A stretch of DNA of 64,000 bases from Paramacrobiotus metropolitanus (taxonomy: Eukaryota > Tardigrada > Eutardigrada > Parachela > Macrobiotidae). Below, piece by piece: positions 1 through 64,000 of the stretch. Positions within the stretch are counted from its first letter, which is position 1; the number at the start of each line of letters is the position of its first letter. Below the pieces are notes generated by a model, which saw nothing but the letters and a program-made list of their open reading frames with translations, made no database searches and was not told the origin of the DNA. A program made the position numbers and the translations under genes. The stretch is from positions 1-64,000 of the forward strand of contig NW_026570352.1 of the NCBI RefSeq assembly GCF_019649055.1, read 5' to 3'.

Positions 1-396
1 TTTGACTTCAGATTCTTGTGAATGAAGGAAGCTTTAGCGGCCTGTAAAACAGTTAAAATGTTAAAGTAGTATAGTAATGCATTTCTTCCGTCTTCAGGGT
101 TTTATGCGTTGCCATCTGCGCAGTGTCATTGATCATGTTATGTCTCCTACACTGACCTTTAATGATCAAATCCTACATGAATTCTATTTTGGCATGGGCT
201 ATCGAATCGAGTACATGCAACGGAAAAAATATTCTGCATATGCAGCAATTACAGTTTACAAAACACTCTTGAGACGCACGTTGCCACTGCAGTTTGTATT
301 TTTTGTCACCATCTGTAAACGTGCTACAGGCGTTGCTCAAATGTGAATATCGGAAAAAAATAGGTTTACAAGAATGTCGGTACTGTACATGCTCAC

Positions 397-591
397 GAAT
401 CGGCTCTTCCCACGCTGTCTCCAGTGCTTGTTCAACTCGGCTCCGTGCCAGATCGTCGCCGTACACAGCCATTTCATGAATGGCGTAGGGAATGACAGTC
501 TTTAAAACGCTCAGTTTGCTGCTTATCTTAATCCATTCGCGCGCACTGGAATCTTTCATCATGAATGCAGGTTGATAACGAACGTCGCCAA
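397..591 (-). pseudogene. Exon of a secreted-protein paralogue, edge fragment
   Basis: The minus strand reads an open frame (residues MMKDSSAREW... EMAVYGDDLA... ETAWEEPI) that aligns with exon 2 of the complete secreted-protein gene at 26.3-23.8 kb (MLKDARFREW... QMAISGGDLA... TTAWKVPI). The upstream match (FCGSE... QPAFM against LCSSD... QPIFM) extends to about 591. The exon ends at a GTGAGC donor, in the same phase (1) as the paralogue. A candidate next exon starts near base 36 after a TTTTACAG acceptor and resembles the paralogue's exon 3 start, but that junction would run into a stop at once. I therefore call it probably broken. The rest of the gene lies left of the window. Function unknown. 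Confidence 0.5.
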
Positions 592-599
592 CTATCTCG

Positions 600-2400
600 G
601 AGCCGCAGAACTTTGGGATGTGGCTTTACTCAGGCGGCTTGCTGTCCGTTATTCGTGGATTGTGTTCCTGCAGATGTTTCCGCTCATTTTCAGTGCAGCA
701 AAACGAAACGCACTTCAACAAAAACTTCGAAATTATTTGCTTTCACCGGCAATGCCGGGTCTTTTGGGCAACTATTTTCGAGGGCCTAGTATGAACTCAT
801 CTTGAGCTCGACTAAAACGTATTGCGCTGATAACCAGAAAAATGGAAAAACTGCGCTTCATTCTCCAGTTCGAACTTTAGTTGTTGTTTCTGCAGTTGTG
901 GAAAGACTCAAGAGATCACACTGACTCAAAAACTGCAATATATTTTATTAGTAGTTAACAATATACAATGTATACTATCCTTCCACTTTAGCAACTGCTA
1001 GTGCACGTACCGGTATTCTAACTACAAGTATTACAAGAATAATATTATTTCATGCTATGTTGTCCGCAGTTGCTCTGCGAAGTGTTCTGTAGTTGGCTCA
1101 ACTTAGCTGCATGTCTACTTAACGTTAAGATGTGATTCCGCTGCTTGTAGATGTACTCGTACGATTACCATCGATTCAGTCGACTTTCAAACAAATCCAA
1201 TCTAAACCATTTTTCCACTTACAAACGCCGCTCGCCCATGATTTCCCAGGATGATTACAATAAGCTACAAACAGATCGGCGGCGAAAATGACTCTTTCTT
1301 CCTTATACGGAATCTTGTTAAAATGTACGTTGTTACTGTTACTAGTGCAGTATATACTGTATAGTTACACCTAGTATGCAACCACCAGTTAAGGTAGGAA
1401 ATCAGTTTAACGCGACTGCGAAGTTCGCCTATGAAAACAAGGTTACCTACGCTACATGTAACCGGCAAATTTGTACACAGCACCTAAGATTCAGGCATGC
1501 GATCCGTTGACAGATTTCATCGGAACGAACTAGAGTTCTAGATAAATTTGCTTGCCACCGATCCTGTTCAGCCAGACTCACGTATCTGTACTTCTGTTGA
1601 AGTGCATTTGCGGTGGTGAGTGGGGAGCGCGTCGCGATGTTTGGCTCACTGTTTGCTTTCCACGATAATTTTGGTTGACGAAAGTCTGCCATTTGGTCCC
1701 TGCAAGCGGTATCTCAAACAACCATTTCCCCTTCTTTGCACCGGAATTTGGGCAATACAGAAACACTACTGGACAAATCGCTGTCGTTGTTCAACCGTTC
1801 AGATGTACTGCTTAAAATATTTAGCATTCCGCTTTTGAGGTTGCAAAAATGCTTTCATCAAAAAGAAAGTCAAGAAACAAAACACACGAAAACAAAAATG
1901 CTATATTTGTAGTTCAATTTGCAGTGGCCAGGAAAAGTAATGCAATCAACACTCCATCGGAAACCTGACGGAAATTTTATTCAGTGAACATGGCTGGCTC
2001 CGTTAATCGTCGGCATCGTCGAACGATGCCAAATGCCACAGGTAGTTCAACTTCTTGGTAATACTGCGCAAAATGAGCAAAAACACATGCTGTCAGAAAT
2101 CCCGTGTGCTCCTCGTTGTAGGCTTTACGATGGATTGACGATTAATTTTAAGCGTACAGCTTAGAAGTTTTAGTGAAGGTCAAGTGAATATATGCTTGCA
2201 CATTTCTAATATACCGAACACTTTGGTTACATATATGACCGCATATTCGGAACACCGCTCAGATAGAACTGCCCGGGTTGATTCATACAAAAATTGTTTT
2301 TGTACATTAATTCATAAAAAATCAACAACTGCCGCTTTTTGAAAGTTTTTCTGCAGGAAAAAGCAAAGCGGACAATACTGGAATGACGCATTAAATACTG
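600..2400. other. No recognisable gene
   Basis: Only short, unconvincing reading frames are present on both strands. The small plus-strand frame at 572-805 begins inside the antisense of the preceding exon and has no recognisable domain. No repeat structure stood out by eye. Confidence 0.4.
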
Positions 2401-2414
2401 TACATCACTGGAAC

Positions 2415-3200
2415 TAGGGTTGTCATCACGTCGTCACACAGTTTCACAATCACGGCGTTTTCCTGCTCACAATCCCATCATGCCAAACAATTGCGGGCGT
2501 GATAAAAAAATGTGATGAGTGATGGGACGGTGATGTGATGGGATGAATTTTTATTGTTAAAAATGAAAGGTCAAAATCCGTTACCTAAACTATAGCTCTT
2601 CGACAGTGCATACATTTTTAGCAACATTTTTAACAAATTCTGTGTTAGAAATTTAGAGTTTAGAAACGAGAAATGCGAAAAGATGCAAAAGCATACTTTG
2701 AATGACTTGGTTCGCCTCTGGTTTGGTTTGATTTAATTTTAAAATACACGTATTTGCAAAAACTTGTAGCAATTTAATACCGTCTTTGTGATTTAGCGGT
2801 ATTTGATTTTGTGAATTATCTGGCAAAGTGGCCGGAAATTGCGATGCTGAAGCGACCGTTGAGGAAGATGTTCATAAGATACTTGACGTAATACACCAGC
2901 GGCTTCTTACTTTTTGCGAACCGCTGCAAAACTGCGAGAACCATAAGACTTCGTTGCTTGCAGCTTTTGACTTTGGACGGTTGTCAACTTGTTGTAGTTT
3001 AATTAGTTGCGTCGGTTTTTTCCACGTTTTGAAAGGTATCTTTCTTGAAAACAGTTAGCATAAAATTTTGAATTTTTTGTTATGAAAAATGTGTCCGAAA
3101 TTATTCAATAAATTAATAATCTATCCCACCAATCACATCACTTCCTGTTCACATTCCCATCACATCCCACCTCCAAAACCTTGGTGGGATGACAACCCTA
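2415..3200. mobile_element. Non-autonomous hAT-type DNA transposon (786 bp)
   Basis: The element begins TAGGGTTGTCATC and ends with the exact inverted repeat GATGACAACCCTA. It is flanked by a perfect 8-bp target duplication, ACTGGAAC, at 2407-2414 and 3201-3208. An 8-bp duplication with a short TAGGG-type terminus is the hAT superfamily signature. Near both ends lie repeated motifs of the form GTGATGGGA or its complement, typical of subterminal transposase-binding repeats. The only internal frame (2828-3058, +, 76 residues) does not look like a hAT transposase, so the copy is non-autonomous. The perfect duplication suggests recent insertion. Confidence 0.85.
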
Positions 3201-3288
3201 ACTGGAACCCGTTTTAACTGCACATTTACGGATTCTGATCTGGTAAGGCATTACCTTTTTGAATAGAAAACATTAAACAGGCCTCCTA

Positions 3289-4822
3289 CAATGGACACCA
3301 TAAATGTGGTTACACTGGTCAATCGGTCCGCTGACCGACAATTTAATAGCCAAGACCAACAAAAAACAAACAGAAACACAACCACTGCAACAATAATTTA
3401 GCCGCATAGACTCAAATAGTAAATCTTTAGTCACCGATCGTGAAATCACTGTACTGCTAATACTTTGTTCGCGCTCCACCGTTATAGATACACTGATTAA
3501 TTCGATCTCCCATTGAATCAATCAAACTTTTACAGTATTCGGCTGTACAGATGTCATCCCAAGCATCTCTAATAAAGATATCCATTTCTGCCACATTTTT
3601 GGGCAACCTCTGAGCGATGTGGTTCTTCATTCTGCCCCACAGGTTTTCGATGGGGTTTAAGTCAGGAGATCTTGCAGGCCACGGCATCACATTCACTCCT
3701 TCAGTGCCGAAGAATTTGTTCATGACGTTTGATTTGTGACAGGGCGCGTTGTCCTGCTGATAGATCATGTCGCGGCCATTCTCGTCCAGGGAAGGCAGGA
3801 GCTCGTCGAAGAGTACGTCTTCATATTTTTGGGAATTCATCGTGCCTTGAAAGCGGACCAACGACACGGGACCAGCTGCGCAGATAGCGCCCCAGACAGC
3901 GATTCCCCCTTTATTTTGCAGCGACTTTTTCACTTGAAGATTATTTGCAAATCTGTCTTCTCCGCGAAATAAAAATTTTTAAGTTGATAAATTGCAGAAT
4001 TTTGTTTTGTTTGCAATTGTTTTCCGTTAAAAATTGACGCGTTTAAAAAAGTTAAATTATTTGGATTTTTTCTGAATTCCGTATTGTGCATACGTACCTC
4101 AACTCGGCCTCCTGACAGTTTAAAGGTGCATTCATCTGAGAAGATGACAGAGTTGAAAAACGCGGGATCACTCAGCAGCTGCTCTCTCTTCCAGAGACAC
4201 CAGTACACTCTGTCGTCCAGACTCGTCCTTAATCTTATGCTTCGGCGTCAGCTCGTCTGCCACGGCTTTACTTCGTCGCGCGCCAGCTTCGTGCAGTCTT
4301 CGGAGCAGAGTGCTGTAGGACAACTGCATAAGGGCTGCTGCTTTTACGCCGCTCATGGTGCGATTTTCTTTAAGAAACTGGACAACAATTTCATCTTGCT
4401 CTTTCGTCGTTTTCTTCGGTCGTCCTCTTGAATTCTTTTGCTTGATCTCGCCAGTTAGTTGGTCGTAGTTGCGCAGAATCTTGGCTACCCACTGGTGCGA
4501 CTTGTCAAACACTGATGCGACTTTTCTCACGCTCTTTTCTTTTGCATACAATCTGAAAACCGCTTTCACCAAATCTGCGTCAATATACTTTCCAGGTGCC
4601 ATTTCACGGCATTCTGAATAAACAATATCCAAAACCGGAAGAAATGAAAAATTAAAGATTACAAAACGAAATAAAGGGAGCTGAAACACGAACAGCAGAA
4701 GGCCGACAAGAATTCTTATTTTTTAGCCGGCGGCCGATGGCCAGCCGGAAGTGGCTGTGCCCGAACAGACAAGCGCTCGGTTGCGCGCTAATTGAGTGTA
4801 ACCACATTTATGGTGTCCACTG
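3289..4822 (-). mobile_element. Tc1-type transposon with 28-bp terminal repeats
   Basis: Terminal inverted repeats occupy 3289-3316 and 4795-4822 and differ at one base. Each is flanked by TA (3287-3288 and 4823-4824), the target duplication of the Tc1/mariner superfamily. Length is 1534 bp. The interior encodes a DD34E transposase on the minus strand. The right end lies only 46 bases from the stop codon of the neighbouring F-box gene copy 1, so the element probably inserted into that gene's 3' untranslated region or just beyond. The two intact ends imply a fairly young insertion. Confidence 0.9.
3457..4602 (-). pseudogene. Tc1-family DD34E transposase, frameshifted
   Basis: The likely start is the ATG at 4602 (MAPGKYIDADLVKAVF). 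The N-terminal part is a paired-type helix-turn-helix region with an AT-hook-like GRPKK linker. The catalytic triad is visible: Asp in FSDECTF, Asp in QQDNAPCH, and Glu in LNPIENLW, with exactly 34 residues between the last two, the Tc1 spacing. Two things interrupt the frame. Near 4215 the reading shifts by one base between KHKIKDE and DDRVYWCLWK. Between about 4092 and 3933 an extra stretch separates GGRVEV from KKSLQNKGGIAVWG. That stretch starts with a GTATGC donor-like site and ends in CTTCAAG, so it may be a short intron, unusual for Tc1 elements. With the frameshift this copy should be inactive. Confidence 0.85.
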
Positions 4823-6379
4823 TACTACGCGTTAGTGGTTCACATCAACCGGCAGTCAATCTGATCCTCATTGGCAGTCGGAGTCGGTGCTGTCATTTGG
4901 CTCAGCGTCGGAACGGTAATCATGATCCAAGTCGGAGGAGCTGCTGGAATCGGACTCCTGGCTATCGTCGGAATTGGATTCGGTGCTGCCATCGGAGTCG
5001 GAACTGTCTTCGGAATCGGAGCTGCCGTCGGAATACTCCCTAGCGGCATCCAAAGGTGTTCGACTCCATTTCTGCACGTAGCGCCACAAGGCATGAAAAC
5101 ACAGTGTGTTCAGCCTGCGAACGTCCATACTGGCTAAAGCGTCCTGTGTCCAGGTGTTGCCACGGTAGTGTGCAGAGGGACGTGGATCGCACGATTGATG
5201 ATCTTTCAGTACCTGCTTATTAAAAAAATCATCACGTTAGGAAAATAGATACAATGAAACAAAACCATTAGAAAACACTGCAGTCATGTGCATAATTCGT
5301 ATTAACACCCCATTAATCACAACTTTGGCACCATGTGCCGGGTCATGTCTCTTAAGCCGGTGTGGAATTGTAATTATAACTCACTGAATTCCTTAGACGA
5401 CGCACTCTCGGTGACATATGCCTGTACCGTAATAAGGACCCGCAAATACCTTTTGGATTTTCCTGGCTTTTGCATTCTTGTCTGTACAACTGGTTATCCA
5501 CTGGGCAATGCGATTCATATCTAACGGCAGTCCCCCGCAGCACAGGTGCTGCTCAAATATATCCCAAAAGTGTGCTCCTTCCACATTTCCCAGAATGAAA
5601 ACCGCAAGCGGAAAATAGAATTTCAATAAAACCGCACCGTTATTTCTTTCGCATCTCAAGGAATAGTTTTTCCAAATCAACCGGCCACAACAGGTCGCCA
5701 ATTTGGAGTAAAACGCAGCTATCGTGGCAAAAACCACCTTCAACCTCAACGGCCCGGGCTCCCCCTGATCGATGAGCAGGGATCGGTTGTGCACGATCAA
5801 ACAGTCGATGCGAATGCCGCCCTCATTCAAGACCTTCTTAATCAACTTCACAGCTTCATCGGCGTTTTTCACATCGTCACGATTGTCGCATTCCCATTCA
5901 GCAGCTCGAATGCAAATGATTCGCGCTGCGGGAGTAATGTGCTTAAAGATGCAACTGTACGTGGCATAATTACCGTTCCATTTCTTTACGAGCCGCGGTG
6001 AGAAAGGTGGATGCTCCAGCGATATATGTACAACGTGGCACATCTCAGCCGATGTGAGAATGGCGTCCCATAGTTGACAAATCCGCCGGCAGCGCTGTCG
6101 TTCGATGGTGTCCAGTGACCGAAAGATTTCCTTTAAGAGTTCTATGGGCAGGGCCGTACCATGCCAATCCGCATTCAGTCCGTCTTCCCGATGTGATTCA
6201 CTCGCTACTTTTCGGAGGCGGCAACAGTCATCCATGAAGAATTTGCCAAGATGAACGAGTTTACATCTTTTTCTTTGAAAAAATTCCGCCTACGGAAAAA
6301 AGAAATGTCAGTACCTGTCAATCTGACCTTTTCAACTGTGGCTAATAAAAACGTTTTAATAACTCTTTAATTCGTTGGC

Positions 6380-6436
6380 CATCGCAAAACTGCCGGCCCG
6401 GCAGTTTTGCGATGCAGTTCAGAGCCGGCTCTGAAC
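6380..6436. repeat. Two adjacent palindromes
   Basis: 6380-6396 and 6398-6414 are 17-base perfect inverted arms separated by one base. Immediately after, 6417-6436 is a 20-base perfect palindrome centred on GCCGGC. Both lie in intron 1 of F-box copy 1, just outside the foldback element, and may be the terminus of another element. Confidence 0.7.
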
Positions 6437-6479
6437 CGGGCAATTGTTGGACAGTGACGCACGTTAGTAACAAACTGTA

Positions 6480-7170
6480 CTCGTATTACTGGATTTTCGA
6501 CCACTATTCGAGACCCACATCGACATCGACCGTGTACTATTTTTTTTAAGCCAAACCTGACCACGTTTTAATGATCAGCGAATTTTCTGATGCAGAAAAT
6601 CTTTTTCAAAATTTTTTTCCGAACAAAAAAATTCTGACTGCCAGCCCCCTAGGCCCCCCCACAGTACCGTGGGCGGTAGCAATGGAATCAAGCAAAAATT
6701 TTATTTTTTTACACAGTTTCTAGGTAACTTAATAAATATGTAATAACGCTGAATTCGAATTTGATGTAAAAAAACTGATATGAGCAGTGTGGAGCAACCT
6801 TTTGCTGAGAAGGATGTCAGTAATCGTTCTTACACATCAATTGTGTAAGTACCTGGTTGTTTTACGTTAATTTTTTTATACTCAGCTCATACCATATTTT
6901 TAACATTAAATTCGAATTCAGCGTTATTAATTTAACTAAAAACTGTGTAGAAAAGACGAAAATCAAATTTTTGCCCCTGATCTCATTGCTATTGCTACCG
7001 CCCAGGGTATTGTGGGGGCCAAGGGGCTGGCAGTCAGAATTTTGTTATTCCGAAAAAAATTTAAAAAAATGTTTTCTAGATCAGAAAAATTTGCTGATTA
7101 TTAAAACGTGGTCAGATTTGGCTTAAAAAATAGTAGATGGTCGAAGGGGGTCTCGAATAGCCCCTGTCGG
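6480..7170. mobile_element. Foldback (long inverted repeat) element in intron 1 of copy 1
   Basis: Two arms of roughly 230-260 bases, about 6500-6790 and 6880-7160, are imperfect inverted copies. Both contain, in opposite orientation, a stretch around GAATTCGAATTT, a GC-rich block at CTGCCAGCCCC and the run AAACGTGGTCAG. The element sits wholly inside intron 1 (7661-6290) of F-box copy 1 and is absent from the matching introns of copies 2 and 3. No coding frame is evident. Exact ends and target duplication were not resolved by eye. Confidence 0.7.
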
Positions 7171-8869
7171 CTTGTGAAGCTGAAGGCAAGAGGAGGGAAA
7201 GGAGCACAGCCATGACGGGTTCAACAATGCAGGGAAAGTGTCCACCAACAAAAATATATAGACGCGTGTGAATTCACGGAAATTTTCGCTTGCCCGCGCT
7301 CCCGAACTCTTTCAGGATTGTATTATGAGTTTGTACTAATGTACCCCCAATAATTACACACTGGCACGAAAACCGGTTGCGCTACCGAAATGAGTTGCGA
7401 AGTTCTGGGCGAACAGCCTGCACTCCAGGTCGGTGGCTTACCCCAGTAGGAATATAACAACTCCATTTACGACGGAACCACCTTGATGACATTGGAAGAA
7501 GGGGGCTGGAGAGGCCAGGGAGATAACGCGAAAATGTGCAAGAGTGCCACTGAAAACCTTCCACGGCCGCAGATGCAATACTCGCACATTGATGTTTTTT
7601 CGCTCACCCCCCCCCTAAAAATCCGCCTAAAGTGAAAACTCAAGTTACGACAACGACTTACAATCGTAGCATCCCCTAAAGGATTTCCGGCACCCAGGCT
7701 GCATGTAGTGCATCTTCTGGCTGCGAACGTACGTAAATCGCACACGAAACTTTCGCTCAATTTGGCGGAGTAATTCCACGGCTAAGCAGTGTTGCAGAAT
7801 CCAGTATCCGTCCGGCACACTACATGTCCCCATGACGAAATCACCCGGCAGAAAACGCTTATGCGGCAGTCGTTTTTCCGAAAGCGTCCGACGAATCTGT
7901 TTATCGGGAAGCAATTCGCGAAACCGCTGTCCATTCATTAATACCTCCACCAGCGTATGGTCCCATAAGTTCTCGAAAGGATTGACGAGAATTCTGCCGA
8001 GATACCATTTCCATGTGCCACCCGGATGATCGAATAATAGCACCTCCACAGTAGCTCCTCGGCGCCGTCCCCAGGGGGGAGGTGTGGAGCAACTAATTAC
8101 CTTCCCGTAGTCAACTGCCACTGACTGCTGTGCGGGGCATCCAAAGTCGATGATCAAACGCGGGGGAATGCTTGCGGATTCTTCCAGGCCAACGATATGG
8201 CCATGCTGCAACAGACCGTCGACTTCAACATCCACAGCATCCCATGCATACACAGACCGCGTACCGTCTTCGTAGATATACATGAGAGACTTTCTCTGGC
8301 TGCAACGCAGGATAAAGGTTTCAGCAAAACTGCAAAAGTGTTAAACTGCAACTTGCAAGCACATACGTTATACGTAACAGTTAGTCTAGATTAAGACATT
8401 TGCAGTGTCTGGCACTAGTACTTTACCTGTAAAACTCAGTTGTAAAGAAATTTAACGAAATGTCCCGTTAAAGAGGTTGAATAGATTAACAGAATCATTT
8501 TCACTACTATTTACTCGAGAAATTAGTGGCAGTTGGCAATATAGTAAACAGAGAGGACGTGGACGAAATACGTTTTCAGAATTCTTTCTGCGCACAAGTG
8601 TGCTATCTACTATAGTACGTATCTACTGCTATGCCTATGCCACGCTATGGCACTATGGCAGTATGCCGCAAGGCCCGCAACATGCATGCGCTTTCGAGAT
8701 CGACTTCCGATGAGTCACCTCTCAGCATAACAGTCGTACGCAATAATACTACTACGTCGCTGTGGTTGAGTCGTGTCTGCTGTGAGTGTGAGTACACTGG
8801 TACACAGCAGCGAGCGTGTTGTGCCGGTAGAAACTAAAATTAATGATAAAACACATCTTGCGTATTCTT

Positions 8870-10090
8870 ATTAATTACTTACCGCCTGGTTGAACAAAGT
8901 TTCGGTTTGGTTATTAAAGCACGCCGGGTCAGTCCCAGGCTCACTTGGTATCATGTCAGTTTCATCCGAATGATCAATACTTATAACAGAAAAAGGGAAA
9001 TTTAAACAATATCGTACAAAAGTGTGACATTTTATTAAAATTATTTTTTAAAAAAGTTATGAGACAAGATGGTTTCCGGAAAACAAAATTCTGAATCACT
9101 ATGTCCATTTTTAATTGAAAAACTGCAGTTATTCGACAAATTTCAGTAAAGTAAGTGGCATGACTGGCATTATTACAGTGTTGCAGGTAGAAAGCTAAGG
9201 CGTTTCCTTTTTTCATGCAAAAAAACTTCAAACCTTGGCTGAAAAGCGTTGGCTGCTCACTAATGCAGCGGCATTCGAAACGTGGTATGATGCGCTTGGT
9301 AAAGCAAAATTCCAGCAGCCCTTCAGTTGTCCAGAGGAGTGGATTCGAAGCATCGAGCCAAGTTTGTGGAAAAGCCAGACTGATTAACGAAAGAAAGGTA
9401 CAAAAATTATATGGAAACTAGTGCGATATTTGTTACTTAATTTTATATTTTATTTTTAGGTTCTGTTGAGCGTTCGTTCGATTTAGTGGATGTTGATTCC
9501 GACGAATGATCACCGGTAAGGTTTGGGTTTTTATCGTGACTAACACAATATCAGTTTTGCATATTCACATTTCACAGCAGACAAAGAAGAGCGGTTCCAG
9601 CACTACTGGATGAAGCAATTGTTTGCCGCACTGGAATCCGTCAGTTGGTTTTGCTTATTCCTTTTTAGTTGTTAGCTTCAAGACCAAAATAAATCGACTT
9701 AGCCAAGACGCCGCTTACCACTGTTTTATTTGCATCGTTGCGTTATTATGAGGCGCGTTTGTGCTTAAGAACATGATGACAAAACGTGTAATGGCAAATT
9801 ATTAGAATGCTGTTTTAAACTTAATCAGTGCTATAATTTATCATTGCGATCGATGTTTGTTCACAATTCTTACCACAAGACGGATTCAGAAATAACACAA
9901 GGAATTACCCACGCAATTTGCTAGCGGTCACGTTTTGATGCCATGTTAGCAAAATGCCGGGTATAAAGTGTATTCGCTACGTGAGGTGTGCAGTTTGTCT
10001 TTTGGCTTATCACTTTGATTTGGCTGTCTTACAAACGCGCCAAAACAGCTATTTATTAAAAAATTCTTCGTTTAACTAATTTCCGGAAAA
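8870..10090. other. No confident gene
   Basis: A plus-strand frame at about 9204-9387 (containing AEKRWLLTNAAAFETWYDAL) looks protein-like but has no convincing acceptor or partner exon. On the minus strand, 8980-8887 reads as an open stretch ending in a strong GTAAGT donor (FNQA before the donor), possibly an isolated exon. Neither could be joined to a gene. Confidence 0.3.
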
Positions 10091-10096
10091 AAAAAC

Positions 10097-10557
10097 ATGG
10101 AAGACAATCGATTGACCTTTGAAACGAAATTTGGCATTGATGCTTTTATTTGTCCGCGACTGTTACAAGAAATTCCCGTTTGTAGAGCGACCTTCCTGTC
10201 GCACTGAACTGATCCAGGTAAAAAACTAATAAGTAATGGAAATAATTTACTGAAGCAGATTATTCAGTTTTAGTTCGCCAAAACATTTTCATTCTTTTCC
10301 AGGCTATTGATATGCTTTCCTCCGATCAGCCGGCTACAGACACAGAACGTCATCTCGAGGAATATTTTCCCTTGTGCGACACTGAGTATGACGAGCGTGA
10401 ATCCTTGGTCTCCTCCGCCTGCCATGAAATATTGCCCTTTGAAGTGCAAATATCGAAACGGTTCCCGAGGCTCCTCGACTTTTGTTGCCAACTCATAAAC
10501 CGCCCACAAAGGCCACGGTGTTTGAATCAGATGGCACCTCACGAAATGTCGTTGTGA
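10097..10557 (+). CDS. Possible two-exon hypothetical gene
   Basis: An ATG at 10097 opens MEDNRLTFETKFGIDAFICP and continues to a TGA shortly before a good donor (GATCCAG/GTAAAA, about 10218). After a TTTTCCAG acceptor near 10302 an acidic frame follows (AIDMLSSDQPATDTERHLEE... ) and ends at 10557. The in-frame TGA before the donor means that either the first exon belongs to a different splice form or the gene is broken. No domain was recognised. A further protein-like frame at about 11465-11649 (NHIPRNRQLFYVNRLIYRRN) after an ACACCAG site could be a later exon, but this is not shown. Confidence 0.25.
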
Positions 10558-10734
10558 TACAGAAAACGTGCAGAGGATGCCGTTTTATTTTTGGATACGA
10601 ATGCACCTTTAGCGACTCGAAGACGACAACTTGATTATTTTAAGACACAAGGGATACAAGCAGTACATTAACAGCCAGCGTCCGTGCAGTGACACTGGCA
10701 CTGGCTATAAAGCAGAATAATGGTGGAACAAGAA

Positions 10735-11392
10735 GGGTACGAGGACGGTACAGTGGATGGTTTAGGATACAGCGTCGGTACAGTAGGTACGAATAGGACA
10801 CAATGTCGTTACACGGGTTAGAGGCGTACACAGTGGATACAGATTGGGTACAAGCTTGTCCGGTAATTTCCTACGTAAAGGTACAGCTAGCGCGAAATTT
10901 GCGCTTATAACGAGGCCACTGCACTACGTTTATCAAATTTCCTAAATGCGCTCCGTAGGCAGATTGTCGCTTACTGCACCGACCATTTTCTAGCCACCTT
11001 CCGCCAGGCAGTTACTATTATCCTCATACAATTGTATGGCGTGTACCAAGCCACCAGCCAGTCAAATGCAAGTTACGTGTTTAAACAGTGTGGCGTGGCG
11101 CGCCGTAGTGTGAAGTTTGGCGTAACACGCAAATTTGTGTAGATCGCTGTATTGATTCGTCAGAAATTACCGGACAAGCTTGTACAGTGTCGGTATAGTG
11201 GTTACACTTAGGATACAGTGGATACAGTGTCGGTACAGCGGATACAGTGCAGACACAGATTGTACAGTGTCGGTACACCGGGAACAAGGCAGATACAGTG
11301 GATAGAGATTGGGTACAGTGTCGGTACAGTGGGTACGAATAGGATACAGTGTTGGTACAGAGGATACAGTGTCGGTACGGATAAGTTGAGAA
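10735..11392. repeat. GGTACAGTG-type minisatellite flanking an inverted-repeat insert
   Basis: Degenerate units of about 10-14 bases built on GGTACAGTG and GGATACAGTG occur at about 10735-10850 and 11185-11392. Between them lies a block bounded by perfect 23-base inverted arms at 10848-10870 and 11163-11185, whose outer ends merge into the minisatellite. The arrangement looks like a small TIR element with tandem subterminal repeats, or an element inserted into an existing array. Frames read through the array are repeat artefacts. Confidence 0.75.
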
Positions 11393-11649
11393 GCCCTAAC
11401 TCGTGCCATCTCTCTCACCCACGGCGAATCAAAGAGAAACTTCCAACTTTGCAAAAATGTAACACCAGGGCCGCCGAGCAAGGGCTTTCTTGGTTTCGTC
11501 GGTTCGAGGCTGTTCTAAATCACATTCCAAGAAATCGTCAGTTGTTCTACGTCAACAGACTGATTTATCGACGAAATCAGTCCTTGACCACCGGAAGTTA
11601 TGCCTGGGATGACGGATCTTGTGTCGACGAAGTTAACGCTACAGTTTAA

Positions 11650-12160
11650 TCGAAGCCGGCTTGAAACTTTAGTTACTTTTGGAAGGGCTTTAACATCTTG
11701 TGTGTTAACGTTTTCCTCGCTTTAATGTGCTAATTGTAGTTCGTTCGGTAATCGGGTAATGCATGTTTACTATTTCTCAAGTCGGTATTTCAATTTGTTG
11801 ATTTGCTTGAATTTTCTCGTGTTACTCGGTCAAATTGTCCATCAAGGCATGCTGACGTCAGTCTATAAGTAGTCCATTCGTCAATAATAACAAACTGACC
11901 GTCGTTAATCGTTACATGGTAAACCATCCCTCGTTTATGGAAACAACTGCTGTTATTTTCTGTCAATACGTCAATATTGACATATCGACCGGCGCAAAAG
12001 GGAATAGAGTCGAGGTGATAGGCGAGCTCCCATTTAATCTTCGTCAATATGTCAATATTGACAGATTGACTCAGACGAGCGCGCGCTGTCTTTAAAAAAA
12101 TAAAACAAACGTGCTACAAAACTCGCCACTACTGAACTCTAAAACGTCAAAGGTCATGGG
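11650..12160. other. No recognisable gene
   Basis: No convincing coding frame. The motif GTCAATATTGACA occurs at about 11969-11981 and 12046-12062, a local repeat containing the palindrome GTCAATATTGAC. Confidence 0.4.
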
Positions 12161-12428
12161 ACCACGTAGGGTACATATATGAAACAGTGAAATGAGCAAC
12201 AGATTAATAACAGCGAAAACCCGGTTTAAGTTGACATTAAGTCATTAACTATTTCTGTTTGCCCACTGCACACTAGCTGTACTTATATAGTAAGCTTACT
12301 TCATAAGCTCAAGCGGTATGGCAACAAGACAGTGCAAGAATAATAAGTTGATGCAGTTACTCGAGTACGTGTGTCGACAGTTCACATCGTTCGGTTGTCT
12401 ACTGATCCACTTTGAAATCCAAGCTATC

Positions 12429-15400
12429 CTAGAAATCGGAGTCGGTGCTGTCATCAGACTCGAAGCGGGAGCTTTCGTTGGAATTAATCTGGCTGTCTTC
12501 GGAATCGGGGCTTTCGGTAGAATCAGAGTTAGAGAGGAAGCTGCCGTCGGAATCGGACTGCCCGTTGTCTTCGGAAGCGGAACTGCCGTTAGATTCGGAG
12601 CCATGGTTAGATTCGGAACCGGAGCTGTCTTCGGAATCGGGACCCTCGCTGGAGTCCGTAGCGTCATATAAAGGTGCTCGATCCCATTTCTGCACATAGT
12701 GCAACAAGACATGTAAGCACAACGTGTTCAGCTTGCGGACGTCCACGCTGGCAACAGCGCCCACTGTCCACGGATCTTCCCGTAAATTTGCAGAGGGACG
12801 CGGATCGCACGATTGAAGATCGTTCAGAATCTGATGTCAAAAAGTCAATAACATTAGGAAGAGAAGACACAAAGCTGTCCGAACAGACCGCAGCCGTTTT
12901 ACGATATAGAAGTCGGATCAACAGTGGAAAAACATCATTTTATTAGTGCCTCACTGCCTTCCGTCTTCCGAGCTTTGGTGCATGTAGTGATAAATTCATC
13001 AAAATTTGTACAAATATAGACCATTTTGGACCGAATTTGAAAATATGTCATCGGGAGCAAATTGTTGTTGTGTGCTTCATATCTCCCGTATCGTTCACGT
13101 TCAAGCAATTTCAGGACCATGTAAATATTGTTTAGGCTCTAAAATGACGTACTAATAAAAACTGAAAATAATAATAAATACTATTAAAACAAAATATACC
13201 AATATAAAGTACCAATAACGATAAAAGGACGTAGTAATTAAAAACAAAAAAGGGTTGGGGTTCACGAACGCGACAGTTGAAGTGGACTCGCGCGAAAATG
13301 ATACCCTATGAGGCCACAGCTACTTCTCTTGAAATATATTTTATTTTAAAACCAGTTTTGCAAAAAATCTATGAGATACCAAAATGCGAAGCTCAGATAT
13401 GAAGATTAAACATAAGAAAAACTTTTGGCGAATTGCCATGTGCAGCACATAAAACCTTGTAAATACAGTACCTTTTGGATTCTCCTGGTTTCGCACTCCT
13501 GTCGGTGCACCTGGCTGTCCACTGGGCGATGCGGTCCATATCTAACGCCGGGTCCCCGCAGCGCAGGTGTTGCTCAAATATATCCCAAATCTGTGCTTCT
13601 CCCACATTTTCTAGAACGAACACTGAAACCGGAACGCGGAATTCCAGCACTTTCGCACCGCTGCTGTTTTCGCATTTCAGGGAATATTTTTTCCAAATCA
13701 AGCGGTCACAGAAGGTCGCTAGCTTGGAATGTAACGCAGCTATGGCGGCAAAAACCATGCTCAACTTCAGTGGACTGGGTTCACCCTGGTCGATGGTCAG
13801 TGATCGGTGGTGGTGATCAAACGCTCGATGCGAAAGCCGGCTTCGTTCAAAACTTTCTGAATGCACGCCATCGCTTCATCGGCGTCTCTCAAATTCTGAT
13901 CGTCGCAGTCTTTTTTAGCATCTTGAAGGCAGATGGTTCGCGTTGCTGGTGAAATGTGCTTAAAAATGCAACCGTATGCGGCATAACAACCGTTCCATTT
14001 CTTCGCGAGCCGCGGTGAGGAAGGTGGACGCTTGTGCGATACACGTACAACTTTGCACACCTCCGCCGAAATTTGAATGGCGTCCCACAGTTGACAGCTG
14101 CGTCGACAGCGCTGTTGATCGATGGTGTCCAGTGACTGGAATACCTCTTTGAAGAGTTCCGTGGGCAATGCCCAACCGCGCCAGTCAGTACCGAACTGCA
14201 TTTTCCTGTCCGGCCCTCCAAGGCAACGAGAATCAGCCGACAAGCATTTGCCACTGCGTACGAATTCTCGCCTTTTCCTTTCCAAAACGTTCGCCTGTGG
14301 TGAGAAACGTAAACATAGGAAACCTGAGTTATTTTATCCGCTCCCAATCACAAATAACGCTCAATTGTTTTTGCCTATTCCAAACCACCGGCTTTGACCA
14401 TAAAAAATTGGGTGTTTACACATGTCAAATCCATTTTCTCATTTTTTGGATCATATTGTGCCTGAGCATCTAAATAATCGGACAAGAAAAGGAAGCACGG
14501 CAGACGGGACTTAAGGAAGATGTCCCGATACAAAGTACCGAATTGTACGTCAGTGACGAACGGGAACTTTCGCTTCCTCGCATTCACGCACCTTTTTTCG
14601 TACTTCGGCATTTGTTAACAACGGGTCACTCTTACGGCACTTCGCATTTGTGACGCTTTACAAGATTCATTGCAAATTTGTTTTCGGTGCAGGTCGCAAA
14701 AAGTTTTCCGCAATACTACTTCTCTTTAGACACGAAATTTCTGCCCCCTCTTCCCTGTCAGAAAACCAGCCACCCCATAAGGCAATTCCCATTCAAAACT
14801 GAGTGTCGTGACAAAAACTTACGATCGTGGCATCGTCCAAAGGACTTTTGGCGTGCTGCTGTATATAGTGCATCTCTCGGCCGAGTACGCCGGTAAATCG
14901 CACACGAAACTTCCGCTCAACTCGGCGGAGCAGCTCCGACGTGAAGCGCTCCTTCAGAATCTAGTTTGGCACTCTGCACGTCCGCTTCACGAAATCCCCT
15001 GCTTGAAGGCGCTTACGCTGCATTATTTTGTCCGAGGGCCACCGGCGAATCTGTTCGTCGGGAAGCAGTTCGCGAAGAAGTTGCCCGCATAGCAGTATCT
15101 CCACCAGTGCTTGGTCGTATAAGTTGGCGAAAGAATGGATGAGGATGTTGCCGGGATACCAGGTCCATGGACGACCCGGGTGATCGAACAGCAGCACCTC
15201 CACAGCTTCCTGATGCGGTTGGAAGGATGAAGAGGTGGAGAAGGTAAATACCTTCGCATAGTCAACCAGCACCGACCGCTGTGACGGGCATCCGAAATCG
15301 ATGATCAGGCGTGGCGAAATATTAGCAGACTCTTCCAGGCCAACGATATGGCCATGCTGGAACAGACCGTCGATTTCAACATCCACCGCATTCCATGCCT

Positions 15401-15434
15401 GTACAGACCGCGTACCGTCTTCGTAGAGATACAT
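12429..15434 (-). pseudogene. Tudor-like/F-box/acidic-tail gene, copy 2 (nonsense and two frameshifts)
   Basis: Exons are 15434-14823, 14294-13472 and 12830-12429, with the same splice positions and phases as the other copies. Exon 1 (MYLYEDGTRSVQAWNAVDVE) lacks six bases found in copy 3, and the next Trp codon has become TAG (bases 14963-14961), after CRVPN. The frame beyond is open to the donor. Exon 2 carries the F-box (LPTELFKEVFQSLDTIDQQR...CQLWDAI). It has lost one base near 13812 (after FRIERLI) and another just before the donor (DRSAKPGE against KNAKAR in copy 1). Exon 3 is open: a conserved head (LNTLCLHVLLHYVQKWDRAP) and an acidic Ser/Asp tail. Three independent lesions make this a pseudogene, a young one because the rest is intact. 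Confidence 0.8.
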
Positions 15435-16283
15435 AGTGGACTTCTTTGGCTACGAAGCAGGCCACAATCTTTAGCAGAATCATCGAACTGCTTGACAATC
15501 AAGTACATACGCTGAATCAACAACTGTAATACTTAATGAAGCATAATCCGTAAAAGGAAAACTTGTTAAGAAGTAATTGTAGTTGTTGTTAAGAAGTTTA
15601 ACCAGCTGACCCGTTACAGAATAATTGACTCCAACTGAAAATTTATTTGCTATTTGCTCCGCATGAGCTATTTGGTAGCTCCAAAAAGCGTCCAACTGAA
15701 AATACTGAGCCAGGTAAATAGTGACTTATGCCAAAAGAGAAGACCTGTGCGACTGTGCGGAATACTTCAGAAAAATCGATAGTGCTATTATTTTCTCCGC
15801 ACTAGTGTGCTCTGCAATAGCAGGCATACGCTGATATTTTGCATCACAATTTTAATATTGAACGAGAGCGGCTGGAATTTACCGGCTCGTATGCAGCCGT
15901 CGAATCGTGTCTGTAGCCGGTCGAGTAGCGCATATTGAAGTGCTAAACAAGCAAAAAATATACGATAAGACTAAAACCCACCTTACGTATTTGTGTTAAA
16001 GAAAAGTGTGAAATACATACTTCTAGTGAACAATGTTGCATAGTGGATCAGAAATTAATACTACTGTAAAGTCCAAAAACAAATATGAGATCCTTTTGTG
16101 CCGGTCAAATTTAGTGTTTTGTAATCGTCCCGCTTTGTCGATTGTCCACTATCGATTATTCATGCAACGTCTGCCAACGTGGTCCAACAGTAGACTGCGA
16201 AAAGGTGTTACAACGCGCGCAACGAGGCACTTTTCTGTACTGAAACAGCCAAATTCATGATTGGCCATCTGCCTGCTGGTATT

Positions 16284-16653
16284 AACACTTGCACCTTGCG
16301 CATTTCCCAACGAAAGCCATCGACCGATATCTCAAACGAAAGAGAAACAAATTTCAAGAATTTTAATACCAAGCAATTTGTTTTTATGGGATCTAAGGAG
16401 AATCGACGCACCTAAAGTTTCTCGTAGACATAGCATAGGATTTGAATCCACGGTTTGGTCCTGTTTGGATTCAGTTTTCACACAGAAATCGTATGCTTTG
16501 TCTACGACAAACTAAAATGGCTCTTTAAAAAATTTTCTTTTACGTCTCATAAAGGATCACCTGTTTGGTACCAAAATTCTTGAAATTTTTTGCTCTTCGT
16601 TTGAGATATCGGTTGATAGTTTTCGTTGGGAAATGCGCAACGTGCAAGTGTTC
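16284..16653. mobile_element. Foldback element upstream of copy 2
   Basis: Arms of about 100 bases at roughly 16284-16390 and 16550-16653 are inverted copies. Both include GGGAAATGCGCA or its complement, a GATATCGGT block and AATTCTTGAAATTT. The element interrupts sequence shared with unit 3 and so inserted after the duplication. No coding capacity is seen. Confidence 0.7.
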
Positions 16654-16799
16654 AACTTCTTGTGTGACCGAATATAACAGGTTTTCGCAGTCCACTGTAT
16701 AGCACAACAGTAACCGGCTCGCCGGCGCCGCCCACAATACGCGAACAATTATGTCCAGACAGTCCAGTGTAGTCGAAAGCGCAGTTGCGCTCGTTTCCT

Positions 16800-17420
16800 A
16801 ATCATAGCTTCCTTCACTGAGACGCTGCACCAGCATGTGATATCGGAGACTCGATTTGTAGGAAGCAGCAAGATCACTGCTGTTAATCTTGATAAAAAGC
16901 GGCAGAATCTGTCGTGTCGATCTGCTATAAAATGGCAGCGAGTATAATGGCGGAGTATTCGTACTGCGTAGTGCGTATCGGTACATCCAACAACCTACGA
17001 TAGCTCGTTTTCGTTTTCCAGATAAGTAGCCGAAATGCGGCACTGCATCCTTAGTCGCCCGCGACACCTTGGAATAGTATGGTACGTTAAACGTCTTTCC
17101 GGGTATAACCTACACGGTTGTGGCATCCCGCAGCACAGACCCGGCGTTTATTATAGAACGATAACACATGGTTTTCGATCGGTAAAACTGAAGGCAGTTC
17201 CTCCGGTTTCTCCGTGACTTTGGAAGCATTGGTCATATCTCCCTACCAGGCACGAAAGACAGGCCGGACATGTAGTGTGATTTTTCGTGCGGTAATTCTT
17301 TCGCCAACTGATCCACTCCTGTTAGAGGAAATCACTGCAGCATTTTGCATAAAAAGTCGTATTTCAATTTGTCGGGATAAAATTCTCCTGTGACCGATGG
17401 CCGATCGGCTTCGCATAAGA
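16800..17420 (-). pseudogene. Relic of the secreted-protein family
   Basis: The minus strand matches exons 3b and 4 of the complete gene at 26.3-23.8 kb at DNA and protein level. Examples are ITLHVRPVFRAW against ITLHVGPIFRAW, TKDAVPHFGYLSGKRK against TEDAVPHSGLSGKR, and ILPLFIKINSS then LSEGSYD against ILPFLIKINGS and LSEGSYD. In-frame stops occur directly after FRAW and within the stretch matching VRTVQIIPG, so it cannot encode the protein. It is truncated at both ends and lies between F-box units 2 and 3. Confidence 0.75.
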
Positions 17421-19847
17421 GATGCATAGAAAACCGGGTGTTTCGGTGTTTTTTTTAACTCTGCGTAGTATTATCATGACTCCGCATTCGGAACGGAACG
17501 TTTTCCGGTTTCATTCTACGAAGGCACTCCGGTTGCTCACTCGATGTGTGCGTGCTTGTTGGCTTTCTGTTCCCGTTGAGTCTGCACCTAAATCCCCCAT
17601 TTTTGCCCCTAAGCAAACAGAACACCGTGTAGCAAGTTTGTTGGATTTGGCATTAACAGGGAACTTTTTTGCGTAATTCTTATTATTTTGGTAGAACAGA
17701 AATGAACAGAATCGTGAGGATGGCTGACGTCTGGAGACGTCCAGCGTCGTGAGAACACGTAAATGTACTAGTGTACAATGTACATGAAACACAAAAGTGA
17801 ACAACATATTAAGGACATCGAAACGCGTTTTAATTGGACCTTAACTATTTCTGTTCGTCCATTGTATCTTCGTACTCTGCTTACAAACATACTAAATCAA
17901 GCGCTATGACATCGTTTTTTTTAGTTAAAGAAGATGGTCGACAGTTCTCCGACTACATACATATCGAAGTTGGACTATGTTTGATCCGCTGTGGAACCGA
18001 GGCTGTCCTAGAAATCGGAGTCGGTGGTGTCATTAGACTCGGCTTCAGAACTGCTATCAGACTCGGAGCTTCCATTGGAATCAGAGCCATCATTAGTAGA
18101 TTCGGTATCGTCGCTGCCGTGCGAATCCGACTCGGAGCTCTCTTCGGAATCGGAGCTGTCTTCGGGATCGGATTCAGAACTGCCACTGGAGTCCGTAGCG
18201 TCATCCGAAGACGTTCGATTCCATTTCTGCACGAAGTGCCACAAGACATGTAGACACAACGTGTTCAGCTTGTGGACGTCCAGGTTGGTCATAGCGCCCA
18301 CTGTCCAAGGATCTCCCCGAAAATTTGCAGAGGGGCGCGGGTCGCACGATTGAAAATCGTTCAGAATCTGCATGTCAAAAATCAATGACATTAGGAAGAC
18401 AAGACACAAAGCTATCAAACAGACCGCCGCCGTTTTACGGCATAGAAGTAGGCTCAATAGTGGGAAAATATCCTTCCAAACATTTGTGTAATATTGAATT
18501 CATCCGAATTTGCACAAATAATGACCAATATTGACCAAATCTGAAATTATTGTATGCAATTGCGAGCTGACGTAGTGGCTTCATATCTCCCGTATGGTTC
18601 ACGATCAAGCGATTTCAGGGCAACGAGAAACCGTTTGGACTATAAAATGATGTAAAATAACGCAAAAAAGTGTTTAGGACTGCATAAGCGCGATAGTTGA
18701 AGTTAATTTCACACAAAAATGATACCCTAATCATTAACGCTACTCCTCTAAAACATTTAATTTAAAGCCAGTTTCTGCAAAAATATACGAGATACCAAAA
18801 TGCGCAGCTCATCTGAGGCGACTTAACGTAGAGAAAACTTTTGACGATTCCCACGTACAGCATATAATACCATGAAAAACAATACCTTTTCAAATCTCTT
18901 AGTTCTCGCATTCCTGTGGGTGCATCTCGCCATCCACTGGGCGATGCGGTCCATATCTAACGCCGGTCCCGTGCAGCGCAGGTGCTGCTCAAATGTATCC
19001 CAAATCTGTGGTGCTCCCACACCCCCCAGGTTGAACATCGTTATCGGAACACGGAATTCCAGCACTATCGCACCGGTGCTGTTTTCGCAGTTCAAGGAAT
19101 ATCTTCTCCATATCAAGCGGTCACAGCAGCTCGCCAGCTTGGAATGTAGCGCAGCTATCGCGGCAAAAACCACCTGCAACTTCAATGGACCGGGTTCACC
19201 CTGGTCGATGGTCAGTGATCGGTGGTGCACGATCAAACGCTCGATGCGAATGCCGGCTTCGTGCAAGAGTTTTTGCATCAACGTTGTCGCTCCATCGGCG
19301 AGTTTCAAATCGTCCTGATCGTCGCAGTCCCATTCCGTGTCTCGAATGCAGATGGTTCGTGCTGCAGAAGTTATGTGCTTGAAGAAGCAACCGTACGCGG
19401 CATAACAATCATTCCATTTTTGGCGAGCCGCTGGGAGAAAGGTGGATGCTTGAGCGATACGCGAACAACTTTGCACATCTCCGTCGAAGTGAGAATGGCA
19501 TCCCACAGTTGACAGCTGCGTCGGCAGCGTTGTCGGTCGATGGTGTCCAGCGACTGAAACACCTCTTCAAAGAGTTCGGTTGGCAGTGCCCAACCGCGCC
19601 ATTTCGTATCGGACCGTTTTTCCTGGTCGGGTCCTTCCAGGCGGCGAGAGTCCTCCACCAGGAATTTGCCATTACGGATGAATTCCAGTTTTTTTCTTTC
19701 GAAAACTTTCGCCTGTGGTGAAGAAAAAGAAACTTCAGAAGCCAGAGTTGGCTTATCCGTGGGCCCATGACAAGTACAGTACTAAGAGCGACTTAAGTCT
19801 CTGACCCAACGCAAAGTTTTCGGCTTTAGCCGCGCAAATGGTGGACA

Positions 19848-20985
19848 GTTGGCTACGTGACAAGTCGTCGCGGGACACTTCGTCTAAAGGACGTTTGGTC
19901 GAGGGACAACTGGTGTTAGGCAGTCGAAAACGACGTTCGCAAGGCGGTCAGCCGCCTTGACATACTTAACATACTTGACATACCGCCTTAGTTAAAAAAA
20001 CTAGCAAAATAGTGTAATTATCTTGGAAGCACCGTTGTCGTAAGTTTTTTGAAGTGTGATCTTGGCGCGATTTAGCGTCGACTTTTAAAGACATTAAACC
20101 AGACTTGCCTGGCTTTTACAATCGTAAGAGAGAAAGAGCAACTGCAAGTCAGAAAGAGAAAACCATTGTTAAATTTTATTGCTGTTCAGCAGTAAACGAC
20201 TTGATCCTAATGCTTTTGTATCTTATACAGACTGTATGTGTCAATGTGTGGAATCGGAGACTAGTTCGGTCCAGCCCCTATATCACACAATCAAAGTGTG
20301 TGATGGGAACTGGAACTATATCATTGTTCGGGTAAAGGAAAGTGAGGGTGAGTGTCCGTGCTGTGATTTCTCTGTGAATGAGCTCCAAATAGAGAGTCTG
20401 TTAGAAGCCGGAGATAGACAACTGGGATAAATAACCAAAATGGTTCTCGCTTGGTTATTATCTCTGCTTTATTTTTGCCAGTGAAAGTGCAAAAACTAGG
20501 TTGACTTATTAGTGTAATATTTGTTATTTAATACCACGTAATGAGTAGCAAATAGATTAGTTATCATTAGTATAGTCACTATAGTGTATCATAATTATTA
20601 GGTCGTCAGTGTTTTCCAAGAAAGGCACTATGTACAAATCAGCAACTTAAATTTGTGTATAATTCATTTAAAATGTAAGACTACGGTTTCAAAAATTTAA
20701 AAATATATGGAAATGTGTAATCTTACATGCCGGTCTCAGTAAAATTAATTCGAAGTCAAACGACGGAGTTTTTAACTGAAATAAAGTTTTTCTTTTAAAA
20801 TAATTGGGTATCCAATTGTCCCGCCGACGAAATGTCTGGCCCCGATGTGTCCGTGTTACCGGATGTCTCGCGACCAAATGTCTCCCGACCAAATTGACAA
20901 GCAACGACTTTTCCAGAAACTAAATGTCTTCGCGACCAAATGTGGCCGACGAAGTGTCCCGCGACGAGATTTTATGCGACGACTT
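19848..20985. mobile_element. Inverted-repeat element in intron 1 of copy 3
   Basis: Left (about 19848-19945) and right (about 20815-20985) regions contain the same motifs in opposite orientation, notably GTCGCGGGACACTTCGTC on the left and its complement on the right. Both are built from loosely repeated units such as GACGAAATGTC and CGCGACCAAATGTC. The element lies inside intron 1 of copy 3 (21612-19713) and is missing from copies 1 and 2. It is a probable non-autonomous DNA transposon; exact ends are unresolved. Confidence 0.6.
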
Positions 20986-21239
20986 GGTCGGTCACGGGAC
21001 AGTTACAAACGTGAATTTGTATTCTGCATCTCAGCTACCCCGGTTTTTCGGTTGAATGCGCTTTGTGCATCTAAATGATACGACGAGAAAAGAGCATGGC
21101 AGACAGGCTTTAGGGACAATGTTCCAGTGCAATATATCGACCCATCAGTACGCAAACGGGAACTCGCGCGCGACCACACGCTCTTCGGCACAGTTTTAAG
21201 ATAGTATGCGGCCAAATTATTTCTATACATTCGGGCGAA

Positions 21240-21590
21240 AACCGTTAATGCGCCCAACCTTCGTTGGGGTACACTGGGCTCTAGATCGGCAGCTTACCGG
21301 AAACACGTGTTAGCTATACTCCCCAGCAGTACGGGAGGCCAGAAGAACGCTGTTTTCAACGGGCCGCGAAAAAACTGGGGAGAGATAAAATATTTCCAGA
21401 CTATTTTCTCCAAAACGAAATTCACAAGAGGGGGAGGGGCACATTCCGAAAACTTTTTTCGGCGGAGGTCTCCGAAAATTCGAAGCAGTATAATAATACA
21501 CCCCTCTTTGGTACGAGATACCTGCCCCCTAACGCCTTCAGAAACCCTCCGACTCGTCCAGAAAGTAGTGCCCAACTGCCCATTAAAAAT
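21240..21590. other. Remaining intron 1 sequence of copy 3
   Basis: GC-rich intron sequence adjacent to exon 1 of copy 3. The two mutually antisense frames across 21294-21594 have no recognisable domain and are probably not coding. It may be a separate repeat. Confidence 0.4.
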
Positions 21591-23159
21591 CTGAATGCAG
21601 GCGATAACTTACGATTGTGGCATCTTCTAAAGGGCTTTTAGTGTGCTGTTGGATGTAATGCATCTCCTGGCCGAAAACGTAGGTGAATCGCACACGAAAC
21701 CTTCGCTGAATATGGCGGAGCAGCTTCGAGGCGAAGCACTCTGTCAGAACCCAGTAGCCGTTTGGCACTCTGCATGTCCGCATTACAAAATCCCCCGGCT
21801 GAACGCGCTTGCGTTGCAGTCGTTTCTCCGAAGACACCGGACGGATCTGTTCGTTGGGAAGCAGTTCGCGAAGATGTTGCCCACCTACTGTTACTTCCAC
21901 CAGCGCATGGTTCCGCAAGTTCGCGAAAGAATTGATGAGGACTTTGCCGGGATACCATTTCCATGGACGACCAGGATGATCGAACAACAGCACTTCCACA
22001 GCTTCCTGACGCGGTTGGAAGGAGGGAAAGGTGGAGAAGGTAAATACCTTCACGTTATCAACCGGCACCGACTGCTGTGTCGAGCATCCGAAATCGATGA
22101 TTAGGCGTGGTGGAATACTGACAGACTCTTCCAGGCCAACGATATGGCCATGCTGGAACAGACCATCGATTTCAACATCCACAGCATTCCATGCCTGCAC
22201 AGACCGGGTACCATCTTCGTACAGGTACATGGTGGACTTCTGTGGATATAACGTAGGTCATAATCTTCATCAAAATCATCTAAAATGCTTGATGAATGAT
22301 AACCAAGTACTTACTTGTTGAAGACAGCTGCAATTCCCGTAAATCTGGACCAGTAAAACTCAGCTGTCACGAAATTTAGCGACCTGTCCCGTTAAAAATG
22401 GTTCAATCGAATTTTAAAACATGTAAGCTATTTGCTAGCTCAGAAAATACAAAGCCCGGTTAATACTAAAGGACTCAAGCCAATTAGCCAAAAGAGAAGA
22501 CCTGGACGACAGTGTGGAATACTTCAGTGTCTCAGGCTAAACCATAACACTGACTTATTATTTTCTGCGCACAAGTATGCAGGCCTGTGCCATAACAGGC
22601 ATGCGTTTATGTTTCATGATAGGGAATGTGAGACGCTCAGACGGGCCAGACGGCACAAAATTATTGAGAGCGTGCCTGTGGCAGTCGCTATGAGCTGTCA
22701 TCTCTCACCATCAGTTTGCCGGCTCGTATGCAGCCGCGGAATCCTGGCTGTGGAGAGTCGAACAGCGAGCAAACTCCGAGAATGTTGAACTGTTAAACAA
22801 AAGAAAAATTAAAATATGATAATAGTTTTGTAATAAGACGCATCTTATGGTCTTTACGTCTTACGTATTCTTGTTAAATTTTGATGTGTGATATACATAG
22901 TGTACAATGCTGCATGGCGGAAAAGAAATTTAAAATTAATACTATTGTGAAGCCCAAAAACAATACTATGATTTCATTCATTACCGGTTAAGTAAATTGT
23001 TGTTTCGTGATCGTCTCGCTTTGTCTGTTTGTCCGCTCGGATTATTTACCCGACGTGGCCCTATAGAACAACAACAACCGGCTCGCCGGCGCCGCCCACA
23101 AGAAAAGTACCGCGAAAAATTTAGCGCTGTCTAGTCGGAAACGGAGTTGCGATAAGCAC

Positions 23160-23780
23160 CGTAAACTTTCTTGCGGCCATATGAACCAAAAGTCACAGAC
23201 ACGGTGAAATCCAGGACATTTATCCATACGAGCACTGTAGTCTGTAGCATTCTAATCTCGAGAAGTTTCAAGGTCGGCCATATGAAGTCTATGGTTTTTT
23301 GACGTCAGAAATTAAATGCTTTGCACAAATCTTCGGAATTCCAAACTCAAACTATTTTACTGCTTTTCTTGAGGCTACGCAGATGCTCTTTCAGAAGTGA
23401 GCAAACAGTAAAATAAATATCAGCGGAAAACATTTTCCCGTGAATGCCGGGATGCAACCACAACTGCAAGTCCGGTAATTTAATTAAGAACGTCGGTACT
23501 ATCTCGCCGGTTTTACAAATTGCCAGCTGTTAGGAAATTGTATTCAGACGAGCACGGCTGTATCCATCATCGGCACCGCTAAAGGATGCCAAACGCCATG
23601 GATGCCTAAACTTTATAATAATACTCCGCAAAATGCTTAAGGTCGGTTGCTGCCACAGATTCCATGTGCTCTCCGTTCCGGACTTTACGATGGCAAATTG
23701 AAAGGTAAAAACATTTTCCCTGCTCAAAAACATAATACTATCAAAAAGGTCATGGTTAGGCAGGCCGAATATGATATTGC
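23160..23780. other. No recognisable gene
   Basis: Spacer between duplication unit 3 and the 3' end of the secreted-protein gene. No convincing coding frame or repeat structure was seen. Confidence 0.4.
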
Positions 23781-23846
23781 GCGCCTTACATATCTTGGTT
23801 CATGGTCTTTCCGCCTTCATACCGTGTCAGAGTGATATTCAAGCGG

Positions 23847-26341
23847 TTATCGTTTAACTGCAGTGGATTTGCCTCGTTGAAAGCCGCCACGACTAATCCT
23901 AATACTTTATCGAGAACCTGCAGAAAGGCGAAAGCTGAAAGCGACGCACACTGAAGCTCAAAATTCCACTAGTAAGCGTGCAGGTGAAACCATACCGTAG
24001 AACTCAAGATTTCAGGGTCTTCGCCAACTTCGTCGATGATTAATGCGAGCGGATAATGGTTCGAAATTGGTGGCAGTGCCATCATCGGTGGCAAACCGCC
24101 ATCATCCTCTGCCTCATCTGGATCGACTACTCGAACCGGGTAAGGACTGCTTTGGATCGCCTTTCCGTACACGGCGTTATACAACGGTTTGTAAAGCGGT
24201 AAAGTGGGATCAACCGGCATCGTCAATATGAACAAAGCATCGCCGGGCTTCATTCTACCGGCATACAACTGTGCCGACACCGTCATCCCGTCCACGCTCA
24301 GACCGGCTGTAGTGCATCCGAGAAACAATCTATCTCCCAGTAGGTCGGGGTTGTTCAGCTCCTCTAAAAGCAACACTGATAACTGAGTGGCGAACGAAAC
24401 AATGTTTTTACGGTATAACTAAACCAATTTTTATAGCTTGGAGCAGTCCGCATTACTCTAAGAGTAATACTCTTATTCGGTAGCGCGACTTCGGTGTTTC
24501 GCGCATTCGGAACACTATTCATGATTTCGGTCATTACTACATAATTCCTATTATTTTTACTTCGCAAGAATAGAAGAATTTTAAGAATATTCGACTGAAT
24601 TAAGTATTATATCTATTATAAGAATTTTAAGAATATTCGCATCAATACCCTATGGCGTGCTACAAAGGATTTTGCGTTAGATATTACTTACATACAACCG
24701 CTTTGTGGTGACACCTGAATAAGCGATTGAGATTTGGAGAAATTGCTTACATATTGGTTCAAAATCACTGCACGAATGTGTTTTGGGTGTATAAAAACAA
24801 TGTCCCGAACGCGAGAAACATCGAAGTGTTTAGAGTAGTATACGTACTTCGCAGAACAAATTTTGATGAACCCTCTAACCGCGATTGCACGGCCTTGGCT
24901 ATTCCGTCCGCTATGCCGGGAAGGTCCTGGAAATGGATGGGATTGTTGAGTTTATACTGCATCGGAGTTTCGCTCTTTTCCAGATCATAGCTTCCTTCAC
25001 TAAGAGTCTGCAGTGCGGCATGGGTTCGCAGATTTGGGTCATACGAAGTAGGAAGAACACTGCCGTTGATCTTGATGAGAAACGGCAGAATCGTTCGTCT
25101 GAATCTGCAAAAATGGCAGGGTGTATTCCGTATTCGTCATTTCGTAGTGTGCACAACCACAATTTATTGATAAGCAAAAGGAATGCTCACATTCGTTTTC
25201 CGGATAAGCCGGAGTGCGGGACCGCATCCTCCGTCGGCCGTGAAACACTGGAATAGTATGTTACGTTAAACGGTTGTCCGGGTATAATTTGCACGGTTCT
25301 GACATCTCGCAGCGCAGCCCCAGCGTTTATTATAGAATAAAAGCACATGCTGGCCGTGTTGGGTAAAACCGACTGCAGTTCCTTAAGCTTATCCGTGACA
25401 CTGGAAGCATTGGTCATATCCGCCAACCAGGCGCGAAAGATAGGCCCGACATGTAGTGTAATATTCTCGTGTCGTAGTTCTTCCGCTAAGTGATCGACGC
25501 TAATCAGAGGAATTCGCTGCAGCGTTCTGGGAACGTCTGCTTCCGTGCTTATCAGAACTATGGTATATGTAACGCGAGCGACATGATCTCTGCAAGTATT
25601 ATCAATTATTACTATTCCAAAATTATGCCAAAAGACCCAAACGGCAAGCAATAAACTGCATAAGTACCCGTTTTGCGAGAACCATCGGTGTTTGTCCAAC
25701 TCTAATATTGACGCTTGTATCTTGAATTCGGCACCACGGAGAAAGTACTCTTGGGATCGGAGAGCAGCTTCAGCGGCTTCTGTGATCAAAAGATAGAATG
25801 CTTTACTACATCCTCGAAATAGTTAAATTTTAATAAAACTTGATGCCTAAAACCTACCAATCGGCACTTTCCAGGCGGTAGTTAACGCCTGCTCGATTTT
25901 TTCTGGTGCCAGATCACCGCCGGAAATGGCCATCTGGTGAATTCCGTAATAGCCGATCACATGCAGAAGCCCAAATTTCCTTATGATGGTCGCCCATTCG
26001 CGAAAACGGGCGTCCTTTAGCATGAAAATTGGTTGGTGGCTAACTTGATCTGCTGTCGGTATTACCGGCCGATCAGAGCTACACAGTTCTGTTATATATG
26101 TTCCGTTAGAAGAATTGCCACTCAGTGATTCGTCATTTGGAGACCTTTTGGTTCCTGCAATATTTGATTACTAGTAATAAAGCCAGTAAATTATGAATAA
26201 ATTGGTGGTATTACCATTGAATACCGGCAACGTCTGGTCGCGGCTTCCGAGGATCTTCCACGGACGAGCGTACACTTCATCCTGTGCACGTGCGGCATGC
26301 AGTTCGTAGATGATCAATAAAGTTAAAAAATGGTGCAACAT
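23847..26341 (-). CDS. Secreted protein of unknown family, seven-exon model
   Basis: The modelled exons are 26341-26215, 26154-25858, 25779-25668, 25589-25191, 25104-24848, 24375-23996 and 23918-23847. All borders are GT-AG, phases agree throughout, and the total is 1644 bases (547 residues plus stop). The start at 26341 gives a signal peptide (MLHHFLTLLIIYELHAARAQ), preferred over an upstream in-frame ATG at 26380. The mature part has several N-glycosylation sequons (NSSNGT, NITL, NASS, NVTY), so it is probably extracellular. The fourth exon contains FRAWLADMTNAS and the sixth YAGRMKPGDALFIL and an acidic PDEAEDDGG stretch. The last short exon (VLDKVLGLVV) is the least certain. I do not recognise the family. 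A broken relic lies at 16.8-17.4 kb and an edge fragment at 0.4-0.6 kb. The 78-base intron 25667-25590 is in frame if retained. Confidence 0.65.
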
Positions 26342-26399
26342 TTTCAAATCAGCTTCGATGGAAATGTTGCCCGTGAACACAACCTAATGGAGTCTAGGT

Positions 26400-27930
26400 A
26401 CTGTATCATCCGTTTACCAAATGTCTGTATACTTTAATCTTTTGTGGCTAGCAGCGATTCTGCCGGTTGTCGCACCACTAAAAGAATTAAATAAGTGACT
26501 TCCACTGCTCCAGAGTCTTTATTAACTGGTTTTAAAACAGTACTGTAGTTCCGAGTTCCAACTGATGACAAATTGGCATGTAGCACTACGGCTGATTTCC
26601 CAAAGTGATTACGACGTTGGCACCGCAAACGTTTACCGGTTTACTTTCTGAGAAGAGCCACCATTCACTGAAAACGAGACATGCTATGGATTGCAAACCA
26701 GCTGTTATAAACGTGCTACGCCGGTAGGGAATACTGAAATCCATGTTTTATGTACTTGTACAATAGATACTATCCAGGCTCGCACTTTGTCTCGCACTGT
26801 CCAGGCTCGCACTGTAAGGACGATCAAAGTGAAATTTGGAGCCCGCTTAGGAGTAGTGAACTAGAAATACGTTGCTGACTCAATACAAGTTAGAAACAAA
26901 TCTAGTACACCGCCTTGAGGGCATTAACTACTGTTGCAGTGATAGAAAAGTTTGAAATATGCAGCCTCCAGTTGGGGAATAAGTACAGTAATTAAACATA
27001 TAAATCGATCCACACGGCATTCTATTTGAATCGGAATTTCTTCAGTTACAATAGAGCAAACTGTGGTTGGTAAATCAAAGCACTCATTCTTTGTCGCCTG
27101 ATGCACGGTGTGTTTTTTGTACGATACAAAGCCGCTATCGCGATATTAAGTGTAATTGTTCATGGGAGCACAATCTAGTAAAACATGCTTTTGACCCGTA
27201 AACATGGCACGTAATACGCTTTATTTATTGCTTTTGGATTTAGCGTGCCGGGTGACATTTTAACCAAAAATGGCATTTTAAACCTAAATGGCATTTTAAC
27301 AATAAACAAAATGTTGTAAATTTGCAATCCAATAATGTGCTCAATTTTTGTTTGGGGGATAGCGGTGCCTGGTTTCTAATAACGGGATGCGATGTGCATT
27401 TTCGTCCATGTAGTGCATTGAGCTCTTCTTATCCAGTAATACAATGTACAGCGTATCAATGTAGCACATTAAAGCTGCTGAACCAAGAACAAGCAGAGTA
27501 TAGAGAAATATTTTACACTGGAACAGCATCAGTAAAAGCTATAGTTCGTGCTAATAAATAAATATTCTTATTCGCATCGATAAATTACTATAACAGTTCT
27601 GTAAAATATCGTTGGACACCTTATCAACAAATCAATCAAACTGAAAGTTAGGTATTTACGGTACATCCTACAGTGCGTAATGTGCATTCCTAGCGATTGT
27701 TGTTATGCATATGAAAATCCCCTTCGAGAACGTTGCGACCATTATTAACACCATCCGCAGAAAAATAATTTTGGGGGGAATAATACACCTCATGCCGAGC
27801 GGTTCCATTCACCCCGAGATGGTAATTTAAATTGTAAGCCAAACCAGCTTCCGGATTCCCGGTGAAGAGAGACTATAAGATTACCATCGCACAGCGGTGT
27901 TACGGCACTACTCAAGTTTTTTCGCTCATT
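26400..27930. other. No confident gene
   Basis: A minus-strand frame at 27529-27341 starts with a hydrophobic stretch (FLYTLLVLGSAALMCYI) that could be a signal anchor, but no continuing exon was found. Otherwise only short frames are present. Confidence 0.35.
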
Positions 27931-27940
27931 TCAATTCCAG

Positions 27941-28102
27941 GTGGTGTTTACTCCATCTGCTGGCATTTTGCGTAAATTGCCGCACGAGTCCTTGAATGCC
28001 TTTGAAGTGTATTATGTTCCGCTTATAGCGGAACCACCGGATAATTACATCCGCTCCCATTCACGAGCACAACTTCTTGTCGGGAAGAGAAATTTCTATT
28101 AA
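27941..28102 (+). CDS. Possible terminal exon of an unplaced gene
   Basis: After a polypyrimidine tract and acceptor (CAATTCCAG) an open frame of 53 codons runs to TAA at 28100-28102. It includes TPSAGILRKLPHESLNAFEV and PPDNYIRSHSRAQLL. The composition looks like real protein, but no upstream exon could be linked and no domain is recognised. It lies about 310 bases upstream of the GPCR start and ends in a stop, so it is not part of that gene. Confidence 0.3.
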   Translation: MVFTPSAGILRKLPHESLNAFEVYYVPLIAEPPDNYIRSHSRAQLLVGKRNFY

Positions 28103-28411
28103 GTAGTAAATGTTAAAATCCGAAGCGTGTATGTACATCCGGAATTCTTCACAGTCGTAGACATTTTCCTCTAGCACGCTTTCGTACGTGATTAAAGCGT
28201 CATTCAACCGCGGCGGAAATTAACGCAGTAATTATTCCACGATTTTCGTATAACTGCGCCAGTTTCTCTTACACATCTACACTTACAAAATCTTGAACTC
28301 CTTTTGTATTGATAACCAGTGCAGCAGCGGCAGTACCTACTGCAGAACAGACTTAGTAATATTTTGCAAGAATCGGCGAATTCGATCACTCTAACACGGA
28401 ATATTTTTACT

Positions 28412-29437
28412 ATGGAAATCATCAACGGTTCAATTGCAAACTTGACTGCGCGCGGATTCGGGAATTCCACAACGCCAACCGGCGCCACGCTTACTCCACA
28501 GTTCGCCGTAAAAACCGTCATCGCTGTCACGTCCTTCATTCTAAACTTCGGCCTCCTGATTGTCCATATTATGCGCCCGGCATATATCAACCATTTCACC
28601 GTGTACCTTCTATTTCTCTACATCGCCAATACCGTGTACTTAGCCGGAGCGTTCCCGTTCATATTCTTGAGCGAAGTCTACAACGTTGAATTTTCTTTCC
28701 AGGGATTAACAACCTGCTTGACCTTTTCTTATTTCCACTGGGTGGTCAGTCTCGTGCCGGTGATGTGTCACATGCTGATTGCATTGAACCGATTATGGGC
28801 GTTGACGTATCCTCTCGGCTACCGGAACTATCATACCAGAAACATGGCATGTTTGATCTGCGTGTTAACTGTGCTGTATGTGCATTTGTTTAAACTGCCA
28901 TCCCTGTTTATGTTCAAGCCAAATGCTTATCAAGTTCGACTGGAAACATCGCAGATTTGCTCCATACCGGTACCACAAGGATATTTTTATTTCACCCGGG
29001 TGGATAGTATTCTGAACCGTTTTGCCCCGCTTTTTATAATCGCCGGTGTCTATGCTTATCTGGTTATTAAACGGTTCAGTAAAAAACTAGGAAAGGTCAC
29101 GGACGCATCGGAAAGCGTTGAACTGGCCAAGAAACTTGAGAACATGGACCCCGGAAATATGTCGCGAATCCACGGAGCCGGGAGGCCGCCGCGGACTGTC
29201 GAACGCAGCGTCGTCCGGCCGTTTCTGATTCTAACGTTGACGACCATTAGTGTGATTATCTGCTGGCTGCCGTTGGATGTTATCCTGTTCTATCAGTGGT
29301 TTCTGATCGGGAAGCCGTCGCTGACCATTTTCACGGTGTTTCAGTACTGTCACATGATGTACATGATTCAGCTGCTGTTTGATCCTATCATGTGGATTGT
29401 CAGCTTCCGCAAGGCGAGAAAAAATCGTGCACGTTGA
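28412..29437 (+). CDS. Class A (rhodopsin-like) G-protein-coupled receptor, orphan
   Basis: A single uninterrupted exon encodes 341 residues from the ATG at 28412. That ATG is preferred over one 31 codons upstream because it is followed directly by a typical glycosylated N-terminus (NGS, NLT, NST sequons). Seven hydrophobic segments are visible. Helix 3 starts with the conserved Cys (TTCLTF) and ends in NRLWALTYP, a variant of DRY. A partner Cys in loop 2 (SQICSIP) allows the usual disulfide. Helix 6 has the canonical CWLP (VIICWLPLDVILF), and helix 7 has DPIMW in place of NPxxY. The third inner loop is basic and short. These features place it in class A at the plasma membrane, probably peptide- or amine-like, but the ligand cannot be read from sequence. 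No paralogue is present in the window. Confidence 0.9.
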   Translation: MEIINGSIANLTARGFGNSTTPTGATLTPQFAVKTVIAVTSFILNFGLLIVHIMRPAYINHFTVYLLFLYIANTVYLAGAFPFIFLSEVYNVEFSFQGLTTCLTFSYFHWVVSLVPVMCHMLIALNRLWALTYPLGYRNYHTRNMACLICVLTVLYVHLFKLPSLFMFKPNAYQVRLETSQICSIPVPQGYFYFTRVDSILNRFAPLFIIAGVYAYLVIKRFSKKLGKVTDASESVELAKKLENMDPGNMSRIHGAGRPPRTVERSVVRPFLILTLTTISVIICWLPLDVILFYQWFLIGKPSLTIFTVFQYCHMMYMIQLLFDPIMWIVSFRKARKNRAR

Positions 29438-29439
29438 CA

Positions 29440-30780
29440 TCAGTCATATCACCGTCCGTTTGTTTTGGGCTGGAAAGATTTTAGTTTGGTCTGTCTCTGT
29501 GTTATCGATCCAAGTTTCATTGTATCTTTCATTTCTCATCCGATTTGTTATTATGTACTACTGTGCCACGACGCATATTAGAGAATACCTCATAATAAGC
29601 GCAGACGTCGATTTCGAAGCTTAATAGTGTTCAACTGACAAATTAATATTATTGTATGCATAATAATAGTCAATAACACCTAAACTTTAATTAGGTCACG
29701 CAGATGCGGAGAGAAGGTAGCACTGACAGTGCACGTGTGAAAGAAAATGAGGACACCGATAATAATAAAAAATATGTTTCATGAATACACGACGTGTTAG
29801 TACAAACTGAGGCAGCTTTTGCAAAATTTACCATAAATCAGTCATCAACAAATAAATAATCATATAATTTTTACATGGTTGCTGCATGTGTCCAACATCT
29901 ACGGCACTCAGGCTCTCTATGCAAAATGTGTGTTTCGAAATACAGAATAATGAGCCATGAGGTCGAATTAGAGCAGATCTGCTTTAAAATCCGTGCTGAT
30001 CTACCCACCGTAGCATCCTTATTAACACTAATTTGATACAACATCTCGTTAATGCTGTAATCCAGCGATGATTTCGCAGGGGTGTAGGTCAACCAACCTC
30101 GTTGTGGAAAGTAACCTTTATTATAGTAATGCCAGCACTGTCGAAGAGGAGGATGACCTTTGTGTGCTTGCCGAACAGCGGCGAAACATCTGAGACAGCA
30201 TTTCTGGATAGAATTTCGTTCATAAGGCACCGAACGGAAACTCTAGCTCTTTCCTTCGCTGAAGAAGTCCTGCAGGTTTCGCTTCAACAATTTCAAAAGC
30301 AACTTTAACTGTTTTGCTGCCGCTACTTTAGTTTTCTTCGTTTCGCCGGCCTTTCGATCCTTCTCGGCATTATTTCATTCCCCGCCTATGGACATATAGT
30401 AGACATCCCTGGGCGCATTAAAATTATCTGATATAGTACATGTTTAAACAATAGGAGAAGTTATATTTCGAGGTCACCTAGACCTGTACGCCAGACAACC
30501 ACCGCATTCTTCGGTGGGAACTTTATAACAAAGTAGCCTACTTCTGTGGGAGATGGACCTTGCTTCAGGGGCATCTGAAGCATTGAGATGCACCCGATGA
30601 GATGTCTGAACTGAAAATTTTTTTCGCTGGATTACAGGGATAACACTACAACAACAGAATGGCGGACTAATGGAAACTCTGAACCTATTATGGAGAAATG
30701 ATACGCCGACGATCGAACGAGAAAACGCTGTTTTTTGCTTCAGCAATTTTTATAAACATATTCTGAAAGATAGCCGCAAA
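29440..30780. other. No recognisable gene
   Basis: AT-rich spacer downstream of the GPCR. No convincing coding frames, splice-linked exons or repeat structures were seen. Confidence 0.4.
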
Positions 30781-30783
30781 GTA

Positions 30784-30949
30784 CTGTAGCGGCTCGATCA
30801 AGTGGCACCACAGAGTTGGTGTACGGGAAAACCGCACACACGCAGCGTGTGCATGCTCATGCGCTTTGCAAGCACGAGTAGTGCACGCTTTGCAAGTGCT
30901 GATTTCCCGTACACAGACTCTGTGGTGCCACTTGATCGAGCCGCTACAG
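30784..30949. mobile_element. 166-bp MITE with long terminal inverted repeats
   Basis: The ends are inverted copies of about 47 bases (near 45 identical), starting CTGTAGCGGCTCGATCAAG. The element is flanked by TA on both sides (30782-30783 and 30950-30951), consistent with a Tc1/mariner-type miniature element. The interior holds a second short repeat, GCGCTTTGCAAGCAC against CACGCTTTGCAAGTGC. No coding capacity. Confidence 0.85.
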
Positions 30950-30954
30950 TAATT

Positions 30955-32220
30955 AGCGGTGAGATGTTGCTCCTGTCTCCGCGAAGTATGAAACTGTAAT
31001 GACATTGTACTAAATTTAATATATATACATAATTTACGGTAGTCAGATACGCAGATCTTGAATTCTTTAATTTTTTCCCATCACCTTTGAGTTTTGACGG
31101 AAACTATTCGTTTAAAATTCATTATTTGTCTTAATTATTGTCATGTCATGACTGATATGTTATGTTATGCGAAATTTTTCATCATTGATTCCTCGTACGT
31201 TAATCATAAAGTCAAGCAAGCGAGCGAGGCAAGCTTGCGTTTCATAATTATAATAAATGTGGCACACGCCGTGTGTCCCTCCCAGAAGGAATCTGAAGAT
31301 TGAAATTATTGTCTTGTCTTGTACTGCTGACCAGTGAGTTGTACCTGCGTCAGGGCTCAGGCTACATGCTATGATGCGAGTATGCCTCGTAGAATATTAC
31401 TCGTAATAGCTATCTTTAATGTGCAGGGCTACAAGCATTCAGTTAACATGGTCAATAGTCTCGCTACCTGTTACGTTGTCCTAAAAAAACAATTAACAGA
31501 ACATGAACTAACAATAAAATATGTATTATCTGATTGAACCACATTGATTCACACCGGTATCGTGTACAATAGGCACAGTCAGCTTTTATGAGCGTAATTA
31601 ATTGTAGGCTACAGACTACAGTAAAAGTGCGATGCGTAAATAGGTAGGAGGAGATATTTACATGCATGAAAATTATTCCGCCTTTCAAGTGCACATGTAT
31701 CGCGATTACCGGCTAACGAAACCGGTAAATTTCATAGCTGACGGTAAACAATGAAGCTCTTTTCCGCCTGTTGTTCCGTGTAAAACCGTCTTTACTCGCA
31801 TTAGTACTGTACACTACGCAAATAAAGCAGCAGTGAAAAAAACCTATACAGATATACCGGTAAATTTCACTATCTGCGACATGGTAAGGACACAAAAATG
31901 CACCAGAGCAGATGCAGTACATGGACTTTTTATCCTACACCGAGTACATATGAAATAATTTTTGCTGTAAATGGTTGTAATAAGAATTAAAAAGATAGTA
32001 CTTATGCTACTCCCAGCTGTACAGCAGGGACAACTGGTGCTGGTAGGCTGAATTAACAACTATTTTTTTAATTTGTTGCTCCCCGATGCGGCACCCACGC
32101 AACGCAAACCAGACACAAGTATGCGCATTTTCGTTTTTTATGGAATTATTTTATACTGATTTTGTCTATTTTTTTCAAAAAACAATCCCGACAGCAGAAA
32201 GATATCAGTCAAGAAAACGA
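30955..32220. other. No recognisable gene
   Basis: Spacer without convincing coding frames. The short motif TATACAGATATACCGGTAAATTTCA and nearby ACCGGTAAATTTCATAGC (31722-31870) form a local repeat. Confidence 0.35.
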
Positions 32221-32228
32221 TTTTATAC

Positions 32229-32552
32229 TCATGAGCAGTTGGGTGTGGCATCGTACTGTGCTCGCAGTGAGGCGGCTTTACGGTTGACTTCTGCGCAGCT
32301 CATCTTGGAGTTGATGCGTACATCGGATCTGCCGGGAAGCGGGCAGGTGACCTCAAAATCCGTGGAGCACTGGCCAAAAGAGCAGTCCTTGCGGGAAAAG
32401 GATCCGTCGCAGAACATATAGAAGGCGTTGCACGAGTCGCTACCGAATTTTTTCACGGTGTGCATGAACTTGTGGCATTCGCCCAATCCGGCATTGGCCG
32501 ATGCGCCGGCCAGCAAACACGCGACAATGAAAACAACGGCGTACTGCTGCAT
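32229..32552 (-). CDS. Small secreted eight-cysteine protein 1
   Basis: One exon encodes 107 residues: a signal peptide (MQQYAVVFIVACLLAGASAN) and a mature part of about 87 residues with eight cysteines in a fixed pattern (GEC, DSC, MFC, KDC, GQC, VTC, MSC, PNC). The pattern implies four disulfides and a compact extracellular protein. Two paralogues at 43.6 and 46.1 kb share length, Cys spacing and the blocks CNAFYM-CDGSFSRKDCSFG and PG-DVRINS-MSC. The family is not recognised and no activity is inferred. A TATAAA lies 112 bases upstream of the start. Compared with the other two, this copy has a diverged signal peptide and GSDSC in place of the RG-SC residues. Confidence 0.85.
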   Translation of the reverse strand: MQQYAVVFIVACLLAGASANAGLGECHKFMHTVKKFGSDSCNAFYMFCDGSFSRKDCSFGQCSTDFEVTCPLPGRSDVRINSKMSCAEVNRKAASLRAQYDATPNCS

Positions 32553-32663
32553 GTTTCCGGATGATGAGCGTTCGGTCGAACAAGGAATAAAACTGAGCGA
32601 CTGATAACCTATCTACCTAGCAAAAATTTAAAATTAACAATTTGCTTCAGCGTTTTTTACCTT

Positions 32664-32669
32664 TTTATA
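32664..32669 (-). promoter_or_regulatory. Probable TATA box of secreted Cys protein 1
   Basis: TATAAA on the minus strand, 112 bases upstream of the start codon at 32552. Its position fits a core promoter with a short leader; no transcription start was mapped. Confidence 0.45.
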
Positions 32670-32699
32670 TGGCAAACCTGAGTGTTAGGCAGCTGAGAA

Positions 32700-35400
32700 T
32701 TTTTTTTTGCTTGCTTCGAGCGTGAATAGATAGCGGTTAAACGGGCCCAGCATTAATTAGGGTATAATGCACTCTTGTTTTTGCCAAACAGTTTTCTTTT
32801 GCTGCACCTACGTCTCTGGAAAATGTAGAGGCTAATGCATTCATATTGCTAAAAAACCATTAATCATCTTTGAACCGTGTTACATAAGCAAAAAATTGTC
32901 CATGAACAAGGTGATTCACATTGATGTGTTGGCAAAGGCGTACAATTTGTTCGACAGAAGTGATCATAATTCATCATCACTTCCACTTTAATAATTTGAT
33001 TGCAGCAATAAGCGAGCTTCTTCAGCGTGCAAGTTGCTAGTAACTGCAATTCTGCAAATACTGTAGTTACTGCACACTTACTTCGTTTTGCCACACTTTG
33101 CCAAAAAGTGGACAACTGCTTTGGCGGACAACTGCTTTCGCATCAATCGGCGCCGAGTAAATTTCTTGCTTTAAATTAATTAAACCAGAGTTTGTTGCTC
33201 CCCTGCCAACGACAAAATGTTCTCCCGTACATACTATTACTAGAGAATTTTTTTAAATAAGCGAGACGGTGAATAATTAAGCGGTAACCGCAAACCGCTT
33301 TATAAATCCCAAATGTGCTTTTTAACTATCTGGCTCAAGGCCAGAAAATTTGTGACAACGTATCATGAAATAAACATGTAATAAACAAAGTATTGTCGCT
33401 TTATTGCTCTTAAATTTAATAAAGTATTTAACTTAACAGCCGCAATGCATGTGGCCGTTACGTTTTATGCAATTAAATCAAAGCAATCCAACACATTCAA
33501 ATTTTTATGGAAATTTGTGGCGACTTTTGCGGAAAAATCATTTGCTGTCTTCGCGCGAGACCTGGCCATTTAATTTGGTATGTACGTACGTGTACGAGTA
33601 TATATGTAAATTTATTAATGCATACGAAACTGTTGGTCATGGATTCTGTTCACAGAAGTTAAATATACTCAGTTACATTCTGAGTTTTCCGGATCTGATT
33701 TGGGTATTGCAATCCCCTCAAAATTCTGCACTTTTTGTATCGGCTTCAAAGTTTTGCGTACTTGTACTGTGTTTTATGATAAGAAGTAACCGTGCTCGTG
33801 CATGAAAAATTTCCTGGGTGCAGGCTTACTGGCTACCTTCCTCGCTTGATTTAATTTATTCTTTCTATCGTATTGACTCATTATTGAAAAATCACTCAGT
33901 CTAGCTTTGTAGATTATTAGGTGCGGTCTTAAGCCTTGCCGCTGGGTTCGGTACCGGGAAAAGTGAAAAATTTTGTTGTATTTGCCGCTTGTGAGCTGCC
34001 TGCGGCAGTTTAACGGTTGAAGTTAAATATACCCACATAACAATCGTTAAATAATACGTTAAGCATACTCAATCTTTTACGATTGAAGTGTAAATACGAC
34101 CACCTAGACGAATATACGGGAAGACCAACAGAATGTTAACAAAATTAATATAAAGTGCTAAAGTGTCTACGAGTGTCGTCCAGCTATAGTGATATTATGA
34201 GAAACCAGTTAACTGCGTGGCAGCCAGTACAGCCGCACTTCCGGTTTTCGCGATGTATCAGCACATGCAGAGATGTTTCAATCAAGAATCAATAATTATT
34301 TCCAGGCCATTTAAGGCGGTTTTAGCTGGAAATTTGCTTCCAGGAAGCGTTAGAGTGGTGCACATATACAGCAATACTTCGAAGTATACATTATCATTTA
34401 CAAAAGCACAAATGCACAGCCATGTTCGCCTCCTTTATGGATGTGTGGTCCATAAACGGTCATCAAGACCGCCTTTTATTTTTAGGACACCCTTATCACG
34501 CCGACCAGATGACGAAGTGACCCGAACACTGTGCCAAATACACATACATGGTGACGATGCTGCATGCTGCCGGTACATACATGAAAACTTTCATTTTCGC
34601 GAACTCCCAAACACTTTTTTTGCGTCATTTCATTCCATTCTGTAGCCTAATGATTTGTGTACATTTATGTGGAAACGTTTGTGCGCGCAACATCCGGTTG
34701 GGAAGTTATGGGTGAAATAAGATTCCGAAAAGTATGAAAGCAAGAAGGCGAACCAAAAGCCTCACTAGGGACCCATCTCCTTCAAATTTTGCACAATAAG
34801 GCACACAAGTATAAAGATCATTTTCACATTTCTTTTTCGGTCTGTTTGCTCTTCTGTTTGGTAATTTTCAGACAAAGTCCAGAGTACGTAGCAGTAAATT
34901 AACAACATCCGTTCTGGACGATAATTTTCTTGTATACCCGAATTAAATTACATCATAAGAAAATTTTAATTACTCGTAGGATACAGGAACACGAAGATCA
35001 GGAATCCCCAAGCAATTTTGCTGAAGCATTCCTAACTTCCGGTTGTAGATGTGAGGGACAGATGAAATACGAGTGTTTACCACTCTATAATCCGCATTTA
35101 ATTATGAACGTCGATAACCACAGAAGTTGCTTTACTTCACTAACACACAATCACATGCACAACACAGGGAAAGTTAAAAGCAAGTAGTCTCAAGATCAGA
35201 AATCGCAAGACCGATTTCCGATCGTGTGCCACCCTCCGCCTCGTTGTGGTGTAGCACAGCGAGTGCCGTATGTAGTATATACTGTACGCATTAACCCACC
35301 AAAGTCAGCTACCAGAAGGAGTGCGAATATCAACTTGAAAATTGGCACTTCAGAATCAAATAATTCAATCAAGAAAAACTGATTTTTTGAAAATTTTTGT
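32700..35400. other. No recognisable gene
   Basis: AT-rich spacer. The longest frame (34217-34645, +) has no domain or splice context and is probably random. Confidence 0.35.
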
Positions 35401-35419
35401 GACCATAGGTCAAGCAGGG

Positions 35420-38400
35420 CGATAGCCTGCCAAATTGACAGGGATGGGCATCCTGCCATTTGGCAGGTAACACGCCGAAATTCATAACTAATTATAGCAG
35501 TGTAGTACTGAGTCAGGCAAGCATTTAATCGAAAGGCCTCACAAAGCTCTTCAATTCCCATACAGTGTTGTGGTCGTCGAGTTGACCAGTGGTCAGCGAT
35601 AATAAAAATTGTTAAAAAAACTGCGTTTTTGGGCCGGTATGTGTTAAAACAGATACAGTGTCCACGCTTTTCAATAAAAAACGATATAAAACGATTATTA
35701 GGTTGGCAAAAACAGCAAATGCGTACTTACCAGTACGTATGCGGTGTCTGTCGCTTATGTCGGCGTTAGGTTGCATGTTAATAAATCTTCGTTGTTGTCG
35801 CTTACTGTTTTTAGCCGACTTTTGGTCACGTTATAGTGAATACAGGTTACAGAGGGCACTCTACATAAAGCCTCAACAATATTTAAGCAGTTTATAAGCC
35901 AATAACCACAGCGACAACTACCCGAACCACATCACCTACGTCCTACAGTATAGGGTGTGTGCCGCATCGGCAGTGAAAAACTATACTCGCATGGTCCTTT
36001 CCGTTATTATCCGTTATGGCACGGTAACACAACGAAGCCCATGCGTCCGCGGAATGCAGAAATGCTATACAAGTTCAAAAATGTCTACGTACCTTTATAT
36101 CAGGTTCAAATCTTATCATTTCTTCTAACCTGGACTAGTTATATTGTGTAGTATATTCGGTTCTCGAATATAGATCTGAATTTTTACATGGCAGTCGGCA
36201 AAATTTTCGTGTCAGCAAACGGAAAACACTTTTCGGTCCACGATCCGCGGCAGTTCTTGTTGTTTTACACTATATTGGTAAATAGTTTTCCAAATTTCGC
36301 TAAAAAAAGCGGTTTTTGAAAATTTTCGAGCTTACTGACCACCGGTCATTTCGATGACCACCGAAATACCAGCCTTTGTATTACCTTTTTTGCCCGATTT
36401 TTTGATTCCATGTGAGGCTTTTCACCAAGCTTTTGAGATTTTAGATCGAATTTACAGTTTTATTGCTGAAATAGCACTGTGCCCATCCCTGTCAAACTTG
36501 GCAGGAAATTTTAGAATGACCGTGCTCGTCCACTGTCCAGTCATTTTTCTTGCCATTTAATGATTTTGCAATAAGGGCCGCCAGGTCCGGTCGAAAAATT
36601 TATTGTGAAATTATCTACTGTTGGGAGGCTGCAAGGGCAACCAAGACCTTCGCGAACCCAAAATTCCTGATTTTGGGCACCTTTGGTCACTTGGTGCATG
36701 CCCAGGCCACACTGTGTTTGACAGTCCAATTTTTTAAAATGTCACTTGTTACGCCGGTACACGCATAGCGGTCATTTGAAAGGCGACTCTGTTTATGAGC
36801 TTTATTGCTAAACTTGTGTTTGTGCATGATGCGTTTTATTACAGCTTGTTTAACTGCGTGTGTGTGTGCATGGATGAGCACGTTATGGCTTTGGCCATAA
36901 CGCTTGACAATCTAAGAGATTGTTCTCATGTTTATTTCCTCATGAAAGTTACCGAACTTTCTAGAATCGTTGCAACACGGTTGCACTAAGATATAAGGTT
37001 TTGCTTTGCTGTGAATGATATCGATCATTCCAGCGATCGGTCTACCATTTCCTGTTGCTTTCCATCTCATTGTTATTCTTGCTTGTTGTGTGATTAAAGT
37101 TATAGTTAAGAACTATTACTTTCACTTTCCGTCAGCACAGTATACGAGTATATTACGCAGTCATATACGGCACTGGCCCCGTATTACACTTAACATCTCT
37201 GTTGTGAAATTTAACTAAAGAATATGATCAATCTGCGTTACGGGATCTTCTAAAAAAAGAGTCCGCCACCCTGCCATTTGACAGGGATGGACGGGAACGG
37301 GTTAAACCGGCAAATCTTTCCGGAAGATGCATCTGTCCGAAGCCCGGACGGCTACTGCCGCACATTGCTCGCAAAATTATTTGTCCGTTGGCGCAGATTG
37401 TAGCCCTACCCTGAAATTTTGCACAGGCGACTACATTATTTATTTCAATCCATTATCATTATATTCTCAGAAATTTGTCGCTTTTTGAAACCGCACACTG
37501 TGTAGTAGCTGACAGTAAAGTGTGACTGAACTGATAGCCAGCACCTAAAGCGTCTTTCAAGGTCACTAAGAGAGAAATCATTCTCACAACAACACCAGGT
37601 TCAATCGCAATGTCGCAAACAGTAACTCCTCCAAATGTTTGTTTTGCTACAATGCTGAAGCTCAGTCAGAACATGGTTTTGATTATATTTTAAGAGGTTT
37701 GCGCGTTATTAAGAAGTTCCAGGTATTTTATTACATTTCCGGTTTAGCTTGCAATTATTCGACATGTTAAATTTGTTAAATATGATGTCAGTCTACGATC
37801 TTGTACGCACAGCCATATACCGTTTGTTCTTCGAAACGTTTACCAAAAGAAAAGAGGCTGTTTTACTTTAATCTCGACGTTCTACAGTATGTGCTCAAAA
37901 TCTGTATGTCTTGTCTGAACATTTGGACAACTCCAATACATACAATTCACACAGCAAATCAATATCGTTTTTGGTAATCTGGTGGTAAAGGTCGTGCATG
38001 ATCGGATGGCATGCGACACGTCCGGGGAGCCACTGTTATCGGCAAATACCTTGTCGATTTTTTTTGAAACCCCAATACAATTCAGAACCAGAAATTTTAT
38101 TATCAATAGGTAACCATAGAAGAAAAATTAAAATAGTGTTCTCTGTAAACGTACTATACGATTACAGTATATTGTATAAAATGCGCCGATTCCGAAGGCC
38201 GGATTATAATATTATTATCGAAACGGAAATCATTGGTTTACAATTTCCTTCACGGATTACAACGGTTAGCAGAGCAGCGCAAATTCAAATTCATAATAAT
38301 TATTAAGTGATGTTAACCCGTTCCACACTATGCGTGTTAGACCGACATGGTGGAGGACTTCTTCTCTCTTATTCGTAACTATGGTCATAGGTTGGTTTTA

Positions 38401-40140
38401 ATTGTTTTGTTTCAAAAAACAGATGTTAGACTACAGTTTGCGATGTATAACCGTTAACTCCCTCATGTCCGTAAGTTCCAGGGAGTGGCCAAACATGGTC
38501 AAAACTGACCAAACGGAGTTCTCTGAGGTCCTGCTTCCTTTACAGCCAACTCCACATCAGATAATTCCCAGAAAAATTATGAAAGAAGTAACTGCTAAGC
38601 TCTATACAAAATTGAAGCATAGTTCAGAGAAAAAACGTTCAGTGGTCTGTGCTGGTCAATTGAAAATACCATGTCGGTTTTGACACGGTTGGACACGGTA
38701 CTAAATAATTATTATTCTTCAGAAATTCATATCAATTGACAGAAGCATCGTACACGGTACAATAAACAATCAAAAGAAAGCCCATAAATTGTTGTATTAA
38801 CTGACTGGACCATAATGGTCAGCGAAGTGACCACTGGTCAGCACAGACCGGAAACCCGAAAATGCAATTTTGACTAAACGCCATTAAAATAAATGTAAAA
38901 AAATGCAAAACAGTTTTGTAATGACTGCCCTCGCTATCTTCGAAATGGCTATGACCCGTACTATCTACAATATAACCGCATAAACGACTGAACGTCGGAT
39001 CGGAATAGTTGCGTGAACGGCTGTTTCGGCTATTGGCTGTACTGTGCGTTTGCTTGTGTGCGGAGTGCTATTATTGGCAACATGCCTCGTCCTTCGAGCT
39101 GGCTACTCCATTGTTCATCGAACAATTCGTATTTTCTTTGCAAATTTTATCTTAACTAAACTGTAGCAATGAGTGAGAAGTCCTGTAAAAGTTATTTATC
39201 TCGCGTTAATATGTACTCGGCTAGTGACGCTTGTGCCCTTGCATCAAGCACACATTTTGACCTTCCGGTCCATGAGCGCCCATATTACGGCATGCCTTGT
39301 AACTTGTAGAAATCAATGTGTGCGACGCTGAGAATATATCGCAGATTTGAAGTGACTTAGAAGTCTTGTCTTCTTTTCTCAATACCGAAATTTGTTGTTT
39401 TGTACATGTGCTGACGCAAGTATATATAACAGGCTTGGCAGAACTTTACTGACCTTGATGTGCTAAATTCCCGTATTTCTCAACAACTGGTCACTTGTAG
39501 AACAATTTGAAGAATTGACCACCGGTATATTAACGATGGTGATCATTTTCCGGAACCAGCCCGGCTCTTTATCTCTGGTGTCCGGTTCAGTTGTATAGCC
39601 GGATATAGCATTGCTTCCACTGCACATGTTACTCAAACTATGATCCACATTAGGGTCGATGACCAGTTGTTCCAGACATAAGCAGAAGTGACCAACTGTT
39701 GCGAAATATCCAACTACCACTTATGTAATGGTGCATTTTAATAATTTTTTGTTTTTAAATTTTTCTTGACCACTGGTCATCCCAATGACCATCACAATGC
39801 ACTTGTCGTAAAGTACTCATTGAGATCTTTCGTTTGAGCTATTGACATATTCTATGCGATTTTTTTATCAGTTGTTATAAACGGCAATGGATAACATGTC
39901 GGCGCAACATGGTTACCATGCGTGTTAGGCCGACATGGTCATCTCCTGCTTGACCTATGGTCGCTAAAATTTCAAAAAAATTATTTTTTTCTTAATTGAA
40001 TTTTTCTGTCCCAGACTGCCAGTTTTCAAAACTGTAGTGCCATCCCTTCTGGTACCCGGTTTTCCTGGGAGATATATCTGAAGTGGAGCACACAGAATAT
40101 ACTGCGTGTTAACCCAGCCCAACCCAGCGTGTTATAGATT
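35420..40140. repeat. Spacer with dispersed repeats
   Basis: No gene is evident. Several short sequences recur in both orientations: TGACC-NNN-GGTCA at 35583-35595, 36336-36348, 38828-38840 and 39767-39779; CATCCCTGTCAA or its complement near 35430-35455, 36484 and 37274-37288; and GCGTGTTAGRCCGACATGG at 38328 and 39922. They probably mark fragments of one or more non-autonomous transposons, but terminal repeats and target duplications could not be delimited. Confidence 0.5.
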
Positions 40141-40444
40141 ACAATGAAATTCTATCAAATTTTCAGAGAAAACCTTGCTAATCTACTAAATTGATCTTCA
40201 AAACCGCAACTTGCTTAACCAGTTGACACTCTAGCGGCGGCTTACTTGTAATCGACATCAACGATATATATCGCGCCGGTACATACTGTAAACCTTTCAC
40301 ACTTGTGTACAGAAACTGCATTATTTTGCTGCTGTTTGTGGAAGCGGTGTATATACCACTTCCAATGTGCGCTTTGCAAGCGTACAAACGGCATACAGTT
40401 TTTTTCAAATTCGGGGCTCCAAATACATATTCATAAATTTCAAG

Positions 40445-42741
40445 ATGTTGGTCGCATTGATTGCAACGCTGGCGATCCTGTGCCAGCCGGTAGCACTACA
40501 ATTCGGTTCTCGTGAATCCGTAGCCGATACCGTGATTCCCGGTGATATTGTGCTGGAGACGAGTTCCATGGGATACGATGGAGGTCCATCAGCTGAGATG
40601 CGACCAGCAGCGGAAAAATACAATCAGTGTATGCAGCGTGTGGAAGCGGTGCTGTCCGCCCTGGACACCATCAACCAGGACAAAACCCTTTTTCCCGGCG
40701 TCAAACTCGGTAAACAATTTGACATCGATATGAATTCTGCCAATGTCAGCCATCCTACCGCAAAAGCTGATTTGTAATTAGCGAAAATAAATCACTAACT
40801 CGTATTACAGTAATATTCTCATACAGGAAATTCTGATGGCAGCAGCCTCTGGATTTCTTGCAATCATTATACAAACTAACAACGTTTTTAGAGGGAAATA
40901 TACGGGGTATACATATATTAGATTATTAGTAAATTAACTGCAGCGTATTTTGTTTTGTTTCGGTAGTTGGTCGCTGAAATAAAATTGACGGAAAAAAAGT
41001 TATGCGAAGTCGTTGTTTGTTTGTAAATTTGCAGGAGCCAAGATATCGGATCACTGTTTTATCGATACTGTCGATATCTATCAACCGGTAACCCGAGTAT
41101 CTAGCCAGCCACGGTTCGAAGTAGGTCCTAATCAAAGCGACAGCTCCACCATTATAAACGTCGATCCAGTACTAAACTTAGTCGCTATCCACCGGGGCTT
41201 GACGATGAAACCGTACCCAGATGACACGTCAAGATTCAAGCAGCAATTCGGTCTTTTCAACATGACCAGTATGTGATCCTAATTTATTAGGCGCAATGTT
41301 AAGCGAAATGTACAAGATATGGAAAAATTAAGCAAACCGTGTTCGGGTCAATTTACGACTCGATCTGTACAAGATTAACTTCAAATTTTCTACTACATTT
41401 CGAATTTACTAAATAATTTAATATGTTCTGCTTGCGGATTTAATGTGCTCTTTCGATTCAGAGTTTCATAAGAAAAAAATAACCTTTTCCTATTTTGTCC
41501 AGCTTTGACTGGAAAGGATCAGGGCAAAGCACTGGCTGATACGTTGGCCTTTTTCAACTGGACGTACGTTAACTCTGCCGCTTTCGAGGACCCCGAAACC
41601 AACGCGCGCCTGCAGCGATTTTTAGCGGAAGCGCAAAAACACCATATCTGCATCAAAACCAACCTGTCAATTCGTGCGCGAACTGGTGGCGACGAAGGTT
41701 ACGACGGCGATTCCGAAACACTGCAGCGAATAGCACGAGACAGCCCCACAGTACCGGTTCTGGTCGTGTTTGCTCCGCCAAATATCATGACCGTCGCCTG
41801 GATGGTTGACTTTTTCAAGCAAGCGAAGAACCGTTCAGAAAAAGGACTGCTGTATGTGGGTTTGGTTCAGGATCCCGCCGATTTAGCTCAATTCCAAGGG
41901 GCGTTTCTGGAGGGCGAAATTCAGGGCTCTCTGACGTTAAAACTCAAACCGCCGGCACAGACCGCGTTTGAGCAACACTTGGTTAATTTAAAGCCTGGGC
42001 AAGAAGCTTACCGAAATCCGTATTTCCAGCGCTTTTGGGAGACGAAGTTCAGCTGCAAGATCGACGGGACCTCACCGGCTGACCCCAAATGGCGACAGTC
42101 TGACTGGAAATCCTGCAACGCGAATTTGAGTCTGAAGAAGGCTAATTTCACTACCGACGCAAAAGCAGCAAGACTTTACGAAGCGGTTCAATTTTACGCG
42201 AAAGCGCTAAAGAACTATCTTGGGCACGGTAGTGCGGCGAGGGATGCACGATTGCAAGTGCCCGCTCAGATCGATGGAGCGGTTTTTTACAATTCTCTTT
42301 TAAAAACGCCGATTAGTCAAGGTAAAAGTGCAACCGAAACTATTAAACATAAAGCGTCGCCATTATCTTTGTCTTTAGGGGAATTCGAAATCTATAGTTA
42401 TCACAAGGTGGCCAGTGGCGGCGAGCAGCCAATCTTGCCTAAGAATGCCGGTTCGTGGCTTCGTTCTTTTAACATATTCCGTGAGATAATAAATTATTGT
42501 CGTTGTAGGTGAGGATGAGGTGCGGTTATATTACGAGCGCCTGGAAAAAGCCCGTGGAAGTTACGCTAATGTGAAAGTAGGCGACTGGAGCCCGTCTAAG
42601 CTCGATATCCACGTGGACAAGATTCAGTGGCCGCGGGGTCATGCAGGCATCCCAAAATCGCGAGCCAGCGAGCCCTGTGCAAAAGGCCAGAAGCAGGTCT
42701 TCGGAGAGAATACATGCTCCTGGGTATGCGCTGCCTCCTAG
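40445..42741 (+). CDS. Soluble metabotropic-glutamate-receptor-like ectodomain protein
   Basis: Exons 40445-40709, 41035-41268, 41503-42450 and 42509-42741 join in agreeing phase (all introns phase 1) to 1680 bases, 559 residues plus stop. The start gives a signal peptide (MLVALIATLAILCQPVALQ). A type 1 periplasmic-binding-protein fold (ANF receptor region) follows: helix 1 ending in LFPGVKLG then C, the FFNWTYV segment that in family C receptors reads GWNYV, and PVLVVFAPP later. The end (SEPCAKGQ...TCSWVC) matches the start of the nine-cysteine domain of family C GPCRs, then stops at TAG. No seven-helix part follows. The segment carrying the Ser/Thr contacts for glutamate is too divergent to recognise, so glutamate binding is doubtful. 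It is probably a secreted ligand-binding protein. The third donor (GTTCGT) is weak, and GTATGC just before the stop could be an alternative donor. Confidence 0.75.
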
Positions 42742-42744
42742 GAG

Positions 42745-43580
42745 ACGGATTATGCATCACCTTGATTGGTTAACCAGGCGCACGCTGTTCGACATATCTG
42801 CAGCCTTTATGATTATAGTGAACGAAATAACAAAAAAAAACCTTTTCTGCTGGTGCTATATAACTTCAACACTGGCTTTATAACAGAACATCGAAAGACC
42901 CGTGTTGAATTTTAAACAAGTCTGTGACTTTGGTGTGTTTAAGATACGAACGAAGAAATGTCGACCTTCTTTCTGCCTCTCATAAATGCTCTAATAACCG
43001 CCCCTGCAATAAATAATCAGAAAATGATTCCTCATTTTTTGGGGTAGTCGCAAATAGCGAAAAGTGCTCACTTCCTGTAGACAGTAAGCGTTGACTTTTA
43101 AAAAGATAGATGGCTAAAGTATTTTTGATTCTTCGTTCGGCTGAAGAAAATCTTCCTTTATCAGCTTGTGAGGTTTTTTCTCAGCAAAAGGGTTGTGCAA
43201 CAACGTTTACAGCCAGACTCTCAGCATCGGTTACTACAGATCTGATACACGTTCGACGACTGTATTATGTTGATCTTTCGGTGACATGGAATAAAATTTT
43301 AAGGAAACTTGAATAATTGATTGCGGTTTTTATAGGGGAATGTCTTTTGTGTGACAGGTCACCATGTTCTTTATTCTTTAATAACCATATTATCAAACCC
43401 AAGGGCTCACATGTGGTGCCCCAAAAAACTATTCGCTGTGAAACTGAAGAAACTTGGTTACAGAGAATAGCCGCAGCACCGTGAAGGATAAATCCAAAAC
43501 GCTCTAAATAGTAGACAAGGTGTTGAGAAACAAAACGTGCACTGAGTAGTTTAATGCACACTAGAAATTACAAGGAATGC
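42745..43580. other. No gene; no transmembrane continuation of the receptor-like gene
   Basis: Searched by eye for the remaining cysteine-rich domain and seven helices of a family C receptor. No such frames appear on the plus strand. Confidence 0.5.
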
Positions 43581-43587
43581 TACGCGT

Positions 43588-43911
43588 CTAACTGCAGTCG
43601 GGTGTGGCGTCGTACTGTGCTCGCAGTGTGGCAGCTTTGCGATTGACTTCATCGCAGCTCATCTCGGAGTTGATGCGCACATCGGCCTTTCCCGGCAGGT
43701 TACAGGTCCTCGAGAAGTCGGTGGAGCACTGGCCGAATGAGCAGTCCTTGCGGGAGAAGGATCCGTCGCACATCATGTAGAAGGCGTTGCACGACGGGCC
43801 GCGGAATTTCTGTACAGTGTGCATGAACTTGTAGCATTCACCCAAGCCGGCATTGGCGGATACGCCAGCCAATAAACCGGCAACGATAAAAACAACAGCT
43901 AATTTGTGCAT
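43588..43911 (-). CDS. Small secreted eight-cysteine protein 2
   Basis: One exon of 107 residues: signal peptide MHKLAVVFIVAGLLAGVSAN, then eight cysteines with the same spacing as the copies at 32.2 and 46.1 kb. Family blocks KFRGPSCNAFYMMCDGSFSR and ADVRINSEMSCDEVNRKA are visible. It differs from the others in FSRTCNLPG where they have FEVTCPLPG. The upstream region (about 44022-44072) is closely similar to that of copy 3 (about 46581-46636), so the promoter was duplicated with the gene. No known family was recognised. Confidence 0.85.
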   Translation of the reverse strand: MHKLAVVFIVAGLLAGVSANAGLGECYKFMHTVQKFRGPSCNAFYMMCDGSFSRKDCSFGQCSTDFSRTCNLPGKADVRINSEMSCDEVNRKAATLRAQYDATPDCS

Positions 43912-43996
43912 TGTTTAAGTGGCGGGACACCGGTAATCAGAAAATGATCCAACTTGTAAGCGAATGAACGGTCTGCAACGGAGAGAGCAAAAGCAA

Positions 43997-44002
43997 TTTA
44001 TA
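43997..44002 (-). promoter_or_regulatory. Probable TATA box of secreted Cys protein 2
   Basis: TATAAA on the minus strand, 86 bases before the start codon at 43911, just inside the upstream block shared with copy 3. Confidence 0.45.
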
Positions 44003-44119
44003 GCGCATCAAGCTATACGCTGGAATTTTGCCTGGCAGCACAACATGGCCGAGATCGTTCACGCCTTACTGGAATTATACTGATCATTGCTGTACGCAGC
44101 CGGAACTGAATACTAAAAA

Positions 44120-46130
44120 GGCTTGCTAAGTTGGCACCGCACCCAGATTTTGAAATCAATGTCTTCGTTAAAATGCCGTCAAACAGCGACTGTTTTTACA
44201 ACAACGAATTATCTGGCAAAACCCATTAGCTTGGCGTCAGCACAAGTCAGATCGTTAACAAGCAATTTTTTAGCGAACGCGAAAATTCATTTAATTCAGT
44301 TACATAACTACCCTTCCTTTGAAACCATCTTCGCTGGTGGAACAATACAGACTACTATGTGATTGAAAGTCGACCTGCAGGCAAATTTCGATAAAGTCTG
44401 CAACAGAAGGTAGACAAAAAACTTATTCTACATGATAATGCAGCTGCGCCGGTAAATTACACCATGCAACACTTTAGCTCAGATTGTGCTTATATGCTCT
44501 AAAAGGAACGTCCAGTAGAAAAAAAATTTCTCTTGCAAAACTGCTCTAGTCAACAGGTACTACAAAATAACTGTTTTGTATCTGTGCTCTGTAGTCTGTA
44601 CAGTGGTCCAAAAATTTTACATTTCGGTAATTTAGTAAATATATTATATTATAACAGTTCTTTCAGAAACAATTTTAAAACTGGTAAAACATGTTCATGA
44701 TACTTGTACCTTGTTGCTGTTCGCATCTGCATCGTGATTGCTGAATTGTATTACCTACAAGCTCTTCAATTTTCACGTTTTAGCGGAAAACGACTTGTGT
44801 GCAAGGTATAAACTATAAATAATTAATTATGTATGTAATTTATGCCTTTCCTGTTTAAAATGATTATTCGAAGCCAGCCATGTTTTCATGAAAAATTATT
44901 ATTATTATTGCACTGGGTTATACCGGGTTTAAACTGTTGGTCGTTACCGAGAAAGGGTAAAACACAAAGTGTTTACCGGCATTATGCAGTCGTACAATTT
45001 TTTTACTGTGCTTAACATTGCTTGTAATTACTTTTAATTAATACGGTACTCGTTTTCGATTGAGCGATATAGCATTGGCGCGTCTAATATGTTCCGTGAC
45101 AGGATGGTTCATACTTCCTTGTATGACAGACACTCGTACATTTATCACACCTATCAGCCTATTCGACGATGGCGACTGTTAAAAGTGGGTGTTTCCGTTC
45201 TCCGAAAATGAGACTTAAAACAGGTCATTGGGTTGTAATTAAAATTTAGGAAAACGTTTTGCACTGTTAATTCTTATTGTCTCAGTACGTTGCAGGTACA
45301 GCGAAATGCACGTGTATAGTTGTATTAGTCCTAAATGCAGTCAGCTGAAATCCCGGTATCGCCTTTTAATGGTCAGAATAAACTGGGATTCGCTTTGAGA
45401 ATCGGTTTATTATTAATCGACATGGATGGTTACGAATCCTCTCATGAGAACTGACACATATTTTCAATGCAGGACCAGAAATAGTTGGAACTGGCCAGGC
45501 AAGGCAGCCCGTGGTTAAAAAGTTAATAACGAAATTAATTAAATCAACAAGCTTTGTGCAACAGTAAATGTTGCTCACAACGTTTTTAGGGAACATTTAA
45601 CCTGCGGCAAAACGGTGCATCCATCTGCTTCTTCAATCTTTAGTACAGAGTACCTACATTCTATATGCAGCAAAATATACCTGCAGCATCCAGCTTCATG
45701 CAGTAGCAAGTTAGTATTTAATATTTTGCATTCACCACTACGCTGTGACCTTTGCCTGATAGCGTAGTAGCCGGTTTGGTTTATTGTAGTAGTTGGTTTG
45801 GCGTGCCACATGTTTTTCGCCTGCATGAAATTACGTACACAGTCAGTCTCTCGAGTCACAGTGTCAGCTCGTGGCAAACAAGATTACAAGCCAACTTAAG
45901 AAATCTTTATCAGAACAAGTCATGCCCAACGTTGTAACAAATTCATGGGATGTTCATCATAAATGGTCATAAAGTCCCAAACATCTAAACCCACAGCACC
46001 ATAAACTGCTTAAAGTGCATTTTAACAGCTTTAACGTTAATAGTACGGCAGTAAGCCGGCGGGTTTCGTAATAGTATTGGCAAAAAAAATTGTTATTACG
46101 AGTATTAAGAAGTTTCATGAAAATCGGTTG
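44120..46130. other. No recognisable gene
   Basis: Spacer between two secreted-protein genes. Only short frames, no splice-linked exons, no clear element ends. Confidence 0.35.
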
Positions 46131-46140
46131 CAGTATGGGT

Positions 46141-46464
46141 TTAGCTACAGTTGGGGGTGGCATCGTACTGCTCCTGTAGGGCAGTGGCATTGCCGTTCAC
46201 TTCCTCGCAGGACATCTGGGAGTTGATGCGCACATCAGCCCGTCCTGGCAGCGGACAGGTCACCTCGAAATCCGTGGAACACAGGCCGAAGGAGCAGTCC
46301 TTGCGGGAAAATGATCCGTCGCACATCATGTAGAAGGCGTTGCAGGACTCGCCGCGGAATTTCTGCACTTTGTGCATGAACTTGTAGCATTCGCCCAAGC
46401 CGGCATTGGCGGATGCGCCAGCCAGTAAACCGGCAACGATCAATATTACCGCTAATTTATGCAT
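46141..46464 (-). CDS. Small secreted eight-cysteine protein 3
   Basis: One exon of 107 residues: signal peptide MHKLAVILIVAGLLAGASAN and eight cysteines in the family pattern. It is closest to copy 2 in the first half (KFRGESCNAFYMMCDGSFSR) and to copy 1 in the middle (FEVTCPLPGR). The C-terminal region is distinct (VNGNATALQEQYDATPNCS) and has gained an N-glycosylation sequon, NAT. The mosaic resemblance suggests gene conversion or varied selection within the family. Upstream sequence is shared with copy 2. Confidence 0.85.
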   Translation of the reverse strand: MHKLAVILIVAGLLAGASANAGLGECYKFMHKVQKFRGESCNAFYMMCDGSFSRKDCSFGLCSTDFEVTCPLPGRADVRINSQMSCEEVNGNATALQEQYDATPNCS

Positions 46465-46649
46465 TGTAAAGGTTAAGGGAAGCCCGTATTACTATAAAAT
46501 ACTGTAAAGCAACTGGACGGCTATTGTTATTTCTGCAGTCGTAGGCTTACTTGTTTTTTATCCACTTCACGTTGGGCGAAGGAATTTTGCCTGGCAGCGC
46601 AGAACGGCCGAGATAATTCACGCCTTAATGGAATTATGTATACTGCCTA

Positions 46650-48010
46650 ATAATGGACAAACCCGGAACCTAATATTTGCAGTGGTTGGTAAATTGGCAC
46701 CGCACTGTAGGTTTTCCAATAAACGTCTTCGTCGAAACCCAGTCAAGCAAGAGTAATTTTTCTTCAGAATAATTGCTGCTTTATTAAAGCGCATAAATTT
46801 AGAGACAATATTTGTCAGATCTTTAGAAAGCAATTTGTCAGGAGTGGAATTGCCATACCGATAGTTACATACAGTAAGTGCTTCTTCAGTACTCGTACTG
46901 TTTAACTGACCACGTTTCAACACCACTGCAGTATACAGTACTCAGGGTTTGGTTTTGCAGGAATGTCAAGTAATTTGAAAAAATAATACAAAGAGTACGT
47001 ATGCACAAAAACTGTTCAGTTTTAATTCGGCAATGCGTTCAAACCAAATGCTTGCCAACAGGGAGCTTGTCTATGGGCATAGCGTATTGGCGATACGCTA
47101 TGCCCATAGTGGCGATATGCGAACCCCACGAGTGTTTGAAGTGCCATAAGCATGTATATAAATACGGACACCACGGCCTGTCCTGCGCATTCTCGGCTGG
47201 TAGACACCAAGGCACGGCGCACCCGTTAGCATCGTGTGCCGTTCTTTTGTTTCAGCTGGGATCCCGGCAAAGTTAGAACCCGCGGCACTTCACATACGTC
47301 CGAACGACGTCCCGATGGCTGCACAACCTTTGCCTGGGAGAGGGGGATGTGCCTAGCATGGGATGTCACGTGTGTGGATACTGTTGCGCCTTCCCACCTT
47401 AAATCTTCGGCGGCTAATGCAGGTGCAGCCGCGGTGGAAGCAGAAGAGAAGAAGTCGCGGCTTTTTCTGTACTTGAGCGGCAGGTATATTTTTGCTCCGA
47501 TAGCCTTCGAAACAATGGGCCCTTGGAGACCGGCTGCTATTGCCATTATCAAAGAACTAGGCAGTAGGCAGACGAGTGGTACAGCAAACAGGCGAAAATC
47601 GTTCCCATGAATTTTTACGTCAAAGATTGTCGCTGGAGATACAACGGGGTAATGCGGTCTCGGTTTGGGTACCATGGAAGGAGCGGAAAAGTTTAATGAA
47701 GTTTTTATGTTGTAAAAATTGCCTAATACGTTGTACCACAGGTGAATAAAGTATACAATATTTACTTTGTAGTTTGCACCATCTGTAGACTGTAGCTGAT
47801 ATCGTATGGCTTCGACTGCTTCCTGTACCAGAAAATTATAGTGTAACGATAACAAAAACTGTATGTATATATAAGATTGACTTCAACGCTCAAGCGGCCA
47901 CATGGAAATTACGGTAGCACGCTTAATATACAAGAAAATGACAACTTCCGGAACACAAGTTTGGTTTTTATGCAAGGGTAGATACGTTGGCACAAGAAAT
48001 ACTGAGTCAG
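46650..48010. other. Unassigned region
   Basis: A 209-codon minus-strand frame at 47855-47226 is open but has a likely donor early (after ANYK) and no recognised domain. It could mix one exon with intron sequence. The antisense strand is also open. No gene is called. Confidence 0.3.
47071..47109. repeat. Perfect 17-bp hairpin
   Basis: Arms 47071-47087 and 47093-47109 are exact inverted complements around a 5-base loop, with core GGGCATAGCG. It lies in unassigned sequence and could be a transposon remnant or a transcribed hairpin. Confidence 0.8.
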
Positions 48011-48014
48011 TACG

Positions 48015-49803
48015 TCAACATGCGCAGTGAATAATTTGGCTCATGTTGTTGAGTGAGCGAAGAAACTGCTCATCGTTCGAGTACAGTTCCGTTGTGACCA
48101 AGGTAATAGTAGCGATAAATGCAATTATCTGTAAACCAAGCAGAACACATAATCATTACAAGCGCTAACTCGTCGAGTCGACGGGTCCAAAATTAACTGT
48201 TCACCTTAAAAATTAAGGCGCGGTTCAGATACATTGTACCACCGGCTTTTATTCCCAGCTTCAGGTTTTCTTCGCTCAGCAAGAGGCTTTTCAGATGAAT
48301 CATGACTTCTTCTCGCTATGTAAAAACAACCTTTTCCCATCTTCGTAGTAACAACGAGGCACTCATGTTTTCGTGGCATAAAAAGCTGCGCACAACGGCA
48401 CAAGTACCTGCTCTGCTGATAAGTGGTAAACGACGTCGTTGAGAATGCTGGTTACGATCCCACTGATTCGACGGCCCTGTAAAAGTGTGAACGGTTCTAC
48501 TTACAGTTTTGTCAATATTGTCAGAAGCTTTAGAAAATCGGATCATTCAACGGCAAACAATTAACACACTTCAACATACTGCGTGATACGGCACCCCACA
48601 CACAGCTGTATATCTGTAGTATGTATTTTTAAAATTAACGTTTTCACATTTACTTATTTTCTTTGTTTTTCGCCAGTTAAAAAAATGTTTACATATAACT
48701 GTATTTCCGCGCCGGAATAGAACGGTAAATATTTCTCTGAAAGCGCGCTTAATTTTTCATTTCTCTTTACAACATACAATATGTATGTTTTCCTTTCCGG
48801 TCCCCTGATTTAGCACGATACCTGCTCGTCAATGCCCAGTACCGGTACACAAAATATAACAAGAAAACATCCACATAGGAGCACCCCGCCCAGACTGGAA
48901 TAATCCGGCTCGTGCGATAAAATCTTGGCAGCCGCCATGAAACCCAACATCGTCAGGGCATCTAAGCCGAACGCTAGGGCCGATACCCACTGAAACGCCA
49001 CACTTATATGCATCGCGAACTTGTGCAAATTTCGTCGCAGCTGAATAAGCTCCCTTGAATTCTTGTATCTGTCCTGTCTGCACCAGTTTATAAGGCGAGG
49101 TCATCAGTATTTGTTGCAGCCGGTCCTCGTACAAATCGATTCCCAGTTTCAGTACACAACCTTGCATAAGAAAGAGCGCTTGCGGCAACATGGAGAACGC
49201 GATCGGTATGATGCCAAACACGAGCCACAGCAGATAAAATTTCCAGCGCTTCCATACTGCACCGAGCTGTGCGAGGGTGTGGCTGTCTTCTGAGAAACGG
49301 TTCAGTGTAAAAGATAGATAATAGTGATTAACCAACCACGTGATAAAGTCCCATCCGATATAGAGGACCATCAATATAGCGATGCTAAACAGGAGTAACT
49401 TAATGCGTTTATATGTAACCGAGGTAGTGAACCGATGGGCGCAGACAACATTGAGTAAATCGTTGGCCAGCGGTTGAAGTGCCGCTAACTCCTGCTGCCG
49501 TAGGCGGAAAGCCAAAAGAACCAAAGAGCCGCGAGCCGGTTTCATGATGTCCTGAATGTAGTTGAAAAAATCGGATAACAACATGCGCTTGCGGTCCACT
49601 TCCGAATCCGTGGAAAGGATTAATCGTAAAACGTAAATGCTGCTAATAGTGAAGCCGCCTAAGATAAGGCTGCTGTGCAGAGCCTGGTGGAAAAACTGCC
49701 GGCATGGTCGACGACTGGTGGTAGCGATTATTAGGCGCATGCCCAAGACAGATTGAAGAAGATCGATTATTGTCAAGGTAGCCGATGCATCGGTATAAAC
49801 CAT
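48015..49803 (-). pseudogene. Gustatory-receptor-like gene A (one frameshift)
   Basis: Exons 49803-48822, 48315-48205 and 48128-48015. Exon 1 encodes helices 1-6 (for example RWKFYLLWLVFGIIPIAFSM), exon 2 is 111 bases (LLLSEENLKLGIKAGGTMYL), and exon 3 carries helix 7 (IIAFIATITLVTTELY) and the stop. The structure and the AGG-hydrophobic-T...EL ending correspond to the arthropod Gr/Or superfamily C-terminus. Exon 1 is 982 bases, one more than a multiple of three. Near 49060 the frame passes from SPYKLVQTGQ to NSRELIQLRRNLHKFAMHIS, which continues the homology. One extra base therefore breaks it, unless this is an assembly error. Everything else is intact, including a GTATCG donor. Confidence 0.75.
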
Positions 49804-50481
49804 TGTACATATATGATATATTTTAATAAGTTTGGGGCAGCGGAAGTTTGTTTAACTTAAGAATTTCGTCGCTACAGTCTTACAGGTACAGGTATACCAA
49901 GGAACAAGTCAGTTGAACACATCTGTTACGAAATCATTTTTCCCGTTTTACTGACCGTATTCAAACATTGTCTCCACTGGGAGTTTTCTTAGCTTCCAGT
50001 TTCAGTGGGCGAAATGAAAATGCATGATCGGATATCAAGAGCCAATTTAATCCATGTCTAATTTTCACAGTGAGCAGAAGTCGAAAACTGTTTTTAAGCT
50101 TCTGATCATCACGATTATAGTCGAAACATGGGTAGAGGCAGTCAAAATGGTGTTGCATAGGTGGTATTAGGAGTTAAAGGTGGTAAAAAGATGTACTTGG
50201 ATCCAACAAGATAGTACGGTGGTATAAAGATGGTATATACATGTATACGGAGCTTTTGTTTATTTTCATACATATTACTGTTTGTTCTATACGTTCACCT
50301 TATTCCGTATTATGGTTTGTCCTGTACATGTAAATAATATAGGCAATTGCATATCATAACAGGATTACAATTCACGAGATTCAGGGCATGTTCTAAGACC
50401 ACACCGTGGTCATGGTATTGCGGGGATGCTTATACAAAGATAATGTTGGTCGGAGGAATCTTTGAGCATTCGTTTTGCATT

Positions 50482-52292
50482 TCACTCTCCTTTCACGCTG
50501 TAGTTTGCTTTATTGGCGCAAACACATTTTACAATTGTTGCGAGTTGAAGTGGTTGATATGGTTCCTGATTATTGGGAAGAAATTTCGACGCTATGATGA
50601 TCACTGTTGCAATAAACGCAAATATCTGTAAAGCAAAGAAAAAAATCTGAAGCACAGAGTACGGTAAATTCTAATGGGATGGAAAACTAGCATGCAGTAA
50701 CAGTACATAACAATCTATAGTAATGGTGGTGAACAGTGTTTAAACGAAATTCGAAGATCAAACCTTATAGATTGTCGCATAGTTAAATTGCAATAGCACC
50801 CCGGCGGTGATTCCCATCTTCATATGTTCTTCGCTAAGCAGCAGGCCGTGCATACGATCTGAAATCCTCCCTCGCTAAGAGAACAACAGAATAATTTCTC
50901 ACCTAGTCTGCTAGTCAAGATGTTGTCGTGTAACCCACCTGTGCAACTGCACTGCAATCCATTGTTTTATTGAGCGCTAGTGCCACCGTTCGGTTGATTC
51001 GTTCGCTCTGCAACCAGGCACTTCAAATACACGATCGGCGTTTTTAACCAAGCGCAGTCAATTATTTAATTAGGTAAGCCGGATAAATAAGCAGCTACGT
51101 TACACATGTTTTTAAAAAACTTGAGCTTATTGGTTGTTGGCATTGTATTCATTGTAGTATCCAATTGCCACTTTTCTGTTAAAATTCAGAAGCTGCCAAA
51201 TTTAAGCAATTTCAGTGCTAAAGTAATTTTTAATAACTACAACGTTCGATGAATCATTATTACCTGCTTATTTAGATCAAGTACTGGCGTACAAAAAATA
51301 ACCATAAAGAATCCGTAAATGACCGCTCCAGCTACTCCATAATAGTCAGGACTGTGGGATAGAATATTGGACACTCCTATGTATCCCACCATAGTCACGG
51401 CGTCAGCGCACAAGGCCAAACCGGAGATCCATTTGAATGACCTCTCCAATAAATTCGCAAAAGTATGTATGCGCTGACGCAGCCGGCATAATTTGGTCAA
51501 ATTTGCAAATATCTGGTCCTCCACAATGCCGAACCGCGCTGACCTCATCTTCTGCAGATTGTCCTCGTAAACGTCAGCCGTCATTTTGAGCACACTACCG
51601 TATGCGTGAAACATTATGAGCGGCAACATGGAAAAGAGTATAGGCAGCATGCCACATACCAGCCATAACATGTAAAATTTCCAGCGAGCAAATCCAAAAC
51701 CGAAATGAAGAAAGATTGTGCTGTTATCAGACAAACCGGCAAGGCTGAACGTTCCGGTAACGAAACTGCCGGTCCAAATGCTAAAATCCCAGAAGATAAA
51801 AATTAGCACCATTCCGATTATGCACACTATGCGGAGACGAACCAGTTTAATCGAGAACGATGCTTCGAACGAGAAATTCTGTTCTATCTCATGCAAAATG
51901 CTCTTGGCGAGAGAATACAAGGAAGTGAAGGAGCGCTTCCTAATGTAGAAAGCTGTGAGAATCAGCAGCGCTCGAGCAGGCTGCAAGATTTCTTGAATGT
52001 AGTAGAATAAACTCAAGAGCCGTTCTCGCTGATCAGATTCACGGTCGCTTGCAGTTGCTAGAATACAACGAGCGAGATAAATAAATGTAAAACATAGAGC
52101 GCTCATAATGAGCCCAATATGAAAAAAACCGTGGAAAGTGAAATGTACTGGATTTTGCGCAGTTGTCGGTGGCCGTTCGACACCGAGAGCTACGTGGAGG
52201 TAATCAATGAGATTCGAAATAAGTCGTGCCTGACATATCGGACCGCTCTTCATTCTAGTACGAGGAAGGTCACTTATCAAGCGCTCGGGCAC
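50482..52292 (-). CDS. Gustatory-receptor-like seven-helix protein B (intact)
   Basis: Exons 52292-51264 (1029 bases), 50874-50764 (111) and 50625-50482 (144) join in phase 0, giving 427 residues plus stop. Seven hydrophobic segments are visible: helix 1 near GLIMSALCFTFIYLARCIL, helix 3 near IVCIIGMVLIFIFWD, helix 4 near FYMLWLVCGMLPILFSMLP, helix 5 near WISGLALCADAVTMVGYIG, helix 6 near AVIYGFFMVIFCTPVL, and helix 7 in the last exon, IFAFIATVIIIASKF. A phase-0 intron just before helix 7 is a hallmark of arthropod gustatory receptors. The TY...QF motif is replaced by TV...KF. It presumably acts as a chemosensory ligand-gated channel in sensory membranes (family knowledge; ligand unknown). 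It is the most divergent of the cluster. Confidence 0.8.
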
Positions 52293-52930
52293 TTGTTATT
52301 TAAAACAATACACTTGAAAAAAGCGTCCTGATATGAAAAGTAACGTTGCAGTATGAACTATGAACAGATCTTCCTTTGGGGCACTTTTTAAAGTCATGAA
52401 AACGTTGGCGCTGAAAAAAACATACCTTTGTCCTGAGAGATATGAAAATTGACACTCCCTGGAGGATCGCAGAACACTTTTATTTCAAAGCGGGTGCAAT
52501 ACGAAATAATGGAAAATTGCGCTCAGCCTTCGAGATCTTCAGGTGCACCGTGCACAGGCTGCATTGTGACACAGATGAACAGACTTTGCGATTGCAATGT
52601 ATTGGATTAAGTTACGTTCTGTGATTCTACTCGTATCTTACGTAAACATGTAGGTTATGCATGATCTATTGTCACTACTGGGTATTTATCGCACAGATCG
52701 TATTCGATATGATAGTCTTAATGGAGAGATCAACAATAATGCTCCTCTTAAGTAGCTGTTAAAGATGGCTACGCCGCGGGTGTTTTCGGTTTGCAGCTTT
52801 GCACCACGGCACACTGAAATGAGATTTTTGGCAAATTGTACGAAGATACATTGTACTGCATATCTTCTCATTGCTTCAAGATGTGGCAACTTCACTGAAG
52901 CAAGCATACGAGCAGCGTTCCTATAATTGT

Positions 52931-53403
52931 TACCGTAATTATCGAATTTGTGGTTCCCCGCAAGAAGAGCCCTTGAAATAAGCCCCCCTCCCCGTTCCTG
53001 TTTGAAAATAATGCCACCCCCCGAAATTACGCCCAGGGGGCGTTATTAAATGCCAAGCGCTGCAAAATGATAGGTACACCGCAATTATCGCCTAAGAATT
53101 GTTGTAATTTGATGGGGACATCAACATAATGTGATGTTTGTTGGGAAACAGTTCTTAGGTAGGAATAGGCTCCAAAATGTTGTTCGTGAGGTCATGTAAT
53201 TGCATATACCGGTATAGCTATTGCGTTCAGTTTCACTAGAGCTGGATGCGCGTTTGTTTGAAATAATTGTCCCCTTCCAAAATATGCCGTTTGAAAAATA
53301 ATGCCACCCCCCGAAATTGCGCCCCCTCCATTAAATAAGCCCCCCTCCTCTATGACCTTCGAATTATTTGCACCCCAGGGCCACAAATTCGATAATTACG
53401 GTA
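52931..53403. mobile_element. 473-bp TIR element between receptor genes B and C
   Basis: Perfect 23-base inverted ends lie at 52931-52953 and 53381-53403, beginning TACCGTAATTATCG. Near both ends is the C-rich repeated motif AATGCCACCCCCCGAAATT (about 53008 and 53301) and AATAAGCCCCCCTCC, here as direct repeats. Outer TA dinucleotides may be the target duplication. Non-coding MITE. Confidence 0.8.
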
Positions 53404-53601
53404 TATATGTCGTAAATTGTCGGAATACTGTAAATAAAGTTGCTTTGACCAAATACTGTAGAATTATTTGACTGCGAAATGTAAACGGACTGATTAGAGC
53501 AAATCAGTAGATCCCTTCACGCTTTTGAAAACATTGCAGAAATTAAGAAAACCAATATTGGTAAAAAATTGATGTTTCAGTACTTTGGCATCAGCTGTTT
53601 T

Positions 53602-55645
53602 TTAAAGGCAAACACACTGCACAATCTGACTCTTATTCAAAGGAGGAGGAAGGCGTTCCGCTGACAGTTCGGTTGAAACCAGTGTGATAGTTGCGATGAG
53701 AGCAAAGACCTGTAAAGAATACTGATGTTCACTTTTTTTATCAAAATCGAAATCATGCAAGCAGAACGCCGAAGAAAAGCAACATGAGCCATGACAAGCA
53801 TGAACCAAGAGTTCTCCACGTACGAACGCTAACCTTCAAGATATGTATATGGTTCAGATCCATTGTCCCACCGGCTTGAATATTCATTTTCAAATGCTTC
53901 TCATTAAGCAACAGCGTGTTGACGTAAACAGCAATTTCGTCCGCCTAAACCGTCGACAAGAACATTATTATGACCAGTGTGACCAGCCACACAGCCCCAT
54001 GTGAGCTATATTAAGATACAGCCTGGCGTAAACAAGATCATTAGCCACAAAGAGAACTGAGGGAATTTCATTTAGTTCTATATTTGGGCATAAGTTGATA
54101 AGGCCTGAATTGACACATTTCCAGTCTTCTCTGTATCTCTTGTTATGTCGTTTTAATGTTGTTATTGAGTAATCTAAGGCTTTGAAAGTTTCCAGAAGTT
54201 TCTTAATGTGGATGTTTATCCGAATGTGGCTGGCTATATAAGAGCCAAGCTTGCCAATGCTAGATGGTCCACTCTGGTTTAGTCCACTGGAAGTCATCTA
54301 GCAGTCATTTGAATTGTGTTTCGTAAATAAAGTCTCAAAATCCACGTCGGGATTTCTACGTTAGACTTAGCTACGTACAGTGCCAGGGGCAGCACGTAAC
54401 GTTAGTGGAGTTTATAACGTAACACCAGGAGCATAAAGAACATTTAAAAGTTTGACAAACCGAGGAAACGCCTTGGCATACCTCTTGCGGTTTCGAGCAC
54501 GAGAGTACTGCATTGAGAAAAAATAGTTATTATCCCGCAAATTCGTCGACTCTGCATATAAAGAATACATACGCTAGCTTTCAGTTATGGTACGTATTTC
54601 GTAGTAATATTATTCGATTTTTGTAAATTATCGCAGACCTGTTCTTCGATTCCAAGCACCGGTATGCAGAACAGCACTAAGAAACAACCGTATATCAGCA
54701 CCCCAATCAAATTAAAATATTCCGGATCATGCGACACAGTACATTGGACGCAGCCATACAGCCAAGCATCATCACACCATCGGTAGCAAAAGCGAACATA
54801 GAGATCCAATGGAAGATGCCACTGATTTGCTCCGAGAAGGCGTATATGCATCTGCGTAATTCCACGAGGTCTCTGACCTTGCTAACAACATGCGGCTGAT
54901 CGATGTCGGGCGGCGCCAAGAGACTGAGCTCGGTTAGCTGAAACTCGTAAAGGTCCACGCTGATTTGCAGGAGGTAGCCCTATCCAAGAAATAGAATCTG
55001 CGGCAGCATGGCAATCATTAAAGGAAGAAATCCACAAAAAAGCCATATCAAATAGAATTTCCAGCGCACGAGAACAAGGCCTAACTGGGCAAAGGTTTTG
55101 CTCTGTTTCAATAACTGGTCCAACGCGAAGTTGCCCAGAGTGTAGTTATGCGACCAGTTTTTCAAATCCCATACAAAGTAAACAATCACGGTGCTGAATA
55201 TGCAACCAAGGAGTATGCGAATCCTTGTAATGGTTGTTGATGGTTTGAAATATGGGTTTCTGTCTATCTTACTGAGGAGTTTTTCCGTCAATGGTCGCAG
55301 AAGCGTTATATTGTTTTGCTGCAGACAGAATGCCGCCAGAACCAAGGCCGCTTTCGCCTGTCGTATAATGTCTTGGAAGTCGTCGAGGAGATCCAATAGC
55401 TGTATTTCTCGATGACCGCCATTTTTTGCTGTTTCGAGAAGCAATCGCACAAAATAGACGATTGAGATGACAAGAGCTGCCAATATTAGCAGAATATGTA
55501 ACGTGCGATGAAATATCCGCGAGCAAGAAGAGCGTTGCGATTTGGTAGGCGGCGAACCGATGCCCAGCAAGAGGTGGGTATAATTTATTAACACTACAAC
55601 GTACCGGGCAACCTGGTTATTCACTGCAGCAGTTTGCGGCGCCAT
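53602..55645 (-). pseudogene. Gustatory-receptor-like gene C (nonsense and 2-bp insertion)
   Basis: Exons 55645-54639, 53944-53834 (111 bases) and 53709-53602. It is closely related to gene D: VIVYFVWDLKNW, FARFG or FAQLG...VRWKFYL, and the last exon VFALIATITLVSTEL. In exon 1 a Tyr codon of D is TAG here (ILFLG then stop, about 54980). Further on, a 2-base insertion (TG) after AASNVL near 54732 shifts the frame before SHDPEYFNLIGVLIYG. Exon 1 is 1007 bases, consistent with +2. Exons 2 and 3 remain open. Intron 1 has received a solo LTR. The stop and frameshift make it a recent pseudogene. The region upstream of the start (FRLFVSG before MAP) also matches D. Confidence 0.85.
53978..54424 (+). 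mobile_element. Solo LTR (447 bp) inside intron 1 of receptor gene C
   Basis: The sequence begins TGTGACC and ends GTAACA and is flanked by the 4-base direct repeat CCAG (53974-53977 and 54425-54428). Inside, in plus orientation, are a TATA-like TATATAAGAG near 54233 and an AATAAA at about 54326, spaced as in the U3-R of an LTR. No retroelement coding sequence adjoins, so it is a solo LTR left by recombination. The minus-strand frame at 54297-53968 is antisense to it and is not a gene. Confidence 0.75.
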
Positions 55646-55649
55646 GCCG

Positions 55650-56735
55650 CTGACAAATAGCCGAAATGGTGGAAACGGATTGACACTGAAAATTCATATT
55701 CTTCACAGTCACCGCAAAAATACAGAACCTATACGAACATACAGAGTATCTGTACTTGACCGTTTGTAGTTTGTAAAGGTAATTCTCTATGAAGGTGCGC
55801 ATCTCCGCTTGTATAAAAAACAATTACCTAATAATACCAAAAAGCTTTTATACGTTCCCGCCAGGGAATATGGTACCCAACTGTGGGAAACAAACGTTCA
55901 ACGAATAAAGCCCTGTGGAATCCGAAATACGGCGTCGCATTACCGCAGGACATGCAACCATGGGAAAACCAGAGCGTGGAAGAATTAGTAGCGGAGTATG
56001 CATTATCATGGATGGAGGTGCAATTTCAGTAATTTCAATATTGGTATCCACCATGCGGAAGCTGTGGGACGATGACCGAATAATGACATAATGAAGATAT
56101 CTATAGATTCATACACTCTTACGCATTTTTTTTCCGGAAATTATCTCCTAATTCAAGGTTCACATTTCAGAACCGTTCATATTTTTAAAAACTCTAGCGT
56201 TCACCAAAGTGGGTCACCTACACTTTAAAAAAAAATTGTTCGGTCTTTCAGAACGTTTTAAAAAAGTTTTTAGGTATTCAGTACTTTAGCTCTTAAGTAT
56301 GTGGAAATTTCTAGAAACATCTAGAATGATCGAAACATACAGATTTACAACTTAGCAACATAATATGAAGCGACACAAGTAGAAACCAGCATAATCGCTG
56401 CAAAACGCATTTTACAGTACAGAGCAAAATATGGTCCGGGGGGACTGGGGGGGGCCAAATCGACTTTTCAACGCTATACTATAGAGAAATAGTGCTCTAC
56501 CACCCTGTGGTGTCGGTGGTCAGTTTGGTCAACCGTAGGCCGTACAGTGTCCAAAATTGCGTCACCCTGTTTTCTTTGTGCAGCGCAACAACAGCAGTGT
56601 GAATATAAACTTGCTGTAAATTTTTGCGGACGGCAGCGCTCGTTTGTTTGCATGCGCAATGGTTTGTTTTATTTGTTTATACTATTTATACAAGTTCTAA
56701 CACTTTTAGTTACTAGTTTTTACTTGATTATTGGT
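55650..56735. other. No recognisable gene
   Basis: Upstream of receptor gene C. The block about 56378-56412 (AGTAGAAACCAGCATAATCG) recurs in inverted form near 57620-57588, so 56.3-57.6 kb may be one inverted-repeat element. Confidence 0.4.
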
Positions 56736-56740
56736 GGCAA

Positions 56741-57193
56741 ATGGCGTTCACAGCGCGTCAGCTGCTGCAAAACATTTTCGAGGAGAATGAACGAGAGGAG
56801 CTTTTGCCCTATACTGAGAGCAGCACGAATCTGGATGTGTCTGATATCTGCGACACGGATGGCATGTCAAACCTGTTTGACGGGGACCTGAGTAGCAGTC
56901 TGGAGCAGGAGGATGAAGGCGACTCTGCGGAGGAAACCCCAGCCATGACACAGGGACCTCCGGCTGCTGTGCAGCCTCCCTCCACTTCATTATTTTTCGA
57001 ATTTTTTCTTGTGCAAACTCTTTTTGGTCAGTGGTCCCCTAGCAAGAATGGACAAATTATGCTCGCTGACAATAAAACTGAGCTTAATTCCCTTTATTTT
57101 AGCATTTCCAGTCATGCAATAACTGGGTTTAAGAAATTGGCCACTGGTCACTTGGCCATGCGCTACATGCTGGACAGCTGCGTTCATCCCTAA
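56741..57193 (+). CDS. Acidic ORF inside a probable transposon remnant
   Basis: An ATG opens 150 codons: MAFTARQLLQNIFEENEREE, then an acidic Ser/Asp-rich stretch (DICDTDGMSNLFDGDL, EDEGDSAEE), a Pro-rich linker, and a tail of different character ending SCVHP. An acidic N-terminus of this kind followed by an abrupt change is what a deletion derivative of a piggyBac-type transposase looks like, but no catalytic residues are present, so this is only a suggestion. Inverted copies of AGTAGAAACCARCATAATCG flank it at about 56.39 and 57.61 kb, and a TGACC-NNN-GGTCA motif lies downstream (57263-57275). It is the longest non-receptor frame between receptor genes C and D. Confidence 0.35.
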   Translation: MAFTARQLLQNIFEENEREELLPYTESSTNLDVSDICDTDGMSNLFDGDLSSSLEQEDEGDSAEETPAMTQGPPAAVQPPSTSLFFEFFLVQTLFGQWSPSKNGQIMLADNKTELNSLYFSISSHAITGFKKLATGHLAMRYMLDSCVHP

Positions 57194-57199
57194 GAATGT

Positions 57200-57940
57200 A
57201 AACAACAATTAAAGGATTTTTTACGCGTATTTTATGGCAAAATACGGGTTTTTTTGTATGTCTGACCGGTGGTCATTTACGTGCTGGACATGGACGCACA
57301 TCGTCCGATTGACCATATCTCCGACGTAATTATTGTGAATTTTGTTTACAAGAAATTTAACAAAAAATAATTTTAGAAAATTATGAATTTCTTATTATGA
57401 ATATCCTTGATCTTAGTTTGTTTGCTCTTCGTTTTTCTCGTTTTTCTCAAAAAACTACTTTGGGGGCCGGGGAAGAAACTTCATACTAGCGTCCTGTGGC
57501 TATTTATGGTCCGATTTTAGGGGACTTTTTTTTGTTCGAAAGATCTCCTTGAGATGTGTATGTTTATGTTGCTAAGTCAGTCCGACCGTTTTTTGCGATT
57601 ATGTTGGTTTCTACTTTTTCCACTCCATATACAAACAATGCTGCGAACTGTATAGAACACTAAACAGTTTACGCCCCTCTATTGTTCAGTGAATATTATT
57701 AAATATTTCAAGTCGATGAAGTGTTTTAAAATCCACGTTTCCAAATACTAAACTATCTGAATACATATCACATTAGCTTACTGTCTAAGCATCTACATAT
57801 TGAAAAACATATCTACAGTAAATATATATCTTACCTCCAGGTTTCTGCACCCTCAGAATTTCGAAAGTATTTAAAGTATTTAAATACCTGAATATCTTAC
57901 TGCTCAGAATTCTAAACATTTAAATATATTTCTGTTTCTA
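57200..57940. other. No recognisable gene
   Basis: AT-rich sequence with repeated TTTAAATAT and TATTTAAAG runs (57700-57940). The right inverted block of the possible 56.3-57.6 kb element lies here. Confidence 0.35.
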
Positions 57941-57944
57941 AATA

Positions 57945-59059
57945 CAGCCCTGCCGCGCCAAGTTTGGACAGTTTTCCCCAAAAATCAAAACAAGTCGTAC
58001 GTCAACAAATAAAAACTTATTTTATGTTTTTTGTATTCCCATATGTGTCCCACATATTTTGCACTCCAGGTTTCCACAATCATAGCTTGCTTCGAGTTAC
58101 AAAGATTTAAAACCAAAGCAGACCTGCTAAAAAAAAGCGGCTCGACCCATTTACTTTGATAGCCATCGTCCAGTTTAAAATTTGTTTAAAATTTCTTTTG
58201 CTACCGTAATGAAAAACCGTTGACTCTAAACTGTTTCTCACTCAATGCTCTTGAAAAAAAAGTTAGATACCAGTCGATTTTAACCAAGCCTGCGTGACCT
58301 TTGCAGTCAAACTGCGGGTACTGCTAAATTTTAGGGTGACCTTCTTTGCATGCTGGCAGTACAGCCGCGAGGTGTCATATATGACTGTTTTTGAGCAATT
58401 GGTGTTTGAGGAGTGATGGGCGTTAATTTAAATTATTCTATTTTCAGAATAAGTCCGAGCAGGTCTGTCCCGAGAAAGTAAAACAACAAAGATAACATTT
58501 TTTAACTCCAGCTTTGCCGAGTTGGGCTGCCATTTATTTGACACACTCGTCTCCCCGCCTGTGTAGTATATAATCGTCAAAAGTTTAAAAAAGTCTAGTA
58601 TCATCCATGTGTCATGCATGGATAACATAAACTCACCCTTACCAACGCTTGTGCGCTAGGCAACCCTATTGTTCGGAACGTGTATTATAACATACAAGTC
58701 TATGGGAGCGACTCACTGTTTCAAAGTCACCGTGAGCGCCGGTAACCGAAGCTTCTTTTACTAACCCGTAATGGACACCTTTTGGGCCACTCAGCAGTTT
58801 TCACAAACGTCCCCAGAATTAGATTGCTTGGCGATGTTTTTAGAAGGGTATTTATAAGTATCCTGAAAACAGCCACCACCCCACCCCTTAACTCACCGCT
58901 TAGCTCGCTACTGGCATATTACACCGTATCGATTTTAATGGCGCTAGATCCGCAATAAAAAGTTGCACTAGAAAAGTGCAGGAACAAAGACAAAACAGTA
59001 CAAAGAAATATTTTATAATTTATTGCACGCAGCTGTCCAAACTTGGCGCGGCAGGGCTG
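57945..59059. mobile_element. 1.1-kb non-autonomous Tc1/mariner-type element
   Basis: Perfect inverted ends of 27 bases, beginning CAGCCCTGCCGCGCCAAG, lie at 57945-57971 and 59033-59059, flanked by TA on both sides. No transposase frame lies between; the largest interior frame (58628-58428, -) is short and unrelated. A diverged relative of the right end occurs near 61.15 kb, next to the large palindrome, so the family is present more than once. Confidence 0.85.
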
Positions 59060-59060
59060 T

Positions 59061-59515
59061 ACTTCTAAATATTTCTAAACGTTTCTAAATGTTTGTAAAT
59101 ACCTCGAAATCCAAGCCAGTATGTATCCAAGCCAAGCCAATCCTCATCCTTGTCACCTTAATGCTTCAGAGTATCAAAATATCTAAATATTTTGACACCT
59201 AAATATCTAAACTGCTAAACATCTAAACAGTTTAACATGCAGTAATAGCTAAAATCACCGCGCTTTTACGCATTTTGAAATCTTTGAATAATGTCTAAAC
59301 CGTTTTGAACTTCGTTATCTCCTTCGTGTTTCCATACCTAAAACACAGCTGGTGGCGCGCTAGCGCCACCGATAATTGTAATATAATAATTATTACGTAA
59401 CTATCATTATGAAGTATGCCACCTCAACGATTAATATGTGTCTGAATCTTTTATGCTAAGTGGTGTTTAATGTTTTTTTAATGAGCTGTTAATGGGATAA
59501 GTGTACTGACCGATG

Positions 59516-59561
<46 letters not shown>

Positions 59562-60160
59562 CTTTCCTTCCGGTCCGAAACTGATTGTCGTCAATATTCA
59601 ATAATACGGCACGGTGTGAAGTGCTACTGGCACTGCGGTCTGCGTATGTTTAACTAGCACTGCTTAATTATAATTATGAATAAGTCTATAGCACCAATAT
59701 CATTATCGCTACTTCGATATTGGCTTTCGATTGATAAAAGTGCATGCAGTATTGGAATCGTTATAGATGATTTGTTATTCAGTGTTTGCACGCGGTCAGT
59801 CTAATTGATGCTACGAACTTAAATATAAAAATAATAATTTCCATTAGTAAATTAAATTTAATTAAATAAAAATCCATAATTTCCATCTAAAAATCCATCA
59901 TGCGATCTATAATTTCCATCTAAAATTATAGATAGCACGCACTCTGTATTTAGCGCAAAATTTTGTGTGCCGTTGTGTGCCGATGTGTGCCGTCGTATGG
60001 AGTTTAATGTGACCTAAAGTACTGACCAATCTGTACTGAGAGTACTTTGCATAAAGTACTGACTGTTCACCGATTCACGGATTCACGGGGTGCGGGAAGT
60101 ATAAAGTACTTACTGGCAGTACTTTACGTAAAGTACTGACCAACCTGTACTGAGAGTACC
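59061..60160. other. AT-rich spacer, no gene
   Basis: Contains TCTAAAT-type runs and, at about 60013-60160, two degenerate copies of a unit containing AAAGTACTGACCAATCTGTACTGAGAGTAC. No coding frame of note. Confidence 0.45.
59519..59560. repeat. (TA)n microsatellite
   Basis: About 21 uninterrupted TA units. Confidence 0.95.
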
Positions 60161-60170
60161 TTGACCTTGC

Positions 60171-61035
60171 ACGAAGTGGCTATGCGCAGGAGTTTCGTAC
60201 TGCGGTGCTGTACTGTGCTAATTTTCAAACCATTTTTAGGACTGCTTTTTGGCGTTGTATACTGTATGCAAATAATTTGTATAGAAAGGCTTAAATTCAG
60301 TTTGAACCCACATCATCCGGTTGGGGATCATGAGAGTTTCAAATACCAAAAAATTTGAAATTCATTTAGGGGTACCAAACGTCTCATTATGGACCGTTCT
60401 TCTCCGAATTTTGTATGTAATTGCGTAAAATTATCAAGTTCGCTCTAGCACCGATTCAGACTTTCATGATTTTTTGGAGTTTATAACATGAACTTTAAAA
60501 TTTTTGAATTTTTGGTCTTAAAATTTGAAAGCATGCTTGAGCAGTGGGTCAGTGTACGAACGACATTCATCTTTTAACTTCTGCTACCGTAAATTCGGAA
60601 CCGTATCAGCTTATTTGATGCAATGTCCTAACAATTTTGGCCGGAAAAGCGCACGCTGGCTTTGCGCGCGAATTTTTGATTTGATGCAATTTTTCTTCAG
60701 CACATTGCCTTGTAAAACACATTGAGAAAATTGATGTTTGGACGCTACCACTACCAGCACCTGCAGTCGTAGTGTGTTGTGCATGCTGACTGCTTAATAT
60801 TAATGTTAGACTGCAACCGATGAACCCCCCCGGCTAGGGGCCGAAAAAATATCAGAAGGTAAAAAAACTATACAACTATATTACCATGCAATCAAAACAA
60901 GCATTAAACCGTACGTATCACATCGTATTTAACCGGTGTTGTGCAAGTACGGTCGAACAGTATTGTGGTTGCTATGTGACGTATGATGCACAGTACAGCA
61001 CCGCAGTACGAAACTCCTGCGCATAGCCACTTCGT
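60171..61035. mobile_element. Element bounded by perfect 48-bp inverted repeats
   Basis: Arms 60171-60218 and 60988-61035 are exact inverted complements (start ACGAAGTGGCTATGCGCAGG). The inner 770 bases hold a weak plus-strand frame only (60161-60358, 60525-60725) with no recognised domain. It is a probable non-autonomous DNA transposon; outer ends may extend into the adjacent GTACTGA repeats. Confidence 0.75.
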
Positions 61036-61044
61036 AAAGGGTCA

Positions 61045-61119
61045 TTTGTTTTTAGTTTTGCACTTTTCTAGTGTGACCTTCTCAAGGTCACACTAGAAAA
61101 GTGCAAAACTAAAAACAAA
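61045..61119. repeat. Perfect 36-bp inverted repeat with 3-base loop
   Basis: Arms 61045-61080 and 61084-61119 are exact complements around the loop CTC (inner ends GTGTGACCTT and AAGGTCACAC). Sequence related to one arm occurs near 58967 (GCACTAGAAAAGTGCA), just inside the right end of the 57.9-59.1 kb element. It looks like two element ends joined head to head. Confidence 0.85.
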
Positions 61120-61457
61120 ACTACACATAGTAATATTTCTTAATTTATTTACACAACTGTCCGAACTTGGAGTGGCCAGGCTGGCTGTCTTTCCTGGCAC
61201 TATCACACGTACACAAAGCCGGTTGAAATACTCGTCCAACTACAGAAACTGGGGTAATTCAAGGTTGCTGTAAGAAAATTCAACCCTATCGCGATCGCGG
61301 ATTTGTTAAACAAAAATGAATTCAATAATTACATTCTGCTACGAACAATGAGCCAATATGAATGTTATAATAATATTCGCACCCCTAAAGTTTGTTTTAC
61401 TGGTAACGAAACTATTTTCATAATTTTTTATGTACACCTGATGTCATCGGGTGTTGT

Positions 61458-63097
61458 TCATACGCACACACACTGGATGATTTGACTGATATTTAAACCT
61501 TCAGAAAAGCGATTGCTGTCCGCAGACAGTTCCGTTGAAACTAATGTTATAGTGGCAATCAGAGCGAAGGCCTGCAAGAGGGAAACAATCATTTTTTGCT
61601 AAACGGCCAAAGAAAATGTCATGTCAATTTGACAAAAACCTTAAAGGCTTCGCTACAAACGCAAACCTTTAAGATATGCACATGGTTCAGGTCCATCGCG
61701 CCACCGGCTTGAATACTCATCTTCAAGTGCTTTTCATTAAGTAGCAGCGTGTTTATATAAGCAGCAATTTCATCGCCCTGAAGTGCAGACCATTTCTTTA
61801 ATTTGGAAATGCTCATTGCAGTTTGCATTGCTCCATGTTTGCGTACAGCCAAACATTTGATTGATTGATCAGCTAAAGAAGCTCAGGTACTATCAACACT
61901 TGAAGTACTGGTACAGTTTTACTGTAGATCTACTTATACCTCTTCCATTTTCGAGCATGAGGTCACTCCATTGAGAATAATGGTTATTATCCCGCTAATT
62001 CGCCGGCTCTGCAATTATCAATCATTACGTTTTCCTTTATTTATTGTACGTATGTGCAAATTTCTGATAAATCATCGCCCGTTGACCTTCTCTTCAATTC
62101 CAAGCACCGGAACGCAGAAGACCACCAAGAAACTGCCGTATATCAAAACCCCAATCAAATTAAAATATTCCGGCTCATGCGACAGGACGTTGGACGCAGC
62201 CATATAGCCCAGCATCGTTGCGGCATCAGACACAAAAGCGAACAGAGAGATCCATTTAAAGGAGCCACTCATCTGCTCCGCAAACTTATATATGTGTTGG
62301 CGAAATTCCACGAGATCTCTAATCTCATGAAAAGTATGCGGTTGAATGATATCGGCCGGCGCCGTAGCAGCTAGCTCTGTTAGTTTACACTCGTAAAACT
62401 CAACGCTGATTTTCAGGATATAACCGTATCCCAGAAAGAGAATTTGCGACAGAATCGAAAACGTTATGGGAAGAAATCCACATAAAAGCCAGAATAAATA
62501 GAACTTCCAGCGAACGATAATTAGCCCGAATCGGGCAAAAGTTCTGCTGGTCTCCAGCAACTGGTCGAACATGAAGCTGTCTAATGTGTAGTTGCGCGTC
62601 CAGTTTTTCAGATCCCATACAAAATAAACAATCACGGTGCCGAATATGCCGCCGAGAAGTAATCGAATCCTTGTGATCGTTGTTGTGGTTTGGAAGCGTC
62701 GATTACTGCCTGTCGTACGGAGAAGCTCTTCAGCCAACGAGCGCAAAAGGAGCATGGCATTCTGCTGCATGCAAAACGCCCATAGGGTCAATACCGCTCT
62801 GGCCGGTCGCACAACGTCTTGGAAGTAGCCGAGGAGATCAGAAAGCTGCAATTCTCGATGACCGGCATTTTTTGCTGTTTCTAGAATCAATCGCAAAAAA
62901 TAGACGGCAGTAATGAGCAGAGCTGCCAATATTAGCAAAATAAGCAATATGCGATGAAATGTCCGCGAGCACAACGAACTTTGCGATTTGTTCGTTGGTG
63001 AACAGATGCCAAGGATACCATGGAAATTATTGATTAACTTTAGAATATATTGGACAACATGGTCATTCGATAAAGTGACTGAATTTCTTGGTGCCAT
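61458..63097 (-). CDS. Gustatory-receptor-like seven-helix protein D (intact)
   Basis: Exons 63097-62087 (1011 bases), 61777-61667 (111) and 61571-61458 (114) join in phase 0 to give 411 residues plus stop. The start MAPRNSVTL is chosen by alignment with gene C; an in-frame ATG at 63226 would add 43 residues, and because FRLFVTD upstream is also conserved in C the longer start is possible. Helices include LLILLILAALLITAVYFLRL, GGIFGTVIVYFVWDL, FYLFWLLCGFLPITFSIL, WISLFAFVSDAATMLGYM, and IGVLIYGSFLVVFCVPVL. Exon 2 (LNEKHLKMSIQAGGAMDLNH) and exon 3 (AFALIATITLVSTEL) give the family's C-terminal signature, with the TY...QF motif as TI...EL. Probable chemosensory receptor channel. Confidence 0.8.
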
Positions 63098-63519
63098 GTC
63101 GGTTACAAATAGCCGAAACATTTGACGTTGGTCGGCAATGGTTTTCATAGTTCCAAAAAATTCTTCTGTTTGATAGTGATTTGTATAAAAAATCGCTTCA
63201 AAAAAAGCAGCACGCTTCCCAACCACACAGCACTCACAAACTCCAAGCCTCTTCGTATGTGAGCTTAGCTGTGAAAGCGAAGCAAGCTGTGGGAATCAGA
63301 TGAGTTGGCAGATGAATCTCTGTGGGATTACAACAACACAGGTTGGCAATAAGTTTTGTATAAACTACAGAGTACATGTGAACGTAAAGTACAAGTATAA
63401 AGGACTTATGTAAACGTAAACTTGCTGAACGACAAGTAAACCGTTGGGTAACCCATCACTTTAGACTTGGGAGCATCAGTTATGCTACTCTTTATTCTGC
63501 AGTTCATACAAGAACTGTC

Positions 63520-64000
63520 AATGTTAAGCTTTTTTTCTATGAAGTTTACAAAGCTACGTACAAAAAAATTTGCTATCAAGGTCACGATAGCAATGAGCGC
63601 AAAATCTGCAAAAAAAGTGAAAAAATATTGCTAGTCCATAACCTTATTAGATTCAATTCAGCGGTTTGATAAGGCAGTTTTCTTGAAAATAACGCAAAAA
63701 ACGTTACTCCCGCAAAAAACGCCTGCGCCTTCTCGCAAAAAACGTAACTCGTTAATAAAAGTACGTTGGCTTATAATGCCGTAAAAAGCTGCACTTGCTC
63801 CAATGCCACGGCGTATGAAAGCAGTCAAAACACTAGAAACCTTTGAGCTTTGATTCAAATTCTTTGGCTTGAAATGGCTCCTAACCACAACCAAAAGAGA
63901 GTTTTGCAAAACGACAGCAAACCTTCCAAATGACGGCGTGATTCCAGCGTATCATTACACCAGCTGTGATTTCCATCCGGAAGGTTTTCCTCGCATCCCA
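63520..64000 (-). pseudogene. Gustatory-receptor-like gene E, partial at window edge
   Basis: The last 26 codons of the 111-base exon run from the edge to 63923 (TFRMEITAGVMIRWNHAVIW, then Lys and a GTTTGC donor), matching gene B's HMKMGITAGVLLQFNYATIY. A last exon follows a TTTTTTTGCAG acceptor at 63606/63605: FALIAIVTLIANFF matches helix 7 of the others. However, in phase 0 the exon reads ILRSLLS and stops; the homologous frame requires one more base at the junction. Either one base was lost or the intron phase differs. The remainder lies beyond the window. The end of the last exon is approximate. Confidence 0.6.

What the first reader, a model, noticed from the sequence alone, without database searches (positions are those of the whole stretch)
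4868..22230. Triplicated Tudor-like + F-box + acidic-tail gene: a possibly undescribed SCF adaptor family
Three tandem genes combine, in fixed exon order, a beta-rich N-terminal domain, an F-box body and a Ser/Asp/Glu tail. Splice positions and phases are the same at every boundary. I know of no described family with this order. A reader-like domain joined to an F-box would suit targeted ubiquitination of a modified partner; that role is inference.
Basis: partly seen in the sequence, partly recalled or inferred. Interest (0 to 1): 0.75.

Follow-up and report, generated by a model that had tools for sequence, protein, structure and literature searches.

The report
Tardigrade Tudor–F-box gene family, hugely multiplied
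What looked like three odd genes belongs to a family of hundreds of tardigrade loci that join a fragile-X-protein-type Tudor module to an F-box, probably a large repertoire of adaptors that mark proteins for destruction.

Summary
The three tandem three-exon minus-strand units are real, but the window shows a sliver of something larger. In the host genome (assembly statistics fit the tardigrade Paramacrobiotus metropolitanus) exon-1 relatives occur at 350 or more loci on 76 contigs (a lower bound). The exons form one gene: of 247 exon-1 loci with an F-box exon within 5 kb, the nearest is downstream on the same strand in 220; three loci carry both domains in one open frame; exon-1 and exon-2 divergences correlate at r = 0.91 over 24 loci. 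Exon 1 is a tandem Tudor module of FMRP/FXR type: six distinct FMRP/FXR sequences are the six best hits among 177,635 PDB sequences, best E = 2.5e-5. Exon 2 matches the F-box model in 31 of 31 members. Most likely the family encodes SCF substrate adaptors, with conserved Tudor and F-box modules and a fast-diverging C-terminal region. My searches of the paper library found no description of it.

The parts
7662..8283 (-). copy 1 exon 1: tandem Tudor module; 622 nt to the homologous donor, phase 1, out of step with exon 2
   Evidence: 67% identical to copy 3 over residues 1-196
5450..6289 (-). copy 1 exon 2: F-box and C-terminal body, open frame of 280 codons
   Evidence: Pfam F-box E=2.5e-6, 27.6 bits against a cut-off of 20.5; AG/GT borders
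4868..5212 (-). copy 1 exon 3: conserved DPRPS..W..LN..C core, Ser/Asp/Glu tail, stop
14823..15434 (-). copy 2 exon 1: tandem Tudor module with an in-frame TAG
   Evidence: TAG at the same residue in the C8 copy
13472..14294 (-). copy 2 exon 2: F-box exon with a frame break near 13,812-13,816
   Evidence: also broken in C8
12428..12830 (-). copy 2 exon 3: conserved core and acidic tail
21613..22230 (-). copy 3 exon 1: tandem Tudor module, 206 codons, open, phase 0
   Evidence: first row of A1/A6, the profiles that find FXR1/FXR2/FMRP
18886..19712 (-). copy 3 exon 2: F-box exon with one frame break near 19,420; the same exon is open in C8
18008..18367 (-). copy 3 exon 3: conserved core and acidic tail

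Best explanation
A lineage-expanded family of SCF (Skp1-Cullin1-F-box) substrate adaptors. Each gene encodes about 550 residues: an N-terminal FMRP/FXR-type tandem Tudor module, an F-box, a fast-diverging ~190-residue C-terminal region, and a conserved ~45-residue end module with or without an acidic tail. Shown here: domain identity, one-gene structure (from DNA), exon order, mostly phase-0 introns, copy number, purifying selection. Inferred: the F-box docks on Skp1/Cul1; the well-conserved Tudor module binds a partner common to the whole family (or mediates self-association); the variable region after the F-box picks targets, so that the array of copies samples many substrates.
For: 350 or more exon-1 loci on 76 contigs, 249 of 350 within 20 kb of another. 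Of 247 exon-1 loci with an F-box exon within 5 kb, 220 have the nearest one downstream on the same strand; within 1 kb 168 of 169. One open frame spans both domains in L003, L004 and L060. Distance matrices of exons 1 and 2 correlate at r=0.91 over 24 loci, 0 of 2000 permutations as high. Intron 1 phase 0 in 39 of 44 modelled loci, intron 2 in 34 of 44. F-box match (E<=10, best 2e-9) in 31 of 31. Six FMRP/FXR sequences are the top six PDB hits; hhalign 94.5%, E=8e-8, and 100 column shuffles score far below. dN/dS 0.18-0.53 in 18 comparisons. Mean pairwise identity: Tudor 1 0.57, F-box 0.58, region after the F-box 0.31. Skp1 is present, 4 loci.
Against: No expression, protein or binding data. 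AlphaFold models of exon 1 and exon 2 were unusable (pLDDT 34 and 36). Pfam's Agenet model reaches only E=0.04, under its cut-off, in 2 of 45 members. The FMRP chains themselves score only E=0.046-0.085; FXR1 and FXR2 carry the significance. Skp1 has 4 loci, far fewer than the adaptors. 48 of 295 exon-1 loci had no F-box exon found within 5 kb, and in 27 of 247 the nearest one lies upstream or on the other strand. 22 of the 150 exon-1 rows listed contain a stop.
Confidence: 0.72

Rival explanations
1. The genes are real but no longer act as SCF adaptors: a decaying or self-spreading array maintained by duplication, with mostly neutral copies.
For: All three window copies are broken as assembled; 22 of the 150 exon-1 rows listed contain a stop, and frame breaks come on top.
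Against: 25 of 46 modelled loci read from ATG to stop through two phase-0 introns (the sample was chosen for open frames, and one of the 25, L048, has a doubtful short exon 2). dN/dS is below 0.55 in all 18 comparisons. The F-box is among the best-conserved parts.
Confidence: 0.13
2. The Tudor module is the substrate reader: it recognises methylated lysine or arginine on a partner and the F-box destroys it. Not exclusive with the best explanation.
For: FXR1/FXR2 tandem Tudors bind trimethyl-lysine histone peptides weakly (PMC2970552, passages and Discussion). The pocket glutamate and one tryptophan are kept in 34 of 34.
Against: The aromatic Y95 equivalent is Val in 30 of 34. The Tudor module is among the conserved parts, while the region after the F-box diverges; in the nematode families the divergent region is the one said to bind substrate (PMC8665587, passages).
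Confidence: 0.25
3. Exon 1 and the F-box exon are separate neighbouring genes co-amplified in tandem.
For: No RNA data; 48 of 295 exon-1 loci lack a detected F-box exon within 5 kb.
Against: Three single-ORF fusions; GT..AG sites at homologous places and mostly phase 0; the first 42 residues of exon 2 are its least conserved part, so no conserved start of its own; r=0.91.
Confidence: 0.04
4. A shuffled or convergent Tudor pair, not related by descent to FMRP/FXR. Not exclusive with the SCF-adaptor role.
For: Identity to FMRP/FMR1 is about 19%; the KH0 region shows no match; the Tudor-1 match on its own is modest.
Against: The match covers both Tudor repeats in order and register, Tud1 with Tud1 and Tud2 with Tud2, and no off-diagonal segment pair exceeds its shuffles; the next best PDB family is at E=1.
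Confidence: 0.2

Closest known systems
FMRP/FXR1/FXR2 N-terminal tandem Tudor (Agenet) domain
   Same: Two Tudor repeats in the same order and register; one Trp and the Glu of the Tud2 pocket kept in 34 of 34
   Different: No detectable KH0 or KH domains, an F-box instead; Y95 of the FXR1 pocket replaced by Val in 30 of 34; the same genome has a separate FMR1 gene with Tudor pair, KH0 and further KH regions
Caenorhabditis F-box-FBA2 and F-box-FTH expansions (PMC8665587, PMC5041008; passages)
   Same: Hundreds of clustered, tandemly duplicated F-box genes in one lineage with a divergent region after the F-box
   Different: Those have the F-box at the N terminus and FBA2 or FTH behind it; here a tandem Tudor precedes the F-box and neither FBA2 nor FTH is among the Pfam matches
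Fbxo4-FXR1 pair (PMC5688124, start of abstract in the search listing)
   Same: Links an SCF adaptor with an FXR protein
   Different: There FXR1 is the substrate of a separate F-box protein; here the FXR-type module and the F-box share one chain

Membership tests
F-box proteins (Pfam PF00646) | F-box motif matched by the curated model | tested here: met
   31 of 31 exon-2 members match at E<=10, best 2e-9; window copy 1 27.6 bits and copy 2 24.6 bits against a cut-off of 20.5; scores of each of the other members were not listed
SCF substrate adaptor | binds Skp1-Cul1 and presents a substrate | not testable with these tools
   Skp1 present, 4 loci; no binding data
FMRP/FXR family | tandem Tudor (Agenet) pair | tested here: met
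FMRP/FXR family | KH0 after the Tudor pair, then KH1, KH2 and C-terminal RNA-binding regions (order recalled) | tested here: not met
   C-terminal part of exon 1 against KH0: score 9.7, 30 shuffles 8.1 +/- 1.6, maximum 12.1; only two sequences in the KH0 target; exon 2 gives the F-box, not KH
Tudor methyl-lysine readers | aromatic pocket (FXR1 Y95, W, V66, E104) | tested here: inconclusive
   Glu 34/34, Trp 34/34, Tyr/Phe 26/34 at the next site, V66 site Val 23/34, Y95 site Val in 30/34; the paper's 'W97' does not fit the chain sequence, so W78/W79 were used
Pfam Agenet PF05641 | score over 27 bits | tested here: not met
   2 of 45 members match, best E=0.04; window copy 3 14.8 bits
Caenorhabditis FBA2/FTH F-box families | FBA2 or FTH domain after the F-box | tested here: not met
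   neither is among the 9 Pfam families matched by the 31 members at E<=10

The most novel reading that the evidence does not exclude
Tardigrades built, from an FMRP-type Tudor pair and an F-box, a several-hundred-member intracellular recognition repertoire: a constant Tudor dock plus a variable target-binding region, serving defence or proteome turnover, parallel to but independent of the nematode F-box arrays.
Probability: 0.35. Interest if true: 0.82.

Novelty: new variant of a known kind. Interest (0 to 1): 0.63.

Why it matters
Large F-box expansions are known from nematodes (PMC8665587, passages) and plants (PMC3719486, start of abstract in the listing). One in a tardigrade, built on a fragile-X-type Tudor module, would probably be among the largest gene families of that animal: 350 or more loci, broken ones included, against 24,903 predicted genes in the assembly it appears to be (PMC8277472, passages). 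It would give an independent case for testing why animals multiply degradation adaptors, and a new context for the FMRP-type tandem Tudor, whose in vivo function still had to be worked out according to the FXR structure paper of 2010 (PMC2970552, Discussion).

Tried and rejected
AlphaFold of exon 1 as a single sequence and of exon 2 with window fragments gave pLDDT 34 and 36; no fold search was run on them. KH0 behind the Tudor pair looked plausible by eye and was rejected by the segment test. A BC/SOCS-box reading of the exon-3 core (my guess from its L-xxx-C pattern, motif recalled) was dropped: no Pfam support and no meaningful PDB match. Viral and prokaryote collections: no relative by single-protein scan, which finds close relatives only. 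Literature: searches for tardigrade, F-box, Agenet and Tudor combinations listed no paper whose title or abstract start describes this family; only open-licence PMC papers were searched, and the three papers holding both 'tardigrade' and 'F-box protein' were not read.

Selection to be aware of: the 40 paired loci were picked by me from 89 for open frames and spread, so the intact fraction is biased upward. A1 used 32 of 36 usable exon-1 models plus 2 window copies, A2 30 of 31 exon-2 models plus one window copy, A3 25 of 30 exon-3 models plus three; the rest were left out for doubtful modelled ends, one as a near-duplicate. For the count I entered only the rows that looked new to me; hits on one strand less than 400 bases apart were merged. 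One dN/dS comparison (L007-L010, exon 2) failed.

Full report
What is there. Three three-exon units lie in tandem on the minus strand between 4,868 and 22,230. Exon 1 encodes a domain of about 206 residues, exon 2 an F-box and a body of about 280 residues, exon 3 a conserved core and a Ser/Asp/Glu tail. Homologous exons differ with dN/dS 0.31-0.47 in 9 comparisons, so they were coding sequences under constraint.

State of the copies. None is intact as assembled. Copy 1 has exon 1 in phase 1 at the homologous donor but exon 2 at phase 0. Copy 2 has a TAG in exon 1 and a frame break in exon 2. Copy 3 has one frame break in exon 2. Contig C8:1037500-1057200 is a 98.6% identical inverted counterpart of window 2471-22700, apart from a rearranged stretch around copy 1 exon 2, probably the other haplotype. 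There, copy 2 has the TAG at the same residue and a broken exon 2, copy 1 has the same sequence before its donor and further breaks, and copy 3 has an open exon 2 but a broken exon 1. Copy 3 is therefore probably a working gene, copy 2 a pseudogene, copy 1 doubtful.

Which genome. Its size (169.8 Mb) and longest contig seen (C1, 4,484,719 bases) nearly equal the published Paramacrobiotus sp. TYO assembly (170.48 Mb, longest scaffold 4,484,941; PMC8277472, passages); G000 has 533 contigs against 684 scaffolds there. Window GC is 42.5% against 43.46%. P. metropolitanus is described as a model with a reported 170 Mbp genome in PMC11191345 (passages); that it is the same animal is my inference. 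The TYO assembly came from Nanopore reads polished with Illumina reads, so single-base frame breaks may be errors.

Size of the family. Each own-genome search scores about 150 of its candidates (769 to 1,026 first-look candidates in the five exon-1 searches). Exon-1 queries from five lineages give 350 merged loci on 76 contigs, 249 of them within 20 kb of another. This is a lower bound for loci, but it includes broken copies and some unmerged haplotypes.

One gene, not neighbours. Using the 295 exon-1 loci exon-2 loci exon-1 loci have an exon 2 within 5 kb. In 220 of them the nearest is downstream on the same strand, where a quarter (62) is expected if side and strand were random; 17 are upstream on the same strand, 10 on the other strand. 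Within 1 kb it is 168 of 169; 48 of 295 have none within 5 kb. Six distant members that first seemed unpaired all have exon 2, and five have exon 3. Nine still more remote members have exon 2 in 7 of 9 and exon 3 in 4 of 9 within the fetched stretch. L003, L004 and L060 hold both domains in one open frame. Intron 1 is phase 0 in 39 of 44 modelled loci (3 without a model, 2 in another phase) and intron 2 in 34 of 44 (6 without a model, 4 in another phase), with GT/AG at homologous places in most. Pairwise divergences of exons 1 and 2 correlate at r=0.91 over 24 loci, 0.87 over 21 without near-duplicates and the divergent clade; exons 1 and 3 at 0.71 over 19, exons 2 and 3 at 0.74 over 24. In my sample, chosen for open frames, 25 of 46 loci read from ATG to stop, median 553 residues; one of the 25 (L048, 387 residues) is doubtful.

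Exon 1 is an FMRP/FXR-type tandem Tudor. A 34-sequence profile found FXR1 (E=0.0054) and FXR2 (0.069) first. A 45-sequence profile put six distinct FMRP/FXR sequences in the first six places among 177,635: FXR1 2.5e-5, FXR2 3.4e-4, FMRP 0.046-0.085, the next family (ARID4A) at E=1. hhalign against FMRP, FXR1, FXR2 and the host's own FMR1 gave 92.5% and 94.5%. Rerun in the box with another column setting the probability was 87.7% and the score 43.9, against a maximum of 20.7 in 100 column shuffles; exon 2 and exon 3 profiles gave about 10. Segment by segment with 30 shuffles each, Tud1 matches Tud1 (18.8; shuffles at most 16.3, so modest) and Tud2 matches Tud2 (33.5; at most 13.6); no off-diagonal pair exceeds its shuffles, nor does the C-terminal part against KH0. 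Pfam's Agenet model alone would have missed it. The host has a separate FMR1 gene: one 630-codon frame with the KH_9 (KH0) match over its cut-off and an N terminus that aligns end to end with FMRP's Tudor pair and KH0 (that KH1 and KH2 follow is my reading of the sequence).

Pocket. In FXR1 the trimethyl-lysine pocket is given as Y95, W97, V66 and E104 (PMC2970552); position 97 of the chain is Ala, so I compared W78 and W79. Family: E104 site Glu 34 of 34; W78 site Trp 34 of 34; W79 site Tyr or Phe 26 of 34, His 7; V66 site Val 23 of 34; Y95 site Val 30 of 34. Methyl-lysine reading is therefore doubtful but not excluded.

Exon 2 and exon 3. The F-box model matches 31 of 31. Mean pairwise identity is 0.58 in the F-box, 0.57 in Tudor 1, 0.42 in Tudor 2, 0.32 in the rest of exon 1, 0.31 after the F-box, 0.49 in the exon-3 core. 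dN/dS is lower in exon 1 than in exon 2 in each of the six pairs where both were compared. The exon-3 core (DPRPS..W..LN..C) has no convincing Pfam family and no meaningful PDB match. The acidic tail occurs in 7 of 31.

Mechanism. Best reading, part inference: the F-box recruits Skp1/Cul1, the constant Tudor module docks a common partner or self-associates, and the variable region after the F-box chooses targets. For the Caenorhabditis arrays the paper assigns substrate binding to FBA2/FTH behind the F-box (PMC8665587, passages); here a similar layout is reached with different parts.

Novelty. Searches of the open PMC library list no description of a Tudor-F-box family or of an F-box expansion in tardigrades. 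Published gene models of the species may well include members; they were not available here.

Noticed in passing
window 3930-4722 (-): Broken transposase-like frames; 4168-4722 has helix-turn-helix matches (Pfam HTH_32, HTH_23, just under their cut-offs), directly downstream of copy 1; looks like a Tc1/mariner-type remnant (type recalled, not tested).
   Followed up: partly
window 48829-63295 (-): Tandem array of related multi-helix proteins (frames 48829-49851, 51237-52295, 54980-55693, 62072-63295) with no Pfam match in the three that were scanned; by eye gustatory-receptor-like.
   Followed up: partly
window 10720-11390: Diverged TACAGTGTCGG minisatellite between copies 1 and 2.
   Followed up: no
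window 28316-29437 (+) and 41472-42512 (+): A rhodopsin-type GPCR (7tm_1, E=1.3e-19) and an ANF-receptor ligand-binding region (E=4e-11).
   Followed up: partly
G000 contig C8:1037500-1057200 (L043, L044): 98.6% identical inverted counterpart of window 2471-22700 with a small rearrangement around copy 1 exon 2: an unmerged haplotype or recent duplication.
   Followed up: partly
window 6583-7088: 75-nt inverted repeat arms (84% complementary) in intron 1 of copy 1; the stretch also aligns in the opposite orientation to C8 beside the rearrangement.
   Followed up: no
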